Shown here: piece by piece, positions 1 to 64,000 of the stretch | Layout of the letters: the number at the start of each line of letters is the position of its first letter | How positions within the stretch are numbered: position 1 is the first letter of the stretch | Origin: Mycobacterium sp. BK086 | GTDB lineage: Bacteria > Actinomycetota > Actinomycetes > Mycobacteriales > Mycobacteriaceae | Length of the DNA stretch: 64,000 nt | Reading direction: 5' to 3' | Assembly (NCBI GenBank): GCA_004362315.1 | Contig: SNWL01000005.1 | Span: forward strand, 558,001-622,000 | Program-made: the position numbers and the translations under genes | Notes under the pieces: model-generated | Seen by the model: only the letters and a program-made list of their open reading frames with translations | What the model was told of the DNA's origin: nothing | Database searches by the model: none

Positions 1-294
1 GTGCACCAGGACGGCCTCGTGCACGTGTCGGCGATGTCGGACAAGTTCGTCTCCGACCCGCACGAGGTGGTTCGCTCCGGGCAGGTCGTGCGGGTGAAGG
101 TCCTCGACGTCGACGTGGACCGGCAGCGCATCGGCCTGACCCTGCGGCTGGGCGATACGCCAAAGCGCGAGCAGCCCAAGCGAACTGAGCGTCGCCAGCC
201 GTCGCGCGGTGGCGGCGACGGCGGCAGGCGTGAGAGCAACCGGTCGACGGGTTCGATGGCACAAGCGTTGCGGGACGCCGGTTTCGGCCGTTGA
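1..294 (+). CDS. C-terminal fragment of Tex-like S1 RNA-binding protein
   Basis: This is the 3' end of a gene that begins before the window; only the last 97 residues are visible. Residues 1-50 form the end of an S1 RNA-binding fold ([11 protein letters not shown], then a strand-rich part ending in [10 protein letters not shown]), which is the usual C-terminal domain of Tex-family transcription accessory proteins. A basic, Arg/Gly-rich tail follows and ends in a short segment with [10 protein letters not shown], as in actinobacterial Tex proteins. The GTG at position 1 is probably an internal Val codon. Another S1 protein cannot be excluded because the Tex core is out of view. Confidence 0.75.
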
Positions 295-561
295 GGCGTG
301 CACGTAGGTTCGTGAGAACCGGTTCACCGGCGTCGGCGATTGCCAGCGTTCGCCCAGCTATTCCGTGGCTGGCGCCAAGCTGATTGTCAGATTGGCCGGG
401 ATTTCTGGGAATTCTCAGCCGCCATTTATGTTGTGCTTCTTTACATTTCATAAATTCGCGACGGGCACGAACTTATACCGATGGGTGTCCGTTATTGCAT
501 GGATCTGTGCAAAACCTCTCACCGGGAATTCGATCGACGTGCCCAGGGTGTTGCAGCGCGC
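295..561. other. Intergenic region upstream of the type III PKS
   Basis: This 267-base gap between the Tex-like gene and the chosen PKS start is clearly richer in AT than its surroundings (for example the stretch around 420-460). It probably carries the PKS promoter. I see no convincing -35/-10 pair, RNA gene or terminator. An in-frame ATG at 481 would lengthen the PKS by 27 residues. Confidence 0.4.
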
Positions 562-1668
562 ATGACAGATACCGCGTTTTACCGCTCACTCAACTCAATT
601 GGCGTCCCCCAACGTGGCGACCCGCGCATCGCAGGCACCGCGGTCGCGTTCACCCCACACCGCCACAACCAGGACGAGGTGGCAGCGGCGCTCACCGAGT
701 TCGCTGATCCCGCGTTCGCCCGCTTCGCCCAAACCAGCGGCGTCGAATACCGCAATCTCGCCCTTCCGCTGGAGCGCTACCCGGAGATGTCCGGCTTCAC
801 CGAGGCCAACGCGGCATACCTCGAGGTTGCCGTCGAACTCGGCGAGCAGGCGCTGCGGCGTGCCCTGGACGCCGCACACATCCGGCCGGACGAGGTCGAT
901 GCGATCGTGTCGGTGTCGAGCACCGGGGTGGCAGTGCCTACCATCGATGCCCGCATCGCATCCAGGGTGGGCCTTCGGCCCGACATCAAGCGCATTCCGC
1001 TGTTCGGCCTCGGCTGCGTGGCCGGGGCGGCCGGCCTGGCGCGGGTGCACGACTATCTGCGCGGCTTCCCCGACCACATCGCCGTGCTGCTCTCGGTCGA
1101 GCTGTGCTCGCTGACTTTGCAGCGCGACGACACCTCGATTCCCGCGCTGATCGGCGTGTGCCTGTTCGGTGACGGGGCCGCGGCCGTTGTCGGCACCGGA
1201 GCCGACCGGGCACCGGCCGGGCTGCCCCTGCATCCGGGTCCCCGGGTGTTGGCCACCCGCAGTCGGCTGTTCGCCGACACTGTCGACGTCATGGGCTGGA
1301 ACGTCAGCTCCAACGGATTTCAGCTGGTGATGTCGCGCGACGTTCCGAACATGGCCCAGGACCACCTCGCCGAGGAGGTCGACCGATTTCTTGCCGACCA
1401 CGGTCTGACGACAGCCGACATCGCGACATGGGTGTGCCATCCCGGCGGGCCCAAGGTGCTCGACGCGATCAGCAGCGCAGTCGACGTCCCGCCGGAGGCG
1501 TTGCGGCACAGCTGGGAATCGATGCGCGACAACGGCAACATCTCGTCGGCGTCGGTGCTCGACGTCCTCGACCGGACCATCGCCGAACCGCCCGCCGCGG
1601 GCTCCCTGGGTGTGATGCTGGCGATGGGGCCCGGCTTCAGCTTCGAACTGTTGCTGCTGAGCTGGTGA
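562..1668 (+). CDS. Type III polyketide synthase (chalcone synthase family)
   Basis: The 368-residue product should condense malonyl-CoA-type extenders onto an acyl-CoA starter, forming pyrones or alkylresorcinols. The Cys-His-Asn triad of type III PKSs is visible: Cys in LFGLGCVAGAAG, His in WVCHPGGPKVL and Asn in DNGNISSAS. The C-terminal GPGFSFE motif resembles the family GPG loop. I chose the ATG at 562 because it gives a length close to mycobacterial Pks10/Pks11; the frame also opens at ATG 481, and neither start has a strong ribosome site. An ICMT-type methyltransferase follows 11 bases downstream and probably modifies the product, as SrsB does for SrsA in Streptomyces. The starter and product are unknown. 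Confidence 0.9.
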   Translation: MTDTAFYRSLNSIGVPQRGDPRIAGTAVAFTPHRHNQDEVAAALTEFADPAFARFAQTSGVEYRNLALPLERYPEMSGFTEANAAYLEVAVELGEQALRRALDAAHIRPDEVDAIVSVSSTGVAVPTIDARIASRVGLRPDIKRIPLFGLGCVAGAAGLARVHDYLRGFPDHIAVLLSVELCSLTLQRDDTSIPALIGVCLFGDGAAAVVGTGADRAPAGLPLHPGPRVLATRSRLFADTVDVMGWNVSSNGFQLVMSRDVPNMAQDHLAEEVDRFLADHGLTTADIATWVCHPGGPKVLDAISSAVDVPPEALRHSWESMRDNGNISSASVLDVLDRTIAEPPAAGSLGVMLAMGPGFSFELLLLSW

Positions 1669-1679
1669 AGGAGACCACG

Positions 1680-2186
1680 ATGTTGTACTACCTACTATTC
1701 ATCGCGGCGATCGGCATCGAGCGGCTCGTCGAGTTGGCGGTGTCGCGGCGCAACGCCCGGTGGTCCTTCGCCCGGGGCGGCCGCGAGTTCGGCCAGGGGC
1801 ACTACCCGGCGATGGTCGCAATGCACACCCTGCTTCTGGTGTCCTGCGTCGTCGAAGTGGCGACCCTGCACCGCCCGTTCCTGCCCTGGCTCGGCTGGCC
1901 GATGGTGGGCGTCGTGGCGATCAGCACCGCCCTGCGCTGGTGGTGTGTGTCGGTCCTCGGCAAGCATTGGAATCCGCGGTTGATCGTCATCAAGGGTGCG
2001 CCCCTGGTGCGGCGCGGCCCGTATCGATGGCTGCACCACCCCAATTACACGGCGGTGGCTGCCGAAGTGGCCGCGCTGCCCCTGGTGCACTCCGCATGGG
2101 TGACGGCCATCGTGTTCAGCATCGCCAACGCCCTGGTGCTGACGGTGCGGATCCGTGCCGAGAACGTCGCCCTCGGGTACGCCTGA
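1680..2186 (+). CDS. Isoprenylcysteine carboxyl methyltransferase-family membrane methyltransferase
   Basis: This 168-residue protein has several hydrophobic segments and the C-terminal SAM-binding signature of the ICMT/phospholipid-methyltransferase family (GPYRWLHHPNY, then a late RIRAEN). The ATG at 1680 follows a GAAGGAGA ribosome site and lies 11 bases after the PKS stop, so the two are co-transcribed. Known SrsB-like enzymes O-methylate alkylresorcinols or pyrones made by type III PKSs, so tailoring of the upstream product is the natural inference. Methylation of a lipid or protein thiol is the alternative. Confidence 0.85.
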   Translation: MLYYLLFIAAIGIERLVELAVSRRNARWSFARGGREFGQGHYPAMVAMHTLLLVSCVVEVATLHRPFLPWLGWPMVGVVAISTALRWWCVSVLGKHWNPRLIVIKGAPLVRRGPYRWLHHPNYTAVAAEVAALPLVHSAWVTAIVFSIANALVLTVRIRAENVALGYA

Positions 2187-2294
2187 GTTTGACGGAGCCG
2201 CAACTATATTCACAGGTTGTTTCGGCCGCCCGCGCCCGTAACCGGTGTTAGGTTGTGCCCGTTGATGTGCTAGTTCGCGTCGAGGGGGGCTTCA

Positions 2295-3131
2295 ATGAGT
2301 ACTGCCGCCGAACGGGCCGAGCAGCTGGCTCTGGTAGCGCGGCTGAAGTCCGCGTACCCCGAACTGCCGGACGCGCCGACCCCGGATCTGCTCGACCACG
2401 CCAAGTTCGTCGCGTACATGAAGCCCGTCCACGATGTCGGCGGCGAGCCGGACGCTCCGATGAAGTACGAGAACAAGGATTACGAGTACTGGGAGCACAT
2501 GACCTACGTCATCTGCGAGGTGCTCGCGTGGCGCGGTATCTGGCTCTCGGAGGAACGGCGGCGCATCGGCAACGTCGACGTCCAGCGTGCGGTCTATCTC
2601 GGATTCCCGTACTACGGCCGCTGGTTGCTCTCGGTGGCGCGGGTGCTGATCGAGAAGCACCACATCGGTCTCACCGAGCTCACCGAGCGGATGGCCGAGG
2701 TCAAAGATCGCTACGCCGGTGGGCTGGAAGGCAAGACGCTGAAGGCCGAGCCCAAGTTCGAGGGCGACGGGTCGCAGGTCAAACGCAACAGCCACATCGT
2801 GCATGCCCAGGGCAAGGGCGACCCGCAGGTGTACGCCGGCAAGGCCGGCGAGCCGAGGTTCAAGGTCGGTGACCCGGTCGTCGTCCGCGAACTCCCGGTG
2901 CTGTTCTACACGCGCACACCGGAGTACGTCCGCGGCGCGAAGGGTGTGATCGACGCGGTGGCCTATGAAAGCCCCGCCGCCGAGGACGAGACCTGGGACA
3001 TCCCCGACGCCAAGCCGGAGTGGTTCTACGTCGTGAAATTCAGCATGTCCGAGCTGTGGAACGACTTCAACGGCCCGGCGACCGACAGCCTGCGGACCGA
3101 GATTCCCGAGCACTGGCTGCAAGAGGCCTAG
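2295..3131 (+). CDS. Thiocyanate hydrolase-like fused beta-alpha subunit (nitrile hydratase beta family)
   Basis: The 278-residue protein combines two parts. Residues about 35-145 contain the nitrile-hydratase-beta N-terminal fold, with HDVGGEPD, EVLAWRGIWLSEERRR and GFPYYGRWLLS. Residues about 185-278 are the SH3-like barrel, with KVGDPVVVRELP, FYTRTPEYVRGAKG and YESPAAEDE. From memory these match, respectively, the separate beta (about 157 aa) and alpha (about 126 aa) subunits of Thiobacillus thioparus thiocyanate hydrolase, so here they appear fused. The paired Arg in ERRR would correspond to the beta-subunit arginines that contact the active-site Cys-sulfenate. The catalytic subunit starts 15 bases downstream. 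A nitrile hydratase beta subunit is the alternative. Confidence 0.75.
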   Translation: MSTAAERAEQLALVARLKSAYPELPDAPTPDLLDHAKFVAYMKPVHDVGGEPDAPMKYENKDYEYWEHMTYVICEVLAWRGIWLSEERRRIGNVDVQRAVYLGFPYYGRWLLSVARVLIEKHHIGLTELTERMAEVKDRYAGGLEGKTLKAEPKFEGDGSQVKRNSHIVHAQGKGDPQVYAGKAGEPRFKVGDPVVVRELPVLFYTRTPEYVRGAKGVIDAVAYESPAAEDETWDIPDAKPEWFYVVKFSMSELWNDFNGPATDSLRTEIPEHWLQEA

Positions 3132-3146
3132 GAGAAACGGACGGAT

Positions 3147-3863
3147 ATGACAGATCACGGCCACGATCACGACCATGATCACGACCGCACCGTCAAGCCG
3201 ATGGTCGATGAGATCACCGACTTCGAGGTCCTCGAGATCGCGCTGCGCGAATTGTGTATCGAGAAGGGCATTTTCACCGCCGAGGAGCACCGGCTGTTCA
3301 CCGAGTTCGCCGAGCAGATCGGCCCGACGCCCGCTGCCCGGTTGGTGGCGCGGGCCTGGCTGGATCCCGACTTCAAGGCGCTCGCACTGGCCGAGCCGAT
3401 GACGGCGAGTAAGGAAGTCGGCGTCGACTGGCTGGAGCCGACCGGCTTCGGAACCCCCAGCGATTTCACCGCCTTCCAGATCCTCGAGGACACCCCGACC
3501 GTGCACAACGTGATCGTGTGCGCGCTGTGTTCGTGCTACCCGCGCCCGATTCTGGGCAATTCCCCCGAGTGGTATCGCACCCCGAACTATCGCCGCCGGC
3601 TGGTTCGTTGGCCGCGCCAGGTGCTCGCCGAGTTCGGCCTCTACCTGGGTGACGACATCGAGGTTCGGGTGCAGGACTCCAACCAGAAGCACCGCTTCAT
3701 GGTGATGCCGATGCGCCCCGAGGGCACTGACGGCTGGACCGAAGATCAGCTGACCGAGATCATCACCCGGGATTGCCTGATCGGCGTCGCTCTGCCGAAG
3801 GCCGGCGTGACGACCAACGTCATCACCGACACCCGTCCGGCGATGCATCCGGTCGGCGAATGA
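3147..3863 (+). CDS. Cobalt catalytic subunit, thiocyanate hydrolase gamma / nitrile hydratase alpha family
   Basis: This 238-residue subunit carries the metal site C125-A-L-C128-S-C130, in which the second and third cysteines are normally oxidised and bind Co(III). The usual motif is C-T/S-L-C-S-C, so Ala at position 2 is atypical. It is followed by YPRP; nitrile hydratases usually have Trp at the Arg position, whereas thiocyanate hydrolase gamma has Arg there. The His/Asp-rich N-terminus (residues 4-13) also recalls the thiocyanate hydrolase gamma tail and could bind metal. LVRWPRQVLAEFGL and GTDGWTEDQL agree with that assignment. Expected chemistry is thiocyanate to carbonyl sulfide and ammonia, or nitrile hydration. 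The stop overlaps the next start. Confidence 0.8.
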   Translation: MTDHGHDHDHDHDRTVKPMVDEITDFEVLEIALRELCIEKGIFTAEEHRLFTEFAEQIGPTPAARLVARAWLDPDFKALALAEPMTASKEVGVDWLEPTGFGTPSDFTAFQILEDTPTVHNVIVCALCSCYPRPILGNSPEWYRTPNYRRRLVRWPRQVLAEFGLYLGDDIEVRVQDSNQKHRFMVMPMRPEGTDGWTEDQLTEIITRDCLIGVALPKAGVTTNVITDTRPAMHPVGE

Positions 3864-4195
3864 AGCCCGACACGCTGCAGCAGATCGTCGACCGCAATCA
3901 GGTGTGGTCGGTGATGGCGGCCAAGTACGGCGTGGAGAATCCGGTGCCGCCGTGGAAGACCAGCCTCGACGGACTCTGCGATGCTCTCGACAAGGCGGCG
4001 TGCGACGCCGATATCCCCACCTTCAAGGAGCGGCGCGACGAGGAGGACGAGCTCTCGGCCACCGTCTACTCGACGCTCCCCTATCCGGAGAATCAGCTCG
4101 TTGCCCTGGCGCATTCACTGCTGGCCAGAGGTGTAATCACTGAAGATGAACTGCGGCAACGACTTTCGGTAATCAGGGCCCGACTGGAGGCCTGA
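3860..4195 (+). CDS. Nitrile hydratase/thiocyanate hydrolase accessory protein (P15K/P14K-like)
   Basis: This 111-residue protein starts at an ATG overlapping the catalytic-subunit stop (ATGA), so it is translationally coupled. Its second half (PYPENQLVALAHSLLARGVITEDEL) resembles the beta-subunit N-terminal helices found in activator proteins such as P14K and P15K, which help load cobalt and oxidise the active-site cysteines. By position it matches P15K downstream of the thiocyanate hydrolase genes. It could instead be a third structural subunit; the sequence does not decide this. Confidence 0.65.
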   Translation: MKPDTLQQIVDRNQVWSVMAAKYGVENPVPPWKTSLDGLCDALDKAACDADIPTFKERRDEEDELSATVYSTLPYPENQLVALAHSLLARGVITEDELRQRLSVIRARLEA

Positions 4196-4215
4196 GCTGT
4201 AGCGCGTTGTCCCCT

Positions 4216-4287
4216 GATCGGTGGACACCGGGATTCATCCGGTATTCCAGCCGATCGGTGGACAGCCCGTGACCCCGGTGGGGGTCA
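4216..4287. promoter_or_regulatory. Direct repeat and hairpin between accessory gene and thioesterase
   Basis: The 12-base word GATCGGTGGACA occurs at 4216-4227 and 4253-4264. It is followed by a 7-bp perfect hairpin at 4270-4287 (TGACCCC, loop GGTG, GGGGTCA). Together they may be an operator or leader of the thioesterase gene at 4338, or part of a terminator for the upstream operon. There is no T-run. Confidence 0.3.
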
Positions 4288-4337
4288 TAGTTGCCTGGTG
4301 AGCCGTCAAGCAAGCGGCGGCTCCCCCAAACAAGAGG

Positions 4338-5192
4338 ATGGCAACGGTGAACAGCAGCATGGATTTGTCGGAACGTACGGCAGCGGCCTCCAGCGCGATC
4401 GGCATTCGCCCCGCATATTTCGTCCAGCAATCGAACGGGAGCTTCCGGCCGACGACGTCCGCCGCAGCGTCCTGGAGCGACGGTGTGCTCAGCGGCCAGG
4501 CGATCGCCGGGCTCGCGGCGTCGACGCTGGAGCGCAAGTACGGTGCCATCGGATACCTGCCCGCCCGGCTGACCCTCGATCTGCTCAAACCCGCTCGGGC
4601 CGTGGCGACGCACACGCAGACCCGGCTGATCCGGCACGGGCATCGGATGCGTACGGCCGAATGCGACATCATCCAAGACGACTGGATCGTGGCGCGGGCC
4701 ACGCTGTTGCAGTACCGCCAGGTGCACACCGCGGTCGACGAGCACTGGGAAACCGCGACGGCCGTCATCGCGCCGGACGGCGTCGAGAACCATGCGCTGC
4801 ACGTCGACGATGACGGAACCGGTTGGAGCCCAATGGGTCTGCGGCACCACAACACCGGGCGCAAGCGTGCCTACTACGGCGGTCTCGACGCGGTGGCCGG
4901 CATCCCCGCCACACCGTTCGTCCGGTCCTCGGTCGTCGCCGAGGCCGCCGCCAATCTGGTGACCGACATGGGCGCCAACGGAATCGGCTACATCAATGGA
5001 GACCTGACGGTCGCCCTGACCCGGCTGCCGCGCGGCGTGTACATCGGCGTGCAGGCCGACACCCACTTCTCCGAGAACGGGGTGTCGGTGGGCAGTGCGA
5101 CGCTCTTCGACGACGACGGTGCCTTCGGCAGCAGCATGGTCACCGCGATGGCCAGCCCCACGGCCCGCATGGACGTTGCCGGACGCGGCTAG
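4338..5192 (+). CDS. Thioesterase-fold (hotdog) family protein
   Basis: The 284-residue product looks like a double-hotdog acyl-CoA thioesterase of the TesB-like type common in mycobacteria. The GYLPARLTLDLLKPAR strand and the C-terminal GYINGDLTVALTRLPRGVYIGVQ strand are the typical core elements, and HFSENGVSVGSATLFDDDGAFG is the end of the second hotdog. I cannot assign a substrate, and no catalytic residue is certain. It stands alone on this strand; its stop overlaps by 4 bases the stop of the convergent secreted-protein gene. Confidence 0.65.
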   Translation: MATVNSSMDLSERTAAASSAIGIRPAYFVQQSNGSFRPTTSAAASWSDGVLSGQAIAGLAASTLERKYGAIGYLPARLTLDLLKPARAVATHTQTRLIRHGHRMRTAECDIIQDDWIVARATLLQYRQVHTAVDEHWETATAVIAPDGVENHALHVDDDGTGWSPMGLRHHNTGRKRAYYGGLDAVAGIPATPFVRSSVVAEAAANLVTDMGANGIGYINGDLTVALTRLPRGVYIGVQADTHFSENGVSVGSATLFDDDGAFGSSMVTAMASPTARMDVAGRG

Positions 5193-7171
5193 GACCCGTC
5201 CCAGTTGGCCAGCACCCGCAGTTTCGACCACGGGATGGCGGCCATGTCGTAGTAGTCCCATTGCAGACCGGCGGCCGTGTACGCGGCGCCAGGGTCCGTC
5301 GAGGTCGCGTCGGGGGCGACCTCGAAGATGAAGGCCATTCTGGCCCCTCCCTGGTCGCCGACGTACGCGCCGTAGGTCTGGAGAGTCTTGGCGATCACCT
5401 TCTCGGCCGCCGTGATCCCGGGAATCGCATCGACATTGATGGACGGGTCCAACTGGATGCGGGTGCCCTCCGGGATCGGAGTCGACACACCGGCCATGTT
5501 GGTGCCGTCGGACTTGGTGGCCGGGCCGGTGAACAACGCACTCGCGAGGTCACTGGAGATGAACAGCGCGTGGTTGATGCCCGTGTTGGCGGCGACCGCC
5601 GCGCTGAACTCCGCGGTCGTGATCACTCCGGCATAGCGGGCGATGTTGGTCCCGGTGGCCGAACCCGAGGTGTCCACGCCGTTGCCGTTCAGGTCGGTGA
5701 TGCCGCCCCAGGCGGCTGTCCAGGTGTTGGTGGCGCTGTCATAGCTCGCCCGCCACAGACCGTAGGCCTTGCCAGTGGTGGGATCCAGGATCGCGATCTG
5801 CCGATCCGAGCCTCCCGGCAGATTCAGGCCGAGGGGAATCGCCACGGTGTAGGACCCCATCGGGTCGTTCCCCCACGCTTCGGTGAAGGTGACGTCGTAC
5901 CGCGGCGTCGAGGCCGTCGCCTGGACCAGGGTCACTCCGTAGTCGTAGAGATCGGCGACATGCTTGGTGTTGACGGCCGATAGGTAGCTCACCCACGTCG
6001 CGCTGTTCGCGGCGATGACGGGGTTGGCCACGATCGGCTTCCACAACCAGTCGGCCGCCTGGAAATACGGCGGAGTCTGCGTCGTGCTGGACGAGGCCGG
6101 CACCACGGTGATCTTGTCGATGCGAAGGTTGCGATCCTGCGAGCCCGAGGCTTTCAGGTCGTTCGTGAACGCGATGCTGATGGTGTGCGTCCCGGCCGAC
6201 ACCGACACCGGGATCGTGTAGTCGGCCCACGACGTCGAGGTCACCTGCGTCGTGGAGACCACCTGTCCGTCGATCGACACCGTCATCACCGGAGCCCCGT
6301 TGTACTGGTCACCACGGGCGCGAATCACCAGGCTCGACGTCGACGGAAGTGAAAGTGTCTTGGCCGCACTCCCATTCGTGGACAGCAGCAGCGCCTTGCG
6401 GCCGGAGGCCGCGGTATCCGTGTAGGTGCTGCCGGCTTTCGTCGGGGTGAGGATCAATGTCTCACCCTCGATGGTGACCGTCGTGGTGCCGGTGGCGACG
6501 GTTCCGGTGCCGGGCGTCGCGGCGGCCTCGGTGTCCGGAGCGCCGAAGATGGCCTCGAATTCTTTACGCGTCCAGGCCAGAAGCGAGGCAAGCAGCTGGG
6601 CAACCGAAGGGAACGCCGGTGGTTTGACGTTCTGCACAAGGCTTTCCAGCGTCGTCCGCGCCGCGGTCATCACGGCACTGATCGCGGTGACGGGATTGGT
6701 CGTGGTACGCGCGGCCGAGACGGTCTGCGTGCCCGCACCGTCTGCCGGTGCGGCCGCGGCCGACAGCGCCACCGCCACCGCCGCGCTCTGATCGGCTGTC
6801 GAGTCGGTGGAGGGTGTGCTCGCGGCCGTGCGAGTGGCCGCAACGGGCTTGGCTGCTGTGGCGTGCGGCGCGACCGTGCGCGACCGCGACCGCGATGAAT
6901 CCTGGCGGACGGCGGTGCGTGGCGTCGATGACGTCGCGGTCGAGTGGCGCGCTGAGCGCGCCGAGTTGCTTTGTGAGGATCCGGCCGACGAATCGGTGCC
7001 GGTGGTGTCGGCGTGGGCAACGGCGGCGCTCATCATTGCCGAGCCGATACCCAATGCGACGGCCAGGGCGCCGATGCGGCCGACGTAAGGGGCGTAGGAA
7101 CTACAGGCGACGGTCGATTTCGCGCCAGCTACCGATCGCAGCGAATACGCCGGAGTCTGTTCGACCGACAT
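5189..7171 (-). CDS. Large secreted protein with xylan-binding-type CBM domain
   Basis: The 660-residue protein has an N-terminal signal or anchor segment (about residues 30-55, ending AVAHADT) and a long low-complexity Ser/Thr/Ala/Arg region (about 56-155). A linker follows, then a beta-rich module (about 232-358) with DQYNGAPVMTVSIDG and DRNLRIDKITV. That pattern is typical of calcium-dependent xylan-binding CBMs of the family 36/60 type. The C-terminal 290 residues form a globular domain I do not recognise. I preferred the ATG at 7171 over TTG 7186 because a G-rich ribosome site (GGGGGGA) lies just upstream. It is probably cell-wall associated or secreted. Confidence 0.7.
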   Translation of the reverse strand: MSVEQTPAYSLRSVAGAKSTVACSSYAPYVGRIGALAVALGIGSAMMSAAVAHADTTGTDSSAGSSQSNSARSARHSTATSSTPRTAVRQDSSRSRSRTVAPHATAAKPVAATRTAASTPSTDSTADQSAAVAVALSAAAAPADGAGTQTVSAARTTTNPVTAISAVMTAARTTLESLVQNVKPPAFPSVAQLLASLLAWTRKEFEAIFGAPDTEAAATPGTGTVATGTTTVTIEGETLILTPTKAGSTYTDTAASGRKALLLSTNGSAAKTLSLPSTSSLVIRARGDQYNGAPVMTVSIDGQVVSTTQVTSTSWADYTIPVSVSAGTHTISIAFTNDLKASGSQDRNLRIDKITVVPASSSTTQTPPYFQAADWLWKPIVANPVIAANSATWVSYLSAVNTKHVADLYDYGVTLVQATASTPRYDVTFTEAWGNDPMGSYTVAIPLGLNLPGGSDRQIAILDPTTGKAYGLWRASYDSATNTWTAAWGGITDLNGNGVDTSGSATGTNIARYAGVITTAEFSAAVAANTGINHALFISSDLASALFTGPATKSDGTNMAGVSTPIPEGTRIQLDPSINVDAIPGITAAEKVIAKTLQTYGAYVGDQGGARMAFIFEVAPDATSTDPGAAYTAAGLQWDYYDMAAIPWSKLRVLANWDGS

Positions 7172-7495
7172 CCGTGATCCCCCCAATCATCCCGGCCGTC
7201 GGCGAGCAATTCCGAAAGGCATTGCCCGTCACAGCTTCTGTTGTCGCAAGCGAAAATTACCTCCTCCTTTCCCGCACGTCTCGCTGTTCAAACAGAACGA
7301 ATGTGGGCTTTTCCTTCCGGCAACATTGAAAAATTTGCCAGGATGAAACAAGCGACAATTATGCGAAATCAAATAGCGGCATTTTGCTCGTAAACATTCA
7401 CTGATGTGCAGAACTAGCAAACAATGGTGGCGTCACACGTATCGCGAAAAATTGGTCGGCTGATCTGCCACGCCTGACCTCACTAGAGTGCAGCA
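7172..7495. other. AT-rich intergenic region between divergent genes
   Basis: This 324-base region separates the divergent secreted-protein and enoyl-CoA hydratase genes. It is markedly AT-rich for this genome, especially 7240-7440, and must hold both promoters. I see no RNA gene and no ORF with plausible coding character. Confidence 0.4.
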
Positions 7496-8269
7496 ATGAG
7501 CCTCGTCACCTACCAGCTCGACGATCACGTCGCCACGATCACTCTTAACCGTCCGGAGGCGCGCAACGCCATCAACGGCCCGCTTCGCCAGGAGATCAAC
7601 GCCGCGTGGGACCGGTTCCGGGACGAGGAAGAGGCCTGGGTGGGGATCCTGACCGCCGCCGGTGACGTCTTCTGCGCCGGCGGTGATCTCAAGGACGGCG
7701 AAGGCTCGGTGGGCACCTTCGGCGGCACCTTCTGGGAGAAGCCAACCATCAACAGCTTCGAGTCGGGCATGGAGTTGTTCAAGCCGACGATCGCGGCCGT
7801 GCACGGGCCGTGTGTGGGCTACGGCCTGACCGGAGTGTTGTTCTGCGACTTCGTGATTGCCTCGACCGACGCCACCTTTCACTACCCGGAGGTGGCGCTG
7901 GGCGTTCCGACCATCGTCGGTGCAATCCGGCTCCCCCATCGGGTCGGCTGGGCCAATGCCATGGAGCTTTTGCTGACCGGCAAGCCGATCAGTGCCGAGC
8001 GGGCCAAGGAGATCGGCCTGGTGTGGAAGCTGGTCGAACCCGAGGACCTGCAGTCCGAAGCGCAGGCGTGGGCGAAGACGCTTACCGCGGCGGCGCCGTT
8101 GGCGCAGCGGGCCACCAAAGAGGTGGCGTGGCGGACCGCCGACATGGGCTGGATCGAGTCGGTGCGCTTCGGCGAGGTGATGCGCAAGGTGGCAGGTGCC
8201 ACCGAAGACGTCACCGAGGGCCTGACGGCCTGGCGTGAGAAGCGCAGGCCGCAGTGGAAGGGCCGCTAA
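7496..8269 (+). CDS. Enoyl-CoA hydratase/isomerase family protein
   Basis: This 257-residue crotonase-fold protein has the oxyanion-hole segments DVFCAGGDLKD and HGPCVGYGLTG and the YPEVALGV motif that carries the second catalytic Glu of hydratases. At the position of the first catalytic Glu (GGGCEL in classic hydratases) it has Thr (GYGLTGVL). It may therefore act as an isomerase, hydrolase or atypical hydratase on an unknown acyl-CoA. Its stop overlaps by 4 bases the end of the convergent PheC-like gene. Confidence 0.85.
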   Translation: MSLVTYQLDDHVATITLNRPEARNAINGPLRQEINAAWDRFRDEEEAWVGILTAAGDVFCAGGDLKDGEGSVGTFGGTFWEKPTINSFESGMELFKPTIAAVHGPCVGYGLTGVLFCDFVIASTDATFHYPEVALGVPTIVGAIRLPHRVGWANAMELLLTGKPISAERAKEIGLVWKLVEPEDLQSEAQAWAKTLTAAAPLAQRATKEVAWRTADMGWIESVRFGEVMRKVAGATEDVTEGLTAWREKRRPQWKGR

Positions 8270-9084
8270 CCCGGCGCCTCGGGCGCCGGTGCGTGCAGCC
8301 AGCGCTGGTAGATCCCGGCGAAGGTGCCGTCGCCGAGCGCATCGGCCAGCCACGCGTCGGTTTGGCCGGCGATCGGACTGCCTTTGGGGAGTAGATAGGC
8401 CTTGACCTCGGAGGTGAAGGGTTGCTCGGGGTGCTGTGCGACCAATCCGGGGTGCAGGTCGGACTGGTAGATCGCCTCCACGGCGTCGGTGACCATGACG
8501 TCGGCATATCCGGCCGCGAGCTGGTCGAAGATCGTGGTGTTGTCCGGCCAGATCGTGAGCGCGGCGTTCGGGAAGTGTTGTCGGGCGAACTGCTCGTTGG
8601 TGCCGCCGCTGTTCTCGATCACTCGCACACCGGGCTGGTCGATGTCCTCGATCGAGGACAGCCGGCCGGCGTTGGCGGCGGCCACCACCGGGGTCTTGCC
8701 GCTGGACAGGTACGGCTTGGTGACGTCGGCGACGCGGCGTCGCTGGGCGGTGTCGGTGATCCCGCCCATGGCGATGTCGCAGGTCCCCGGCGAGGTCAGG
8801 TCGGTCATCAGGGTCGACCAGGTGGTTGGCACGAACATCGGCGCTCGCCCGAGGTGGGCGGCCAGGTCGGTGGCCATGTCGATGTCGACGCCGCTGTACT
8901 GCCCGGTCGCCGGATCGCGGTAGGTCAGCGGCGGGTAGTCACCGGTGGTGCAGATCTTCAGGGTGGCCGGGTCGCCGCCCGCAAGGGCCGGTGGCGCGGC
9001 CAAACCGGATGCCGCAATCGTGGCGGCGAACGCCGCGGCCCCAAAGCTCAACGGCCACATGCGGTTCGTGCACCCGCGATCCAT
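8266..9084 (-). CDS. Exported PheC-like (cyclohexadienyl dehydratase) / solute-binding protein
   Basis: The 272-residue protein has a signal peptide (hydrophobic core about residues 12-30, ending PPALAG) and a periplasmic-binding-protein type II fold. The segments CTTGDYPPLTYRDP, PTTWSTLMTDL, CDIAMGGI, ENSGGTNEQFAR and DNTTIFDQLAAG closely resemble PheC cyclohexadienyl dehydratases. Such enzymes convert prephenate or arogenate to phenylpyruvate or phenylalanine in the periplasm. No transporter permease or ATPase lies nearby, which favours an enzyme over a transport component. The start could be ATG 9084 or GTG 9087. Confidence 0.7.
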   Translation of the reverse strand: MDRGCTNRMWPLSFGAAAFAATIAASGLAAPPALAGGDPATLKICTTGDYPPLTYRDPATGQYSGVDIDMATDLAAHLGRAPMFVPTTWSTLMTDLTSPGTCDIAMGGITDTAQRRRVADVTKPYLSSGKTPVVAAANAGRLSSIEDIDQPGVRVIENSGGTNEQFARQHFPNAALTIWPDNTTIFDQLAAGYADVMVTDAVEAIYQSDLHPGLVAQHPEQPFTSEVKAYLLPKGSPIAGQTDAWLADALGDGTFAGIYQRWLHAPAPEAPG

Positions 9085-9112
9085 CACCGCAGTCTATGCA
9101 GTTATCGTGAGT

Positions 9113-9122
9113 TCGAATTCGA
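9113..9122. promoter_or_regulatory. Ten-base palindrome in the divergent promoter region
   Basis: TCGAATTCGA is a perfect palindrome about 30 bases upstream of the PheC-like start and 22 bases upstream of the thioesterase start. It could be an operator shared by the divergent genes. Being short, it could also be chance. Confidence 0.2.
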
Positions 9123-9144
9123 CCACGACGACCGCGGGGAGCAC

Positions 9145-9948
9145 ATGCCGAGCTGGATCGCCGACCTGGTTCATTTGAACGGCGACGCCCAACTCGACCG
9201 CGATGGACTCACCTTTCACACCTCGGCGACATCCGGAGTGGGCCCACGGTTGTTCGGTGGATTGATCGCCGCACAGGCGCTGGCCGCCGCGGCCGCCACC
9301 GTGGATCCCGCCCGGCTGCCGCAATCCCTACACGCCTACTTCATCAAGGGCGGGCGGATCGGCGTCGACATCGAGTTCACCGTCGAGATCACCCGCGACG
9401 GCCGCTCGTTCAACACCCGCCGGGTCACGGCTGTACAGGACGGGGCCGCGATCTTCGAGATGATGGCGTCGTTCCATCAGCCGGAGATCACCACCGACTG
9501 GCAGCGCCCGGATCCCCTGGCCGTCGAGTTGACGGACGCGACAATCGTCACAAAGCTGCCGGTGCGTTGGGCTGATCACTTCGAGATCCGGGTTGCGCCA
9601 GGGCAGTACGGTCACGACGACTGGCCGGTTCAACCGTTCTGGTTCCGGACCCGGGAGCCGGTCGAGGACAACCCGGTTCTGCGGGCCTGCGCGCTGACAT
9701 TCATCTCTGACCTCGGCCTGGTGTCCTCGGCCCGACCGCCGGGCGAGGGTCGCCCAGGCCAGGGCGGCGCCGCCAGCCTCGACCACGCGCTGTGGTTGCA
9801 CCGGCCCACCGATCCTCATCGCTGGCATCTCTACGACGCCATTGCGGTAACTCACAGCGACGCGCGGGGCCTGGCTCGGGGGTCAATTCACCGCGATGAC
9901 GGTACTCTCGTCGCCAGCGTCGCCCAGGAATCGCTCTGGCGAATGTGA
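9145..9948 (+). CDS. Acyl-CoA thioesterase II (TesB family)
   Basis: The 267-residue protein has the double-hotdog TesB layout. The first half contains GPRLFGGLIAAQALAAA, SLHAYFIKGGR and FNTRRVTAVQDGAAIFEMMASFH; the second contains SLDHALWLHRP, WHLYDAIAVTHSDARGLARGSIHRDDGTLVASVAQE. The catalytic Asp of TesB would be in SLDHALW. The ATG at 9145 is preceded by GGGGAG, which decides the start over the much longer open frame. It hydrolyses medium or long acyl-CoAs, presumably in the cytosol. It is divergent from the PheC-like gene. Confidence 0.88.
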   Translation: MPSWIADLVHLNGDAQLDRDGLTFHTSATSGVGPRLFGGLIAAQALAAAAATVDPARLPQSLHAYFIKGGRIGVDIEFTVEITRDGRSFNTRRVTAVQDGAAIFEMMASFHQPEITTDWQRPDPLAVELTDATIVTKLPVRWADHFEIRVAPGQYGHDDWPVQPFWFRTREPVEDNPVLRACALTFISDLGLVSSARPPGEGRPGQGGAASLDHALWLHRPTDPHRWHLYDAIAVTHSDARGLARGSIHRDDGTLVASVAQESLWRM

Positions 9949-10121
9949 TCGCGCGTCCTCCGGTTCGCCCGGTAAGGGAATTCGCAGGTCACCGCCGGTC
10001 CGGGGCAACAGCTCAGCCAGGCCGAAACAACGGTGTTTAGCCAGCAGCGGCTACGGGAACAAACTCGCATTCGACCGCGTTGACGCGACGTCAAGCGCGG
10101 AAGGAACGAAAGGCACGGACC

Positions 10122-10412
10122 ATGTCGGTTGACTATGACGCACCCCGCCGGACCCAGGCCGAGCCTGAGGAGGAATCCCTCGAAGACCTGGCGGGCCGGC
10201 GTAAAGACACAGCCACGGCTGTCATCGATGTTGACGAGGCTGAAGCCGCTGACTCGTTCGAGCTGCCCGGCGCGGACCTGTCCGACGAGGAGCTCACCGT
10301 TCGGGTGATCCCGAAGCAGGCCGACGAGTTCACTTGCACGAGCTGCTTTTTGGTGCATCACCGGAGCCGCCTGGCTGACGCCTCGAGCATGACCTGCACC
10401 GACTGCGCCTAA
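10122..10412 (+). CDS. DUF4193 family protein
   Basis: This 96-residue acidic protein is a typical actinobacterial DUF4193 member. It starts MSVDYDAPRR, has the conserved SFELPGADLSDEELTVRVIPKQADEFTCTSCF core and ends with two CxxC pairs (CTSC and CTDC) that probably bind zinc. The function of the family is unknown. The ATG at 10122 follows a purine-rich stretch; the overlapping longer frames are shadows. Confidence 0.92.
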   Translation: MSVDYDAPRRTQAEPEEESLEDLAGRRKDTATAVIDVDEAEAADSFELPGADLSDEELTVRVIPKQADEFTCTSCFLVHHRSRLADASSMTCTDCA

Positions 10413-10441
10413 TCTGCGCCTGATCCGGCCACAATGGTCGG

Positions 10442-11359
10442 ATGGCCAGTGTGGGAAGCCGGCTGGTGCCGGTGATTCTGCGCGTCACCGGTCGTGGAAG
10501 GCCGCTATCGCGGCCAGGCGCCGCTCGTCAGCGGGTTGTTGATCGAGCGCTGCGACCCCGTCCGTTCGGACCGCCCAAGCGTCTTCGCGACGACGTCGAC
10601 GTGACCGTCGTACACGACCGATGGCCGATCTACACCGTCTCTCCCGCCGGCGGCCGCGCGCGCCATCGCGCCGTGTACCTGCACGGCGGTGGCTGGGTGA
10701 ACGAGATCGAGCCGGCGCACTGGCGGCTGGTCGCCCAGTTGGCCGCCGAAACGCAGACGTCGGTGCGGGTACCGATCTATCCCCTGGTGCCCTGGGGCAC
10801 CGCGGGCGACGTCGTCCCGTGGATTGCGGAACTGATCACCGCCGAGATTGCCAATCCGGGTGCCGAAGCGACGTTCGTGCTCGGCGACTCGGCCGGCGGC
10901 CAGATCGCGCTGTCGTCGGCAATCTATCTGCGCGACAACAACTCTGAACAGCCTCGTCGGCTGTTTCTGATTGCGCCGGTGCTGGACGCCGCGATGAGCA
11001 ATCCCGCCATCGCGGCGGTGGAGCCCAGCGATCCCTGGCTGTCCTGTGCCGGGGTCCATGTCTACGCGCAGCATTGGCGCGGCCAGCTGAGCCTGGAGGA
11101 CCCGATGGTCAGTCCGCTGTGCGCATCGCTCGACGGGCTGACGGCGATCACGATCTTCAGCGGAACGCGCGACATCCTGAACCCCGACGCGCGCCTGCTC
11201 GCAGGCAAGGCCGCGGCGGCCGGTGTCGATGTCGACTACGTGCAGGGTGAGGGCATGGTGCACGTCTATCCGCTGCTGCCCATCCCGGAAGGGCGTGCCG
11301 CTCGCCGACACATCGTCGGCGCGATCAACGGCACGCCCTACGGACTGCTTAGGCGATGA
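10442..11359 (+). CDS. Alpha/beta hydrolase, hormone-sensitive-lipase type esterase
   Basis: The 305-residue enzyme shows the HSL-family oxyanion motif HGGGW, the nucleophile elbow GDSAGG, an acid residue in GTRDILNPD and the catalytic His in GMVHVYPLLP. It resembles the Lip-family esterases of mycobacteria that hydrolyse short or medium acyl esters. There is no signal peptide. The gene lies 29 bases after DUF4193 and overlaps the end of the convergent NlpC/P60 gene by 11 bases. Confidence 0.9.
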   Translation: MASVGSRLVPVILRVTGRGRPLSRPGAARQRVVDRALRPRPFGPPKRLRDDVDVTVVHDRWPIYTVSPAGGRARHRAVYLHGGGWVNEIEPAHWRLVAQLAAETQTSVRVPIYPLVPWGTAGDVVPWIAELITAEIANPGAEATFVLGDSAGGQIALSSAIYLRDNNSEQPRRLFLIAPVLDAAMSNPAIAAVEPSDPWLSCAGVHVYAQHWRGQLSLEDPMVSPLCASLDGLTAITIFSGTRDILNPDARLLAGKAAAAGVDVDYVQGEGMVHVYPLLPIPEGRAARRHIVGAINGTPYGLLRR

Positions 11360-11846
11360 CGCGGACCAGGAACGGCGCCATGTCCTTGGCGCGCACCGCG
11401 GAGACCGCGACGACGGTGTCGGTGACCTCGAGCATCTGGTTGTTGCCGAGGAACATCGAGACGCTCTGAGTGCCGTCGGGCCCGTAGAAGATCAGGTCAC
11501 CCGGCAGCGCCTGGTCGGCGGTCACGTGCTGGCCCACCTTGTACATATCGCCCGAGGAGCGCGGCAGCTTGGCGCCGACGCCGGCGTAGATGTACTGGAT
11601 CAGGCCGGAGCTGTCGAAACCGACCACCGCGGCGCTCGGTCCCTTGCCCAGGGTGGGTCCGTTGATGTCGCCGCCGGCCCAGGCATAGGGCACGCCGCGC
11701 TGGGCGAGCCCGCGCTGGATCACCAGCTGGACGTATTGATCCCGGCTGACGGGAGCGGCCGAAGCCACCGGGGCCAGCAGGCCGGGAATGGCGAGCAGCA
11801 TCATCAGGCTGACCGCGAGGGCGTATACGCGTTTCTTCATCATCAT
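11349..11846 (-). CDS. RipD-like NlpC/P60 protein lacking catalytic residues
   Basis: The 165-residue protein has a signal peptide (residues 1-30, ending APVASAAP) and an NlpC/P60 fold (GVPYAWAGGD, LPRSSGDMYKVGQHV, LPGDLIFYG). The catalytic Cys of DCSG is Ser79 here (FDSSGL), and the catalytic His of the HVxIYLG strand is replaced by Ser128 (TQSVSMFLGN). It therefore should bind, not cut, peptidoglycan, like M. tuberculosis RipD. The first of three tandem ATGs (11846) follows a GGAAGG ribosome site, which decides the start. Confidence 0.85.
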   Translation of the reverse strand: MMMKKRVYALAVSLMMLLAIPGLLAPVASAAPVSRDQYVQLVIQRGLAQRGVPYAWAGGDINGPTLGKGPSAAVVGFDSSGLIQYIYAGVGAKLPRSSGDMYKVGQHVTADQALPGDLIFYGPDGTQSVSMFLGNNQMLEVTDTVVAVSAVRAKDMAPFLVRVIA

Positions 11847-12048
11847 TTCCACCTTCCGGGCGCCTCTGAGCAAAACTCCGTCCGGTTCACAGAGGCCACT
11901 TCTGTAACTTCTACAGCAAATGGCTGACAGCCGCCGACCACGGTTCAAGCCTGAACAGGCCTTTTAGCCAAACCGTGATGTAACAGTGTCCGAAGTGGTG
12001 TGCATCCTTGCCTGATCGGTTGCGATCGCCGATGGGCGCCAGCAACGC

Positions 12049-12828
12049 TCAGTGACGCCGGTCACGCACCTGGTAGGTGGACGGCCACGACTTACGGGAA
12101 TCGTCTCCGGTCAGCGCCATGCCCATGCCGCCGACTTTGACGTTGTAGGCCTCTTTCCCGGCGCCCACTTCACGGTTCGCGTGCTCCTGCGCCAGGTAGT
12201 ACAGCTCGTCGATCGCGGCCTCGCTGTAGGCGACGAACGACGTCTCGCGAACCGCGTCGTCACTCGGCGTCATCTTGTCGGGCAGAATGCGAGAGGCCAG
12301 CGCCGCCAGTCCCATGAAGGCGAACGGGATCACCCAGTAGCAGACGAACGACAACGGGGTCTTGGTGTCGAGGATCGTCGCGTCGCCCTGCACGATCGGC
12401 GGGACCGCCGAGGACACCGTCATCCCCGCGAAGGCGGCGACCCAGATCCAGGTCAGCAGAGCGGTGATCTTCTTGAACAGGTCACTCTTGATCACCTCGT
12501 CGGGGCGGCCGGCCGCGGCGAACTCCCGGACGAACGGCTTGCCGATCAGGGCGCCCACCAAGGCGATCAGGAAGATTCCGGCGTTGCTGAGCGGCTGCAT
12601 CCAGCGCTCCATGAAGGCCTGGCTCGTCACGAACGTCAGGATGGCCAACACGGAGAACGTTGCGACAGCGCCGATTTCGAAGGTCAGGCCGGGTGCCTTC
12701 TTCACGCGCCCGACGACCAGCCCGGCGACGGCGATACCGAGGGCGACCAGCACTGCCGTCTCGAACGGGACGTTGCCCACCAGTACCCAATAGACGATCC
12801 ACGGCGCGAAACCCACGAGAATGCCCAC
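12049..12828 (-). CDS. Six-span membrane protein of unknown function
   Basis: This 259-residue protein has about six hydrophobic spans (first near residues 3-17, last near 158-180) followed by a soluble tail of about 70 residues containing EAAIDELYYLAQEHANREVG. I do not recognise the family. The GTG at 12828 is the start; it is divergent from the formate/nitrite-family transporter, with 83 bases between starts, so shared regulation is possible but not shown. Confidence 0.7.
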   Translation of the reverse strand: MGILVGFAPWIVYWVLVGNVPFETAVLVALGIAVAGLVVGRVKKAPGLTFEIGAVATFSVLAILTFVTSQAFMERWMQPLSNAGIFLIALVGALIGKPFVREFAAAGRPDEVIKSDLFKKITALLTWIWVAAFAGMTVSSAVPPIVQGDATILDTKTPLSFVCYWVIPFAFMGLAALASRILPDKMTPSDDAVRETSFVAYSEAAIDELYYLAQEHANREVGAGKEAYNVKVGGMGMALTGDDSRKSWPSTYQVRDRRH

Positions 12829-12911
12829 GGTGGGCCAGTGTATGGGCGGGCGTTGTGCAACTGCTCAGCGGTGTCTCGTGTCGGGCGCCGTATTGACGGG
12901 TAAACCGCACC

Positions 12912-13760
12912 GTGAGTTCGACGAGTCAGCGACAGCTGGGCGATTCCAACAGTCCGATCGAGGACGAGCTGGAAGACGCCTTCAACCGGATGGTGGACGA
13001 AGGTAGTCAGCGCCTGCACCGCACGTGGCGCGAGGTTCTGGTGACGGGGTTCTTCGGCGGGACCGAAGTCGCGATCGGAGTGCTCGCGTACCTGTCGGTG
13101 CTGCACGAGACCCACAACCAGCTCTTGGCCGGCGTGGCGTTCGCGATCGGTTTTCTGGCGCTCCTGCTCGGCCGAAGCGAGCTGTTCACCGAGGGCTTTC
13201 TGGTGCCGGTGACGACCGTGGCCGCCAAACGCGCCAGCGTCGGACAGCTCGCGAAGTTGTGGAGCGGCACGCTGGTGGCCAACCTGGTCGGCGGCTGGGT
13301 GATCATGGCGCTGATCATCGCGGCGTTCCCCAAATTGAGGGCGCAGACCATCGAGTCCGCCGAGCATTTCGTCACTGCGCCACTGTCGGTGCAGAGCCTG
13401 GCGCTGGCGGTGCTGGGCGGCATGGTGATCACACTGATGACGCGCATGCAGCACGGCACCGACTCCATGCCCGGCAAGATCGCCGCCGCGGTTGCCGGGG
13501 CGTTCGTGCTCGCCGGACTTCAGCTGTTCCATTCGATCCTGGACTCGCTGTTGATCTTTGGTGCCCTATCGACCGGGGAAGCCCCGTTCGGTTACCTGGA
13601 TTGGCTGGGGTGGTTCTGGTACACGCTGATCGGCAATATCGTCGGCGGGCTGGTGTTGGTGACGTTGCTGCGGCTGCTGCGCAGCAAGGAGCGACTCAAG
13701 GACGAGCGGGAAAGCGCGGAGTCGTCATCGGGTGAGGGCGCTGCTCCCCCGCGCGCTTAG
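12912..13760 (+). CDS. Formate/nitrite transporter family membrane protein
   Basis: The 282-residue protein begins with a helical soluble segment (residues 1-40) followed by six membrane spans in the FocA/NirC pattern: GFFGGTEVAIGVLAYLSVL, LLAGVAFAIGFLALLLGRSELFTEGFL, and a span with LQLFHSILDS that holds the central His. The GRSELFTE loop matches the family. It may carry formate, nitrite or other small anions. The C-terminus is charged and disordered. Start is GTG 12912. Confidence 0.8.
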   Translation: MSSTSQRQLGDSNSPIEDELEDAFNRMVDEGSQRLHRTWREVLVTGFFGGTEVAIGVLAYLSVLHETHNQLLAGVAFAIGFLALLLGRSELFTEGFLVPVTTVAAKRASVGQLAKLWSGTLVANLVGGWVIMALIIAAFPKLRAQTIESAEHFVTAPLSVQSLALAVLGGMVITLMTRMQHGTDSMPGKIAAAVAGAFVLAGLQLFHSILDSLLIFGALSTGEAPFGYLDWLGWFWYTLIGNIVGGLVLVTLLRLLRSKERLKDERESAESSSGEGAAPPRA

Positions 13761-13761
13761 A

Positions 13762-15324
13762 TCATGAGGACTGCAGGATCAGCATCGCGACGTGCAGCGA
13801 GGTCCGCGACTCCGCGTCGTCGAGGTCGAGACCGACGATCTTCTGCAACGCCTCCAGCCGGGAGTACAGCGTCGGACGTGACATGTGCAACGTTCTGGCC
13901 AGCTCGGCCTTGTTACCCCCGGCGTCCAGAAAGCGCCGCAGCAGATCGAACGCCTCGTCGCCGTGCTTGGCGCGGTGCGTGAGCAGACCGGCGAGCTCGG
14001 TCTCGGCGAAGGCCTGCACTCGCGGATCGGTCCGGATCAGCGACAGCAGGCCGCGCAGCCGCACATCGGCGGCGCGATGAAAAGGCAAGGCGCTCAATGG
14101 CATCGACATTGCCACCTCGGCGACGTGACCCGCCTCGCGCAGGCCGCCCACGGCATCGATCAACCGGCTGGATTCTGGCCCAACCCCGATGACGCAGTCC
14201 CCGACGCCGTCCAGGCGGATCACCGACTGGCGGATCGCCGAACAGACGTCGGCCAGAGTGCTGGTGCGCTGCGGTGCCAGCACCAATTCGATCTGCCCGT
14301 CATCGCGGGTGGCCGCCAAGCCGGTGTGCCCCGCCGCGCGCACCGTGTGCATGATCGCGTCCAGCATGCGCACCCGGCGCTGGGCGACGGTGACCTGATC
14401 AGCACCCGCGCTCTCCCGTAACCGCACCGCCATCGGGACGTAGGTCAGCGCGGGGCGCAATCCCAATGCGTGGGCGCGGGCGGTCGCCTCGGCTTCGTCG
14501 GTGATCCGGCCGCGGCGCAGATCGTCGACAAGCCCACTCTGAGCGCGAAGCTCGAGCGAACTGCGATTCTGCTCGACCATCCGGTGCAGGGCCAGCGCCT
14601 GGGCCGCCCGCTCCAAGGTCATCACCGCCCGCCCGTCGGTGACGAGGTGTGGGGCGATCAACCGTCCCCACTCCTCGCGATACGGGCCGACCGGGCTGGC
14701 CGTCCAGGTGTCACCGGCGCTCAGGCGCGATCGTCGCTCCCAGTCGGCCAGCAGGACCGTCGCCGACATCCCCCGTCCATCGAAGGCCAGCACCTGCCGG
14801 TTGAGATCCTCCAGCACCACCGGGGTGTCCAGCATGTCCGCCGTCGCGCTGACGATCTGGTCGACCGACGCGCGGCGCATGCTCAGCGCGGTGAACGCCT
14901 CGTGCACCCGCTGCCCGTACGCCACCTCGGCGTACTGGTCGGCGACGATCCTGCGGTGCACCTCCTCGGTGACGTCGATGAAGCGCACCGGTCGGTGCAG
15001 GACGATCACCGGCAGCCCCGACTCCGCACCGCTGGCCAGCACAGACTGCGGAAGCGTGTCGACGTGCAACCCGAGTTCGACCACCACGCCGGTGGCGCCC
15101 GCGGCGGCCAACCCCGGCAGATAGCCGTCGCGCCGAGCCGGATCGACCAGCGCCTGACCCGTGGTCAAGACCAGTTCCCCGCCCGTCAGCAGGCCGGACA
15201 GGTCGGCCAGATCGCTGACGTGGACCCAGCGCACCGGGCGGTCCATCGGCCCGGCGCACACCACCTCCGGCTCACCGCCGCGAATCGACGGCAGCTCGAG
15301 GATGTCGGCCAGCGTCAACTGCAT
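13762..15324 (-). CDS. PucR family transcriptional regulator
   Basis: The 520-residue regulator has the N-terminal PucR domain (residues 1-125, including MQLTLADILELP and WVHVSDLADLSGLLTGGELVLTTG), a central GGDEF-like/sensor region and a C-terminal helix-turn-helix (about 460-515, GGNKAELARTLHMSRPTLYSRL). It is divergent from the dehydrogenase-aminotransferase pair and very likely controls it. A TACACAGTGTA palindrome sits 2 bases upstream of the ATG, and a TACACT -10 only 6 bases before the ATG suggests a leaderless transcript. Confidence 0.9.
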   Translation of the reverse strand: MQLTLADILELPSIRGGEPEVVCAGPMDRPVRWVHVSDLADLSGLLTGGELVLTTGQALVDPARRDGYLPGLAAAGATGVVVELGLHVDTLPQSVLASGAESGLPVIVLHRPVRFIDVTEEVHRRIVADQYAEVAYGQRVHEAFTALSMRRASVDQIVSATADMLDTPVVLEDLNRQVLAFDGRGMSATVLLADWERRSRLSAGDTWTASPVGPYREEWGRLIAPHLVTDGRAVMTLERAAQALALHRMVEQNRSSLELRAQSGLVDDLRRGRITDEAEATARAHALGLRPALTYVPMAVRLRESAGADQVTVAQRRVRMLDAIMHTVRAAGHTGLAATRDDGQIELVLAPQRTSTLADVCSAIRQSVIRLDGVGDCVIGVGPESSRLIDAVGGLREAGHVAEVAMSMPLSALPFHRAADVRLRGLLSLIRTDPRVQAFAETELAGLLTHRAKHGDEAFDLLRRFLDAGGNKAELARTLHMSRPTLYSRLEALQKIVGLDLDDAESRTSLHVAMLILQSS

Positions 15325-15405
15325 TTACACAGTGTATTGGCATCGCTTGCATTTCTTACAATCTGTCGGGTCCGAACCGGTCGAACGACCCGCAGAATCG
15401 CAGGT
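15325..15405. promoter_or_regulatory. Divergent promoter region with 11-bp palindrome
   Basis: The 81-base gap between the PucR and dehydrogenase starts holds a perfect palindrome TACACAGTGTA at 15326-15336. For the regulator, TTGTAA (complement of 15356-15361) and TACACT (complement of 15331-15336) are spaced by 19 and put transcription at or near its ATG. On the other strand TACAAT at 15357-15362 is a candidate -10 for the dehydrogenase gene. The palindrome overlaps the regulator -10, as expected for autoregulation. Confidence 0.45.
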
Positions 15406-16923
15406 ATGACTCTCACCGCGCCCAACACCCGCGTCCGCACGATCGCCCACTGGGCCGGCGGGAAGAACTTCGCAGGCGGCAGTGACCGCACCGCCGCCGT
15501 CACCAACCCGGCCACCGGTCAGGTCACCGGGCAGGTCGCGCTGGCCGATGTCGACGACGCGCGCGCGGTGATCGATGCCGCAGCCGCCGCGTTCCCCGCC
15601 TGGCGCGACACCTCGCTGGCCAAGCGCACCACCATCCTCTTTGCTTTCCGCGAGCTGCTCAACGCACGCAAGGAAGAGCTGGCCGCGATCATCACCGCTG
15701 AGCACGGCAAGGTGCTCTCCGATGCCCTCGGCGAAGTCAGCCGCGGCCAGGAGGTCGTCGAATTCGCTTGCGGGATATCACATCTGCTCAAGGGTGGGAT
15801 GACAGAGAACGCCTCGACCAACGTCGACGTCGCCTCGATCCGCCAGCCGCTGGGCCCGGTGGCCGTCATCAGCCCGTTCAACTTCCCCGCGATGGTGCCG
15901 ATGTGGTTCTTCCCCATCGCCATCGCCGCCGGAAACACGGTGGTGCTCAAGCCTTCTGAGAAGGATCCGTCGGCCGCACTGTGGATCGCCAACCTGTGGG
16001 CCGAGGCCGGACTCCCGGCAGGCGTCTTCAACGTGCTGCAGGGTGACAAGGTCGCCGTCGACGAGCTGCTGACCAACAAGGCCATCAAAGCCGTCTCGTT
16101 CGTGGGCTCGACCCCGATCGCGCAGTACATCTACTCCACGGCGACGCTGCACGGCAAGCGCGTTCAGGCGCTGGGCGGAGCCAAGAACCACGCGGTGATC
16201 CTGCCGGACGCCGACCTCGACCTGGCCGCCGACGCGATGGTCAATGCTGGTTTCGGCTCGGCCGGTGAGCGCTGCATGGCGATCTCGGCTGCCGTGGCAG
16301 TCGGCCCGGTCGCCGACGAGCTCGTCGCCAAGATCGCCGAGCGCACAACGACGTTGAAGATCGGCGACGGCACCCGTAATACCGACATGGGCCCGCTGGT
16401 CACCAAGGCCCACCGCGACAAGGTGGCCTCCTACATCGATGCCGGTGAAGTCGACGGCGCCACCATCGTCGTCGACGGACGTGGCACCGCGGTCGACGGA
16501 GATGACACCGGATTCTGGTTGGGCCCAACACTTATCGACAACGTCACCCCCGAGATGAGCGTCTATACCGACGAGATCTTCGGCCCGGTGTTGTCGGTCG
16601 TGCGGGTCGACACCTACGACGAAGCTCTGGAGCTGATCAACTCCAACCCCTACGGCAACGGCACCGCGATCTTCACCAACGACGGTGGCGCCGCGCGGCG
16701 CTTCCAGAACGAGGTCGAGGTCGGCATGGTCGGCATCAACGTGCCGATCCCGGTTCCGACCGCCTACTACAGCTTCGGCGGCTGGAAGAGCTCCCTGTTC
16801 GGTGACACCCACGCGCACGGCACCGAAGGCGTGCACTTCTTCACCCGTGGCAAAGTGGTCACCACGCGGTGGCTCGACCCCTCCCATGGCGGTATCAACC
16901 TCGGCTTCCCACAGAACCACTGA
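15406..16923 (+). CDS. mmsA: CoA-acylating methylmalonate-semialdehyde dehydrogenase
   Basis: The 505-residue enzyme converts methylmalonate semialdehyde (and malonate semialdehyde) to propionyl-CoA or acetyl-CoA in valine, beta-alanine and inositol catabolism. Family marks are SPFNFPAMVPMWFFP, the catalytic Cys in GSAGERCMAIS, ALGGAKNH and the C-terminal HGTEGVHFFTRGKVVT segment. The ATG at 15406 follows CAGGT; the open frame continues far upstream as a shadow of the regulator. The aminotransferase gene follows 35 bases downstream, giving a two-step pathway from a beta-amino acid to acyl-CoA. Confidence 0.92.
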   Translation: MTLTAPNTRVRTIAHWAGGKNFAGGSDRTAAVTNPATGQVTGQVALADVDDARAVIDAAAAAFPAWRDTSLAKRTTILFAFRELLNARKEELAAIITAEHGKVLSDALGEVSRGQEVVEFACGISHLLKGGMTENASTNVDVASIRQPLGPVAVISPFNFPAMVPMWFFPIAIAAGNTVVLKPSEKDPSAALWIANLWAEAGLPAGVFNVLQGDKVAVDELLTNKAIKAVSFVGSTPIAQYIYSTATLHGKRVQALGGAKNHAVILPDADLDLAADAMVNAGFGSAGERCMAISAAVAVGPVADELVAKIAERTTTLKIGDGTRNTDMGPLVTKAHRDKVASYIDAGEVDGATIVVDGRGTAVDGDDTGFWLGPTLIDNVTPEMSVYTDEIFGPVLSVVRVDTYDEALELINSNPYGNGTAIFTNDGGAARRFQNEVEVGMVGINVPIPVPTAYYSFGGWKSSLFGDTHAHGTEGVHFFTRGKVVTTRWLDPSHGGINLGFPQNH

Positions 16924-16958
16924 CACCACTGCGCACCACGAGCTCGAAAGAGGCACGC

Positions 16959-18344
16959 ATGACGACCACCGAATCCCACCTGCTCCCCAACGGCCAGGAC
17001 ATCGACACCGCCCGCGCCGAAGCCGCCAGGGCCTACGAGCTGGACCGGGCGCACGTCTTCCACTCGTGGTCGGCGCAGGCGCAGATCAAGCCGATGACGA
17101 TCGTCGCCTCCGACGGGTCCTATGTCTGGGACGGCGACGGCAACAAGCTGCTGGACTTCTCCTCGCAGTTGGTGTTCACCAACATCGGTCACCAGCATCC
17201 GAAGGTCGTCGCCGCGATCGCCGAGCAGGCTGCCAAGCTCTGCACGATCGCACCGCAGCACGCCAACGCGGCCCGCTCCGAGGCCGCCCGGCTGATCGCC
17301 GAGCGCACCCCCGGCGACCTGAACCGGGTGTTCTTCACCAACGGTGGCGCCGACGCCGTCGAGCACGCCGTGCGGATGGCGCGCCTGCACACCGGCCGCT
17401 ACAAGGTGCTCTCGCGCTACCGCTCGTACCACGGCGGCACCGACACCGCGATCAACCTGACCGGTGACCCGCGGCGCTATCCCAACGACTACGCCAGCTC
17501 CGGCGTCGTGCACTTCAATGGCCCGTTCCTGTACCGCTCGTCGTTCTTCGCCGAGAACGAGCAGCAGGAATCCGAGCGGGCGCTCGACTACCTCGAGCGG
17601 CTGATCCAGCACGAGGGGCCTGCCTCGATCGCCGCGATCATCCTGGAATCCGTTCCGGGTACCGCGGGCATCATGGTGCCGCCGCCCGGATACATGGCCG
17701 GTGTGCGGGAGATCTGCGACCGCCACGGCATCGTGTTCATCGCCGACGAGGTGATGGCCGGCTTCGGGCGGACCGGAAAGTGGTTCGCAATCCAGAACTT
17801 TGACGTGGTACCGGACCTGATCACGTTCGCCAAGGGTGTGACGTCGGGGTACGTGCCGCTCGGCGGTGTGGCCATCAACGACGCGATCTACTCGACGTTC
17901 GCCGAGCGCGCCTACCCGGGCGGGCTGACCTACTCGGGCCACCCGCTGGCCTGCGGTGCCGCGGTCGCGACGATCAACGCGATGGAAGACGAGGGCATGG
18001 TGGCCAACGCGGCCCGGCTCGGCGAGCAGGTGCTCGGCCCCGGCCTGCGTGAGCTGGCGGCCCGCCACTCGTCGGTTGGCGAGGTCCGCGGGCTCGGCGT
18101 GTTCTGGGCGATCGAGCTGGTGGCCAATCAGCAGACCCGCGAACCGCTGGCGCCCTACGGCGGCTCCAGCCCGGCCATGAACGACGTGCTGGCCGCGTGT
18201 AAGGCCGGTGGCCTGCTGCCGTTCGCAAACTTCAACCGGATCCACGCGGTGCCGGCCTGCAATATCAGTGATGCCGAGGTGGCCGAGGGTCTGGCCATTC
18301 TGGACAAGGCGCTCGATGTCGCCGACGGGTTCGTGTCCGGCTAG
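16959..18344 (+). CDS. Class III PLP aminotransferase (beta-alanine/omega-amino acid type)
   Basis: The 461-residue enzyme is a class III aminotransferase: FTNGGADAVEHAVRMAR cofactor-phosphate motif, IADEVMAGFGRTG with the PLP-ring Asp, and the Schiff-base Lys in TFAKGVTSGYVPLGG. Pairing with the semialdehyde dehydrogenase suggests it transaminates beta-alanine or beta-aminoisobutyrate to the semialdehyde that the neighbour oxidises; taurine is an alternative. The ATG at 16959 has a GAAAGAGG ribosome site. Control by the PucR protein is inferred. Confidence 0.88.
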   Translation: MTTTESHLLPNGQDIDTARAEAARAYELDRAHVFHSWSAQAQIKPMTIVASDGSYVWDGDGNKLLDFSSQLVFTNIGHQHPKVVAAIAEQAAKLCTIAPQHANAARSEAARLIAERTPGDLNRVFFTNGGADAVEHAVRMARLHTGRYKVLSRYRSYHGGTDTAINLTGDPRRYPNDYASSGVVHFNGPFLYRSSFFAENEQQESERALDYLERLIQHEGPASIAAIILESVPGTAGIMVPPPGYMAGVREICDRHGIVFIADEVMAGFGRTGKWFAIQNFDVVPDLITFAKGVTSGYVPLGGVAINDAIYSTFAERAYPGGLTYSGHPLACGAAVATINAMEDEGMVANAARLGEQVLGPGLRELAARHSSVGEVRGLGVFWAIELVANQQTREPLAPYGGSSPAMNDVLAACKAGGLLPFANFNRIHAVPACNISDAEVAEGLAILDKALDVADGFVSG

Positions 18345-18691
18345 TACGGCGTGGTGTGCTGGGTCAGTACGAACAGCATCAATCCCAGGCACAACAGCAC
18401 GTTGATCGCGATCAGGATCGTGACGAGAAGGATGAACCCGCGCACGCAATGACGTTGTGCACGGCCAACTTTGGATCGGCGCTTTTCGCTGATCAGCGCT
18501 GTCGCGGTGAGCGCGAAGGTGACATCGACCATCTCGTCATAGGTGGGCGCGGCGCCGCCCACGGTGATCTCCTGTAGCCGCTCCGGCGGAATCCCGACCC
18601 CGACGCCGGCGAAGTTGCGGCTCAGTCGCTTGATCTGGCGGGGACTCGTCGTTTCAGCGCTGGGCAGCCGCGGATCGGACCAGTCGGTCAT
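18341..18691 (-). CDS. Hypothetical protein with C-terminal membrane anchor
   Basis: This 116-residue protein has a charged N-terminal part with a helix around IPPERLQEITVGG and one strong hydrophobic segment near the C-terminus (about residues 87-110). It is probably a tail-anchored membrane protein. I do not recognise the family. It overlaps the aminotransferase stop by 4 bases on the opposite strand. Confidence 0.65.
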   Translation of the reverse strand: MTDWSDPRLPSAETTSPRQIKRLSRNFAGVGVGIPPERLQEITVGGAAPTYDEMVDVTFALTATALISEKRRSKVGRAQRHCVRGFILLVTILIAINVLLCLGLMLFVLTQHTTPY

Positions 18692-18756
18692 AACCTTCGG
18701 ACTCTAATCCCGGGTGCGCCCGAACGCGCGCGAAATGCCGAGGCGCGCGGCGCCGT

Positions 18757-19941
18757 TCACAACCCGGGCTGATCGTCGACGATGCCCAGCCAGATCTGGG
18801 CCACGTCCATGGCCACCTTCTCGCTGATGAACGCGTGCTGGGTTCCGGTGTAGATGTCGCGGAATCCGCGCTCCAGGCGACTGCCCTCCCGGATCGAGGT
18901 GGTGCCTGCAGCCAGGTGCGCCCACTCGGCGGCCTGCCGTGACACGTCGGTCGCATAGTTGGCCGCGGCCCTCATATCTGCGCGCAGCAATGGGGTCAGG
19001 TCATCCCCCGCAGCCACGACGGCTTCGGCGGTGGTGAACGCATCGAGCACCAGCAGCCGCGCCGCACGCCATGCCGCGACGTGATGGGCCAGATCCTTCT
19101 GGAAGGTCTGTCGGCTGGCCAGTGAGGCCATGTCGCTCATCCGGAACTTGGTGGCCGCCAGCTCTTGGACGTCGTCGAGCATGCTCTTGGCGATGCCGAG
19201 CGCCCACGACGCGTGACCGGCCGCCGTCACCGGCATCAACCCCATCCGGGTGGCCGGCGAGCCGCCCCGGTAAGGAACCCGCGAGAACAGCGGAAACGTC
19301 CGGCCGGTCGGCACGAAGACGTCCTCGACGCCGTAGTCGTAGGAGCCGGTTCCCTTGAGCCCCTGAACATGCCAGCCGTCCTTGAAGACGATCTCGGCCC
19401 GCGGGATGACAGCCACCAGCATCTCGGGTAGTCCGCCGGCTTCCATCACCGGCTGGCCGTCGACCATCGGGAAGAACCCGGCACACACATATTCGGAGTG
19501 ACCGGTGCCCGAGCCGAAGCTCCATGAGCCGGTGACCCGGTAGCCGCCGTCGACCACGACTCCCTGGCCGTTGGGGAAGAACTGGCCGCCCATCGTGACG
19601 CGGTTGTCGTTGGCGGTGAACACCTCGGCGAATCCCTCGTCGGGCAGGTAGGCGGCCGCGGCGAACGACGACGGCAGGTTGGCGATCCCGATCCACCCGA
19701 AGGAGCCGTCCTGCCAGGCCATCTCGATCCAGGTTTCGATCATCTCGGTGAACGACGGCTCGACACCGCCGGCCGCGACGGGGTTGAACGACTGCATCAA
19801 CCCGCTGGCCCACATCTCGTCGACGACGGCCGGGGCGATGGTGCGCAGCCGCTCGGATTCACCGGCCTGGGCCATCACCAGATCGCGCATCCCCCGGGCC
19901 AGCTCGATGACCTGATCCCCCGATTGCAGTGTCGACGTCAA
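18757..19941 (-). CDS. Acyl-CoA dehydrogenase-fold flavin monooxygenase/dehydrogenase
   Basis: The 394-residue protein has the acyl-CoA dehydrogenase fold of the group that includes HsaA-type two-component monooxygenases: N-terminal helices, a middle beta-domain (GGYRVTGSWSFGSGTGHSEYV, GTGSYDYGVEDVFVP) and a C-terminal helical bundle. The general-base Glu of true acyl-CoA dehydrogenases is not evident, so hydroxylation of an aromatic or steroid substrate or desulfurisation is possible. No flavin reductase is adjacent. The start as given is TTG 19941, with ATG 19890 as an alternative. Confidence 0.75.
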   Translation of the reverse strand: MTSTLQSGDQVIELARGMRDLVMAQAGESERLRTIAPAVVDEMWASGLMQSFNPVAAGGVEPSFTEMIETWIEMAWQDGSFGWIGIANLPSSFAAAAYLPDEGFAEVFTANDNRVTMGGQFFPNGQGVVVDGGYRVTGSWSFGSGTGHSEYVCAGFFPMVDGQPVMEAGGLPEMLVAVIPRAEIVFKDGWHVQGLKGTGSYDYGVEDVFVPTGRTFPLFSRVPYRGGSPATRMGLMPVTAAGHASWALGIAKSMLDDVQELAATKFRMSDMASLASRQTFQKDLAHHVAAWRAARLLVLDAFTTAEAVVAAGDDLTPLLRADMRAAANYATDVSRQAAEWAHLAAGTTSIREGSRLERGFRDIYTGTQHAFISEKVAMDVAQIWLGIVDDQPGL

Positions 19942-20016
19942 TGTCTTGTCCGATCGTTCGCGGCAGTGAACACTTCCGCAAAACTGTATAGCGCGGGTTC
20001 GGTCGGCGGTAGGCGT

Positions 20017-20565
20017 TTACCAAACGACCTCGGCGGCCGCCGGCGTGGTGGCTGCTCGTCCGGGCGCCGACTGGTGCGACCAATAGAGGTTGGTGTGGGC
20101 GATCACCTGCTCGGGCGGCGGAGCGCCCCACGGCGAGAGGTCTTCGGTGGTGTGGGCGTCGGCCACCAGAGTGACGTCGTAGCCGCGGGCGAACCCGCCG
20201 TGAATCGTCGACCGGACGCACTGATCGGTTTGGGCGCCGACCACCACCAGATGCCCGACCCCCAGCTCGGCCAGCGTCGACTCCAGGGCGGTGGCTTCGA
20301 ATGAGTCGCCATAGTTCTTCGCGATCACCGGCTCGGTGGCGGACGGGGCCAGTTCGTCGACGATGCACCATTCCTGGCTTCCCGTGGACAGTTCGGCATC
20401 GGAGTGCTGTATCCAGACGACCGGAACGCCACTGCAGCGGGCGCTGTCGACAAGTCCGGCGATGGTCGCCACGACACGATCCCGGTCGTGGGCGCGGGCC
20501 ACGACGTCGTTCTGCACGTCGACGACGAGCAGTGCGGTCGCCGGGCGGTTGGTCAGTGTGGTCAT
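20017..20565 (-). CDS. Cysteine hydrolase, isochorismatase family
   Basis: The 182-residue enzyme shows the isochorismatase-like triad: Asp in LLVVDVQND, Lys in IAKNYGDSF and Cys in GAQTDQCVRSTI. Members hydrolyse amides such as nicotinamide or N-carbamoyl compounds; the substrate here is not evident. I chose the ATG at 20565 (MTTLTNRP), since the hydrophobic core strand begins soon after it. The gene sits 75 bases downstream of the acyl-CoA-dehydrogenase-fold gene. Confidence 0.85.
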   Translation of the reverse strand: MTTLTNRPATALLVVDVQNDVVARAHDRDRVVATIAGLVDSARCSGVPVVWIQHSDAELSTGSQEWCIVDELAPSATEPVIAKNYGDSFEATALESTLAELGVGHLVVVGAQTDQCVRSTIHGGFARGYDVTLVADAHTTEDLSPWGAPPPEQVIAHTNLYWSHQSAPGRAATTPAAAEVVW

Positions 20566-20723
20566 GCCCGCGATCGTAGGGATCGCTCGCCGCGCGGTGC
20601 GCATGTTCATGCGCGATAGTTCACGGGAGCGACTCGTGGACCTCGCCTTGCCGAAATACGGTGGTGTCAGACTTCGGGTCCTCGTTTCGGATCAAGAAGT
20701 GGTCTTCAGAGCAGGAGAAGGCA

Positions 20724-23234
20724 ATGACGGATGTCGTGAACAACGTCCCGGGTGACATCACCGGTGAGGCACGACCGCACGAGCACAGCCGCACCGGACT
20801 CTCGGCGGACGCGCTGCACCGCGCGATCGCCGATCATCTGGCCTACTCCATCGCCCGGCCGCCCAGCGTGCTGACTCCCGAGCACTACTACCGGGCCCTG
20901 GCCCTGGCCGTCCGCGACCGCATGCAACAGCGGTGGATGGCGACCACGCAGGACCTGTTGCACGGCCCCGCCAAAGTGACGTGTTATCTGTCCGCCGAAT
21001 TCCTGATGGGCCCGCAGCTCGGCAACAACCTGCTCAATCTGCGCATCGAAGCCCAGGCGCGCGAAGCGCTGGCCGCTCTCGGTCAAGACCTCGACGTGAT
21101 CCTGGCGTGCGAGGAGGAGCCGGGCCTCGGCAATGGTGGCCTCGGCCGGCTGGCGGCCTGTTACCTGGATTCGATGGCCACCCTGCAGCGCCCGTCGATC
21201 GGCTACGGAATCCGTTACGAATTCGGCATTTTCGACCAGGAGATCCAGGACGGCTGGCAGGTCGAGAAGACCGACAACTGGCTGGTCGCCGGAAACCCAT
21301 GGGAGATCGACAAGCCGGACGCCAGCTACCTGGTCAACTGGGGCGGCTACACCGAGCAGTACGAGGACGTCGCGGGCAACCACCGGGTGCGCTGGATCCC
21401 CCGGCGGGTGATCAAGGGCGTCTCGTATGACACTCCCGTCCAGGGCTACGGCGTGAACACCTGCAACACGCTGACACTGTGGAGCGCCCGGTCGGTGTCC
21501 TCATTCGCTCTGGACGCGTTCAACACCGGCGACTTCTACAAGGCCGTCGAGGACGAGGTCCTCTCGGAGAAGATCTCCAAGGTCCTCTACCCCAATGACG
21601 AACCCGAGGCCGGCAAGCGGCTGCGGCTGCAGCAGCAATACTTCTTCGTCAGCTCCTCGCTCCAGGACATCCTGCGCATCCACACCGAGCGCGCCCGGCT
21701 GCCGCTGAGCGCGCTGCCGGACAAATGGGCCATCCAGCTCAACGACACCCACCCGTCGATCGCGGTCGCCGAGCTGATGCGACTGCTGATCGACGAACAC
21801 CACATGGCTTGGGATGAGGCGTGGGAGATCACCGTCGCCACGTTCGCCTACACCAACCACACGCTGCTGCCCGAGGCGCTCGAGACCTGGCCGCTCGGCA
21901 TCTTCGGCGAATCCCTGCCCCGGCATCTCGAGCTCATCTACGAGATCAACGAGCGGTTCCTCGACGAGGTGAAGGCCAAGTTCCCCGGCGACGAGGACCG
22001 GGCCCGGCGGATGTCGCTGATCGGCGAGGACGGCGGCAAGAGCGTGCGGATGGCGCACCTGGCCACGGTCGGCAGCCATGCCGTCAACGGTGTCGCCGAG
22101 CTGCACTCCGAACTGTTGAAAGCCAGTGTGCTGAAAGACTTTTACGAGATGTGGCCGGAGCGGTTCGGCAACGTGACCAACGGCGTCACCCCGCGACGGT
22201 TCCTGGCACTGTCGAATCCGGGACTGCGGACCCTGCTCGACGAGACCGTCGGCGACGGCTGGCTGACCGACCTCGACCAGCTGCGCCAACTGGAATCCTA
22301 CGTCGACGACCCCGCCTTCCGGGAGCGCTGGCGGGACATGAAGCGTGCCAACAAGAGTCGGCTTGCCGAATACATCCACTCGTCGACCGGCATCGAGGTC
22401 GACCCGACCTGGATGTTCGACGTGCAGGTCAAGCGCATTCACGAATACAAGCGCCAGCACCTCAACGTGCTGCACATCATCACGCTGTACAACCGGCTCA
22501 AGCGCAACCCTGGATTCGCAATCGCCCCAAGGGTATTCATCTTCGGTGGCAAGGCCGCACCCGGCTACTTCATCGCCAAGCGGATGATCAGGCTGATCAC
22601 CGCCGTGGGTGCCACCGTCAACAACGATCCCGACGTCAACCGCTTCATGCGGGTGGTGTTCCTGCCGAACTTCAACGTCAAGAACGCCCACCTGATCTAC
22701 CCGGCGGCCAACCTGTCCGAGCAGATCTCCACAGCGGGCAAGGAAGCCTCGGGCACGGGCAACATGAAGTTCATGATCAACGGCGCGTTGACGATCGGGA
22801 CGCTCGACGGCGCCAACGTCGAGATCCGCGAGGAAGCCGGGCCGGAGAATTTCTTCCTGTTCGGCCTGACCGTCGACGAGGTGGAGCAGCTCAAGGCCGA
22901 GGGTTACCGGCCGACCAGTTTCGTCGAGCGTGACGCCGAGTTGGCCGAAGTGCTCGAACTGATCGTCGAAGGCACCTTCACCCACGGCGACACCGAGGTG
23001 CTGCGTCCGCTGGTCGACAACCTGCTGCACCACGACCCGTTCCTGGTGCTCGCCGACTACCGCTCCTACATCGACTGCCAGTCCAGGGTCAGTGCCGCCT
23101 GGCTGGACTCCGATGCCTGGTCGCGGATGTCGATCCTCAACGCCGCCCGCAGCGGCAAGTTCTCCTCGGACCGCGCGATCGCCGAATACTCCGACGAGAT
23201 CTGGCATGTCGGCGCGATGCCGGTGAAGCTCTAG
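20724..23234 (+). CDS. glgP: Glycogen/alpha-glucan phosphorylase
   Basis: The 836-residue enzyme releases glucose-1-phosphate from glycogen. Length and sequence are typical of the GT35 phosphorylases: CYLSAEFLMGPQLGNNLLNL, EEEPGLGNGGLGRLAACYLDSMATL, FDVQVKRIHEYKRQHLN and the PLP-binding Lys in EASGTGNMKFMINGALTIGT. The ATG at 20724 follows a GCAGGAGAAGG ribosome site. No other glycogen gene lies nearby, so it stands apart from any glg operon in this window. Confidence 0.96.
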   Translation: MTDVVNNVPGDITGEARPHEHSRTGLSADALHRAIADHLAYSIARPPSVLTPEHYYRALALAVRDRMQQRWMATTQDLLHGPAKVTCYLSAEFLMGPQLGNNLLNLRIEAQAREALAALGQDLDVILACEEEPGLGNGGLGRLAACYLDSMATLQRPSIGYGIRYEFGIFDQEIQDGWQVEKTDNWLVAGNPWEIDKPDASYLVNWGGYTEQYEDVAGNHRVRWIPRRVIKGVSYDTPVQGYGVNTCNTLTLWSARSVSSFALDAFNTGDFYKAVEDEVLSEKISKVLYPNDEPEAGKRLRLQQQYFFVSSSLQDILRIHTERARLPLSALPDKWAIQLNDTHPSIAVAELMRLLIDEHHMAWDEAWEITVATFAYTNHTLLPEALETWPLGIFGESLPRHLELIYEINERFLDEVKAKFPGDEDRARRMSLIGEDGGKSVRMAHLATVGSHAVNGVAELHSELLKASVLKDFYEMWPERFGNVTNGVTPRRFLALSNPGLRTLLDETVGDGWLTDLDQLRQLESYVDDPAFRERWRDMKRANKSRLAEYIHSSTGIEVDPTWMFDVQVKRIHEYKRQHLNVLHIITLYNRLKRNPGFAIAPRVFIFGGKAAPGYFIAKRMIRLITAVGATVNNDPDVNRFMRVVFLPNFNVKNAHLIYPAANLSEQISTAGKEASGTGNMKFMINGALTIGTLDGANVEIREEAGPENFFLFGLTVDEVEQLKAEGYRPTSFVERDAELAEVLELIVEGTFTHGDTEVLRPLVDNLLHHDPFLVLADYRSYIDCQSRVSAAWLDSDAWSRMSILNAARSGKFSSDRAIAEYSDEIWHVGAMPVKL

Positions 23235-23253
23235 ATTCGCCATACTGTCGAGC

Positions 23254-24087
23254 GTGCACACGGACGGCTCGAGCGAACACCGGGACGTCAACCGCTCGCT
23301 GTGGGACGAGCGGGCGCCCGCCCACGCCGGCTCGCCCGACTATGCGGTGGACAGGCTGGTCGCCGATCCGGAATCGTTGTCCGACGTGGTGCGGTTCGAC
23401 CTGCCGCGCCTCGGTGACATCACCGGTCTGCGGGCTGTTCATCTGCAATGCCACATCGGCACCGACACCCTGTCACTGGCCCGGCTCGGGGCGCGGATGA
23501 CGGGGCTGGACTTCTCCCGCGCGTCGATCGCGATCGCCCGATCGATCGCCGCCAGGGCCGGCGTCGGCATCGACTACGTCGAGTCCGATGTGTACAGCGC
23601 CGCAAGCGTTCTCGGCCAGGACGGCTTCGATCTGGTGTACACCGGGGTCGGTGCGCTGGTGTGGCTGCCCGACATCCGGCGCTGGGCCGAGATGGTGGCG
23701 ACGCTGCTGCGGCGCGGGGGCCGGCTCTTCCTTCGGGAGGGGCATCCCGTCCTGTGGGCTGTCGACGAGCAGCGCACCGATGCGATCACGCTTGGCTACC
23801 CGTACTTCGAACACGCCGACCCGATGCGATTCGATGCGTCGGACACGTACGTCGAGACCGACGCCGTCTTCGTCCACACCGAGTCTCGGGAATGGAATCA
23901 CGGCCTCGGCGAGATCGTCAGCGCCCTATTGGATGCCGGCCTGCGCTTGAGCATGCTCGTCGAGCACGACTCGGTGCCGTGGGAGGCGCTGCCGGGACGC
24001 ATGCACAACACCGACGGTGAGTGGCGCCTGGACGAGCACGCAGAGCGGCTGCCGCTGAGCTACACCCTGCAGGCGGTCAAGCCGTAG
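23254..24087 (+). CDS. Class I SAM-dependent methyltransferase
   Basis: The 277-residue protein has a methyltransferase_11-type Rossmann fold. It has a degenerate motif I (HLQCHIGTDTLSLARLGARMTGLDFS), an acidic loop (YVESDVYSA) and the GFDLVYTGVGALVWLPDI post-motif strand. The N-terminal VNRSLWDERAPAH box is common in this family. The substrate is unknown. It starts at GTG 23254, 19 bases after glgP, so it is probably in the same transcript. Confidence 0.85.
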   Translation: MHTDGSSEHRDVNRSLWDERAPAHAGSPDYAVDRLVADPESLSDVVRFDLPRLGDITGLRAVHLQCHIGTDTLSLARLGARMTGLDFSRASIAIARSIAARAGVGIDYVESDVYSAASVLGQDGFDLVYTGVGALVWLPDIRRWAEMVATLLRRGGRLFLREGHPVLWAVDEQRTDAITLGYPYFEHADPMRFDASDTYVETDAVFVHTESREWNHGLGEIVSALLDAGLRLSMLVEHDSVPWEALPGRMHNTDGEWRLDEHAERLPLSYTLQAVKP

Positions 24088-24096
24088 AGTGCGCGT

Positions 24097-25074
24097 GTGC
24101 CCGGGTCCTCACTGAAGAGCATTCCGCTGGAGATCCGCAAGGCCGCAACCGTCATCGCGATCGCCATCGTGTTGGCGTCGAGCTTCGCCGCCGCCTACAC
24201 CGTCGCGCTGGGACGGCCCTCGCCGCGAAACCTGCCGGTCGGCGTCGTCGGATCGACGGCCGTCACGGCGCCGTTCGTCAATGCGCTGCACCGCAACTCA
24301 GGCGAGTTCGACGTTCAGCAATATGCGACGCGCGACGACGCGGTCACCGCGATCAACCAGCAGCGCATCACCGCCGCCATCGACGCCACCGCGACACCAC
24401 CCCAGCTGTTGCTGTCCAGCGCCAGCGACCCGTCGGGTACCCGGGCGCTGATCCAGCTGGATCAGACCCAGCCGGGACAGTTCATCCTGCCGATCGTCGA
24501 TTTGCATCCGTTGCCGGCGTCCGACCCGGCCGGGCTGGCCACGTTCTATCTCGTCATCGCGGCGACAATCCTGGGCTTCATCACGATGTTTCAGTTGCGG
24601 GCCAACGTCAAGACACTCAGCCTGCGGCGCTGGCTGGCCTGCCTGGCGGTGCTCGCGGTCGTCGGCGGGGCGGTCCTGTCGGTCGTCACCGGGCCAGTGC
24701 TCGGCGCGCTGAGCACGCCGTTTCCCCAGCTGTGGCTGCTGACCTCGGTGCAGATCGCGGTCGCCGCGTCCTTCAACTCGGCCATGCTGGTGCTGATCCA
24801 CCGGTGGGCGATCATTCCCACCTGGCTGGTGTTCATCCTGCTGGGCAACACCTCGTCGGGCGGTGCGGTGTCGGCCTCGCTACTGCCTCAGCCGTTCGCG
24901 TTCTTCAATCACGCGCTGCCCAGCGGTGCGACGGTGTCGGCGATCCATGCGGCGACGTACTTCCCGCACAACCAGCGACTGCTGCCGTTCGTCGTGCTCG
25001 GCGTGTGGTTGGTGGGCAGCCTGGCCGCGCTGGTGATCTCGTCACGTGCACTCCATCGCTCGCCGGCGGACTAG
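24097..25074 (+). CDS. Membrane protein, ABC-2/YhgE-Pip-like
   Basis: The 325-residue protein has one N-terminal membrane span (about residues 18-40), an extracellular domain of about 120 residues and five C-terminal spans. This is the layout of ABC-2 permease-like and YhgE/Pip (DUF3533) proteins. No ATPase is adjacent, so an export role is only a guess. The GTG start lies 9 bases after the methyltransferase stop. Confidence 0.7.
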   Translation: MPGSSLKSIPLEIRKAATVIAIAIVLASSFAAAYTVALGRPSPRNLPVGVVGSTAVTAPFVNALHRNSGEFDVQQYATRDDAVTAINQQRITAAIDATATPPQLLLSSASDPSGTRALIQLDQTQPGQFILPIVDLHPLPASDPAGLATFYLVIAATILGFITMFQLRANVKTLSLRRWLACLAVLAVVGGAVLSVVTGPVLGALSTPFPQLWLLTSVQIAVAASFNSAMLVLIHRWAIIPTWLVFILLGNTSSGGAVSASLLPQPFAFFNHALPSGATVSAIHAATYFPHNQRLLPFVVLGVWLVGSLAALVISSRALHRSPAD

Positions 25075-25150
25075 CCATGACGATGCGCCGCAGCGAAGCG
25101 AGGCGCTGAGGAGTGGCTACATCGAGCTGCAGACGCCCTACTCTGGGTGA

Positions 25151-26131
25151 ATGATTCCCGCCGGCCGTATCACCTCGATTTGGCGCTATCCGGTGAAGTC
25201 GATGCTGGGCGAGCAGGTCGCGCAGGCCGAGATCGGCGAGCTCGGCCTGCACGCCGATCGCACCTGGGCCGTGCGTGACGTCGAACTGGACGCGACCACC
25301 AGCGCCAAGCGGCTGCCCGGCCTGCTGTGGCTCACGGCGCGCTACGCGCAGGCGCCACCGCCCGACGCCGGACCGGGCCACGCTCCGGAAGTCGTCATCA
25401 CCTTCCCCGACGGCACCGAGGTCACCAGCTCGGATCCCGTTGTCCATCAGGCACTCTCGCGGTATCTGGACCGAGAGGTCGAACTTCGGCCGCTGCCCGC
25501 GCTGGACCGCAAAGATCAGTACCGCGGGCCGATGGCCACCAAATCCGACCTGCGCACGATCTTCGGACTGGAGGACGGCGAACCGCTGCCGGATCTCTCG
25601 ATGTTCCCGGTCCGCAAGCTCGCCGAGATCAGCCGCTACGCCACGCCGGTCGGCAGCTACGTCGACGCCTATCCCCTCCACGTCATCACCGAGCAGAGCC
25701 TGGCCACGATGACCGGGCTGGCGCCGGAGTCGGACTTCGACGTCCGGCGATTCCGTCCGACCATCGTGGTCGACTCCCCCGCCACGTCGCCGCATCCGGA
25801 ATGGGACTGGTGCGGCGGTACGTTGCACGCACCGCACGCCGAACTGCAGCCCCTGATCCCCACGATCCGATGCGTGATGCCGTCCCACGAGCAGCCCGAG
25901 CTCAAGCGGGACAAGGAGATCACCCGCACCATCGCCGCCCACTCGCGGCGCTGCCTCGGCGTCTACGGCAACATCACCCGGGCTGGCCGGATTGCCGAAG
26001 GCGATGTGCTGCAGCTTGATCCGCCGAATCGCTCGACCATCGGCGCTACCGCGGGGTCGGGTGCAACGAAAGTGAAACGAGCCGTCATGCGGGCGGTGTC
26101 CGCCGCCATGCCGACCGGAAAGAGGAGCTGA
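25151..26131 (+). CDS. MOSC domain-containing protein
   Basis: The 326-residue protein has the N-terminal beta-barrel MOSC_N domain (IWRYPVKSMLGEQV, GLHADRTWAVRD) and a C-terminal MOSC domain (DVRRFRPTIVV, a conserved Cys in TIRCVMPS, and GVYGNITRAGRIAEGDVLQL). This is the molybdenum-cofactor-binding arrangement of mARC/YcbX-type reductases, which reduce N-hydroxylated compounds with an electron-transfer partner. No ferredoxin domain is fused here. Confidence 0.9.
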   Translation: MIPAGRITSIWRYPVKSMLGEQVAQAEIGELGLHADRTWAVRDVELDATTSAKRLPGLLWLTARYAQAPPPDAGPGHAPEVVITFPDGTEVTSSDPVVHQALSRYLDREVELRPLPALDRKDQYRGPMATKSDLRTIFGLEDGEPLPDLSMFPVRKLAEISRYATPVGSYVDAYPLHVITEQSLATMTGLAPESDFDVRRFRPTIVVDSPATSPHPEWDWCGGTLHAPHAELQPLIPTIRCVMPSHEQPELKRDKEITRTIAAHSRRCLGVYGNITRAGRIAEGDVLQLDPPNRSTIGATAGSGATKVKRAVMRAVSAAMPTGKRS

Positions 26132-26133
26132 CC

Positions 26134-26319
26134 ATGCGTCACGCTGTGGGTGTAGTGGGCGTGCTGGTTGCGCTCTTCGGATCGCTGTGGGCGCTGCAGG
26201 GGTTCGGTGTGGTTCAGGGCAGCCCGATGAGCAACACCACGACCTGGTCGGTCATCGGACCGATCACCGCGCTGATCGGTGTGGCGCTGGCTGTCTGGGC
26301 CTGGCGTCCGCGACGCTAA
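26134..26319 (+). CDS. Small two-span membrane protein
   Basis: This 61-residue protein consists of two hydrophobic segments (about residues 4-25 and 38-57) and a basic C-terminus (AWRPRR), giving a hairpin in the membrane. The family is not recognised. It begins 2 bases after the MOSC gene stop and so is probably co-transcribed. Its end overlaps by 4 bases the end of another small membrane protein on the opposite strand. Confidence 0.65.
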   Translation: MRHAVGVVGVLVALFGSLWALQGFGVVQGSPMSNTTTWSVIGPITALIGVALAVWAWRPRR

Positions 26320-26459
26320 GCCGCGTACACCCAGTACAGAATCAGGATGATTGCGGCGACCAGGTAGCTCGACCACAGGACGATGAGCGTGGTTCGCCTC
26401 GATTCGAACGGGGACATCGACTGGGGCGGAAGGGCCTGCTCGGCCGGCTCAGGAGTCAT
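26316..26459 (-). CDS. Small single-span membrane protein
   Basis: This 47-residue protein has a Pro-rich N-terminus and one C-terminal membrane span (TLIVLWSSYLVAAIILILYW). The ATG at 26459 follows an AGGA-type region only weakly; the longer frame to 26540 has no better signal. Function unknown. It lies downstream of the MenC-like gene on the same strand. Confidence 0.55.
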   Translation of the reverse strand: MTPEPAEQALPPQSMSPFESRRTTLIVLWSSYLVAAIILILYWVYAA

Positions 26460-26500
26460 CGGCGCCCTTGTACCCGGCGCCCTGGCATCCAAACCGCTTT

Positions 26501-27466
26501 CTACAGAAGTTCTTTTGCGGCTATCAGCCGGCGGCGCCACCAGGCGACCCGTTCGGCGTCGGCGAGGGTGAACTCCGCGACCCGCGCGGCGTCAGGCGCC
26601 GGGGCCATCGGCGCGACCGGCAGATGACCGTCGACCGGTATCAGCACCCGGCCCGGCGACACCACATCACCGGCCAACGATGCGGCGGTGCCCAGCCCGC
26701 AGGCAAACGCAACCTCAGGCAGCGCACCCGCCAGCGCGAGACCCCCGGCCAGGCCGATGCTGGACTCCGACGCCCCGGCCGCCGCCGATACCACGCACGG
26801 CAGGTCGCTGCGTTCGGCGAACCGCAGGGCACGACGCACACCTCCGAGCGGGCCGACCGTCAGCACCGCGATATCGGCGACCTCCGGCAGCGTCAATCCG
26901 TCGGCGCTGAGACCCGAAACATCCACGGCCACCGGCACATCGACGCGTCGGCGCAGGGTGGCCAACTCCGCCGCGGTCGCGCACGGCTGCTGCACGAACT
27001 GCAACCCGCCAGCTGCCCGGTCCAGCACCGGAATCAGCCGGGCCGCGGTGTCGACGTCCCAGGGGGCCTCCACCACACAGCGGATCGCCCCGTCCGCTCC
27101 CAGCGCACCGCGCACCGCCTCGAGGCGTGCCCCATCGCCGGGCTGACCGGTGACACGCACATCGGCCGCCGCGCACCCACTGGCCGAGGCGATCGCGGCG
27201 GCATTCTGCGGGCCGACCGCGGGTACCGCCGCCGCAACCGCGACCCGGCCGCGCACCGGGTCGGGCCAGCCGACCGTGCCGCCCTCGATCGCCGAGGTGA
27301 GCCATCGCGCCGCCGCGAGGTCGTCGCCTGCGGGCGGCGGGCAAAACGCGCCCCAGCCCTGCGGCCCCTCGACCAGGATGCCCTCGCAGGCCGAGAAGCC
27401 CGGATAGCCGTCGCGGGCCGGGATCGAAATGACCGGCGCGTCCTCGAAATCGATCAGTGCCTTCAC
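26501..27466 (-). CDS. MenC-like (o-succinylbenzoate synthase) enolase-superfamily protein, catalytically degraded
   Basis: The 321-residue protein resembles mycobacterial MenC throughout (DIAVLTVGPLGGVRRALRFAE, LAGGLALAGALPEVAFACGLGT, PVDGHLPV), but the enolase-superfamily catalytic positions look lost. The K-x-K acid/base motif reads D-V-R. The first metal Asp (VDANG in the family) is Val, the metal Glu of the EQP motif is Gln (FVQQP), and the ADES segment is VDVS. The second-side Lys (VLKV) is Thr. Functional OSBS activity is therefore unlikely. It is 4 bases downstream of the MTHFR-like gene, in one operon. The start is GTG 27466. The comparison uses family motifs from memory. Confidence 0.7.
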   Translation of the reverse strand: MKALIDFEDAPVISIPARDGYPGFSACEGILVEGPQGWGAFCPPPAGDDLAAARWLTSAIEGGTVGWPDPVRGRVAVAAAVPAVGPQNAAAIASASGCAAADVRVTGQPGDGARLEAVRGALGADGAIRCVVEAPWDVDTAARLIPVLDRAAGGLQFVQQPCATAAELATLRRRVDVPVAVDVSGLSADGLTLPEVADIAVLTVGPLGGVRRALRFAERSDLPCVVSAAAGASESSIGLAGGLALAGALPEVAFACGLGTAASLAGDVVSPGRVLIPVDGHLPVAPMAPAPDAARVAEFTLADAERVAWWRRRLIAAKELL

Positions 27467-27470
27467 TGGA

Positions 27471-28370
27471 TCAGGAGGCGGGTTGCGCCGGCGACCAGTA
27501 CGCCAGCATCTCCGCGAAGGTTTCGAAGGCCGGCCGGGACATACCGTAGGTGGCTTCGAAGTGGATGCTCAACGGGAACCCGAGGTCGCCGACGCCGTCG
27601 ATCACCCGCTTGTACAGGTCGACCAGGAGTTGTCGTTTGACGGGCGGATCGCTCTCGGCGAGCGTTCGGACGAAGTCCTGCTCGGCGGCGACGGCCGCAT
27701 TGCCCGGATCCTGGATCAGCCAGTTGATGAGGCCGACGCGGGTCTCGACTTTCGGCACGAAGCCGAAGGACAGCAGGATCTCCGGACGATAGTCGGTGGT
27801 GGCCGCGAACCCGGTCAGGAACTCGACGATCGCGTCGGAGTACAGCAGCTGCGTCATGCCGTACGTGGCGCCGCGTCCACACTTGAATCCGAAGCGGCCC
27901 GCTTCCTCTGCCCGGGTCGGGATCAGGATCGCGCCGCGGTTGGGTACGAGGTGGGAGAAGATCGACAGTGCATCGGTGGGTGCCACTCCGGCGCCCTCCC
28001 CGTCGTTCATGGTCCGGGGAACGCCCACGAAGGCGACGCCTTCCATGCCCGCGTCCAGCAGCGCCGTCAACCGGCTGACCAATGTCGGCTCGTCCATGAA
28101 CGCGGTCACCTGCGTGCACAGTCCGCGCACGCCGGGCAATTCCGGTGAGATGCGCGCCCAGTAGTCGAGCACATCCAGCTTGGGCTTCATCTCGATGGGA
28201 CGGTCGCCGTCCTCTTCGATCATCCCGGGAATCATGACGTGGCCGATTCGACCGGTCAGGCCGGTCTCGGCGGACAACTGCACGACCTTGCGCGCTTCCT
28301 CGAGCATCTCGTCCGGCGTGCGATCGGTATTAGGCGGCACGAGTTCGAGCGCGACGGTGTTGAGGGGCAC
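27471..28370 (-). CDS. Mycobacterial-type methylenetetrahydrofolate reductase-like protein
   Basis: The 299-residue protein has a TIM-barrel MetF-like pattern: VALELVPPNTDRTPDEML, RIGHVMIPGMIEEDGDRPIEMKP, GATYGMTQLLYS and YRPEILLSFGFVPKVETRVG. It matches the short, flavin-free MTHFR type that I recall from M. smegmatis, which would make 5-methyl-THF for methionine synthesis with NADH. The GTG at 28370 is supported by an AGGAGC site about 8 bases upstream and gives the family length; the longer open frame is not needed. It is followed after 4 bases by the MenC-like gene. Confidence 0.65.
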   Translation of the reverse strand: MPLNTVALELVPPNTDRTPDEMLEEARKVVQLSAETGLTGRIGHVMIPGMIEEDGDRPIEMKPKLDVLDYWARISPELPGVRGLCTQVTAFMDEPTLVSRLTALLDAGMEGVAFVGVPRTMNDGEGAGVAPTDALSIFSHLVPNRGAILIPTRAEEAGRFGFKCGRGATYGMTQLLYSDAIVEFLTGFAATTDYRPEILLSFGFVPKVETRVGLINWLIQDPGNAAVAAEQDFVRTLAESDPPVKRQLLVDLYKRVIDGVGDLGFPLSIHFEATYGMSRPAFETFAEMLAYWSPAQPAS

Positions 28371-28546
28371 GAAACTGCTCCTGACAAGACGACTGGGTCC
28401 CCGGTGGTGCGAGCCCGGGATGGCCGCCGGACGCGATCCGCCGATCACCCTACAGAGCAGACCGCAAAGCGCGCTGCGCACACCCGTGAGAGGGTAGTTT
28501 TCCAGGTGGCACCGCGTTTGTGTGTGCCCGGGGTCAGGGGTCAGCG

Positions 28547-28777
28547 ATGCAGGGTCGGAAGCTAATCCGGGCGGTCTGCCTGGTGTGCCTGGCCGCCGGC
28601 GTGGCGGTCGGACTGACGGCCTGCGGCGCCGGCGACAAGGCCCCCGCGCCCACGAGCGCTTCGCTGTCGCCGACCAGCAAGGCCACCCTGCCCGGCCCGA
28701 ATAACTTCAGCCCGTCCCCGATTGCGCCGCTGAACCCCACTGTGAACCCCGGCAACGACCAAACTCAGCACCCCTGA
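28547..28777 (+). CDS. Small lipoprotein, proline-rich
   Basis: The 76-residue protein has a lipoprotein signal (residues 1-25) ending in the lipobox LTAC, followed by a Pro/Ser/Asn-rich tail without a folded domain. It should be anchored outside the membrane. Function unknown. The ATG at 28547 fits the usual signal-peptide length, while the frame upstream adds only a Cys-containing stub. Confidence 0.7.
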   Translation: MQGRKLIRAVCLVCLAAGVAVGLTACGAGDKAPAPTSASLSPTSKATLPGPNNFSPSPIAPLNPTVNPGNDQTQHP

Positions 28778-28805
28778 CCTGGGTGTTGAGAGATGTTCGG
28801 GGCCA

Positions 28806-28844
28806 ACTCTTGACTGATTCCAGAAAAGGGACGACGATCTGACC
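28806..28844 (+). promoter_or_regulatory. furA promoter and probable FurA operator
   Basis: The stretch TCTTGACTGATTCCAGAAAA (28808-28827) upstream of furA is nearly the same as the autoregulatory FurA-binding site that I recall for mycobacteria; it contains the -35 hexamer TTGACT at 28810-28815. FurA binding here would repress furA-katG, with release on oxidation. Confidence 0.6.
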
Positions 28845-29276
28845 GTGACTTCGATGTCGGATATCGCCGACCAGCTGCGCACCGCGCAGCTGCGGGTCAC
28901 CCGGCCCCGCGTCGCGGTGCTGGAGGCGGTGCACTCCCATCCGCACGCCGATACCGACACCATCTTCGGAGCGGTCCGTGCCGGTCTTCCCGACGTGTCG
29001 CGCCAGGCGGTCTACGACGTCCTGCACGCTCTGACCGCCGCCGGTCTGGTGCGGCGCATCCAGCCGTCGGGTTCGGTGGCCCGCTACGAATCCCGGGTCG
29101 GGGACAACCACCACCACGTCGTCTGCCGGTCCTGCGGGGTGATCGGTGACGTCGACTGCGCCGTCGGCGATGCGCCGTGTTTGACGCCATCTGAGCACAA
29201 CGGTTTCGTCCTGGACGAGGCCGAGGTCGTCTATTGGGGCCTGTGTCCCGACTGCACCGCGAAAGAACCTTCCTGA
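28845..29276 (+). CDS. furA: Ferric uptake regulator family protein FurA
   Basis: The 143-residue regulator has the winged-helix domain (LRVTRPRVAVLEAV, VSRQAVYDVLHAL), the metal/dimer domain with HHHVVCRSCG and a second CPDC pair, as in mycobacterial FurA. It represses itself and katG and responds to peroxide. The GTG at 28845 matches the usual furA start. katG follows 58 bases downstream in the same orientation. Confidence 0.95.
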   Translation: MTSMSDIADQLRTAQLRVTRPRVAVLEAVHSHPHADTDTIFGAVRAGLPDVSRQAVYDVLHALTAAGLVRRIQPSGSVARYESRVGDNHHHVVCRSCGVIGDVDCAVGDAPCLTPSEHNGFVLDEAEVVYWGLCPDCTAKEPS

Positions 29277-29291
29277 TCACATCAGTGATCA
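29274..29291 (+). promoter_or_regulatory. Hairpin in the furA-katG intergenic region
   Basis: TGATCAC, a 4-base loop ATCA and GTGATCA form a perfect 7-bp inverted repeat beginning at the furA stop codon. The furA-katG mRNA is known to be processed near this junction in mycobacteria, so a role in processing or katG mRNA stability is possible; an operator is the alternative. Confidence 0.35.
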
Positions 29292-29334
29292 CAGCCCAAT
29301 CACCCAAATGATGTATGGAATGGAAAGGTAAAAA

Positions 29335-31500
29335 GTGTCCGAGAGCGAAAATCCGGTCATCGAAGCGCCGACGCCGAAATCGCATGCGCCGCTGACCAAC
29401 CGGGACTGGTGGCCGGATCAGGTCGACGTTTCCAAGCTGCATCCCCACTCGCCCGCGTCCAACCCGCTCGGTGATGATTTCGACTACGCCGCCGAGTTCG
29501 CCAAGCTCGACCCCGAGGCGCTCAAAGCCGATGTGCTCTCGGTGATCACCACCTCGCAGGACTGGTGGCCCGCCGACTACGGCAGCTACGCCGGTCTGTT
29601 CATCCGGCTGAGCTGGCACGCCGCCGGCACCTACCGCATCTACGACGGCCGCGGTGGCGGCGGGCAGGGCCTGCAGCGCTTCGCCCCGCTCAACAGCTGG
29701 CCCGACAACGCCAACCTGGACAAGGCCCGTCGTCTGCTGTGGCCGGTCAAGAAGAAGTACGGCAACAAGATCTCCTGGGCCGACCTGCTGCTGCTGGCGG
29801 GCAACGTCGCTCTGGAGTCCGCCGGCTTCAAGACCTTCGGCTTCGGCTTCGGTCGCCCCGACGTCTGGGAGCCCGAAGAGGTCCTCTTCGGTGAAGAGGG
29901 CGAGTGGATGGGCACCGACAAGCGGTACTCCGGTGACCGCGAGCTGGCCGATCCGTACGGTGCCACCACCATGGGCCTGATCTACGTCAATCCCGAAGGG
30001 CCCGAAGCGAATCCGGATCCGCTGCTGGCAGCCATCGACATCAAGGAAACCTTCGGCCGGATGGCGATGAACGTCGAGGAGACCGCGGCGCTGATCGTCG
30101 GCGGCCACACTCTCGGCAAGACCCACGGCGCCGGCGACGTCGCCGATCTGGTGGGCCCGGAGCCCGAGGGCGCCGCCATCGAGGCGCAGGGTCTGGGCTG
30201 GCAGTGCCCCTTCGCGGGTGGCAAGACCGGCAACACCGTCACCAGTGGCCTCGAGGTCGTGTGGACCCCCACGCCGACCAAGTGGAGCAACTCGTTCCTG
30301 GAGATCCTCTACGGCTACGAGTGGGAGCTGGTCAAGAGCCCGGCCGACGCGTGGCAGTTCGAGGCCAAGGACGCCGAGGCGATCATCCCCGATCCGTTCG
30401 GTGGCCCGAACCGCAAGCCGACCATGTTGGTCACCGACGTCTCGATGCGGGTGGATCCGGAGTTCGGTGCGATCACCCGTCGTTGGCTCGATCACCCCGA
30501 GGAGCTCAACGAGGCGTTCGCGAAGGCTTGGTACAAGCTGCTGCACCGCGACCTCGGCCCCATCAGCCGCTACCTCGGGCCGTACGTGGCCGAGCCGCAG
30601 CTGTGGCAGGACCCGGTTCCGGCCGGTGCCGTGATCGACGACGCCGATGCCGCCAAGATCAAGGCGGCCGTGCTGGATTCGGGCCTGTCGGTGCCGCAGT
30701 TGGTCAAGACCGCGTGGGCGTCGGCGTCCAGCTTCCGCAGGACCGACAAGCGTGGTGGCGCCAACGGTGCGCGGCTGCGGCTCGAGCCGCAGAAGAATTG
30801 GGAGGCCAACGAGCCTGCCGAACTGGCCAAGGCGCTGCCGGTGCTGGAGAAGATCCAGGCCGACTTCAATGCCGCTGGGGGCAAGCAGGTTTCGCTCGCC
30901 GACGTCATCGTGCTGGCGGGTAACGCCGCGATCGAGAAGGCCGCCAAGGACGGCGGCGTCGAGATCACGGTGCCGTTCACCCCGGGTCGTGGTGACGCCT
31001 CGCAGGACGAGACCGATGTCGAGTCGTTCGCGGTTCTCGAGCCGCGGGCCGACGGCTTCCGCAACTACGCGCGGGCCGGCGAGAAGGCTCCGCTCGAGCA
31101 GCTCCTGATCGAGAAGGCCTACCTCAACGGAGTCACGGCTCCGGAGCTCACCGCGCTCATCGGTGGCCTGCGGGTGCTCGGCGCCAACCACGGTGGCAGC
31201 AAGCACGGCGTGTTCACCGACAAGGTCGGTGTGCTGTCGACCGACTTCTTCACCAACCTGCTGGACATGAGCACGCAGTGGAAGCCGTCGGCGACCTCAG
31301 AGAACGTCTACGAGGGCACCGACCGCGTGACGGGTGCGGCCAAGTGGACGGCGACCGCCGCCGATCTGGTGTTCGGCTCGAACTCCGTGCTGCGCGCGGT
31401 GGCCGAGGTCTACGCCCAGGACGACAACAAGGAGAAGTTCGTCAAGGACTTCGCCGCGGCATGGGCCAAGGTGGCCAACGCCGACAGGTTCGACGTCTGA
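29335..31500 (+). CDS. katG: Catalase-peroxidase KatG
   Basis: The 721-residue enzyme removes peroxide and, in mycobacteria, activates isoniazid. The distal Arg91-Trp94-His95 (RLSWHAAG) and proximal His258 ([11 protein letters not shown]) are present. The Met-Tyr-Trp adduct residues are Trp94, Tyr217 (LIYVNPEGP) and Met243 (GRMAMN). The residue equivalent to M. tuberculosis Ser315 is Ser304 ([10 protein letters not shown]), the drug-sensitive form. The GTG at 29335 follows a GGAAAGG ribosome site. A strong hairpin follows the stop. Confidence 0.97.
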
Positions 31501-31514
31501 CCTTCGGCAGTAAG

Positions 31515-31547
31515 CGAAACCCCGCGGGCCATGCCCGCGGGGTTTCG
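31515..31547 (+). terminator. Strong hairpin terminator after katG
   Basis: A perfect 15-bp stem (CGAAACCCCGCGGGC / GCCCGCGGGGTTTCG) closes on a 3-base loop 14 bases after the katG stop. The loop-distal arm ends in GGGGTTTCG with only three T residues. It lies between convergent genes, so it may terminate both; a long U-run is absent, as is common in mycobacteria. Confidence 0.75.
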
Positions 31548-31557
31548 TCGTTGATGG

Positions 31558-31869
31558 CTAGCGGCAGCCGCCGGCGCTGACCCATCGGCCGTTGTAGCCG
31601 ACGCACCCGGTCACCGGCGGGGGTGGCGGAGGCGGTGGTGGATAGTCCTCGGGCAGCGGTGCGTAATACGACGGCGGCGGCACATAGGGGGCCATCACAT
31701 CGGACAAGTTGGCGCAGCCGCTGACCGAGATCCGGCGCCCGGCGCTCGCACACACATCGGCCTGCGCCTCACCGCTGGGCTGGATCGTCACGATCGCGGC
31801 CGGCACGCCGGTGAGGGCCAGTACGGCCGCCCCGGCAATCCCCCAGGTTCGTATCGAATATCGGTTCAT
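31558..31869 (-). CDS. Small secreted proline-rich protein
   Basis: The 103-residue protein has an N-terminal signal segment (residues 8-37, ending in GEAQAD), two pairs of Cys that may form disulfides (CASAG...SGC and TGCVGYNGRWVSAGGC) and a run of prolines between them. Function unknown; proteins of this kind are common in mycobacteria. The ATG at 31869 has a strong GGGGAGGAG ribosome site that decides the start. Confidence 0.75.
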   Translation of the reverse strand: MNRYSIRTWGIAGAAVLALTGVPAAIVTIQPSGEAQADVCASAGRRISVSGCANLSDVMAPYVPPPSYYAPLPEDYPPPPPPPPPVTGCVGYNGRWVSAGGCR

Positions 31870-31937
31870 CCGCGTCTCCTCCCCTGCTTCGGACGTGCAG
31901 CGAAGTATATCGACGCGTGCGGTGCGGCGACTGTGGT

Positions 31938-32795
31938 TCAGGGTCGGTCGCGGCGGGCGCGGCGCATCCGGAGCGCCGCGGTCACCGCGATCAGCACCGC
32001 CAGCGCGACGACCCACGGCCAGGCGCTGGTGCGATACACCCAGCCGGCCAGCGCGCCCTGCAGCCGACCGGCCGCGGCGATGATCGGATCGGCGGGATTA
32101 CCGTCCGCGCTGAACAACCGGATCTCGTAGAGCCCGTAATAGCCGACATAGAGCCCGACCGCGATCAGCACGACACCACTGAACTTGTTGACGTAGGGCA
32201 GCAGCTGGCGCATCCGGTCCACCAGTGCGGTACTGGTCAGGGCGATGCCGACGGCGAGCACGCCGACCACCAACGCCAGGCCGGCGGCGTAGGCCAGGTA
32301 CACCAGCACGCCGTTGACCACCGAGCCGCTGCGAATCGTGCTGCCGGTGACCGCCAGGAACGGTCCGATGGTGCACGACAGGGATGCGATGGCGTAGCCC
32401 ACGCCGTAGCCGAACATCGAACCCAGCCGAGCCGTCGGTGCCCACCGCCAATTCGATCCCATCGGAGCGCCCGTCAGCTCGCGACCTGTCAGCAACCAAA
32501 TGCCAAGGGAGACAAGGCAGATACCGATGACGATGGTCGCGTAGGGCAGATAGCGCTGCACCACGGTGGCGACCGGGACCGTCAGCACACCGAACAGACC
32601 GAAGACCGCGAGGAATCCGAGCGCCATTGCGGCGGTGGCCGCCAGCGCCCGGCCGACCGCGGCGCATCGTCTCAGGTCCTCCCCGTCACCGCGCACGACG
32701 AGGGTCAGATAAGCCGGCAGCATGGCGAATCCGCACGGGTTGAGGGCCGCGACCATCCCCGCGGCCAGCGCCAGACCGGTCAGGTTTGCATCCAC
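31938..32795 (-). CDS. CcdA/DsbD-like membrane electron-transfer protein
   Basis: The 285-residue polytopic protein has the two conserved cysteines of the CcdA family, in LNPCGFAMLPAY (span 1) and LSCTIGPF (span 4), that carry electrons from cytosolic thioredoxin across the membrane. It lies 3 bases after the DsbE-like gene, the same arrangement I recall for Rv2877c-Rv2878c (MPT53) in M. tuberculosis. The likely role is reduction of the adjacent extracytoplasmic thioredoxin. Confidence 0.88.
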   Translation of the reverse strand: MDANLTGLALAAGMVAALNPCGFAMLPAYLTLVVRGDGEDLRRCAAVGRALAATAAMALGFLAVFGLFGVLTVPVATVVQRYLPYATIVIGICLVSLGIWLLTGRELTGAPMGSNWRWAPTARLGSMFGYGVGYAIASLSCTIGPFLAVTGSTIRSGSVVNGVLVYLAYAAGLALVVGVLAVGIALTSTALVDRMRQLLPYVNKFSGVVLIAVGLYVGYYGLYEIRLFSADGNPADPIIAAAGRLQGALAGWVYRTSAWPWVVALAVLIAVTAALRMRRARRDRP

Positions 32796-32798
32796 GGT

Positions 32799-33299
32799 TT
32801 ATGACACCAGTGCGTGCACCCGGTCGCTGAGTTCCTGTTCCGACATCGCCGAGGTCGGATTGTTGACGAAACTCGATGTCCCGTCGGGTCGCAGGAACAC
32901 ATACGCGGGTTGCCACGGCACGTTGAACCGCGCCCAGATCGATCCGTCCGCGTCGTTGAGGTTGGTGAAGTTCAGGTTGTACTTCGACACGAACCCCTCC
33001 ATCTGCCCGACATCGGAGCGCCCCGCGACACCGACGAAGGTGACCTTCGGGTTGGCTGCCGCCACTTGGCTGACGTTGGGAGCCTCCTGGTTGCAGAACG
33101 GGCACCACGGGGTCCAGAACCACAACACCGCGGGCTTGCCCTGCAGGCTGCTGCCGTTGAACGGGGCTCCGCTCAATGTCGTTCCGCTGAAAGCCAATTG
33201 ATCCTCGGCGATGGCCGCCGGCGGTGTCGCGACCGCGACGGTGAGCGAGACCATCAGCACGGCCAGCGCCGAAAAGGTGCGGTACCAGGGCTTGAGCAT
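32799..33299 (-). CDS. Secreted thiol:disulfide oxidoreductase DsbE/MPT53-like
   Basis: The 166-residue protein has a signal peptide (residues 9-31, ending in AAIAED) and a TlpA/DsbE thioredoxin fold with active site WCPFC in VLWFWTPWCPFCNQEAP, followed by the cis-Pro in NVPWQPAYVF. It strongly resembles M. tuberculosis MPT53 (FVSKYNLNFTNLNDADG). The ATG at 33299 has a GGAGG site. It should oxidise or reduce thiols of exported proteins, kept active by the coupled CcdA-like protein. Confidence 0.92.
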   Translation of the reverse strand: MLKPWYRTFSALAVLMVSLTVAVATPPAAIAEDQLAFSGTTLSGAPFNGSSLQGKPAVLWFWTPWCPFCNQEAPNVSQVAAANPKVTFVGVAGRSDVGQMEGFVSKYNLNFTNLNDADGSIWARFNVPWQPAYVFLRPDGTSSFVNNPTSAMSEQELSDRVHALVS

Positions 33300-33414
33300 G
33301 GCGTGGCCTCCTGGCCGTCCGGGGATGACTGCTGTTGTTGTCACGTTTACCCGAGCCCGTCCGGTTCAATCGCGGGCATTGACAGTTTACGTTACAAAGT
33401 GGAACATAATCCGC
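33300..33414. promoter_or_regulatory. Divergent promoter region, dsbE-like and TetR genes
   Basis: The 115-base gap between divergent starts contains TTGACA at 33379-33384 and CATAAT at 33405-33410, 20 bases apart and only 4 bases before the TetR GTG. A start at or very near the GTG would give a leaderless message. The AT-rich stretch between the two is a likely TetR operator. Confidence 0.35.
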
Positions 33415-34041
33415 GTGCCGACGCCGGACCGCGCGCTTGCGCCGCTAAACCAGGAGCCGGTGCGTGGTCGTCCGCGTGACCCGCGTACGGATGAGGCGAT
33501 CATGACGGCCACCCGCCGGTTGCTCATCGACGTCGGCTACGACCAGGTGTCGATGGACTCGATCGCCCGCGCGGCCGGGGTGAGTCGTCCGACGATCTAC
33601 CGGCGGTGGCCGTCCAAGGCCCACGTGGTCTTCGAAGCCGCGTTCGGTACCGACGGCGGCAGTGCCGGGTTACCCCGGTCCGGGGATTTCGAGACCGATC
33701 TGCGCGCGTTCATCCACGGGGCGGTGGCCTTCTGGCGTGAGCCGGTTGTCGAGGCCGCGGCAATGGGCATCCTCGCCGACCGTCGCCGCGATTCCGAATT
33801 GCACATCCGCACACAGCAATTGCTCGACGACAGAATTCGCGGTGAGCTGGCCGAGCTGGTCCGTGCCGGCGCGGAACAAGGCGTGGTACGTGCCGACGTC
33901 GACACCGACACGTTGTTCAACGTCGTCGTCGGCACCACGTTCTATGGCGCCCTCGTCGACGGACGCGCCGATACCGACCACCTGGTCGACACACTCTGCT
34001 CCCTGGTCATGCAGGGCGCGCAGGTACGAGAGAAGGAATGA
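33415..34041 (+). CDS. TetR family transcriptional regulator
   Basis: The 208-residue regulator has an N-terminal helix-turn-helix (about residues 24-70, VSMDSIARAAGVSRPTIYRRWPSKAHVV) and a C-terminal ligand domain with a TetR_C-type ILADRRRDSELH segment. It is upstream of, and almost touching, the DUF1214 and sulfotransferase genes, so it probably controls that operon. The start could be GTG 33415 or a GTG 54 bases downstream (VRGRPRDPR). Confidence 0.88.
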   Translation: MPTPDRALAPLNQEPVRGRPRDPRTDEAIMTATRRLLIDVGYDQVSMDSIARAAGVSRPTIYRRWPSKAHVVFEAAFGTDGGSAGLPRSGDFETDLRAFIHGAVAFWREPVVEAAAMGILADRRRDSELHIRTQQLLDDRIRGELAELVRAGAEQGVVRADVDTDTLFNVVVGTTFYGALVDGRADTDHLVDTLCSLVMQGAQVREKE

Positions 34042-34042
34042 C

Positions 34043-35110
34043 ATGTCAGACGAATTGTCGACCGCCTTTCACGAACTGCTCGACGAGCTCGGCGGGCTCG
34101 AACGCAAGTTCCTGGCCAGCGATCCCCCGCTGCAGGAAGCTGACATCCTCGACGGATACCGGCTGACGTTCAGCCTCTTGCGGGTGGCGGTCGACACGTA
34201 CGTGTGGGGCGACAAGGACAACCCCCGGTTCATCGACGTCATCGGTCCCTATCAGCGTTGGGGCGGCGACAATTCCGATGCCTTCTACCAACTCGCGCCG
34301 ATCGACCCGACGCGCACGTACCGCGTCACGGGCAACCGAGGTGACTCCGTCTACCTCTCGATCACCGTCTACGGCGGCCCGGACGACGGCCATTACAGCA
34401 ACCGCATCGTCGGCACGATGAACGACCGCTCGCTGGAGTTCGACGACGACGGCAACTTCGAGTTCACGATCAGCCCTGATCCCCAGCCGAGCGCCTGGCT
34501 CAAGCTCGAATCGGATGCCGTTGTCGCCCTGACTCGCGACTACCTGGAGAACCCCGAAACCGACCGGCGCGTCCAGTGGAAGATCGAGGCCGTCGACCCG
34601 CCGGCGCGTAAGCAGGACTCCCGTGACGACCTGATCCGGCGGCTGCGATCGGCGCGGACGTGGCTGGCCGAGCAGTACTCGTTCATCCCTACCCGGGTCG
34701 AGCCGCCCAACGAGATCGCCGAACCGTATCCGGTGCCTCAGCAGACCTACGGCTGGGCCGCGGGCGATGCCGCCTACGCGATGGGCGCCTACGAGTTGCA
34801 GCCCGGTCAGGCGCTCATCATCGACGGCACCTCGCCGGAGTGCGTGTTCTGGAATCTGTGTCTGTGGAACCCGTTCCTGCACACCTACGACTACAGCTAC
34901 GAGCGGGTGACCATCAACGGCGCACACGTCACCTACGAACCCGACGGGTCGTGGCGAATCGTGGTGAGCGACACCGATCCCGGTCACCCCAACTGGGTGT
35001 CGACGGCCGGGCGCGCCAAGGGCCTGATCTGGTTGCGCTGGTTCCTGCCCGAGGAGACGCCGAAGCGGCCGGTGTGCCGGGTCGCGGACATTGCCGAGGT
35101 GTCGGCGTGA
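34043..35110 (+). CDS. DUF1214 domain-containing protein
   Basis: The 355-residue protein carries a C-terminal DUF1214 domain (QPGQALIIDGTSPECVFWNLCLWNP split across two strands, and GAHVTYEPDGSWRIVVSDTDPGHPNWVSTAGRAKGL), a fold of unknown enzymatic function found with DUF1254 in other proteins. There is no signal peptide. It starts 1 base after the TetR stop, with GAAGGA upstream, and overlaps the sulfotransferase start by 4 bases. Confidence 0.85.
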   Translation: MSDELSTAFHELLDELGGLERKFLASDPPLQEADILDGYRLTFSLLRVAVDTYVWGDKDNPRFIDVIGPYQRWGGDNSDAFYQLAPIDPTRTYRVTGNRGDSVYLSITVYGGPDDGHYSNRIVGTMNDRSLEFDDDGNFEFTISPDPQPSAWLKLESDAVVALTRDYLENPETDRRVQWKIEAVDPPARKQDSRDDLIRRLRSARTWLAEQYSFIPTRVEPPNEIAEPYPVPQQTYGWAAGDAAYAMGAYELQPGQALIIDGTSPECVFWNLCLWNPFLHTYDYSYERVTINGAHVTYEPDGSWRIVVSDTDPGHPNWVSTAGRAKGLIWLRWFLPEETPKRPVCRVADIAEVSA

Positions 35111-36354
35111 CCGCCGGTGTAGAGCGCCCCGCGTCGATCCGGTTCACCGACCTGGCCGACCCCGTATTCCCGGAGGCCGCTCAGCCGATGCGCGACGCGC
35201 TCGCGGGCTACGGGTCGATCCTGGAGCTGACCTCAGAAGCGTTGCTGGCATGCGCAAGTGAGCGCACGGGGCTCGACGGCTGGGGCGATGACGGCTTCCG
35301 CGAACGCCTCGACGTGCTGACCGGATCGTTGCGGGAGGAGGCCGGGCTGTCCGACGTCGGCGTCGCCGTCGTCTTCGAGCAACTGGTGGGCAATCTGGTC
35401 AACCGGCTGCGATTCGAGGCGCTGATCGCCGAGCATCCCGAGATCGAGGACGTCGAAATCGCGCGGCCGATCATCATCTGCGGTCTGCCCCGCACCGGAA
35501 CCACGCACCTGCACAACCTGATCGCCGCCGACCCGAACCTGCGCTATCTGCCGTACTGGGAGAGCCTGGAACCCTTCCCCGCACCTGGCGAGACCGAGCA
35601 GGAGCGCCGTGATCGATGTTCGACCGGGTTGGATCTGGTCGACACCTCGATGCCCGACTTCAAGCGCATGCACGACATGACGGTCGATCATGCCCACGAG
35701 GAAATCCAGCTGCTGGCCAACGACATCTCCGGCATGCTCTTCGAAACCACCTACCACATACCGACATTCGCGGCGCACTACAAATCCCACGACCAGGGGC
35801 CGTCATACGCACACCTCAAGCGGCAGCTGCAGGCCATGCAGTGGCTGCGCGGTGGAACTCGGTGGGTCCTCAAGTCGCCACAGCACCTCGAACAGTTCCG
35901 CACCCTGTACGCGACGTTCCCCGATGCGACATTCGTTGTGACGCATCGTGATCCGGTCGAGGTAACCCGATCGATGCTCACCATGATCGTCTACGCGTCT
36001 CGAATGGCCTGCGCGCAGCCGGATCCGGTCAAGATCGCCCGGAACTGGCTCGACCGGGCCGACGATCTGTTCAGCGGGTGTCTGCGCGACCGTGACGTGC
36101 TGCCGGCCGATCAGTCGATCGACGTGCGCTTCACCGAATTCATGGCCGACGAACCGGGCACGCTCTCGGCGATCTACGAGCTGGCCGATCAGCCTTACGG
36201 CGACGATGTGCGTGCGGCGATGGCCGATTTCATCGATGCGCATCCGCGCGGACGCTACGGCGAGGTGGTCTACGACCTCGCCGACGTCGGACTCGATCCC
36301 GCGGAGGTGGCCGAGCGGCTCAGTGCCTACCGGGAGCGCTTCATCGCCAGATGA
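35107..36354 (+). CDS. Sulfotransferase family protein
   Basis: The 415-residue protein has the PAPS 5'-phosphosulfate loop (IICGLPRTGTTHLHNL) and the 3'-phosphate motif (FVVTHRDPVEVTRSML). Several mycobacterial sulfotransferases transfer sulfate to lipids or sugars, and this belongs to that large group; the acceptor is unknown. The GTG start overlaps the DUF1214 stop (GTGA), so the three genes TetR-DUF1214-sulfotransferase form one operon. Its end overlaps the convergent mug gene by 28 bases. Confidence 0.85.
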   Translation: MTAGVERPASIRFTDLADPVFPEAAQPMRDALAGYGSILELTSEALLACASERTGLDGWGDDGFRERLDVLTGSLREEAGLSDVGVAVVFEQLVGNLVNRLRFEALIAEHPEIEDVEIARPIIICGLPRTGTTHLHNLIAADPNLRYLPYWESLEPFPAPGETEQERRDRCSTGLDLVDTSMPDFKRMHDMTVDHAHEEIQLLANDISGMLFETTYHIPTFAAHYKSHDQGPSYAHLKRQLQAMQWLRGGTRWVLKSPQHLEQFRTLYATFPDATFVVTHRDPVEVTRSMLTMIVYASRMACAQPDPVKIARNWLDRADDLFSGCLRDRDVLPADQSIDVRFTEFMADEPGTLSAIYELADQPYGDDVRAAMADFIDAHPRGRYGEVVYDLADVGLDPAEVAERLSAYRERFIAR

Positions 36355-36848
36355 TCGTGCAGTTCCGTGTAGGCGGCGACCAGTGCCTCGGTGGTGAACC
36401 GCCGGTTGCGGCCACTGGGGTTGGGTAGCACCCACGCCGCCGAGCCGGCCACGGTGACCGATTGCAGCCCCCAGTTCACGGCGGTGGTGTCGAGCACCAC
36501 CGAAATCGCCGGCTTACCCAGGAACGCCAGCATGCGGGGAGCGACCGCGATCATCTTGGTCTCGAACGACGAGAGTGCCTCACGAATTTCGAGCGCGGAC
36601 ACTTCGCGTGCCTCCGACGTCGGCCGCGTCACGACGGCGGTTATGCCGCAACCGAATTGTAAAAGGCTGCGTTCCTCGGCGGGCGACAGCCGGCGGTCGG
36701 TGAACCCCGCGAGATGGATCACCGACCAGAACCGATTGGTGGGGCTGGAGAAGTTGTATCCGTCGGCCTGCGCCGTCAGCGCCGGATTGATACCGCAGAA
36801 GACGACGTCCAAACCGCTGGCCAGAATGTCCGGCTGATAGTTCCGCAT
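36327..36848 (-). CDS. mug: G/U mismatch-specific uracil-DNA glycosylase Mug
   Basis: The 173-residue protein has the Mug motif 1 GINPAL with the catalytic Asn, the NRFW segment, the conserved VTRPT and the intercalation motif NPSGRNRR. It removes uracil or ethenocytosine mispaired with guanine. The 28-base overlap with the convergent sulfotransferase gene is unusual but both frames read well. Confidence 0.93.
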   Translation of the reverse strand: MRNYQPDILASGLDVVFCGINPALTAQADGYNFSSPTNRFWSVIHLAGFTDRRLSPAEERSLLQFGCGITAVVTRPTSEAREVSALEIREALSSFETKMIAVAPRMLAFLGKPAISVVLDTTAVNWGLQSVTVAGSAAWVLPNPSGRNRRFTTEALVAAYTELHDHLAMKRSR

Positions 36849-36938
36849 CAGGAATGAAGTGAACCATGGGCGAAGTTAGACAGGTCCGGACAGCAGTGCC
36901 ACGCTCGATGTGGCGAACCCTCGATGAACGGAGCCACC

Positions 36939-37808
36939 ATGACGGACGCGACGACCGCGGCAGCAGCCGGCACCATCACCATCGGCGATATGACCGTCAA
37001 CCGCCTCGGCTTCGGATCGATGCGACTCACCGGCAAGGGCGTCTGGGGTCCGCCGGACGATCACGACGAAGCGATTCGTGTCCTGCGTCGCGCGGTCGAA
37101 CTGGGCGTCAACTTCATCGACACCGCTGACTCCTACGGCCCTTACGTGGCCGAGGAGTTGATCCGAGAGGCCCTGCATCCGTATGCGGACGATCTCGTTA
37201 TCGCCACCAAGGCGGGGCTCCTGCGCACCGGGCCGGATGTCTGGATACCGCTTGGGAACCCTAGCTACCTACGCCAAGAAGTCGAGCTCAGCCTTCGCCG
37301 ACTCGGCGTCGAGCGCATCGACTTACATCAGCTGCACCGCATCGACCCGAACTTCCCGCTCGAGGATCAGGTCGGGGAACTCGCGACGTTGCAGAACGAG
37401 GGCAAGATCCGACACATCGGACTCTCCGAGATCGAGGTCGACCAACTCAGGGCGGCGCAGAAGATCGCACCCATCGTCTCGGTTCAAAACCTCTACAACT
37501 TGACGACGCGCACGGCTGAACCGCTGCTCAAGGAGGCCGAAAGCCAAGGTGTCGCGTTCATTCCCTGGTTCCCGCTGGCTGCCGGTCCCCTCGCCGAAAC
37601 CGACGGCCCTCTTGGCTCGCTGGCGTCCGACCACGGCGCCAGTCCGTCACAGCTCGCGCTGGCCTGGCTGTTGAAACGATCGCCGGTGATGGTGCCGATC
37701 CCCGGCACGTCCCGCGTCGATCATCTCGAACCGAATGTCGTCGCAGCGGGGATCGAACTGACCGAGGAGGAGTTCGCCGCCATCGACGCGGCAACCGCCG
37801 GGACCTAG
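36939..37808 (+). CDS. Aldo/keto reductase
   Basis: The 289-residue enzyme has the AKR TIM barrel and its tetrad: Asp and Tyr in IDTADSYG, Lys in IATKAGL and His in HQLHRID. The cofactor loop is VPIPGTSRVDHL. It reduces carbonyls with NADPH; the substrate is unknown. The ATG at 36939 is preferred over 36924 because GGAG lies 5 bases upstream of it. Confidence 0.92.
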   Translation: MTDATTAAAAGTITIGDMTVNRLGFGSMRLTGKGVWGPPDDHDEAIRVLRRAVELGVNFIDTADSYGPYVAEELIREALHPYADDLVIATKAGLLRTGPDVWIPLGNPSYLRQEVELSLRRLGVERIDLHQLHRIDPNFPLEDQVGELATLQNEGKIRHIGLSEIEVDQLRAAQKIAPIVSVQNLYNLTTRTAEPLLKEAESQGVAFIPWFPLAAGPLAETDGPLGSLASDHGASPSQLALAWLLKRSPVMVPIPGTSRVDHLEPNVVAAGIELTEEEFAAIDAATAGT

Positions 37809-37918
37809 CGCTGCGGAATCCTCGACGCCGAACTTCAGCAGTACTGCGCGGGTCGCGCGTTAGCTCAGCGCGCCCGCGATAGGCGCGCCGGCCGGGGTGC
37901 GGTCGGTTGCAAGAATCA

Positions 37919-37949
37919 GTTTCATCCCCAGTCTCGGTTTCATCCCCAG
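37919..37949. repeat. Short tandem repeat upstream of the DUF222/HNH gene
   Basis: GTTTCATCCCCAG occurs at 37919-37931 and again at 37937-37949, an 18-base period. It lies about 55-85 bases before the DUF222 start. It may be part of a transposition-related end, an operator or chance. Confidence 0.4.
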
Positions 37950-38001
37950 AGGGGCTTTGGGCGGTCAGTTCTTGTCGGCAGTTCGCACTAGTGTTCGATT
38001 C

Positions 38002-39369
38002 ATGAGTTCGGTCGACGCGGCGTTGGAAGCGCTGACCGCTGCGGTCGACACTGTGGCCGCTCTCGATTTCGATGTGTTGTCCCCGCCGGAACGCTTCGCG
38101 GTTCTGAATCGGATGGAGACCGAGCGGCGCCGTCTGACCGCGGTAGCGCATTCCGGGGTGGCCGCGCTGGAGCGGTTCGAGGGATGCCCGCCGCTGGGGA
38201 TCGCGCTTGCGGATGCGCTGCGGATCGATCCGAAGGAAGCCAAGCGCCGCATCCGGGATGCCGCACAGTTGGCGCCGCGCACCACGCTGAGCGGGGAACC
38301 GTTGCCGCCGGTGTTGCCCGAGACTGCTGCGGTGTGGCAGGGCGGCGGGTTGGACGGTGACCATTTGCGGGTGATTCAGAAGTTCTTTCATCAGCTGCCT
38401 GATCATGTGCCGCCGGCTGAGGTGGTGAAGGCCGAGAAGGCCTTGGCAGAGAAAGCGGGGGTGCTTCGCCCGGATCAATTGGAGCGGGTCGCACAGCGGT
38501 TGGCGTTGCATCTGAACCCCGACGGCAAGTTCTCCGATGAAGACCGGGCCCGCAAGCGAGGCTTCGTGTGGTGTGGCGGCCAGCAGGTCGACGGGATGAG
38601 TGTGGGTCGGCTGATCGCCGACCCCGAACTGCGCTCGGAGTTGGATGCGTGGCTTGCGAAGTTCGCCGCACCGGGTGCGTGCAACCCCGACGACGAGAAC
38701 CCCGCCTGCACCCCATCTGAGGACGCCGCGACGCGTGATCTGCGTACCTGCGGGCAACGCCAACATGATGCACTCAAGGCTCTGGTGCGTCTGGCGTTGG
38801 GTGATCCGAAACTCGGCCAGCACAACGGCTTACCCGTGACGGTGATCGCGACTGCCACCGTGCAGGATCTGCAAGCCAAGGCCGGGCACGCCGTGACTGC
38901 CGGCGGCACACTGTTGCCGATCCCGGATTTGATTCGGATGGCCACCCACGCCTACCACTATTTGGCGTTGTTCGACGGAGTGAATGGGCGGGCGCTATGG
39001 CTGGGCCGTACCAAACGGATCGCGTCGGCTGATCAGCGAATCATTTTGCACTCCAAAGACCGTGGTTGCACCCGCCCGGGTTGTGATGCACCCGGCTATC
39101 ACAGCGTCGTCCACCACGCCGCCCAAGACTGGAAAAACGGCGGCAACACCGATATCAACGACCTCGCCCTGGCCTGCCCACCGGATAACGAACTCGTCGA
39201 GTCCGGCGGCTGGGACACCCGAAAACTCGCCAACGGCGACACTGAATGGATCCCACCACCAGGCCTGCCGATGCTGCGTGGCGGCGTCAACGACTACCAC
39301 CACCCCGAACGGCTGTTGGGCAACGACAGCGACCCGCCATCTGACGATGCGGGCGACCCGGCCGCCTAG
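38002..39369 (+). CDS. DUF222 / HNH endonuclease domain protein (13E12 family)
   Basis: The 455-residue protein has a long N-terminal DUF222 domain (about residues 10-300) and a C-terminal HNH-like zinc finger region (about 350-405: CTRPGCDAPGYHSVVHHAAQDWKNGG, then NDLALACPPDN). This is the protein encoded by the 13E12-type repeats of mycobacteria, which occur in many copies. Its function and mobility are not established. The ATG at 38002 gives the family N-terminus; the frame is open further upstream. Confidence 0.9.
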   Translation: MSSVDAALEALTAAVDTVAALDFDVLSPPERFAVLNRMETERRRLTAVAHSGVAALERFEGCPPLGIALADALRIDPKEAKRRIRDAAQLAPRTTLSGEPLPPVLPETAAVWQGGGLDGDHLRVIQKFFHQLPDHVPPAEVVKAEKALAEKAGVLRPDQLERVAQRLALHLNPDGKFSDEDRARKRGFVWCGGQQVDGMSVGRLIADPELRSELDAWLAKFAAPGACNPDDENPACTPSEDAATRDLRTCGQRQHDALKALVRLALGDPKLGQHNGLPVTVIATATVQDLQAKAGHAVTAGGTLLPIPDLIRMATHAYHYLALFDGVNGRALWLGRTKRIASADQRIILHSKDRGCTRPGCDAPGYHSVVHHAAQDWKNGGNTDINDLALACPPDNELVESGGWDTRKLANGDTEWIPPPGLPMLRGGVNDYHHPERLLGNDSDPPSDDAGDPAA

Positions 39370-39941
39370 GGCCGGGAGCGAGAGAGCCGGGCCAGTCGGG
39401 TGCGATCGACCAGCACGCAGCCGTGGACATCGGCGAGCTGTTCGGCGGCCCGCGTGTAGCGGTGGTTGGACACCACCATCGTCGCGCCGCAGTCGTGCAC
39501 GGCAGCGCCGGCCACCACCTGCTGGATCGCGGCACCGTTGACCACCCGGCTCTGCCGCTTGCACTGCACTGCGGTCCGAACGCCATCCCTCGTAGCGATC
39601 AGGTCAACACCGAAATCGCCTGTCGCCCTGGTTATTTCGACATCGAAGCCGACACCGCGCAGTACCGCCGCCACGTAGCGCTCGAATTCCACGCCCGTCA
39701 TGGCGTCCACCGCGGCCAGTCCGGTGGCGCGGTACAGCGCGTCGCGCCTGGCGCGTCGGCGATGGTCCAGCCAGGCCAGCAGCGCCCGCCACGCACTGAC
39801 CACGACTGCCGCCGCGCTGAATGCGGCCAGCACCCACACCGCCTTGTTGAGCAGACCGGCCAGCGCCAATAAGGCGGTCGCGACAACCCACAATCCCAGC
39901 CACTGCAGTGCCGTCCTGACTGCGGCCGCCTCCTCGCGCAC
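39366..39941 (-). CDS. Membrane-tethered Mrr-like restriction endonuclease domain protein
   Basis: The 191-residue protein starts with two membrane spans (about residues 12-30 and 35-52) followed by a basic loop and a PD-(D/E)xK Mrr-type nuclease domain: TGVEFERYVAAVL, GVDLIATRDG and the catalytic QCK in TAVQCKRQS. Such proteins act on methylated or foreign DNA, but here the nuclease is anchored at the membrane. The GTG at 39941 is the best start (MREEAAAVRTALQ after initiation); upstream sequence in this frame is a shadow of the opposite gene. Confidence 0.8.
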   Translation of the reverse strand: MREEAAAVRTALQWLGLWVVATALLALAGLLNKAVWVLAAFSAAAVVVSAWRALLAWLDHRRRARRDALYRATGLAAVDAMTGVEFERYVAAVLRGVGFDVEITRATGDFGVDLIATRDGVRTAVQCKRQSRVVNGAAIQQVVAGAAVHDCGATMVVSNHRYTRAAEQLADVHGCVLVDRTRLARLSRSRP

Positions 39942-40052
39942 GGCGCCACCGTAACGGCGCCAACTGGCCGGCGATCTCGCGACGGGCGACAGCGGCCAAA
40001 TCGTGACCCGGCCGAGTCGGGTTTGCCGTAACCACGGCAATACAGTGCTGCA

Positions 40053-41015
40053 ATGCTCGCGATTCTCCGCTTCAATTTCGCCTCGCCCGGAGGTGATCCC
40101 GGTGTGCAGGGTGAATTGCTCTCCGCCGCATTGGAGTTGGCGCAGTTTGGCGACCGTCACGGAATCGCGGCGATCAGCGTCGACGAACACCACGCCACCC
40201 GGCACGGGTGGAGCTGCAATCCGGTGATGATCGCCGGCATGTTCTTGGCTCGCACCGCAAACATCTTCGCGAGCATCGACTGTGCGCTCGGGCCGCTGTG
40301 GAACCCGGTCCGGATGGCCGAGGACATCGCGCTGATCGACGCGATGAGCCGCGGCCGGCTGCACACCACCGTCGGGCTGGGATACCGCGAAGTGGAGTAC
40401 GAGGCGCTCGGCGTGGACTTCTCCCGCCGCGGCGAGCTGATGGATCAGTTGCTGGAAACCATGCTGGCGTCATGGGCCGAGGGTTCGGCAGTGGTGTCGG
40501 GAACCTGGACCAAACCCCACCCCCCGCTCTATGTGGGCGGCGGCGTGCGCGCGACGGTCCGCCGGGCCGTGCGGTTCGGTTTGCCCCTGAGCCTGCCCGA
40601 CCATCGCCCCGACCTCGCCGAGTACTACACCGAGCTGTGCCGCGAGGCGGGGCAGCGGCCCTTTGTGCTCATGCCGCCCGCGGTGAACCGCGGGATGATC
40701 TACCTGCATGAGGACCCCGAGCGGGCCTGGGCCGAACTCGGTGAGCACATTCTGTGGGAGGCGGTCACCTACGGCGGATGGTCAGACGACCCGTCGCGCT
40801 CCCTGATGCACCTGCCCGGCGTGCAGACTCTGGCGGAAGTCCGGGCATCGGGCAGATACCGATTCCTCACTCCCGACCAGTTGATTGACGAGGCGCGGGC
40901 CTCGGCAAACTACGGCCCGATCGTCATGCATCCCCTGGTTGGAGGCATGCCGGTGGACGAGGCATGGAAGTCGGTAACTCTACTTACGGACGAGGTCCTG
41001 CCCGCTCTGCGTTAG
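40053..41015 (+). CDS. LLM class flavin-dependent oxidoreductase
   Basis: The 320-residue protein is a luciferase-like monooxygenase (TIM barrel): ISVDEHHATRHGWSCNPVMIAGM, FASIDCALGPLWNPVRMAEDIALIDAMSRGRL and GLGYREVEYEALGVDF are the typical segments. Mycobacterial members use F420 or FMN; the substrate is unknown. There is no reductase partner adjacent. It is divergent from the Mrr-like gene with 111 bases between starts. Confidence 0.88.
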   Translation: MLAILRFNFASPGGDPGVQGELLSAALELAQFGDRHGIAAISVDEHHATRHGWSCNPVMIAGMFLARTANIFASIDCALGPLWNPVRMAEDIALIDAMSRGRLHTTVGLGYREVEYEALGVDFSRRGELMDQLLETMLASWAEGSAVVSGTWTKPHPPLYVGGGVRATVRRAVRFGLPLSLPDHRPDLAEYYTELCREAGQRPFVLMPPAVNRGMIYLHEDPERAWAELGEHILWEAVTYGGWSDDPSRSLMHLPGVQTLAEVRASGRYRFLTPDQLIDEARASANYGPIVMHPLVGGMPVDEAWKSVTLLTDEVLPALR

Positions 41016-41186
41016 CCATGCCGGCGGTTGACGTTGCCCGATTTCGAGAGTCGGGCCGAAAGTTGGGTTCTTAACAGAGTTTTAGCCACAGCTCCCGGTG
41101 ACCTTAAATTTGCGGCATAACGTTCAGGTCAAGTTGAGGCGGCCCACTGGCTGTCACACACGTAACAGGACCGAATGGAGCAGCCC

Positions 41187-41618
41187 ATGACGAGCTTCAC
41201 GTCGCGGTACGGAAACCCCACCGTCGATTACAAGGGCGCCCATATCCGAGCACACTCCCGCCATGTGGCGACCGTCGTGGCGGTCAGCGGACGTATCGAC
41301 TCCGCCAACCTCGATCACGTGGCCGACTACGCTAAGAAGCTGGTCCTCGCCGAGAAGCCGTTCGTTCTGGACCTCTCGGGTGTCACCTCGTTCACGCCGC
41401 AGGCGATCCGTTTGCTGTGCGATATCGACGACATCTGCACCACAGTGGGTGTGGAGTGGGCCGTCGTGGCCAGCGACGCGGTGAACCGCCGCCTTCGCCG
41501 GGACAGCGACGTGGTCTTCCCCGTCGTCGGTTCGGTCGCCGAGGCCGAGCACGCGTTCGACGACGCGATCCTGAACCGTCGCCGCTTCCTGCTGCCGCTG
41601 CTGAGCAAGACCGCTTAA
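41187..41618 (+). CDS. STAS domain protein (anti-anti-sigma-like)
   Basis: The 143-residue protein has a STAS fold (VATVVAVSGRIDSANLDHV, FVLDLSGVTSFTPQAIRLL). The canonical phosphorylated Ser in the DSSG motif after LDLSGV is missing; the segment reads TPQAI. It may act as an anti-anti-sigma protein regulated otherwise, or as a scaffold. The ATG at 41187 is preceded by GGAG and preferred over ATG 41175. The 171-base gap upstream is AT-rich and probably holds its promoter. Confidence 0.82.
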   Translation: MTSFTSRYGNPTVDYKGAHIRAHSRHVATVVAVSGRIDSANLDHVADYAKKLVLAEKPFVLDLSGVTSFTPQAIRLLCDIDDICTTVGVEWAVVASDAVNRRLRRDSDVVFPVVGSVAEAEHAFDDAILNRRRFLLPLLSKTA

Positions 41619-41636
41619 CTGACGGTTAGGTCGGCT

Positions 41637-42230
41637 ATGCGTTACCGGGTTACCCTGGTTGACGTGCGTGTTCTAACAAGTGTGATCGCCGCCGGTGCGC
41701 TGGCTCTAGTAGCGGGCGCCGGCGTCGCGGTCGCCGACCCCACCACCACCCCGGTGCCCACACCCGCGCCGACGACGACGGATGCGCCGACCGGGCCTCC
41801 ACCCGGGCCGGTCACCTCGTCGCCCGCGCCGTCGTCATCGGCGACTCCGACGTCCCCCGGGGCGACCCCGGCACCGGCCGGTGGACCGCCCAAGACGTCG
41901 ATGGACACCGACGGCACCTACAAGGTCGGCGTCGACATCGTGCCTGGCACATACGCCACGGCCGGCCCGGTCGAGGGCCAGGCGTGCTACTGGAAGCGGG
42001 TCGGCGGACCCGACGGCCAGACCAACCTGGACAACGGGATCACCAAGAAGCCACAGATCCAGCAGATCGATCCCGGCGACGCGACCTTCAAGACCGATGG
42101 CTGCCAGCCGTGGACGCTGACCGATGCCCAGCCGCCCGCCACCCCGGGCCCGCTGATGTCACAGCTTCAGCTGCGTCACTACCTCGATCAGCTCAACGGG
42201 ATGTCCGGGGGCCAGCTTCCGCCGTCCTAG
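41637..42230 (+). CDS. Secreted protein with Pro/Thr-rich linker and PGTY domain
   Basis: The 197-residue protein has a signal peptide (about residues 10-34, ending VAVADP), a Pro/Thr/Ser-rich linker (35-85) and a small domain ([37 protein letters not shown]) found in many exported actinobacterial proteins, with two Cys that probably pair. It likely sits in the cell envelope. Function unknown. It starts 18 bases after the STAS stop and ends overlapping the convergent transporter gene. Confidence 0.8.
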
Positions 42231-43345
42231 CCGGCGCCGACTCCCCAGTGCAGCACCCGTGAGGTGACCAGCACCAAACCCAGCGACACCACGGCCACCA
42301 CGACCAGGCCGATGACGGCCACCACCAGCGGTCGCCAGCCGGTGCGGGCCAACTCGCGGAAGTTGGTGGTGAGCCCGACGCCGGCGAAGGTCAGCAGGAA
42401 CGCCCATTTCGAGACATTGCCCAGGTTGGCGACCTGCCCCTTGCTCAGTAAGTGGGCTGTGGCGAGGGCCGACACCACCAGGAAGCCCAGCACGAACTTC
42501 GGGAACTTCTCCCACACGAACCTGGCCTTGGCCCCGAACCCCGGCGCGATCTGGTCGGCCTCGCCCTTCGACGCCCAGTACAGCGCGAAGCCCAGCACCA
42601 CGAACCCGATCAGCGCGTTGCGCACGGACTTCACCAGCACCGCGAGCTTTCCGGCTTCGTCGGAGAACAGATAACCGGTCGCGGTCGTCTCGGCGGTGTT
42701 GTCGACGGCCAGACCGGCCCACAACCCGAACTCGTGATCACTGAGGCCCAGCGCATGCCCCAGCACGGGCAGTGTGAACAGCGCGACGGCACCGAGCGCC
42801 AGGATCGCGGCTATCGCGTAGCTGACATCGGAGTTGCGGGCGCGGATCGCACCCTTGGAGGCGATGATGGCCGACACCCCGCAGATGGACGTGCCGATGG
42901 CCAACAGCGAGCCCAGCTTCCCGGACAGGCCGAACAACTTGGCGGCCAGCAGGATGATCCCGCCCGCGATCGTCATGTCGAGCAGGATCTGCACCAGTGA
43001 GATACCGCCGAGCTTGACGATGTCGCCGAGGACGAACCGGGCACCGAGGGCGACGATGCCGATCTTCAGCCAGAACTCATAGGTCTGCACGCCGGGCTTG
43101 AAGATCCGGTGCACTCCGACGGTGTTGGTGACGAGCAGGCCGATCAGGATGGCCCACAGCACGTACTCGATATCGGGAACGGTCCAATGTTGGTGTTTGG
43201 CAAGCGAATTCCACCAAATCTGGGCGTACTTGCCCAGCAGCCCGATCCCGATCAGCAGCAGGACACCCGGCACGTACTCCAGCAGGTTGCGGCTGGTGAA
43301 GACCGGCTGATCCTCTTCGCTCTGTGCGACGTCAGTTGTGGTCAC
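42227..43345 (-). CDS. YeiH/UPF0324-type putative sulfate exporter
   Basis: The 372-residue polytopic protein has about ten hydrophobic spans and the YeiH signatures [19 protein letters not shown] and [22 protein letters not shown]. The family is annotated as a putative sulfate exporter; transport has been shown for few members. Its GTG start is 5 bases beyond the stop of a 46-residue membrane protein, so the two are coupled. Confidence 0.88.
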
Positions 43346-43349
43346 CGGG

Positions 43350-43490
43350 TCACCACGGAATCTTGGGCAGGACGTTTGCGACGGCGAGGACGACGAAGAC
43401 GCCCGCCACGATGGTCGCCCACCAATCGACGCCGATGCTGAATCGACTCCGGTCGGGTTCTCCCCCGCCGGTCTCGCTGGATTCGGCCAC
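43350..43490 (-). CDS. 46-residue membrane protein upstream of the YeiH-like gene
   Basis: This short gene has a near-perfect ribosome site (GGAGGTAAGC before GTG 43490) and encodes a charged N-terminus ([16 protein letters not shown]) followed by one membrane span ([16 protein letters not shown]). It ends 4 bases before the GTG of the transporter gene. It is probably a partner or accessory subunit. Its translation signal is better than the transporter's own. It could be missed by annotation because of its size. Confidence 0.72.
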
Positions 43491-43583
43491 GCTTACCTCC
43501 CCGCTCGCTTTGGGTGTACGTCGCCGATGTTCGCCAGCGGGAGCCCGCGGGACCAGCAATGCGCTCGCGGTGATTCTCTCCGG

Positions 43584-44369
43584 CTATTTGGCGGTGGCTC
43601 CCGACGCGGGCAGCGGCGCCGGGCACGCGTCGTGGTCCTGCAGCTCCTCGCCACCGGCACCGGTTTCGGCATCGGCGCGGTCGGCAAGGATGACGAAGCC
43701 GGGTCGGCCCGCGGGGTCGGTGGTCCCGACGACGACCAGCGTGTACGAGCCCATGTCGGCGCGGGCGCCTTCGAGACCATCGGCGAGCAGGGTGAACGGG
43801 TCGGCGTCCAGGTCGGCGCCCCCGACGGCCATCGCCCAGTAGGAGTGTCCGACCAGCGGGACCGCAAGCGGTGCCCAGGTGGGTCCGATCGCGCCGGCCG
43901 ATGACCGCAGTGCCTCGTGCACATCGGCGCGCAGGCAATCGATGTGGATGTGCAGCTGGTTCTGGGTGCGCGCGACCGCCGAGTTGATGGCCAGGCTCAT
44001 CCAGTCCCGGGCGATGGTGCCGCCGGCCTTCTGTTCGACGAACGACCGCGCCTGCCAGGCCGCACCGAAGTAGTTCGTCGTGGCGGGGTCCAGTACTTGC
44101 GGGCTCTCGATCCCGGTGATGCGCGCGGTCGGGATCAGCAGGTACTGCCGGTCGCCGACGATGTCCTTGAGCACCGCGTAGCCACCCGACTCGCCGCGGC
44201 TGAGGTCGACGCGGGAGCAGGGCGCCGGGTCGTGCTGCTGGTGTTCGTCGACAACGCACTGGTCGTGGACGATCGTCCACAGGACGTTCGGGTCTGCGTG
44301 CGCGGTGGCCGGTCCGAGCAGGCACAGCGCCAGTACCGCAGCCAGCCCGCGCATGTGTCGCACGGCCAC
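43584..44369 (-). CDS. cdh: CDP-diacylglycerol diphosphatase
   Basis: The 261-residue protein has a signal peptide (ending TAHADP) and the Cdh family core: WTIVHDQCV, PAPCSRVDLSRG, GYAVLKDIVG, INSAVARTQNQLHIHIDCL and GHSYWAMAVGG. The HIH motif is the active site of this HIT-related family, which hydrolyses CDP-diacylglycerol. The start could be GTG 44369 or ATG 44354. M. tuberculosis has a homologue (Rv2289). Confidence 0.9.
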   Translation of the reverse strand: MAVRHMRGLAAVLALCLLGPATAHADPNVLWTIVHDQCVVDEHQQHDPAPCSRVDLSRGESGGYAVLKDIVGDRQYLLIPTARITGIESPQVLDPATTNYFGAAWQARSFVEQKAGGTIARDWMSLAINSAVARTQNQLHIHIDCLRADVHEALRSSAGAIGPTWAPLAVPLVGHSYWAMAVGGADLDADPFTLLADGLEGARADMGSYTLVVVGTTDPAGRPGFVILADRADAETGAGGEELQDHDACPAPLPASGATAK

Positions 44370-44479
44370 ACCCTAGGGCCGCGACGCCGACGGGCTACCC
44401 CGAGGCTGGTAAACCGCATCTGCGGTCCTAAATGTGGGTATGGGCCGCAGCTGCGGAACCAATCGGATAACATTCGGCC

Positions 44480-44884
44480 GTGCCGATGCTGCGGGTTCGG
44501 GAGGCTGCCGAGTTGCTCGGCGTCAGTGATGACACGATCCGGCGATGGATCGACGACGGCGAACTGCCCACGGGCAGCGACCAATCCGGTCGTAAGACCG
44601 TCGACGGCGCGGCGCTCGCCGCCTACTCCAGCAAGAACGCCGCCGCGGCGCCGAAAGACCCGCTGTCCATTGCCAGTTCCGCGCGCAACCGCTTCGCCGG
44701 ACTGGTCACCCGGGTTGTCACCGACACCGTGATGGCCCAGGTGGAGATGCAATGCGGTCCCTTCACCGTCGTCTCGCTGATGAGTGCCGAGGCCGTGCGT
44801 GAACTCAATCTCCAACCGGGCAGCGTTGCGGTCGCCGTCGTCAAAGCCACCACCGTCATCGTCGAAACGTCGGGAGAAGCGTGA
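44480..44884 (+). CDS. HTH-Mop/TOBE molybdate-responsive regulator or molbindin
   Basis: The 134-residue protein has an N-terminal excisionase/MerR-like helix-turn-helix (LRVREAAELLGVSDDTIRRWIDDG) and a C-terminal Mop/TOBE domain (ARNRFAGLVTRVVTDTVMAQVEM, VVSLMSAEAVRELNLQPGSVAVAVVKATTVIVE), which binds molybdate. It starts at GTG 44480 and its stop overlaps the modA start, so molybdate sensing and binding are coupled. Confidence 0.9.
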   Translation: MPMLRVREAAELLGVSDDTIRRWIDDGELPTGSDQSGRKTVDGAALAAYSSKNAAAAPKDPLSIASSARNRFAGLVTRVVTDTVMAQVEMQCGPFTVVSLMSAEAVRELNLQPGSVAVAVVKATTVIVETSGEA

Positions 44885-45660
44885 TCAAGAGGCTGATGCC
44901 CGCACTGGCCGCCGGTCTGCTCATCGCCGCCACCGCGGGCTGCGGTTCCTCGTCACAACCGTCGTCGACGACCACCTCGGCGGCGCCGCAGAAGATCATG
45001 GTGTTCGCGGCGGCGTCGCTGAAGAAGACATTCACCGAGATCGGCGATCAGTTCAGCAAGGACAATCCCGGTGCGTCGGTGGAGTTCTCGTTCGCCGGTT
45101 CCTCGGACCTGGTGACCCAGCTGACCCAGGGCGCACACGCCGATGTCTTCGCCTCTGCCGACACCAAGAACATGGACAAGGCGGCCCAGGCGGGTCTGCT
45201 GGCCGGCTCGCCGGTGAACTTCGCCTCCAACACGCTCACCATCGCCGTCGCGCCAGGAAACCCTAAGGGCATCAACACCTTTGCCGATCTGGCCAAGCCA
45301 GGGCTCAACGTCGTGGTGTGCGCGCCACAGGTCCCGTGCGGGTCGGCGACCCAGACCGTGGAGACCAAGACCGGTGTGAAACTGGCCCCGGTGAGCGAGG
45401 AGTCTTCGGTCACCGACGTGCTCAACAAGGTGACCAGCGGTCAGGCCGATGCCGGGCTCGTCTACGTCACCGATGCCGCGGGTGCCGGTGACAAGGTCGC
45501 CGCGGTGTCGTTCCCCGAGGCGGCGGGTGCGGTGAACACCTACCCGATCGCCACCCTGAAGCAATCCGGAAATCCCTCTCTGGCAAGTAAATTCGTCGAC
45601 CTTGTGACCGGATCGGCCGGCCAGCAGATCCTGACGAAAGCCGGTTTCGGCAAACCTTGA
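44881..45660 (+). CDS. modA: Molybdate ABC transporter substrate-binding lipoprotein ModA
   Basis: The 259-residue protein has a lipoprotein signal ending in the lipobox TAGC and the ModA fold: VFAAASLKKTFTEIGDQF, FAGSSDLVTQLTQGAHADVFASAD and GLVYVTDAA. It captures molybdate (or tungstate) for an ABC permease. The GTG start overlaps the regulator stop. No modB or modC follows; the next gene is a phosphodiesterase-like enzyme. Confidence 0.93.
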   Translation: MIKRLMPALAAGLLIAATAGCGSSSQPSSTTTSAAPQKIMVFAAASLKKTFTEIGDQFSKDNPGASVEFSFAGSSDLVTQLTQGAHADVFASADTKNMDKAAQAGLLAGSPVNFASNTLTIAVAPGNPKGINTFADLAKPGLNVVVCAPQVPCGSATQTVETKTGVKLAPVSEESSVTDVLNKVTSGQADAGLVYVTDAAGAGDKVAAVSFPEAAGAVNTYPIATLKQSGNPSLASKFVDLVTGSAGQQILTKAGFGKP

Positions 45661-45680
45661 CGTGTGGCAGGCTCGAGGAC

Positions 45681-46814
45681 GTGGACCTGCCGCGCCCCGA
45701 CACCGACACCCCGCACCTGGCCGACGTGGTGCCCTCGGTCCTGGCGGCGATGGGGGCCGGCGGCTTCGAGCCGCGTTTTGACCTCGAGCCGGTCGCCGGG
45801 GCTTGTGTCCTGCTGATCGACGGACTGGGTGCCGAACTCCTCGACGCCCACGCGCACGATGCTCCCGTGCTGGCCGGCCTGCGCGGCCGCACCGTGCACG
45901 TCGGGTTCCCCGCCACCACTGCGGCCGGACTGGCCGCGGTCGGTACGGGCCTGCCGTCGGGCGGTCACGGCGTCGTCGGCCTCTCCTTTTGTCTGCCCGA
46001 TGTCGGGGTCATCAACGCACTGCGCTGGCGGCCTTACCCGTGGGGCGACGATGCGCGTGAGCAGGCGGTGCCCGAGGAGGTCCAGCCGCTGCCCACCACG
46101 TTCGAGCGGGCGGCGTCGGCGGGCATCGCGGTCAGCGTGGTGTCCGGCGCGGAGTTCACCGGATCGGGCCTGACCCGGGCGGTGTTGCGTGGTGGGCGTT
46201 ACGTCGGCGTCTTGGGTCTCGGTGATCTGGCGGCCGAAGTCGGTGCCGTGGTCGCCGGGGGCGGTTTCTGCTACGGCTACCACGCCGATCTCGACCTCAT
46301 GGGTCACCTTTACGGGCCGGGATCGCTCGCCTGGCGAATGGAGCTGCGGCAGGTCGACCGGTTGGTGGAGTCCATCGTCGCGGGGCTGCCGGCCGGCGGC
46401 CTGCTCGCCGTCGTCGCCGACCATGGGATGGTGACCGTCGACCATGTCGGTGCTTTCGACATCGATTCCGCCACAACACTTCTCGATGGTGTGACTGCCG
46501 TTGGCGGCGAGGTGCGGGCCCGTCACGTCTACGTGCGCGAGGGTGCGGCGGCCGACGTCCTGGCTGCTTGGCGAGAGTCACTGGCCGACCATGCCTGGGT
46601 GGTCTCCCGTGACGAGGCGATCGCCGCGGGGTGGTTCGGCGGCGCCGTCGACGATCGGGTGCGGCCGCGGATCGGCGACGTGGTGGCCGCCGCCAAGGAT
46701 CAGGCCGCCTTGGTGCGGCGCACGGTCGAGCCGATGGAATCGGCGCTGGTCGGCCACCACGGGTCGTTGACCAGGGCCGAGCAACAAGTGCCGCTGCTAC
46801 TCGCCTACGGCTGA
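45681..46814 (+). CDS. Alkaline phosphatase superfamily phosphodiesterase/nucleotide pyrophosphatase
   Basis: The 377-residue enzyme has the nucleotide pyrophosphatase/phosphodiesterase core: VLLIDGLGAELL with the first metal Asp, the nucleophile Thr in FPATTAAGL, YHADLDLMGHLYGPGS with metal ligands, and VVADHGMVTV. The substrate is unknown. The GTG at 45681 with GAGGAC upstream is preferred; it starts 20 bases after modA and may be co-transcribed. Confidence 0.85.
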   Translation: MDLPRPDTDTPHLADVVPSVLAAMGAGGFEPRFDLEPVAGACVLLIDGLGAELLDAHAHDAPVLAGLRGRTVHVGFPATTAAGLAAVGTGLPSGGHGVVGLSFCLPDVGVINALRWRPYPWGDDAREQAVPEEVQPLPTTFERAASAGIAVSVVSGAEFTGSGLTRAVLRGGRYVGVLGLGDLAAEVGAVVAGGGFCYGYHADLDLMGHLYGPGSLAWRMELRQVDRLVESIVAGLPAGGLLAVVADHGMVTVDHVGAFDIDSATTLLDGVTAVGGEVRARHVYVREGAAADVLAAWRESLADHAWVVSRDEAIAAGWFGGAVDDRVRPRIGDVVAAAKDQAALVRRTVEPMESALVGHHGSLTRAEQQVPLLLAYG

Positions 46815-47467
46815 ACGTTGCCGGCCAGCAGCTCGTCGGCGGGCGCATCCCACCGGTCGAGGTTGACCGCCGCCGAGAGCGGCCGGCGCCGCAGCGGGCC
46901 GTGCCGTCCGCGCGGCCAGCCGACCACGACGTGGCCGGCGATCAGCCAGTCCTCGGGCACTCCGACGGCCTCGCGCAGCAGTTCTTCCCCGCCATAGGAC
47001 GCCCACCCGGTCGGGCACGCCCCCAAGCCCTGAGCCCGGGCCGCCAGCAGGAAATTCTGCATCGCCGGGAAGATCGAGCCGCCGAGCAACAATTCAGAGG
47101 CGGTCGGATAGTGCTGCTGGGCGAACAGCACCGAGGTGAATTCGCCTGCGCGGTCGTGCAATTCATAGGTAGCCCGATTGTTTCGGGCCTGCCTGCCGGT
47201 GTCATCGGGCGCGGGCCGGCTCATGCCATAGACGGGTTCGATGACCTCCAGGGCGCGCTTGGCCGCTTCGGCGACCACCGCGCGTTGCTCTGGTGAGCTC
47301 AACACCACGAACCGCCAGCCCTGCGCGTTCGCCCCCGAGGGTGCCCACGTCGCGGCCTGCAGGCAACGGCGCAGCGTCGCGTCATCGACCGGCTCCGAGG
47401 TGAATCGCCTGATGGATCTGGCCGTCGACATCACGTCCCAGATATCGCTGCTCGTTGCTCTCACCAC
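46805..47467 (-). CDS. Nitroreductase family protein
   Basis: The 220-residue FMN-binding protein has the nitroreductase fold: the N-terminal phosphate loop STARSIRRFTSEPV, ATWAPSGANAQGWRFVVL, LLGGSIFPAMQNFLLAARAQGLGACPTG and the C-terminal GWPRGRHGPLRRRPL. It probably reduces nitro or quinone compounds, or acts in dehalogenation-like chemistry. It lies 8 bases downstream of the diguanylate cyclase gene on the same strand. Confidence 0.9.
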   Translation of the reverse strand: MVRATSSDIWDVMSTARSIRRFTSEPVDDATLRRCLQAATWAPSGANAQGWRFVVLSSPEQRAVVAEAAKRALEVIEPVYGMSRPAPDDTGRQARNNRATYELHDRAGEFTSVLFAQQHYPTASELLLGGSIFPAMQNFLLAARAQGLGACPTGWASYGGEELLREAVGVPEDWLIAGHVVVGWPRGRHGPLRRRPLSAAVNLDRWDAPADELLAGNVQP

Positions 47468-47475
47468 GCTCCTGT

Positions 47476-48738
47476 TCAGACAGCGGATTCGCGAAGTCGG
47501 GCCTTGTGCCGGTACATGTCGATATCGGCCTGGCGGATCAGTTCCTCGGCATCGTCGGTCAGGCCCACCGTCGATCCCACCGATGCGGTCAGATGGAACG
47601 GATCGCAGCCGACGTCGTACCGGCCGGTCAACGCGGAGCAGACCGTGGCGGCCAGGCCTGCCACGACCGCCTCGTGCGGTGCGCCCGGCACCAGGACGAC
47701 GAATTCGTCACCGCCGAGGCGGTACACCGAATTCGGTTCCGGTGCGGCCAAACTCAAGCGCCGGCCGACTTCGATGAGGACGGTGTCCCCGGCGGCGTGC
47801 CCATGCTTGTCGTTGACCTGTTTGAAGCCGTCGAGGTCCACGAAGATCAGCCCCATCGCGGTGCCGGGTGCGGCGGTGCGATGTTGTTCGACCGCGGCGA
47901 CGAGCGCGTGCCGGTTGCGCAGACCGGTGAGTTGATCGGTGACGGCGAGCCGGCTCAACTGGGCTTCGGCGACCCGGCGGGCGGTGACGTCGATGAACTG
48001 CGCGATGATGACGTCCTCGACGCCGTACTCGTGCCCGGGTGCCAGCACCGCGTTGCGCTGCACCCAGATCGTGGTTCCGTCGGGGCGCAGATAGCGATGC
48101 TCGGCGGAGATCTGGTCGACCTCACCAGCGATGAGTTGGCGGTGCTCCTCAACTGCGGCGGCCAGCTCGTCGGCGTGCACGAAGTCGCGGTAGGTCGATC
48201 CGGACAGCTCCTCGGTGGTGCAACCGACCAACTGGCACAACGCCGGATTCACCAGCAACGCATGGCCATTGGTCGTCAAGACGGCTTCGCCGAACGGTGC
48301 GTTGGCCATCCGGAGCTGAAACAGCCGGAATGCTTCGTCGCGAGTCTTTTCGGCTTGCACGCGCGCTGTCACGTCATGGCCCTGAACGAAGAATCCGTGA
48401 ATCTCACCGTCGACGAGGTCGGGGATATAGGTGGATTCGAAGTGCCGAACTTCCCCATGGCGGTCAGGCAGCGAGGATTCGAACACCTGGGTCTCGCCGC
48501 GAAGCACACCCTCGACGTGGGGCCTGACATAGGCGTACACCCGTCGCCCGAGGATTTCTCGCATGGAGCGGCCGTGGATCTCGTCGGGTGTGATTCCGAA
48601 GTAGTCGAAGTAGGCGTCGTTGGCGATCACGTTGCGCTCGTCGCGGTCCCAATAACCGATGACGGCGGGCAGGCGGTCGATGAACCGCCGAAGGCGGGCA
48701 AGGTCGTCTTCAGGGTTCGGCGGACCGTCAAGTGCCAC
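47476..48738 (-). CDS. PAS-PAS-GGDEF diguanylate cyclase
   Basis: The 420-residue protein has two PAS domains (about residues 12-130 and 140-250) and a GGDEF domain (about 265-415) with an intact active site, RLGGDEF. It should make cyclic di-GMP. The inhibitory RxxD I-site five residues upstream of GGDEF is absent (PEPN there), so product inhibition through that site is not expected. No membrane span or signal peptide is visible. The start is GTG 48738. Confidence 0.92.
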   Translation of the reverse strand: MALDGPPNPEDDLARLRRFIDRLPAVIGYWDRDERNVIANDAYFDYFGITPDEIHGRSMREILGRRVYAYVRPHVEGVLRGETQVFESSLPDRHGEVRHFESTYIPDLVDGEIHGFFVQGHDVTARVQAEKTRDEAFRLFQLRMANAPFGEAVLTTNGHALLVNPALCQLVGCTTEELSGSTYRDFVHADELAAAVEEHRQLIAGEVDQISAEHRYLRPDGTTIWVQRNAVLAPGHEYGVEDVIIAQFIDVTARRVAEAQLSRLAVTDQLTGLRNRHALVAAVEQHRTAAPGTAMGLIFVDLDGFKQVNDKHGHAAGDTVLIEVGRRLSLAAPEPNSVYRLGGDEFVVLVPGAPHEAVVAGLAATVCSALTGRYDVGCDPFHLTASVGSTVGLTDDAEELIRQADIDMYRHKARLRESAV

Positions 48739-48856
48739 CTACATACCCCCAGGTTGGTGCCGTCCCCCACGCGTGTCTGTTGTGTCAAACACTGGCGGAC
48801 CAATTTACCGTGTGCCGGCATCCCCCGGACCGCTGGGCACCGCTACCGTCTGCGTC

Positions 48857-49603
48857 GTGATCGTTCTGCTTCCGCCGTCAGAGACGAAACGCAGTGGTGG
48901 TGACGGACCCCCGCTGCGCTTGGACGATCTGGGCAGCCCGGCGCTCGGCCCGCTGCGCCGGGATCTCGTCGACGAACTCGTCGCGCTGGCCGCCGAGCCC
49001 GCTGCCTGCCGGCGCGCGCTGGGCATCTCCCCGGCACAGGATGCCGAGATCGAGCGCAACGCGACGCTGTTGAGCTCGCCGACATTGCCGGCGATCAACC
49101 GCTACACGGGGGTGCTCTACGACGCACTCGACGTGGAGTCGCTCAAGGGTTCGGCCGCCGCCCGCGCGGGTGCCCGGCTGGCCGTCGGTTCCGCGCTGTT
49201 CGGCCTGCTTCGGGCGGACGACCGGATACCGGCCTACCGCCTGTCGGCCTCGTCCAAGCTGCCCGGCAGCGCGACGCTGGCCGCTCGCTGGCGCCCCGTC
49301 CTGGAACCGGTGCTGGCCGAGCTCGCCGCCGCCGAGCTGGTGGTCGATCTGCGTTCGGGGTCCTATGCGGGGCTGGGCAAGCTGCCCGACGCGGTTCGCG
49401 TCGACGTCCTGGCCGAGCATCCCGACGGCCGCAGAACCGTCGTCACGCATTTCAACAAGGCGCACAAGGGACGACTCGCCCGGGTACTCGCGACCACCCG
49501 GTCCGAACCCGGCGACGCGGCGACCGTCGCCGCCGTCGCGCGCCGGGCCGGGATGCGGGTCGAGCGAAGCGGCAACGAACTGACCGTCGTCGTCCCCGCG
49601 TGA
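48857..49603 (+). CDS. yaaA: Peroxide stress protein YaaA
   Basis: The 248-residue protein has the YaaA/UPF0246 pattern: start VLLPPSETK, PAINRYTGVLYDALD, SALFGLLRADDRIPAYRLSASSK, VVDLRSGSY and VTHFNKAHKGRLAR. In E. coli YaaA lowers free iron and limits oxidative DNA damage. The GTG at 48857 begins the conserved region directly. Confidence 0.92.
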   Translation: MIVLLPPSETKRSGGDGPPLRLDDLGSPALGPLRRDLVDELVALAAEPAACRRALGISPAQDAEIERNATLLSSPTLPAINRYTGVLYDALDVESLKGSAAARAGARLAVGSALFGLLRADDRIPAYRLSASSKLPGSATLAARWRPVLEPVLAELAAAELVVDLRSGSYAGLGKLPDAVRVDVLAEHPDGRRTVVTHFNKAHKGRLARVLATTRSEPGDAATVAAVARRAGMRVERSGNELTVVVPA

Positions 49604-49625
49604 CGGCGATGCCAGGATGGTGGGC

Positions 49626-50225
49626 GTGAGCACCCGCTGGCAGAAGTCGTCGGCACCGCGCGGCAACGAGTACGACGCCCGGTGGAAATCGCTGGCCGAT
49701 TCCGGACACAACATCCACGGCGAGGCGGATCTGGTCGACAGCATCCTGCGCGAGTCGGGCGGCCACTCGGTCCTCGACGCGGGCTGCGGCACCGGCCGGG
49801 TGGCCATCGAACTGGCCAACCGCGGCTATTCGGTGGTCGGCGTGGACGCCGACGCAGGCATGCTGGCCGCCGCCAGGGACAAGGCGCCGCAGCTGCGCTG
49901 GATCGAAGCCGACCTCGCCGACCTGTCGCGGGCCGGGGTTGATCGCGTCAACCTCGTCCTGCTGGCGGGCAACGTGATGATCTTCCTGGAGCCGGGCACC
50001 GAGTCGGCGGTGCTGGCCGGCCTGGCCGGGCGGCTGACACCGGGCGGACTGCTGGTCGCGGGCTTTTCGGTGCGTCCGGACCGGCTGTCGCTGCAGCAGT
50101 ACGACCAGGCGGCCGAGGAGGCGGGGCTGGTGCCGGTGGTGCGGTGGGCAACCTGGGACCGTGAGCCGTTCGAGGGCGGCGATTACGCCGTGTCGGTGCA
50201 CCGGCTGCGCCGTTCGCCACGCTGA
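49626..50225 (+). CDS. Class I SAM-dependent methyltransferase
   Basis: The 199-residue protein has a clear motif I (VLDAGCGTGRVAIELANRGYSVVGVDAD), an acidic motif (IEADLADL) and a post-motif strand (VLLAGNVMIFL). The substrate is unknown. GTG 49626 is chosen over GTG/ATG 49617 by position; it is 22 bases after yaaA and may be in the same transcript. Confidence 0.87.
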   Translation: MSTRWQKSSAPRGNEYDARWKSLADSGHNIHGEADLVDSILRESGGHSVLDAGCGTGRVAIELANRGYSVVGVDADAGMLAAARDKAPQLRWIEADLADLSRAGVDRVNLVLLAGNVMIFLEPGTESAVLAGLAGRLTPGGLLVAGFSVRPDRLSLQQYDQAAEEAGLVPVVRWATWDREPFEGGDYAVSVHRLRRSPR

Positions 50226-50376
50226 ACAAACTGTCGCCAGCGAAAAAGTTGGTAAAACAGGGGGTGGCCAGTGCAGAAAGCGTTCGCTAGGGTGATTATC
50301 CGGCGCCGGTAGATTGTCTAGGAGAGCGTTGCTGGCGAGCTTTGCTCTATCGGCGCGATCAGGGAGGGACGGGTTG

Positions 50377-51501
50377 ATGCGATCGGCGTTCTCGGGCCGT
50401 CCCGCGAACCAGTACTACACCCTCACCGCGTTGCTGGCCGCCCGCGGCGCCCAGACCTACACCTCCCGGGTCATCGCGGGATCTGTCTTCACGCTCGGTC
50501 TCATCTCGTTGTCGACAATCGGCAGTTCCGCCGTCTTGCAGTGGCCGGCCAGTCGGCTGCTGCTGGGCGGGGTCGCGGTCCTGTGCTTCCTGTCGACGTT
50601 CATCTGGCTGCGACATCGGTGGCCGACCAGGACGGAATCGGGAGTGCTGGTCGGCATCGCCGCGGTTGCCATACCGATCGGGACCATCGCCCCGGTCGTC
50701 CCGATGTACGGATTACTCGGCTCGGCGTCGTTCGCGTTGATCATCGGCTACGCCGCCCTCTTCCACGGGCCGCGACTGTTGGCTGCGATTCTCACCGTCG
50801 CCGTCGCCACCCTGATCTATCTCGCGATCCGGATGGCCAAAGTGGATCTGCCGCTGGCCCTGGCCGGCGTCGCGCTGATGTTGCTGCTGTATGTGTTCGC
50901 CGCGTTCTCCTGCCGGCTGGTGGTCTGGCTCACCGGAACCGAGGACGGCGCCGACTCCGTCGAACCCCTGACCGGGCTGCTCAACCGGGACGCCTTCTAT
51001 CTGCAGACCGCGACGCTGCTGGCCTCGCGTAACCGCGACGACGACCGCTACCTCGTGATCGGCGTGGTCAACATCGACAGCTTCGCGGCCATGGTCGCCG
51101 TCGCCGGCAACCGCGGCGGTAATCGGGCGAGGATCGCCGCCGGCCAGGCGCTGCGCGAGACGGTGCGCCGCGACGCGATCCTGGGTCACGTCGGGGAGGC
51201 CGAGTTCTTCGTGGCCGATTGCTTCACCACCCCGGACTCGTCCCCGTTGATCGAGCGCATCCGCGGCGCCATCGCGGCGACGCCGAGCGGGATGACGGCC
51301 AGTATCGGGGTGGTCAGCACGCCGCTGCGTCCCCTCGTGGAACACCCGCCGCACGAGATCCTCGACGAGATCGTCGCGCTGGCCACCACGGCCATGTACG
51401 AAGCGCGCCGGGCCGGCGGCAACCAGGCCCGCTACGTGGTACGCCCGAATCTGAGCATCAACGACGACGAGACCGACGGGTACGACACCCCGCTGCTGTG
51501 A
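50377..51501 (+). CDS. Membrane protein with degenerate GGDEF domain
   Basis: The 374-residue protein has about six membrane spans in its first 180 residues and a C-terminal GGDEF-like domain (about residues 200-350, LTGLLNRDAFYLQT at the start). The catalytic loop is not GGDEF but VGEAEF, so cyclase activity is unlikely; it may bind nucleotides or be a sensor. The ATG at 50377 has a GGGAGGG ribosome site, while a TTG upstream is weaker. Confidence 0.82.
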   Translation: MRSAFSGRPANQYYTLTALLAARGAQTYTSRVIAGSVFTLGLISLSTIGSSAVLQWPASRLLLGGVAVLCFLSTFIWLRHRWPTRTESGVLVGIAAVAIPIGTIAPVVPMYGLLGSASFALIIGYAALFHGPRLLAAILTVAVATLIYLAIRMAKVDLPLALAGVALMLLLYVFAAFSCRLVVWLTGTEDGADSVEPLTGLLNRDAFYLQTATLLASRNRDDDRYLVIGVVNIDSFAAMVAVAGNRGGNRARIAAGQALRETVRRDAILGHVGEAEFFVADCFTTPDSSPLIERIRGAIAATPSGMTASIGVVSTPLRPLVEHPPHEILDEIVALATTAMYEARRAGGNQARYVVRPNLSINDDETDGYDTPLL

Positions 51502-51502
51502 A

Positions 51503-51877
51503 TCACGGCGCGCCGACCGAATCCGGGTCGATCTCCACGCCGTACGACGTGATCGACGCGATCTCGGCGCCGTCGAATCGATAGATGTGGCAACTGGACA
51601 CGACGGTGACGCCGTCCTGTCGCTGGTAGCGCCCGAGCACCTCGACGACGACGTCGTCGTCCTGCTCGACGGTCAGGCAGTGGTCCCAGGTCGCGACCGC
51701 CGCGGCCAGGCCGCCCGCGGTCTCACGGCACGTCGCGGTGACCGCGTCGGCGCCTTCCAGGACCGAATAGCCGACGATCGTCCACCGAACGTCACGGGCC
51801 AGATGTGGGAGGGCCTCGTCGAATCGGTGCTGTGCGAAGGCGCGCGCGATCTCAGCCCGGTCGCTCGGTCCGCTCAC
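51503..51877 (-). CDS. SnoaL/NTF2-like domain protein
   Basis: The 124-residue protein has the cone-shaped NTF2-like pattern (RFDEALPHLARDVRWTIVGYSVLEGADAV, FDGAEIASITSYGVEID). Members are isomerases, hydrolases or binding proteins; no activity can be assigned. The GTG 51877 start has an AGGAGTT site. It is convergent with the degenerate-GGDEF gene and divergent from the ureohydrolase. Confidence 0.8.
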   Translation of the reverse strand: MSGPSDRAEIARAFAQHRFDEALPHLARDVRWTIVGYSVLEGADAVTATCRETAGGLAAAVATWDHCLTVEQDDDVVVEVLGRYQRQDGVTVVSSCHIYRFDGAEIASITSYGVEIDPDSVGAP

Positions 51878-51937
51878 TGCTCAACTCCTGTCGAAGACAC
51901 TGCTGTCGAGGCTATCTCGGGCGGTAGTGTCTGCCCA

Positions 51938-52981
51938 ATGAGCCACGGCCACGACCACAATCCCGCGCGTGAACTGCCACCCGGTATGGCCGAGCAGCTG
52001 GATCTGCCCTATTCGGGCCTGGCCTCGTTCGGGCACCGCCCCTTCCTGACCGAACCCGAGCAGCTGGACAGCTGGCGCCCGGATGTGGCGATCGTCGGCG
52101 CACCGTTCGACATCGCCACCACCAACCGGCCCGGAGCGCGCTTCGGGCCGCGCGCGATCCGGGCCACGGCCTACGAACCCGGTACGTATCACATGGATCT
52201 CGGGCTGGAGATCTTCGATTGGCTGGAGGTCGTCGACTTCGGCGACGCACACTGCCCGCACGGATCGACCGAGGTGTCGCACGCGAACATCCGTGAGCGC
52301 GTGCACACCGTCGCCTCGCGCGGCATCGTGCCGGTCGTGCTCGGCGGCGACCATTCGATCACCTGGCCGTCGGCCACCGCGGTAGCCGATGTGCACGGTT
52401 ACGGCAATGTCGGGATCGTGCATTTCGACGCGCACGCCGACACCGCCGACATCATCGACGGCAACCTGGCCAGCCACGGCACGCCGATGCGTCGATTGAT
52501 CGAATCGGGCGCGGTGCCCGGTACGCATTTCGTCCAGGTCGGGCTGCGCGGCTACTGGCCGCCGCAGGACACGTTCGAGTGGATGCAGGAACAGGGCATG
52601 GTTTGGCACACCATGCAGGAGATCTGGGATCTGGGCTTCAAGGAAGTGATGCGCCGCGCGGTGAGCGAGGCGCTGGCGAAGGCCGACAAGCTTTATGTCT
52701 CAGTCGATATCGACGTGTTGGACCCGGCACATGCACCCGGCACCGGCACCCCGGAGCCCGGCGGAATCACCAGCGCCGACCTGCTGCGTATGGTCCGGCA
52801 GCTGTGCTACGAGCACGATGTCGCCGGCGTCGACGTCGTCGAGGTTGCCCCGGCCTACGATCACGCCGAGCTGACCGTCAACGCCGCCCATCGGGTGGTC
52901 TTCGAAGCGCTGGCCGGGATGGCGGCCCGCCGCCGGGATGCGGCCGGCGCGAAGGCGGGACCGCCGTCGCCGTTGGCCTAG
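51938..52981 (+). CDS. Agmatinase/ureohydrolase family enzyme
   Basis: The 347-residue enzyme has all Mn-binding motifs of the arginase/agmatinase family: GGDHSITW, HFDAHADTAD and SVDIDVLDPAHAPGTGTPEPGG. Similar enzymes hydrolyse agmatine, guanidinobutyrate or related guanidines, releasing urea. A His-rich N-terminus (MSHGHDHN) might bind metal. The ATG at 51938 is the start; the longer open frame upstream overlaps the opposite gene and is rejected. Confidence 0.92.
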   Translation: MSHGHDHNPARELPPGMAEQLDLPYSGLASFGHRPFLTEPEQLDSWRPDVAIVGAPFDIATTNRPGARFGPRAIRATAYEPGTYHMDLGLEIFDWLEVVDFGDAHCPHGSTEVSHANIRERVHTVASRGIVPVVLGGDHSITWPSATAVADVHGYGNVGIVHFDAHADTADIIDGNLASHGTPMRRLIESGAVPGTHFVQVGLRGYWPPQDTFEWMQEQGMVWHTMQEIWDLGFKEVMRRAVSEALAKADKLYVSVDIDVLDPAHAPGTGTPEPGGITSADLLRMVRQLCYEHDVAGVDVVEVAPAYDHAELTVNAAHRVVFEALAGMAARRRDAAGAKAGPPSPLA

Positions 52982-54093
52982 TAGTCGGACTCGGCGGCCA
53001 GGATCTCGGCCAGGTAGGCGTCCGGTCCGGGTTCGGCCAACCGCTGCCGGGCGAATCGCCGGGCCCTCTCCCGGGATTCGGGCGCTTCGGACGTCTCGGC
53101 CCCGACCACGACCGCGGTCGCCGACCAGTCCTGGTCCCAAGCGGCGGCGGCCGTGGTGTCGGCGAATTCGACGGTCGCCCTGCCTGATTCGTCAAGCGCG
53201 CCAGAAGCGGTAAACCCGTTGCAGCGCAGTGTGATCGGGATACCGACCGGTGACCCGGGTCCGATCACCGCGACGTGCAGTGCGGCGGTCACCCCATTGT
53301 CGTCGCCGGCCACCGCCCAGCTGACGGTGTTCTCGGCGGCGTCGAACAGGCCACCGGGAACCCCGGACCACGCCAGCGAGGTGACGCCTCGGGCGATCAA
53401 TCCGTCGGGTGTCGGTCCGGCGTCGGAGCCGGCGGCCAGGGCGTAGTCGTCGCGGTGCGCTGACGCTGTCGCCGGTGCCGCCATGTTCTCGACGGCATCG
53501 GACAGCTCGGCCCAGCCCGGTCCGTCGACGCCGACATCCTCGGCCAGCCGCACACACCGGGTCACGAGTTCCACCACGCGGGGGTCGCCGACCAGCAGGT
53601 GCAACGTGAGCGCGGTCGCGTGCGGGGCCAGCAGCGCATGGATATCGGCGTCGAGGCTGTCCTCCCCCACGAAATCGTCGGATTGCGCCGTCGCCAGCGC
53701 GATCTCGGCATCCAGCAGTGCCGGGTCCAGGCCCGCGATGCCGTCGCGGATGCTGGCCGGCCACCACCGGCGCAGCCAGTGCCCGATGGCCAGTCGCCGC
53801 AGGCTGTCAAGTGCGCCGGAGGTGACCTCGACGTCGGAAAGATCCACTGTGGCAGCCGGTTCGGTGGGCTGCACCGCGGCAGTCGCCACCGCGCGGTGGC
53901 CCGATTCGCCCAGTACCCGCCAGAGCCAGTCGGCCCGGTCGGCATCGGTCAGGGTGATCTGCGCGGCCTGCTCCTGTGACTCGTCGACTGTCCAGGCCAG
54001 CACCGCGCCGTCGACCTCCACCACCGCCACCAAAGGGACTTCGGCGACGGTGGGACCGATGCGCCACAGTCCGGAATCCGCAACCAATCTCAT
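52978..54093 (-). CDS. Hypothetical protein in the CHAT cluster (371 aa)
   Basis: The protein is acidic and predicted to be alpha/beta with an N-terminal strand-rich region (residues 1-40) and helical middle (about 85-180). I recognise no family or catalytic motif. The ATG at 54093 overlaps the stop of the upstream unknown gene (ATGA), so the two are made together. Its end overlaps the ureohydrolase stop by 4 bases. The long open frame upstream of 54093 is a shadow. Confidence 0.75.
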   Translation of the reverse strand: MRLVADSGLWRIGPTVAEVPLVAVVEVDGAVLAWTVDESQEQAAQITLTDADRADWLWRVLGESGHRAVATAAVQPTEPAATVDLSDVEVTSGALDSLRRLAIGHWLRRWWPASIRDGIAGLDPALLDAEIALATAQSDDFVGEDSLDADIHALLAPHATALTLHLLVGDPRVVELVTRCVRLAEDVGVDGPGWAELSDAVENMAAPATASAHRDDYALAAGSDAGPTPDGLIARGVTSLAWSGVPGGLFDAAENTVSWAVAGDDNGVTAALHVAVIGPGSPVGIPITLRCNGFTASGALDESGRATVEFADTTAAAAWDQDWSATAVVVGAETSEAPESRERARRFARQRLAEPGPDAYLAEILAAESDY

Positions 54094-55409
54094 TGCATCA
54101 CCTGGACTTCCAGCATGGCCTTGATCCGCTGGCGGTGGTCGAGGCTCACCGAACGGGCGACCCCCTCCAGCAGCGCGCGCAGATCGTCGACGTCGTCGCA
54201 CGATTCCTGCCAGACATCGCGGCCGTGCAGCCGTGCCCACAACCGGCTCAGGTACGGCCGGGCGAAGTTGGCCAGATCGTCGACCACCTGGCGCTGACGC
54301 GGATGGAGCGGCTCGAGTGCGCCCAGGGCGCGCCGCGCGTGCAGCACGTAGGCCTCCTTGCGCAGCCTGGCCTGGATCGTCGCGGCCAGCTGATAGCGGC
54401 TCACCGCGCGCTCGTCGAGCGGGGCCAGCTGGCCGGCGATCTCGATACCGGCCACCAGCGCGGCCTGTTTGTCCTCGCCGAGGAAACCCCAAGGGGCACA
54501 GGCGCGGTCGACTTCCTCGGCACACAGCAGTGGTACGTCGGGAAGCTCGTCGCGGTCCAGCGCACGCCGCAGTGTCGCGCGCACACGGTCCACCACGCTG
54601 CGGTCCAGCGGCCGGTCACGCTCCGACCCGCCGGACAACGGCGGCACGCTCAGCGGCAATGCGGAGGTCAGCCCCAGTTCGAGGATCGACCACGGCAGCG
54701 CCGACGGGTGGGTACGGGCCTGGGCGCCCAGATTGTGCGGTGTCGCGTCGGCGATCAGTGCCGACCAGACCCGTTGGCGGGCAACGGTGGCGCGATGCCC
54801 CTCGGCCGGGCCGAGCACCGTGGACAGGCCGGCCAGGAACGGGCCGTTCATGCTGTCGTCGGCGCGCACATCGGCCCAGCTGCGGTGCAATTGGGCCGAA
54901 AGCCGGGTGAGCACCGCGGGTGAGGCCACGAGCTCGTTGAGCACCTCGACGCCGGTGCGGTCACGGTCGTCGTGCACGGCGCGCAGCGCCGCCTCTGCCA
55001 CCTGCTGGCCATCGGCGCCGGGTGCGCCGTTTGTCACCGCAAGCTCGAAACAGACTGGGAAATAGAGGTCTTGGGCGTTACCGGCGGTGATGCGCTGCCG
55101 CCGTCGCTGCGCTTTCATCAAGTCGAACCACGCGGCCGTCGATCGCAACCGGTCGCCGTGACCGGCGATCAGGTCGGCCATCTGGGCGGCCACCTCGGAA
55201 TCGACGAACGGAGCCGAGTACGCGGGGTTGGCGCGCAGTCGTAAGACGAGCGGGTCGAGGATGCGTTTCACCGTCCGGCGTAGCGGCCCGCCGTCGTCAC
55301 CGCTGAGAACCTCCACGCCGGGCCCGAGGGCCCGCCACGCGCGGTCGATCACCGCACGCCGCGGCAGCGACGTGCCGACGGCGGTGACCGTGTCCGGGCC
55401 GGCGCTCAT
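54090..55409 (-). CDS. Hypothetical protein in the CHAT cluster (439 aa)
   Basis: This largely helical protein shows no motif I can place. Features that may help a search are FPVCFELAVTNGAPGADGQQV, DDSMNGPFLAGLSTVLGP and the C-terminal basic HPRQRQVVDDLANFARPYLSRL segment. The ATG at 55409 is chosen as the start; the frame runs far upstream over the opposite-strand gene at 55476-56135 and that part is a shadow. It is coupled to the 371-residue gene. Confidence 0.72.
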   Translation of the reverse strand: MSAGPDTVTAVGTSLPRRAVIDRAWRALGPGVEVLSGDDGGPLRRTVKRILDPLVLRLRANPAYSAPFVDSEVAAQMADLIAGHGDRLRSTAAWFDLMKAQRRRQRITAGNAQDLYFPVCFELAVTNGAPGADGQQVAEAALRAVHDDRDRTGVEVLNELVASPAVLTRLSAQLHRSWADVRADDSMNGPFLAGLSTVLGPAEGHRATVARQRVWSALIADATPHNLGAQARTHPSALPWSILELGLTSALPLSVPPLSGGSERDRPLDRSVVDRVRATLRRALDRDELPDVPLLCAEEVDRACAPWGFLGEDKQAALVAGIEIAGQLAPLDERAVSRYQLAATIQARLRKEAYVLHARRALGALEPLHPRQRQVVDDLANFARPYLSRLWARLHGRDVWQESCDDVDDLRALLEGVARSVSLDHRQRIKAMLEVQVMQ

Positions 55410-55475
55410 CCGGACAGAATAAGGCCAGCACGAAGTTGGGTTCGGTAGCCGGTGACGGTAGGCACGCTGCTCACC

Positions 55476-56135
55476 ATGTCTGATGCACTGCTGGGCGCCA
55501 TCGCCGTCGTCTCCGCCATCGCTCTCGCCTCGATCATCGTCGCCGCCGGTCTCGGCGGTCAGCCACCCCGTCCGCAACGTCCTCGCCGCACACGCTGCCC
55601 ACGCTCGATCGGCGTCGGCATGGTGCAGATGGTGGAGGGCGCCGACGATCCTGTCATCGTCATCGAGGTGGAAAGTGTTGCCGGTCAGCGCTTCACCGGC
55701 CGGCTGTGCCACGGCCAGGACGACCCGGTGGTGTCGGCCCTGCGTCCCGGGGTGATCGTGCTGGTGTCGTTCGACCCGGCCAGCCGCAAGCAGCTCTCGC
55801 TGGCCGACGATGCCATCGCCGTGCGGGCCGCCGCCGACCACAGCTTGCTGCGGCAAGGCGTGCTCACCGACGACCAGCTGGAGCTGATCCGGTTCGGCAC
55901 CCGCTCGTGCGGGGTGGTGACCGGAATGCGGCCCACCGGCCGCGAGCGTGCCGACTACCGCGAGGTCGAGCTGAACCTGATGGTCACCCGCCCCGGGGGC
56001 GGGCAGTTCCCGGCCCGCGAAACCACCCTGGTGCCCGAGTCCGTGCTGGCCAAGGTCACCCCGGGCAGCATCATCGACACCTATTACCTGCCGGAGGACG
56101 AGTCCGCGATCACGGTGTGCCTGCCCCCGGCCTGA
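55476..56135 (+). CDS. Membrane-anchored hypothetical protein inside the CHAT cluster
   Basis: The 219-residue protein starts with one strong membrane span (about residues 5-24) followed by a basic linker and two strand-rich repeats (VQMVEGADDPVIVIEVESV..., and GVVTGMRPTGRERADYREVELNLMVTRP...), which suggests a beta-barrel or OB-like domain. The start is ATG 55476; GTG 55452 is an alternative. It runs opposite to its neighbours and ends 5 bases before the CHAT gene end. Confidence 0.7.
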   Translation: MSDALLGAIAVVSAIALASIIVAAGLGGQPPRPQRPRRTRCPRSIGVGMVQMVEGADDPVIVIEVESVAGQRFTGRLCHGQDDPVVSALRPGVIVLVSFDPASRKQLSLADDAIAVRAAADHSLLRQGVLTDDQLELIRFGTRSCGVVTGMRPTGRERADYREVELNLMVTRPGGGQFPARETTLVPESVLAKVTPGSIIDTYYLPEDESAITVCLPPA

Positions 56136-56140
56136 CCCGG

Positions 56141-57481
56141 TCATCGCGCACCCCCGACCGCAAAGGTGACCACCGCGGCCCAGTACAACGGGCAGGCGGT
56201 GGTATCGCCGTCGCGCCACCGGCGCATCTGCTCGCGCTGCCAGCGGTTCAGGCTCAACACCGCGTCGTCGGCCTCGTGCGCGTCATCGACCGCCATCACG
56301 ACCTCAGCCATCGGATCCTCGGTGCGGGCGGTGAACCGGCGGTATCCCGCGGTCGTGGGCAGTGACCACAGCGTGGCCGTCACCAGCTCGCTGCCGCACA
56401 GCACCATCGCGGCGACCAGTCCGGTGGCCTCGTCGAACTGATAGTCGCCGCCGGAGCCGCACGCCAGCAGCGCCACCCGGGGCGGCACCGGCAGCTGAGC
56501 GGCCATCAGATCCGCGGCCAGCAGCGGACGGTGATCCCCCACCGGTTCGGCGGCGCCGTCGGCCGCGGACGTGCACGCCAGATGCAGTGCGGCGCGGTCG
56601 GCGTAGCCGTGCGTTTGGTCGGCGGCACTGGCGTGGCCGACATAGAGCAGCCGGCTCGGGGCGCGGTCCAGCAGCGTGGCCAGCCAGCCCCGGTCGGCGT
56701 CGCTGCGGCGGAACAGCTCCACGGCGGCACCGACCTCGGGCAGCACCGGGCGGTGGGCGCGCAGCACGTCGAAGTGGCGCGACAGCGTGCTCTCCCCCGA
56801 GGGCCTGCCCAGGACCGAGCCCAGGGGTGAATCCGGTCGCTGGCCAGGAACACGGGGGTCCATCACGAGAAGTGCTGGAGCGCTTTTCCTTTCACGCCAG
56901 TGCGCGGGGGTGCGCGGGGCGTGCACGATGTTCGGCGGCACTGCCATCACGACGTCGACCATTTCCATCAAGCGGAAACCCTCGGTCGCACTCTTGATAT
57001 CGGCGAGCTGCCAGGGGATGCGTGCGGCGTTGGTGCCCTTGAAGGTGACGGCTTCCTTGCGGGCCGCGACCAGTTCCTCGGGGCTCGGGCCGGTCACGGG
57101 AACTGCCAACGCGCCCCACGGGATGCGGGCCAGTCGTGCGCTCGGCGAGATGAACAGCACCGGGCGCGGGTCGGCGACGCACTCCGAGATCAGCTGCCAG
57201 GCCGCCGCCGATATCAGCAGCACACCGAGGATGTAGGCGAGGGTCAATTCGCCCTCCACGGTGGCGAACGGCCCCCGGGTCAGGGCCCGGTCGAGCGCTT
57301 CGCTCAGGCTTTCGTGCCCGTCGGGGTCGGGCAACGCCCCGCGAAGCTCTTCGAGCGCGGCCAGCACGATCGGTTCGTGCACCACCCACGTCACGGTGCG
57401 GTCGGGTGCTCCGACGACACGCAGGCTGGCGTACGTCGCCACCCCGACGTCGGCGAAGCGCAAGACGAGCGTGGTACTCAT
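56141..57481 (-). CDS. CHAT domain protease-like protein
   Basis: The 446-residue protein has a C-terminal CHAT (caspase-related) domain. Residues 106-130 (RPVLFISPSARLARIPWGAL) are the typical CHAT entry strand, His283 is in LLYVGHAS and Cys341 in VALLACGSGG, giving the His-Cys dyad. The middle has ATLWSLPTTAGY, also typical. It is therefore likely an active cysteine protease, but its target and trigger are unknown. The ATG overlaps the stop of the helical-repeat gene (ATGA). Confidence 0.88.
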   Translation of the reverse strand: MSTTLVLRFADVGVATYASLRVVGAPDRTVTWVVHEPIVLAALEELRGALPDPDGHESLSEALDRALTRGPFATVEGELTLAYILGVLLISAAAWQLISECVADPRPVLFISPSARLARIPWGALAVPVTGPSPEELVAARKEAVTFKGTNAARIPWQLADIKSATEGFRLMEMVDVVMAVPPNIVHAPRTPAHWRERKSAPALLVMDPRVPGQRPDSPLGSVLGRPSGESTLSRHFDVLRAHRPVLPEVGAAVELFRRSDADRGWLATLLDRAPSRLLYVGHASAADQTHGYADRAALHLACTSAADGAAEPVGDHRPLLAADLMAAQLPVPPRVALLACGSGGDYQFDEATGLVAAMVLCGSELVTATLWSLPTTAGYRRFTARTEDPMAEVVMAVDDAHEADDAVLSLNRWQREQMRRWRDGDTTACPLYWAAVVTFAVGGAR

Positions 57482-59160
57482 GGCCAGGTCGACCAGACGG
57501 GGCGGCCGGAGGTGACGGCCTGGCCGTAGCGGTTCTGGGCCAGCAGCCGGTAGCGGGCCAGGATGGGGCTGCCGCCGGGCTCCATCTGCAGCGGTGGAAG
57601 GGCACCCAGCGTCGTCTGCGTCAGCGCGTCGACCACGAAGCCGCCAGCGGCCAGGGCCTCCTCGTCCCAGGTCTCGACGGGCACCGTCGCGGTCGCGGGC
57701 GCATCCCAACCGCCGGCTTCACCACGTGATTCGTTGGCGAAAGTTCCTCGGGCGCAGTGGTATTCGATCAGCTCGCTGAGAAGGGTGTCGTTCTCCCATT
57801 CCCAGGCCACCGAGAAGGCGCCGGCCAGCATCCGGGCCGAGACCTGGGAGGCCCATCGCCAGCGGGCGTCGGCATCGGTCATGGCGTAGCGCACGGAGTC
57901 GACGGCCAGCGCGGCCGGAATCTTGAGGTCGGCCGCCTTCTCGAGTTTGGCCAGGGCGCTGCGGTGGCGTTCGCTTCCGGTGTCGAAGCGGGTGACCCCG
58001 AGCGAAGCCACCTGGCGCTCCTGAAGCTGCTGCCAGTCGTCGCTCGACGGATCGCCGATTCCATCGAAGTTCAGGTCGGCCAGGGCGTCGGCGCGCCAGA
58101 TCGAGCCGAGGTGGTCGTCGAGTCGCGCGTATTGCAGCCAGCTCGACCGCGACCAGCTGTCCAGGAATTCGCGGGCCTCGGCGACCTGCTTCACCGCCTC
58201 GTCGAACCGGCCGCGGAACACCGAGATCCAGCTGCGCTGCATCAGGATCCGATGGATGTACAGCGGGCGGCCCAGCTCCCGCCATTGCGTTTCGGCGTGC
58301 CCCCAGGATTCGTCGGCCTCCTTGAGCCAGCCGATTCCCAACCGGGTGAGCCCGAAGTACAACCAGCACCGGGCGACGTCGTGAGCGCGGGAATGCTCGG
58401 CGATCACCGGGTAGGCGGCCCCGACCAGCCGCTCGGTGGATTCGTGGTCGCCCCGTAGCCAGGTGGCCGCCGCGGTCTCGAGTTCGGCTCGCGCCCAATA
58501 CAGTTGCCACTCCCGGCGCTGCGCCCGCGCGCTCGCCCGGTGCAGCCACTGGTCCCCTTCGGCCAGCCGGCCGGTCTCCACACAGAACCGGCCGTAGGCG
58601 ATACCGGTGGCGACGAGAAGCTGGTCGGTCTCGTCGGTGCCCTCGGGCAAACCCTCGACGACCGGAATGATGTTCTGCCACAGAGCCGCAGCAGGCACGT
58701 GCAGATCGTCATCGCACAGCGCCGTCGCGCACAGCACGCCGGCCAGGGTCACCAGGTGGCGTTGTTCGGGCTCGAGGTCGGCGAACCGGCGGGGGGCCTC
58801 GTCCTCGTCCAGCTCGGCGAGTTCCCGTGCGGCCTCTTCGTGCTCGCCTGCGGCCGCGGCCAGGCCGGTGCGCAGGAAGCGGGCCCGCATGGTGTAGCGG
58901 GCGATCATGTGGTCGGCCTCGGTGCCGGTCTCGTAGTGGGCCAGGCAATCCGTCATCCGCTGAAGGCATTGGCGGGTGCCGTCGTATGCCGTTCTGGTGA
59001 GGTAGATTTCGCCGAGCTGGGCGAAGACCTCGAGTGCCAGATCGTCGCGGTCCTCGCGCTCGATCTCCGGCATCAGCGACAGCAGGAGGTCCTTGGCCGC
59101 CTCCTCTTTGGCGGCGAGCGCGAGCTCGCGGGCCCGCTGCAGATCGCCGGTGATGGACAC
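57478..59160 (-). CDS. TPR-like helical repeat protein paired with the CHAT protease
   Basis: The 560-residue protein is mostly amphipathic helix pairs of TPR-like spacing (for example LALEVFAQLGEIYLTRTAYDG, LVATGIAYGRFCVETGRLAEG, and ISVFRGRFDEAVKQVAEARE), giving a helical scaffold; the C-terminal 100 residues look more globular. CHAT proteases often carry or sit next to such repeats that sense a trigger. The GTG at 59160 lacks a ribosome site, and a TATGAT -10 lies 7 bases upstream, so the message is probably leaderless. It is translationally coupled to the CHAT gene. Confidence 0.8.
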   Translation of the reverse strand: MSITGDLQRARELALAAKEEAAKDLLLSLMPEIEREDRDDLALEVFAQLGEIYLTRTAYDGTRQCLQRMTDCLAHYETGTEADHMIARYTMRARFLRTGLAAAAGEHEEAARELAELDEDEAPRRFADLEPEQRHLVTLAGVLCATALCDDDLHVPAAALWQNIIPVVEGLPEGTDETDQLLVATGIAYGRFCVETGRLAEGDQWLHRASARAQRREWQLYWARAELETAAATWLRGDHESTERLVGAAYPVIAEHSRAHDVARCWLYFGLTRLGIGWLKEADESWGHAETQWRELGRPLYIHRILMQRSWISVFRGRFDEAVKQVAEAREFLDSWSRSSWLQYARLDDHLGSIWRADALADLNFDGIGDPSSDDWQQLQERQVASLGVTRFDTGSERHRSALAKLEKAADLKIPAALAVDSVRYAMTDADARWRWASQVSARMLAGAFSVAWEWENDTLLSELIEYHCARGTFANESRGEAGGWDAPATATVPVETWDEEALAAGGFVVDALTQTTLGALPPLQMEPGGSPILARYRLLAQNRYGQAVTSGRPVWSTWP

Positions 59161-59180
59161 GGCTGCATCATAAATCGCGC
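59161..59180 (-). promoter_or_regulatory. Leaderless promoter of the CHAT operon
   Basis: On the minus strand the sequence TTTATGATGCAGCC precedes the GTG. The -10 hexamer TATGAT lies 6 bases before the start codon, which places transcription at about the first base of the GTG. No -35 hexamer is clear, as is usual in mycobacteria. Confidence 0.45.
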
Positions 59181-59254
59181 GGACCGCGTGGAGATGGCGA
59201 GACGGCGGACGTGCCTGGCACGTCCGCCGCCCCTTGCCCGGGGTGCCGATCACG

Positions 59255-59752
59255 TCACTTGCAGGTGACGGTGATTTCGAACTTCTTGCTGATCATGCCG
59301 GCCATCGGGTTCTTCATGTCGGCGCCGGCCGCCTCGCCGGTGATCGTGTAGGTGTCGCCGTCCACCTTCACCTCGGCGGAACCGGTGCCCATGCCGCCGG
59401 CCTGGCTCACCGCGAGTGCGTTGCCATCGACGACCATGCCCAGGGACTGGACCTTCGGCGGCTGTCCGTCGCTCATGACCACACCGAGCCCCTGCTGACC
59501 ACCGACCGCGCCGCTGGCGATGTTGATCGTGCCGCCCTGCTTCACGCACGTCACGGAGTTCAGGTCGAGACCCTGAAGGTCGCTGCCGTCGACCTTGACC
59601 GACGTCTTGCCGCCGGAGGCGACAGTGGCACTGGAGGGCGCGGAACCCGTCGCCGAGCTGGTGCCCTTGCTGCTGCTGTTGTTGTCCGAGCAGCCGACCA
59701 GCATCAAGCTGCAGCCAACCACGCCGACACCGACCGCGAGAATTCGCTTCAC
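59255..59752 (-). CDS. lpqH: LpqH-family 19 kDa lipoprotein antigen
   Basis: The 165-residue protein has a lipoprotein signal with lipobox LVGC, a Ser/Thr-rich linker and the LpqH beta-fold (VKQGGTINIASGAV, MSDGQPPKVQSLGMVVDG, DTYTITGEAAGADMKNPM, KKFEITVTCK). Two Cys in the mature part match the M. tuberculosis 19 kDa antigen. It is a TLR2-type surface lipoprotein. GTG 59752 is set by the signal peptide and an AGGG site. Confidence 0.93.
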   Translation of the reverse strand: MKRILAVGVGVVGCSLMLVGCSDNNSSSKGTSSATGSAPSSATVASGGKTSVKVDGSDLQGLDLNSVTCVKQGGTINIASGAVGGQQGLGVVMSDGQPPKVQSLGMVVDGNALAVSQAGGMGTGSAEVKVDGDTYTITGEAAGADMKNPMAGMISKKFEITVTCK

Positions 59753-59885
59753 CTGTGTTCCCTTCGTTCGCGGCGCCTCGGTGGCGCCGTCACGAGGTAA
59801 GTACAGGCGGTGGCCGTGGCTACCGATCCCAAACTTTCCGCGCCGATCTCGATGACCTGTCGGTAGTGCGCGCGAGTATCCAGGC

Positions 59886-60743
59886 ATGAATGACGTGTTC
59901 ATTGGCAGCGAAGCGATCGCTTCGGGTCGGCTCACCGAGCACGAGTTGCGTCGGTGGTATCGGCCGATCTATCGCGACGTTTACCTGGCGACCTCGGTCG
60001 AGCCATCGCTGCGCGATCGGACGCGCGCGGCGTGGCTGTGGTCGAAACGGAGTGGGGTGATCGCCGGGCTGGCGGCCGCGGCGTTGCATGGCTCCCCGTG
60101 GGTCGACGCGGATGCACCGATCGAACTCATCGGTCGAAGCGCCCGGCGCCACGAAGGGTTGATTGTCAGAAACGAGACGCTCGCCGATGACGAGATCACC
60201 AAGGTTGCCGGCCTGCCCGTGACAACGCCTGTGCGTACCGCGTTCGACCTCGGCCGGCACCTCGATGCGGCGGCGGCGATCGCTCGCCTCGACGCGTTGA
60301 AGTGGGCCACTTTCTTCTCTATCGACGACGTGACGAAGTTGGCGCGGCTACGTCCCGGTGCCCGTGGAGTGCGGCAGCTCATGGCGGTTCTTCCGCTCGT
60401 CGACGGTGGAGCGGCGTCACCGAAGGAAACGTGGCTCCGAATGCTGTTGGTAGAAGCTGGTTTTCCACGGCCGACGACCCAAATTCCAGTGATGGACGGG
60501 TGGCGGATGCTGGCCGTCCTGGATATGGGGTGGGAGGACATCAAAGTGGCGGTCGAGTATGACGGCGGCCATCACCAGTCAAGGCGAGCTCAATACGTCA
60601 AGGATCGACGAAGAATTCGCAGGCTCGAGGAATTGGGTTGGATCGTCATCCGGGTGATCGCGGAAGACCACCCCGAGGATGTTGTCAGGCAGGTGCGCGA
60701 CGCGATTCTGCTTCGCAGTTCACCGAGATCGACGGTGGCGTGA
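59886..60743 (+). CDS. AbiEi-like antitoxin / DUF559 endonuclease-like protein
   Basis: The 285-residue protein has an N-terminal AbiEi-like segment (SGVIAGLAAAALHGSPW, then LPVTTPVRTAFDLGR) and a C-terminal PD-(D/E)xK Vsr/DUF559-like fold: KETWLRMLLVEAGFPRPTTQIPV, IKVAVEYDGGHH and ELGWIVIRVIAED. The AbiEi-type antitoxin is normally paired with an AbiEii toxin; none lies here. Such single genes are common in mycobacteria. Confidence 0.8.
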   Translation: MNDVFIGSEAIASGRLTEHELRRWYRPIYRDVYLATSVEPSLRDRTRAAWLWSKRSGVIAGLAAAALHGSPWVDADAPIELIGRSARRHEGLIVRNETLADDEITKVAGLPVTTPVRTAFDLGRHLDAAAAIARLDALKWATFFSIDDVTKLARLRPGARGVRQLMAVLPLVDGGAASPKETWLRMLLVEAGFPRPTTQIPVMDGWRMLAVLDMGWEDIKVAVEYDGGHHQSRRAQYVKDRRRIRRLEELGWIVIRVIAEDHPEDVVRQVRDAILLRSSPRSTVA

Positions 60744-60790
60744 GGGTTACTCGTACTTTCCCACGCCAGCGTCGATCTCGACGCAATGAC

Positions 60791-62059
60791 TCAGGCCTTG
60801 GCGTTGGCGAATTGCTTGGCGTCGTAGAGCCGTGCCCACTCCGCACGCGGGCGGATCGACACGTCGACGTCGGCGCCCTTGGCACGCAGGCCCTTGACGG
60901 TGGCGTCTTCCCTGGCGGTGCGGGCGAACGGATCCCAGCTGAAGAACCGGCAGGAGTTCTCCCAGGTGATCTTGTTGATATCGGAATCCGATGCGCCCGC
61001 CGCGTTCAGCTCGGCCAGCACCTGCTCGGGTGCGTCCGGCCAGAAGCAGTCCGAATGCGGGTAATCGCACTCCCAGGCGATGATGTCGATGCCGATCTCG
61101 TGGCGCAGCTTCAGCGACGTCTTGTCGGTGACGTAGCAGGCCAGCGAATGCTCGCGGAACACCTCGCTGGGCATCTTGTCGCCGAAGTCGCGGCGCAGCC
61201 ACTTCTGATTGGTGTAGTGCCGGTCGCTGCGATCCAGATAGAACGGAATCCAGCCGATGCCGCCCTCGGAGAAGGCGAATTTGAGATCCGGGTAGTTGCG
61301 CATTGCCGGGCCCCACAACAGGTCCTGTGCGCACATCGCCGAAACCTGGGTGGCCAGGATGATCATGTTGTCGATCGGCGCGTTGGGGGCCATGCTGATC
61401 GCGCCGAAGCCGGTGCCGATGTGCAGGCACATCACCACGTTCTCCTCGGACAGCGTCCGGAACACCGGACCCCAATAGTCCTCGTCGTGGTAACTCGGCA
61501 GGCCTTCGAGGTGCGGCAGCTCGGGCATGGTGACCGCCCGGCAGCCCTTGGCCGCCACCCGGCGGATCTCGGCGCACATCCCCTCGGGGGTCCAGGTCGG
61601 CAGGATCGCGATCGGGATGAACCGGTCCGGGTAGGCGCCGGCCCACTCGTCGATGTGCCAGTCGTTGTAGGCCGACACCATCACCAGGGTGACGTCTTCG
61701 CGGGTCATATTCAGGTGCCGCGCGGAGAAACCGGTGAACGTCGGGAAGCACATCGAGGCCAGGATGCCGTTGCGGTTCATATCGCGGACCCGCTCGTGTA
61801 CGTCGTAGACACCCGGACGCATCTCGGCGAAGCCCGCCGGGTCACGGCCCCATTCCTCGGCGGGCCAGGACACCACCGCGTTGAGCCCGCTCACGCCCTG
61901 CGGACGGCCCTGGTACATCCACTGGTCGACGCCCTTGTCGTCGGTGACGACGATCGGAGCGTCGGGCTTGTACTTGGCCGGGACGTGGTTGAGGAACATA
62001 TCGGGCGGCTCGACCACGTGGTCGTCAATGCTCACCAGGATCAGGTCGTCGACGTTCAT
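60791..62059 (-). CDS. Amidohydrolase family (metal-dependent, amidohydrolase_2) protein
   Basis: The 422-residue enzyme has the TIM-barrel amidohydrolase_2 fold: SIDDHVVEPPDMF at the N-terminus with metal-binding pattern, GCRAVTMPELP, CLHIGTGFG, FAFSEGGIGWIPFYLDR and WECDYPHSDCFWP. Mycobacteria have many such proteins, often for aromatic or steroid ring breakdown or decarboxylation. The substrate is unknown. It is divergent from an AraC-type regulator with 25 bases between starts, the likely controller. Confidence 0.88.
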   Translation of the reverse strand: MNVDDLILVSIDDHVVEPPDMFLNHVPAKYKPDAPIVVTDDKGVDQWMYQGRPQGVSGLNAVVSWPAEEWGRDPAGFAEMRPGVYDVHERVRDMNRNGILASMCFPTFTGFSARHLNMTREDVTLVMVSAYNDWHIDEWAGAYPDRFIPIAILPTWTPEGMCAEIRRVAAKGCRAVTMPELPHLEGLPSYHDEDYWGPVFRTLSEENVVMCLHIGTGFGAISMAPNAPIDNMIILATQVSAMCAQDLLWGPAMRNYPDLKFAFSEGGIGWIPFYLDRSDRHYTNQKWLRRDFGDKMPSEVFREHSLACYVTDKTSLKLRHEIGIDIIAWECDYPHSDCFWPDAPEQVLAELNAAGASDSDINKITWENSCRFFSWDPFARTAREDATVKGLRAKGADVDVSIRPRAEWARLYDAKQFANAKA

Positions 62060-62084
62060 GCCTCAAGTTGTACCCTCGATAATC
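62060..62084. promoter_or_regulatory. Short divergent promoter, amidohydrolase and AraC genes
   Basis: Only 25 bases separate the divergent starts, so the regulator's promoter must lie in or overlap the amidohydrolase coding start. TACCCT at 62071-62076 is a candidate -10 that would give a leaderless regulator message. No repeat is obvious. Confidence 0.25.
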
Positions 62085-62918
62085 GTGACCGTCTCCGCAC
62101 ATTCGGCCAGAGGTTTCGCTCAACCGGCCAACATCGGCCAGGTGGAGCTGCGCCGGGGTGGGCGGGTCCTGGCCGGCAGCTACCTCTACGAGGGAGAACT
62201 GCTGGTCACCGGCTGGCATTTTCACGACGTGCACCAGATCGAGTACGCGATCGGCGGGGTGGTCGAGGTCGAGACGACCTCGGCGCACTATCTGTTGCCA
62301 CCTCAGCAGGCGGCCTGGATCCCGGCCGGCCTGGAACATCAGGCGACGATGAACCCGTCGGTCAAGACGCTGGCGGTGATGTTCGACCCCGAGCTCATTC
62401 CCGCCCCCGGCGACCGCGCCCGCATCCTGGCGGTCTCGCCCCTGATCCGGGAGATGATGCTCTACGCGTTGCGCTGGCCGATCTATCGAGCGGGCGGTGA
62501 TGAGGCCTCGGACGCGTTCTTCCGCACGCTCGCCAATCTGGTGGCCGAGGCGCTGGATCATGAAGCGCCGCTGAGCCTTCCGAGCTCGGATGATCCGGTG
62601 GTCGCCGCGGCGATGGCCTACACCAAGGAGCACCTGCAGTCGGTGAGCCTGCAAGAGGTCTGCAAGGCGGTCGCGGTCTCCGAGCGCACACTGCGGCGGC
62701 AATTCCAGAGCGAAGCCGAGATGTCCTGGCGCACTTACCTTCTGCACGCCAGGATGCTGCGGGCGATGGCGCTGCTGGCCGCCCCGACGCAAAGTGTCCA
62801 GCAGACCGCGACCGCCGTCGGCTTCGACAGTGTCGGCTCGTTCACCAGGGCCTTCAGTCAGTTCTGCGGAGAGACCCCGTCGTCATACCGAAGGCGTGTC
62901 ACCAACACCGGTGGGTGA
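62085..62918 (+). CDS. AraC family transcriptional regulator
   Basis: The 277-residue regulator has an N-terminal cupin-type ligand domain (GWHFHDVHQIEYAIGG, LLPPQQAAWIPAGLEHQA) and a C-terminal double helix-turn-helix (VSLQEVCKAVAVSERTLRRQFQSE, QQTATAVGFDSVGSFTRAFSQFCGETPSSYRR). It is divergent from the amidohydrolase gene and probably controls it. The GTG at 62085 gives the expected N-terminus. Confidence 0.9.
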   Translation: MTVSAHSARGFAQPANIGQVELRRGGRVLAGSYLYEGELLVTGWHFHDVHQIEYAIGGVVEVETTSAHYLLPPQQAAWIPAGLEHQATMNPSVKTLAVMFDPELIPAPGDRARILAVSPLIREMMLYALRWPIYRAGGDEASDAFFRTLANLVAEALDHEAPLSLPSSDDPVVAAAMAYTKEHLQSVSLQEVCKAVAVSERTLRRQFQSEAEMSWRTYLLHARMLRAMALLAAPTQSVQQTATAVGFDSVGSFTRAFSQFCGETPSSYRRRVTNTGG

Positions 62919-63130
62919 GGTGACCGCGCGCCGATGGGTGCGCTCATGCCAGCGCAGGCGCAACAACAACAACCCGCGGTGCGCCTCGAACCCCAGCGAC
63001 AACGGATGTCGCCAGGAGCCCGATCGTGTTCGCCGTGTTTGTGTCACCACTCCACTGTGCCAGCCGAGCGATTCAGGTTGCCGCGACACACCCCTCACTG
63101 TGCCGCTTGTCACCTGAAGTTCGTTGTCTG

Positions 63131-63805
63131 TCAAGAATCCTCGTCAGCACCGGTAATGGCGGCGACCAGCATGGTCAGTTCGCCGCCCAGCGCGCCGCGA
63201 ACCTCGTGGCCGGCGCGCTTGGCCGACTCGCTGACGTCGCCGCGAGCAGCGACCGCAGTGGCGCGCAGTTCGGTGACGTTGCGGCCGAACGCCTCGCGCA
63301 CATTGTCACCCTTGGTGGCCGCTGCCGCGACTGCAAAGGCGCCGTCGAGGGCCGAGCCGGCCACGGTGCCCTGTGCGGAAGCCAGCGAACCCGCGACCTC
63401 ACCGGCGTATCCGAGGACCGCCACCGGCAGAGTGGCCTGATGGCCGACGTAGGTGGTGACGGCCGCGCGCAACCGCCCGCCGGCTTCCTCGAACACATCC
63501 TGGACGCCGCTGCCCGTGCGTTCCCACGCCGACGCGATGCTCTCGCCGTCCTGAATGGCGCCCGCGAACGTCGCCGGTGCGTGGGCGATCGCGGTGCCGA
63601 CATCCGTTGCGGCGTCGATGAGTTGACTGCCCAACGCCTGGCCGGCGGCGATCTGACGCTCGAGGACCTGGCGGATGGCGAGCTTCATGCGTTCGTCCTG
63701 CGGTTCCGGCAGGATCTCCGCGTCGAGCACTTCAGCGACCTCGACGACGTCGTCGGCGGTCGGAACGGCGGTGACTGTTTCGGACTCGGTCGTGGATTCA
63801 GACAT
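63131..63805 (-). CDS. Hypothetical helical protein
   Basis: The 224-residue protein has an acidic N-terminus and a long Ala-rich, predicted helical body (about residues 35-220) with no signal peptide or membrane span. It may form a coiled-coil-like bundle. I do not recognise a family. The start is ATG 63805. It is convergent with the AraC gene across a 212-base gap that holds no other clear feature. Confidence 0.68.
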   Translation of the reverse strand: MSESTTESETVTAVPTADDVVEVAEVLDAEILPEPQDERMKLAIRQVLERQIAAGQALGSQLIDAATDVGTAIAHAPATFAGAIQDGESIASAWERTGSGVQDVFEEAGGRLRAAVTTYVGHQATLPVAVLGYAGEVAGSLASAQGTVAGSALDGAFAVAAAATKGDNVREAFGRNVTELRATAVAARGDVSESAKRAGHEVRGALGGELTMLVAAITGADEDS

Positions 63806-64000
63806 GCGCCCAGTCAACGCGTCCGGGCCGACGCGACGATATCGGCGAAGTGACGAACGGGACTCCGGCAGGCAAAGAGAAGGAAGTCCGGCTTCCCCCG
63901 GCTACCAGGCTGCCACCAGCTGGTATCCAGCTAGTTGCCAGAAAGTCGTCCTATCCTCAGTTTTCGCGTCCCGGCGACTGTGACGCTGCCTGTCGGAGAC
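63806..64000. other. Intergenic sequence at the window end
   Basis: Upstream of the helical-protein gene I see no clear coding sequence in the last 195 bases. The stretch 63901-63950 is richer in A/T and has inexact repeats of CAGCTGG/CAGCTAG that may be regulatory. The next gene is out of view. Confidence 0.3.

Follow-up and report, generated by a model that had tools for sequence, protein, structure and literature searches.

What does a CHAT-family protease do in a mycobacterium when its gene is coupled to that of a helical-repeat protein, and do the two genes act alone? The question is raised by the window, that is, the whole stretch of 64,000 nucleotides analysed here, from the 6.93-Mb genome of Mycobacterium sp. 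BK086. As described in excerpts of PMC10028731 and PMC9729208, caspase-like enzymes on helical scaffolds take part both in the segregation of eukaryotic chromosomes and in the immunity of type III-E CRISPR systems. The initial annotation took the locus for a two-gene unit and a possible stress or phage-response module. Our analysis points to a set of four genes, here called X1, X2, TPR and CHAT, none of which has an NCBIfam match. Their conservation as a set in various actinobacteria makes it probable that the four work together as a protein-cutting machine that can be switched. The features of the locus are the following.

52978-54093, minus strand: X2, 371 residues; 4-base overlap with X1
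54090-55409, minus strand: X1, 439 residues, predicted all-helical, outside known families; close to CHAT in 65/65 CHAT genomes
55416-55421, minus strand: -10-like TATTCT, its last T at position -7 relative to the X1 ATG
55476-56135, plus strand: Y, 219 residues, a single strongly hydrophobic segment at the N-terminus; transcribed away from X1 and towards CHAT
56141-57481, minus strand: CHAT-family cysteine protease, 446 residues, assigned by PF12770 match and His283/Cys341 dyad
56461-56459 and 56635-56633, minus strand: codons of Cys341 and His283 in the CHAT gene
57478-59160, minus strand: TPR partner, 560 residues, GTG start; TPR-like by its homologues; 4-base overlap with the CHAT gene
59167-59172, minus strand: -10-like TATGAT, its last T at position -7 relative to the TPR GTG
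59204-59228, minus strand: perfect hairpin with 12-bp arms, terminator-like, without U run, read from the sequence between the lipoprotein gene and TPR
59255-59752, minus strand: LpqH-like (Myco_19_kDa) lipoprotein, upstream of TPR (PF05481, 112 bits)

The CHAT protease and its TPR-like partner

By family match and dyad, the window gene is a recognisable CHAT-family cysteine protease, a cousin of caspases, with predicted activity. Its product scores 37.4 bits against PF12770 in Pfam (cut-off 24), a genome-wide family search of its own genome also recovers it, and the CHAT model is matched at E 0.01 by 30 of the 31 proteins of the wider set. A second CHAT gene of the same genome (L097) belongs to a separate locus. 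Re-reading the sequence returned the coordinates, the lengths of 446 and 560 residues and the ATGA overlap (57481-57478) as first annotated. The catalytic dyad was also read correctly: His283 and Cys341 are invariant in 25/25 Mycobacterium CHAT proteins, the window's included, and in 31/31 diverse members spanning other families, where the residues around the dyad are strongly conserved. This conservation argues against a scaffold with a CHAT fold no longer active as a protease, working by binding alone; nothing direct speaks in its favour, and we regard it as highly improbable. Peptidase C50 is not matched by the window CHAT at E 0.1 in Pfam and is touched weakly by one of its 31 relatives (E 0.0025). 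Profile searches with CHAT reached none of the solved CHAT structures.

The window TPR protein itself has no Pfam match. TPR_12 is matched by 15 of the 24 proteins of the TPR alignment (best E 2.5e-10), with the window protein among the misses, so the partner is TPR-like by homology only, and the helical repeats claimed for it are borne out through its homologues. CHAT and TPR occur in the identical 25 of 61 genomes. Their genes overlap by 4 bases in 21/24 Mycobacterium relatives and by 10 bases in the other three. Outside Mycobacterium, they form a single fused ORF in seven of the 28 complete loci (L108, L109, L110, L230, L231, L232 and L233). The 4-base overlap recurs there at 15/21 unfused TPR-CHAT junctions and at 25/29 X1-X2 junctions; the start codon was taken as the one nearest to the preceding stop, a choice biased towards short overlaps. 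The partner is thus a dedicated one, as had been proposed, and the homologous genes are coupled or fused in the surveyed loci, contrary to the possibility that they might never be adjacent. Fusion is the best available sign of a TPR-CHAT complex; together with co-occurrence, it supports the assembly of both proteins, which we infer.

X1 and X2 as part of the unit

Downstream of this pair, beyond Y, lies a second coupled one. X1 is predicted by AF2 with a pLDDT of 88.3 and a pTM of 0.66, and X2 is predicted to consist of a beta N-terminus, a helical middle and a C-terminal Ig-like sandwich. Neither protein matches a known family. X1 gave no match in Pfam and none among PDB profiles, and comparison of both models with the PDB returned no convincing relative apart from the Ig-like sandwich of X2.

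The 24 Mycobacterium CHAT loci that were fetched read lipoprotein, TPR, CHAT, Y (opposite strand), X1 and X2. Contig ends account for the only loci without X2 (L082) and without the lipoprotein (L092); Y is present in 23/24 loci and was not found in L095, and L078 has broken copies of TPR and X1. The best 80 named loci, out of 417 found, 79 of the 80 being titled Mycobacterium or Mycolicibacterium and one an unclassified actinomycete, contain TPR in 80 cases, X1 in 79, X2 and Y in 78 each and the lipoprotein in 77. Every miss lies at a contig end, except one of Y. Gene order in these 80 was taken from stop-to-stop frames, and the apparent swaps are artefacts of frame ends.

Outside Mycobacterium, 31 loci were fetched in two sets (20 and 11). 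X1, X2, TPR and CHAT lie all on one strand in 28 of them, and the order X1-X2-TPR-CHAT is found in 27 of the 28 complete loci, the remaining one (L108) having a Mycobacterium-like order. The incomplete loci are L126 (X1 only), L227 (contig ending after X2) and L234 (with a remnant of X1). L126 has genes for a subtilase and a PKD-domain protein upstream, on the strand of X1; they were considered as partners of X1 and set aside, as nothing ties them to it.

At the level of genomes, X1 is found in the 25 genomes with CHAT and TPR, among 61 searched, plus G005, a draft assembly with X1-X2 on a 4.3-kb contig. In the order, a wide-profile search of 397 genomes found CHAT at 66 places, in 65 genomes. 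At 65 of these places the contig and strand of CHAT also carry X1, at a gap of 48-5411 bases. All 65 genomes have X1, and CHAT without X1 occurs in zero genomes, in a pairing count that covers CHAT and X1; such co-occurrence counts ignore relatedness. The X1 and CHAT searches of the order (397 genomes each) were taken as one draw because all 65 genome handles recur. The exceptional place is a second copy in G061 (L239), a TPR-CHAT with no detectable X1 or X2, so X1-X2 is not strictly needed. X1 without CHAT was seen in two of the 397 genomes: G419, and G251, where an X1 fragment lies beside Y (L240).

Since X1 and X2 travel with TPR-CHAT, the unit is larger than two genes. We thus reject the two-gene unit of the initial annotation: X1 and X2 accompany the pair in Mycobacterium, in the named loci, in the distant loci and in the 65 genomes. 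The neighbourhood survey that it had proposed kept one half of its picture, the adjacency of CHAT and TPR, and changed the other, X1 and X2 belonging to the set as well (28/31 distant loci complete).

Selection, inheritance and distribution

The genes of the locus are under purifying selection. Against four close relatives, dN/dS is 0.08-0.16 for CHAT, 0.13-0.20 for TPR, 0.13-0.18 for X1, 0.26-0.30 for X2, 0.16-0.30 for Y and 0.24-0.39 for the lipoprotein. These low values and the stable inheritance in Mycobacterium loci could suit a regulator of growth or division working by routine proteolysis and not in an emergency, like the cyanobacterial CHAT protein HetF, reported as a divisome component in excerpts of PMC8406250. 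Against such a role, the module is dispensable: CHAT is found in 25/37 genomes of the same genus, in 0/24 others and in 65/397 of the order. We consider such a regulator unlikely.

X1 is present in 67/397 genomes and 12/85 genera of the order, in 34/394 genomes of the class (broader profile) and in 11/396 of the phylum (narrow profile). CHAT and X1 trees have well-supported clades in common, one of which joins Mycobacterium with L108 and L109/L110, where TPR-CHAT is fused. L231 is placed differently in the two trees, with weak support. The tree rows of L238 (843 residues) and L236 (488 residues) came from spans that were too long, and filtering on column filling was their only trimming. The genera f14g42 and f18g87 each have members in different clades, a pattern that points to some transfer of the unit.

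CHAT relatives were found in nine plasmid records, four of which gave the gene content described here. The Streptomyces plasmid (L238) carries X1-X2-TPR-CHAT, and so does a 2.66-Mb Nocardia replicon (L235), with Y and the lipoprotein. Two Rhodococcus plasmids, one conjugative (L236) and one mobilizable (L237), carry CHAT, a TPR gene that runs towards it and, upstream of CHAT, two more genes. The upstream pairs of the two plasmids are alike (38% and 43% identity). Their homology to X1 and X2 was considered and is unsupported, being undetected by hhalign (probabilities of 0.1-1.3%, from two-row alignments).

Promoter-like elements and envelope-type neighbours

Leaderless promoters are common in mycobacteria. 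A TANNNT motif with its last base 7 or 8 positions ahead of the start codon is found at 23/25 TPR starts, 23/26 Mycobacterium X1 starts and 15/20 distant X1 starts, against 18/3902 for ATG/GTG anywhere in the window, a mostly coding background. The TPR misses are a broken gene (L078) and a contig end (L092); among those of X1, L076, L084 and L092 look like misplaced start calls. This spacing suggests leaderless promoters, TATGAT probably being that of TPR-CHAT and TATTCT that of X1-X2, and TPR-CHAT and X1-X2 are thus probably transcribed separately in the window's locus. A hairpin between the lipoprotein gene and TPR is predicted in 15/15 intervals, folded without shuffle control. The lipoprotein gene is probably its own transcription unit, and since it is parted from TPR by a hairpin and by a distinct promoter-like element, its link to TPR may be positional.

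Y has an N-terminal hydropathy of 2.67 from residue 5 in the window; its hydrophobic segment scores 2.04-2.69 in the eight cases listed for the window and its Mycobacterium relatives and is weaker elsewhere (1.36-2.10). A clear Y homologue (>100 bits) lies opposite X1 in 18/31 distant loci. The LpqH-like lipoprotein gene neighbours the unit in 23/24 Mycobacterium loci, the 24th being cut by a contig end, and is adjacent in 4/31 distant loci and in a Nocardia farcinica record. Among 57 sequences searched, 11 distant loci have a gene for a PQQ-like protein between Y and X1, and three further loci have one on the far side of CHAT. This protein has a weak, sub-threshold PQQ_2 match, and a membrane-like segment in L125. 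None of these three genes is universal beside the unit. Such envelope-type neighbours are suggestive of a signal that may come in part from the cell surface.

A role in defence?

The locus could also be an anti-phage or other conflict system, in which X1-X2 would sense infection and CHAT would kill or arrest the cell by proteolysis. CHAT proteases serve in Craspase immunity, according to excerpts of PMC10028731 and PMC9729208. The patchy presence of X1 across genera of the order, the same-genus members in different clades and the plasmid-borne relatives (one plasmid being conjugative) would agree with such a role. On the other side, PADLOC has no match for the five locus proteins, which sets aside a known defence system at the locus. 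CHAT matches nothing in 50,697 phage records, which likewise sets aside a phage-borne origin. Gene order is stable in the 24 Mycobacterium loci, the genes are under purifying selection, and in 0/31 distant X1 loci was another effector seen replacing CHAT (three of the 31 being without CHAT, and the neighbours partly scanned). We consider this reading possible, rather doubtful, and do not favour it.

Among ten nearby proteins, including Y, PADLOC matched three: AbiEi (59886-60743, 42 bits), a part of mad2, which is a methyltransferase, and a weak DpdC. Cas7-11 (gRAMP) was not among the PADLOC matches of 14 distinct proteins near the locus, and gasdermin was not named among the Pfam matches of the neighbours scanned. 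There are no tandem arrays in 40000-64000 and no direct repeats of at least 20 bases within 200 bases in 48000-64000. No CRISPR array was thus found in the stretch searched, in agreement with the initial annotation, and the missing direct-repeat array also counts against the anti-phage reading.

A proposed mechanism

The explanation that we find fairly probable is a four-protein module of regulated proteolysis, in which TPR-CHAT would be a split protease of the separase or Csx29 kind gated by X1-X2. That the protease is held off until triggered is proposed by analogy with Csx29 and with separase-like TPR-CHAT. Read directly from the sequences are the CHAT family, the invariant catalytic residues, the coupling and fusion of the genes, their joint occurrence, the clades common to the CHAT and X1 trees, the purifying selection and the separate promoter-like elements. 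TPR and CHAT would assemble, as two chains here and as one chain in some relatives, and the helical-repeat scaffold would hold the His283/Cys341 dyad inactive until a signal arrives. The gate would most naturally be X1 and X2, steady companions with no recognised relative. Produced together from a promoter of their own, they would bind the TPR scaffold and either pass on the trigger or serve as inhibitor and first substrate. Part of the signal may come from the cell surface, an idea drawn from the Y, LpqH-like and PQQ-like neighbours. Once activated, CHAT would make limited cuts in one or a few host proteins, by which a response would be switched on or growth stopped.

Some loci count against the module: L239, with neither X1 nor X2; L236 and L237, with other genes in their places; and X1 without CHAT in G419 and, as a fragment, in G251. 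So does the lack of a solved CHAT structure among the results of the profile searches.

It is tempting to go further, tentatively and with clearly less confidence than in the module itself, and to see here an undescribed actinobacterial signalling protease, a prokaryotic counterpart of separase and securin spread over four genes. Two proteins of new fold would gate it according to the state of the envelope, X1 or X2 being the inhibitor or first substrate. In the open-licence full texts searched, we found neither a description of the X1-X2-TPR-CHAT composition nor anything on CHAT with mycobacteria, and in excerpts of PMC8195603 the whole word CHAT is absent.

Four genes with no NCBIfam match are now given an identity and an order. 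A compact four-gene set found across several actinobacterial families is a tractable place to study the gating of caspase-like proteases, and the natural TPR-CHAT fusions and two partner families with no recognised relative make it more so.

Comparison with known systems

CHAT genes also occur in the context of ECF54 sigma factors, where regulation by proteolysis has been proposed (excerpts of PMC8999054). Our proposal is of the same type, proteolytic regulation being read from a gene context that includes CHAT. Unlike that context, the six locus genes show no sigma-factor domain among their Pfam matches.

Separase combines a helical superstructure with a caspase-like protease held by an inhibitor (PMC9729208, in part). 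A similar make-up of helical-repeat scaffold and caspase-like protease is predicted for the locus. It differs in that C50 is not matched by the window CHAT and no securin-like partner was identified.

Activation of Csx29 reaches the dyad H615/C658 through the TPR domain, and the enzyme cuts Csx30 once (PMC10028731, in part). TPR-CHAT itself resembles separase, its dyad being about 7 A apart when inactive (PMC9729208, in part). The locus differs from Csx29 of the type III-E CRISPR system (Craspase/CASP) in having two genes for TPR and CHAT in the window, X1 and X2 as partners and no repeat array found at the locus. Profile searches also reach none of the solved CHAT proteins, so that they do not support a close kinship. 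The two share a TPR scaffold and a CHAT domain with a His/Cys dyad, and the single TPR-CHAT chain of Csx29 has its like in the seven fused distant loci. We regard the locus as a variant of the TPR-CHAT kind of protease, in an unusual and well-kept setting.

CHAT and X1 loci elsewhere

At a locus outside Mycobacterium (L125), a gene lies between Y, the gene opposite X1 in the window, and X1:

L125, 10257-11516: PQQ-like protein, with a weak PQQ_2 match and a membrane-like segment

The PQQ-like protein is retained in the Y/X1 interval of 11 loci outside Mycobacterium, and in 3 others it is found beyond the CHAT gene.

Degenerating copies were also observed: in L078, from Mycobacterium, TPR and X1 are both broken, and L234 and L240 are reduced to an X1 fragment, with Y also retained in L240.

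The genome of the window carries a further CHAT gene on contig 8 (L097, 7425-11881; 442 aa, 57 bits), which overlaps a 558-aa gene, with a 481-aa gene coming next. A profile search of this locus gave no match to X1 or X2.

CHAT loci are also present on two Rhodococcus plasmids:

L236, 3724-10809: conjugative plasmid
L237, 4019-11443: mobilizable plasmid

In both, CHAT is preceded upstream by two conserved genes and the TPR gene is on the opposite strand. This upstream pair showed no resemblance to X1/X2 by profile comparison; it is mutually similar across the two plasmids.

Other genes in the window

48659-49603 (+): YaaA-type peroxide stress protein, ~3.4 kb beyond X2
59886-60743 (+): DUF559/MTES_1575-type protein
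62542-62621 (+): tRNA-Gly prediction (ARAGORN)

The tRNA-Gly prediction falls within an AraC-family gene and is probably spurious. The DUF559/MTES_1575-type gene adjoins the LpqH-like lipoprotein gene. Its product resembles AbiEi in the N-terminal region, with a PADLOC score of 42 bits, and has a homologue in 2 of the 24 fetched Mycobacterium loci having CHAT.
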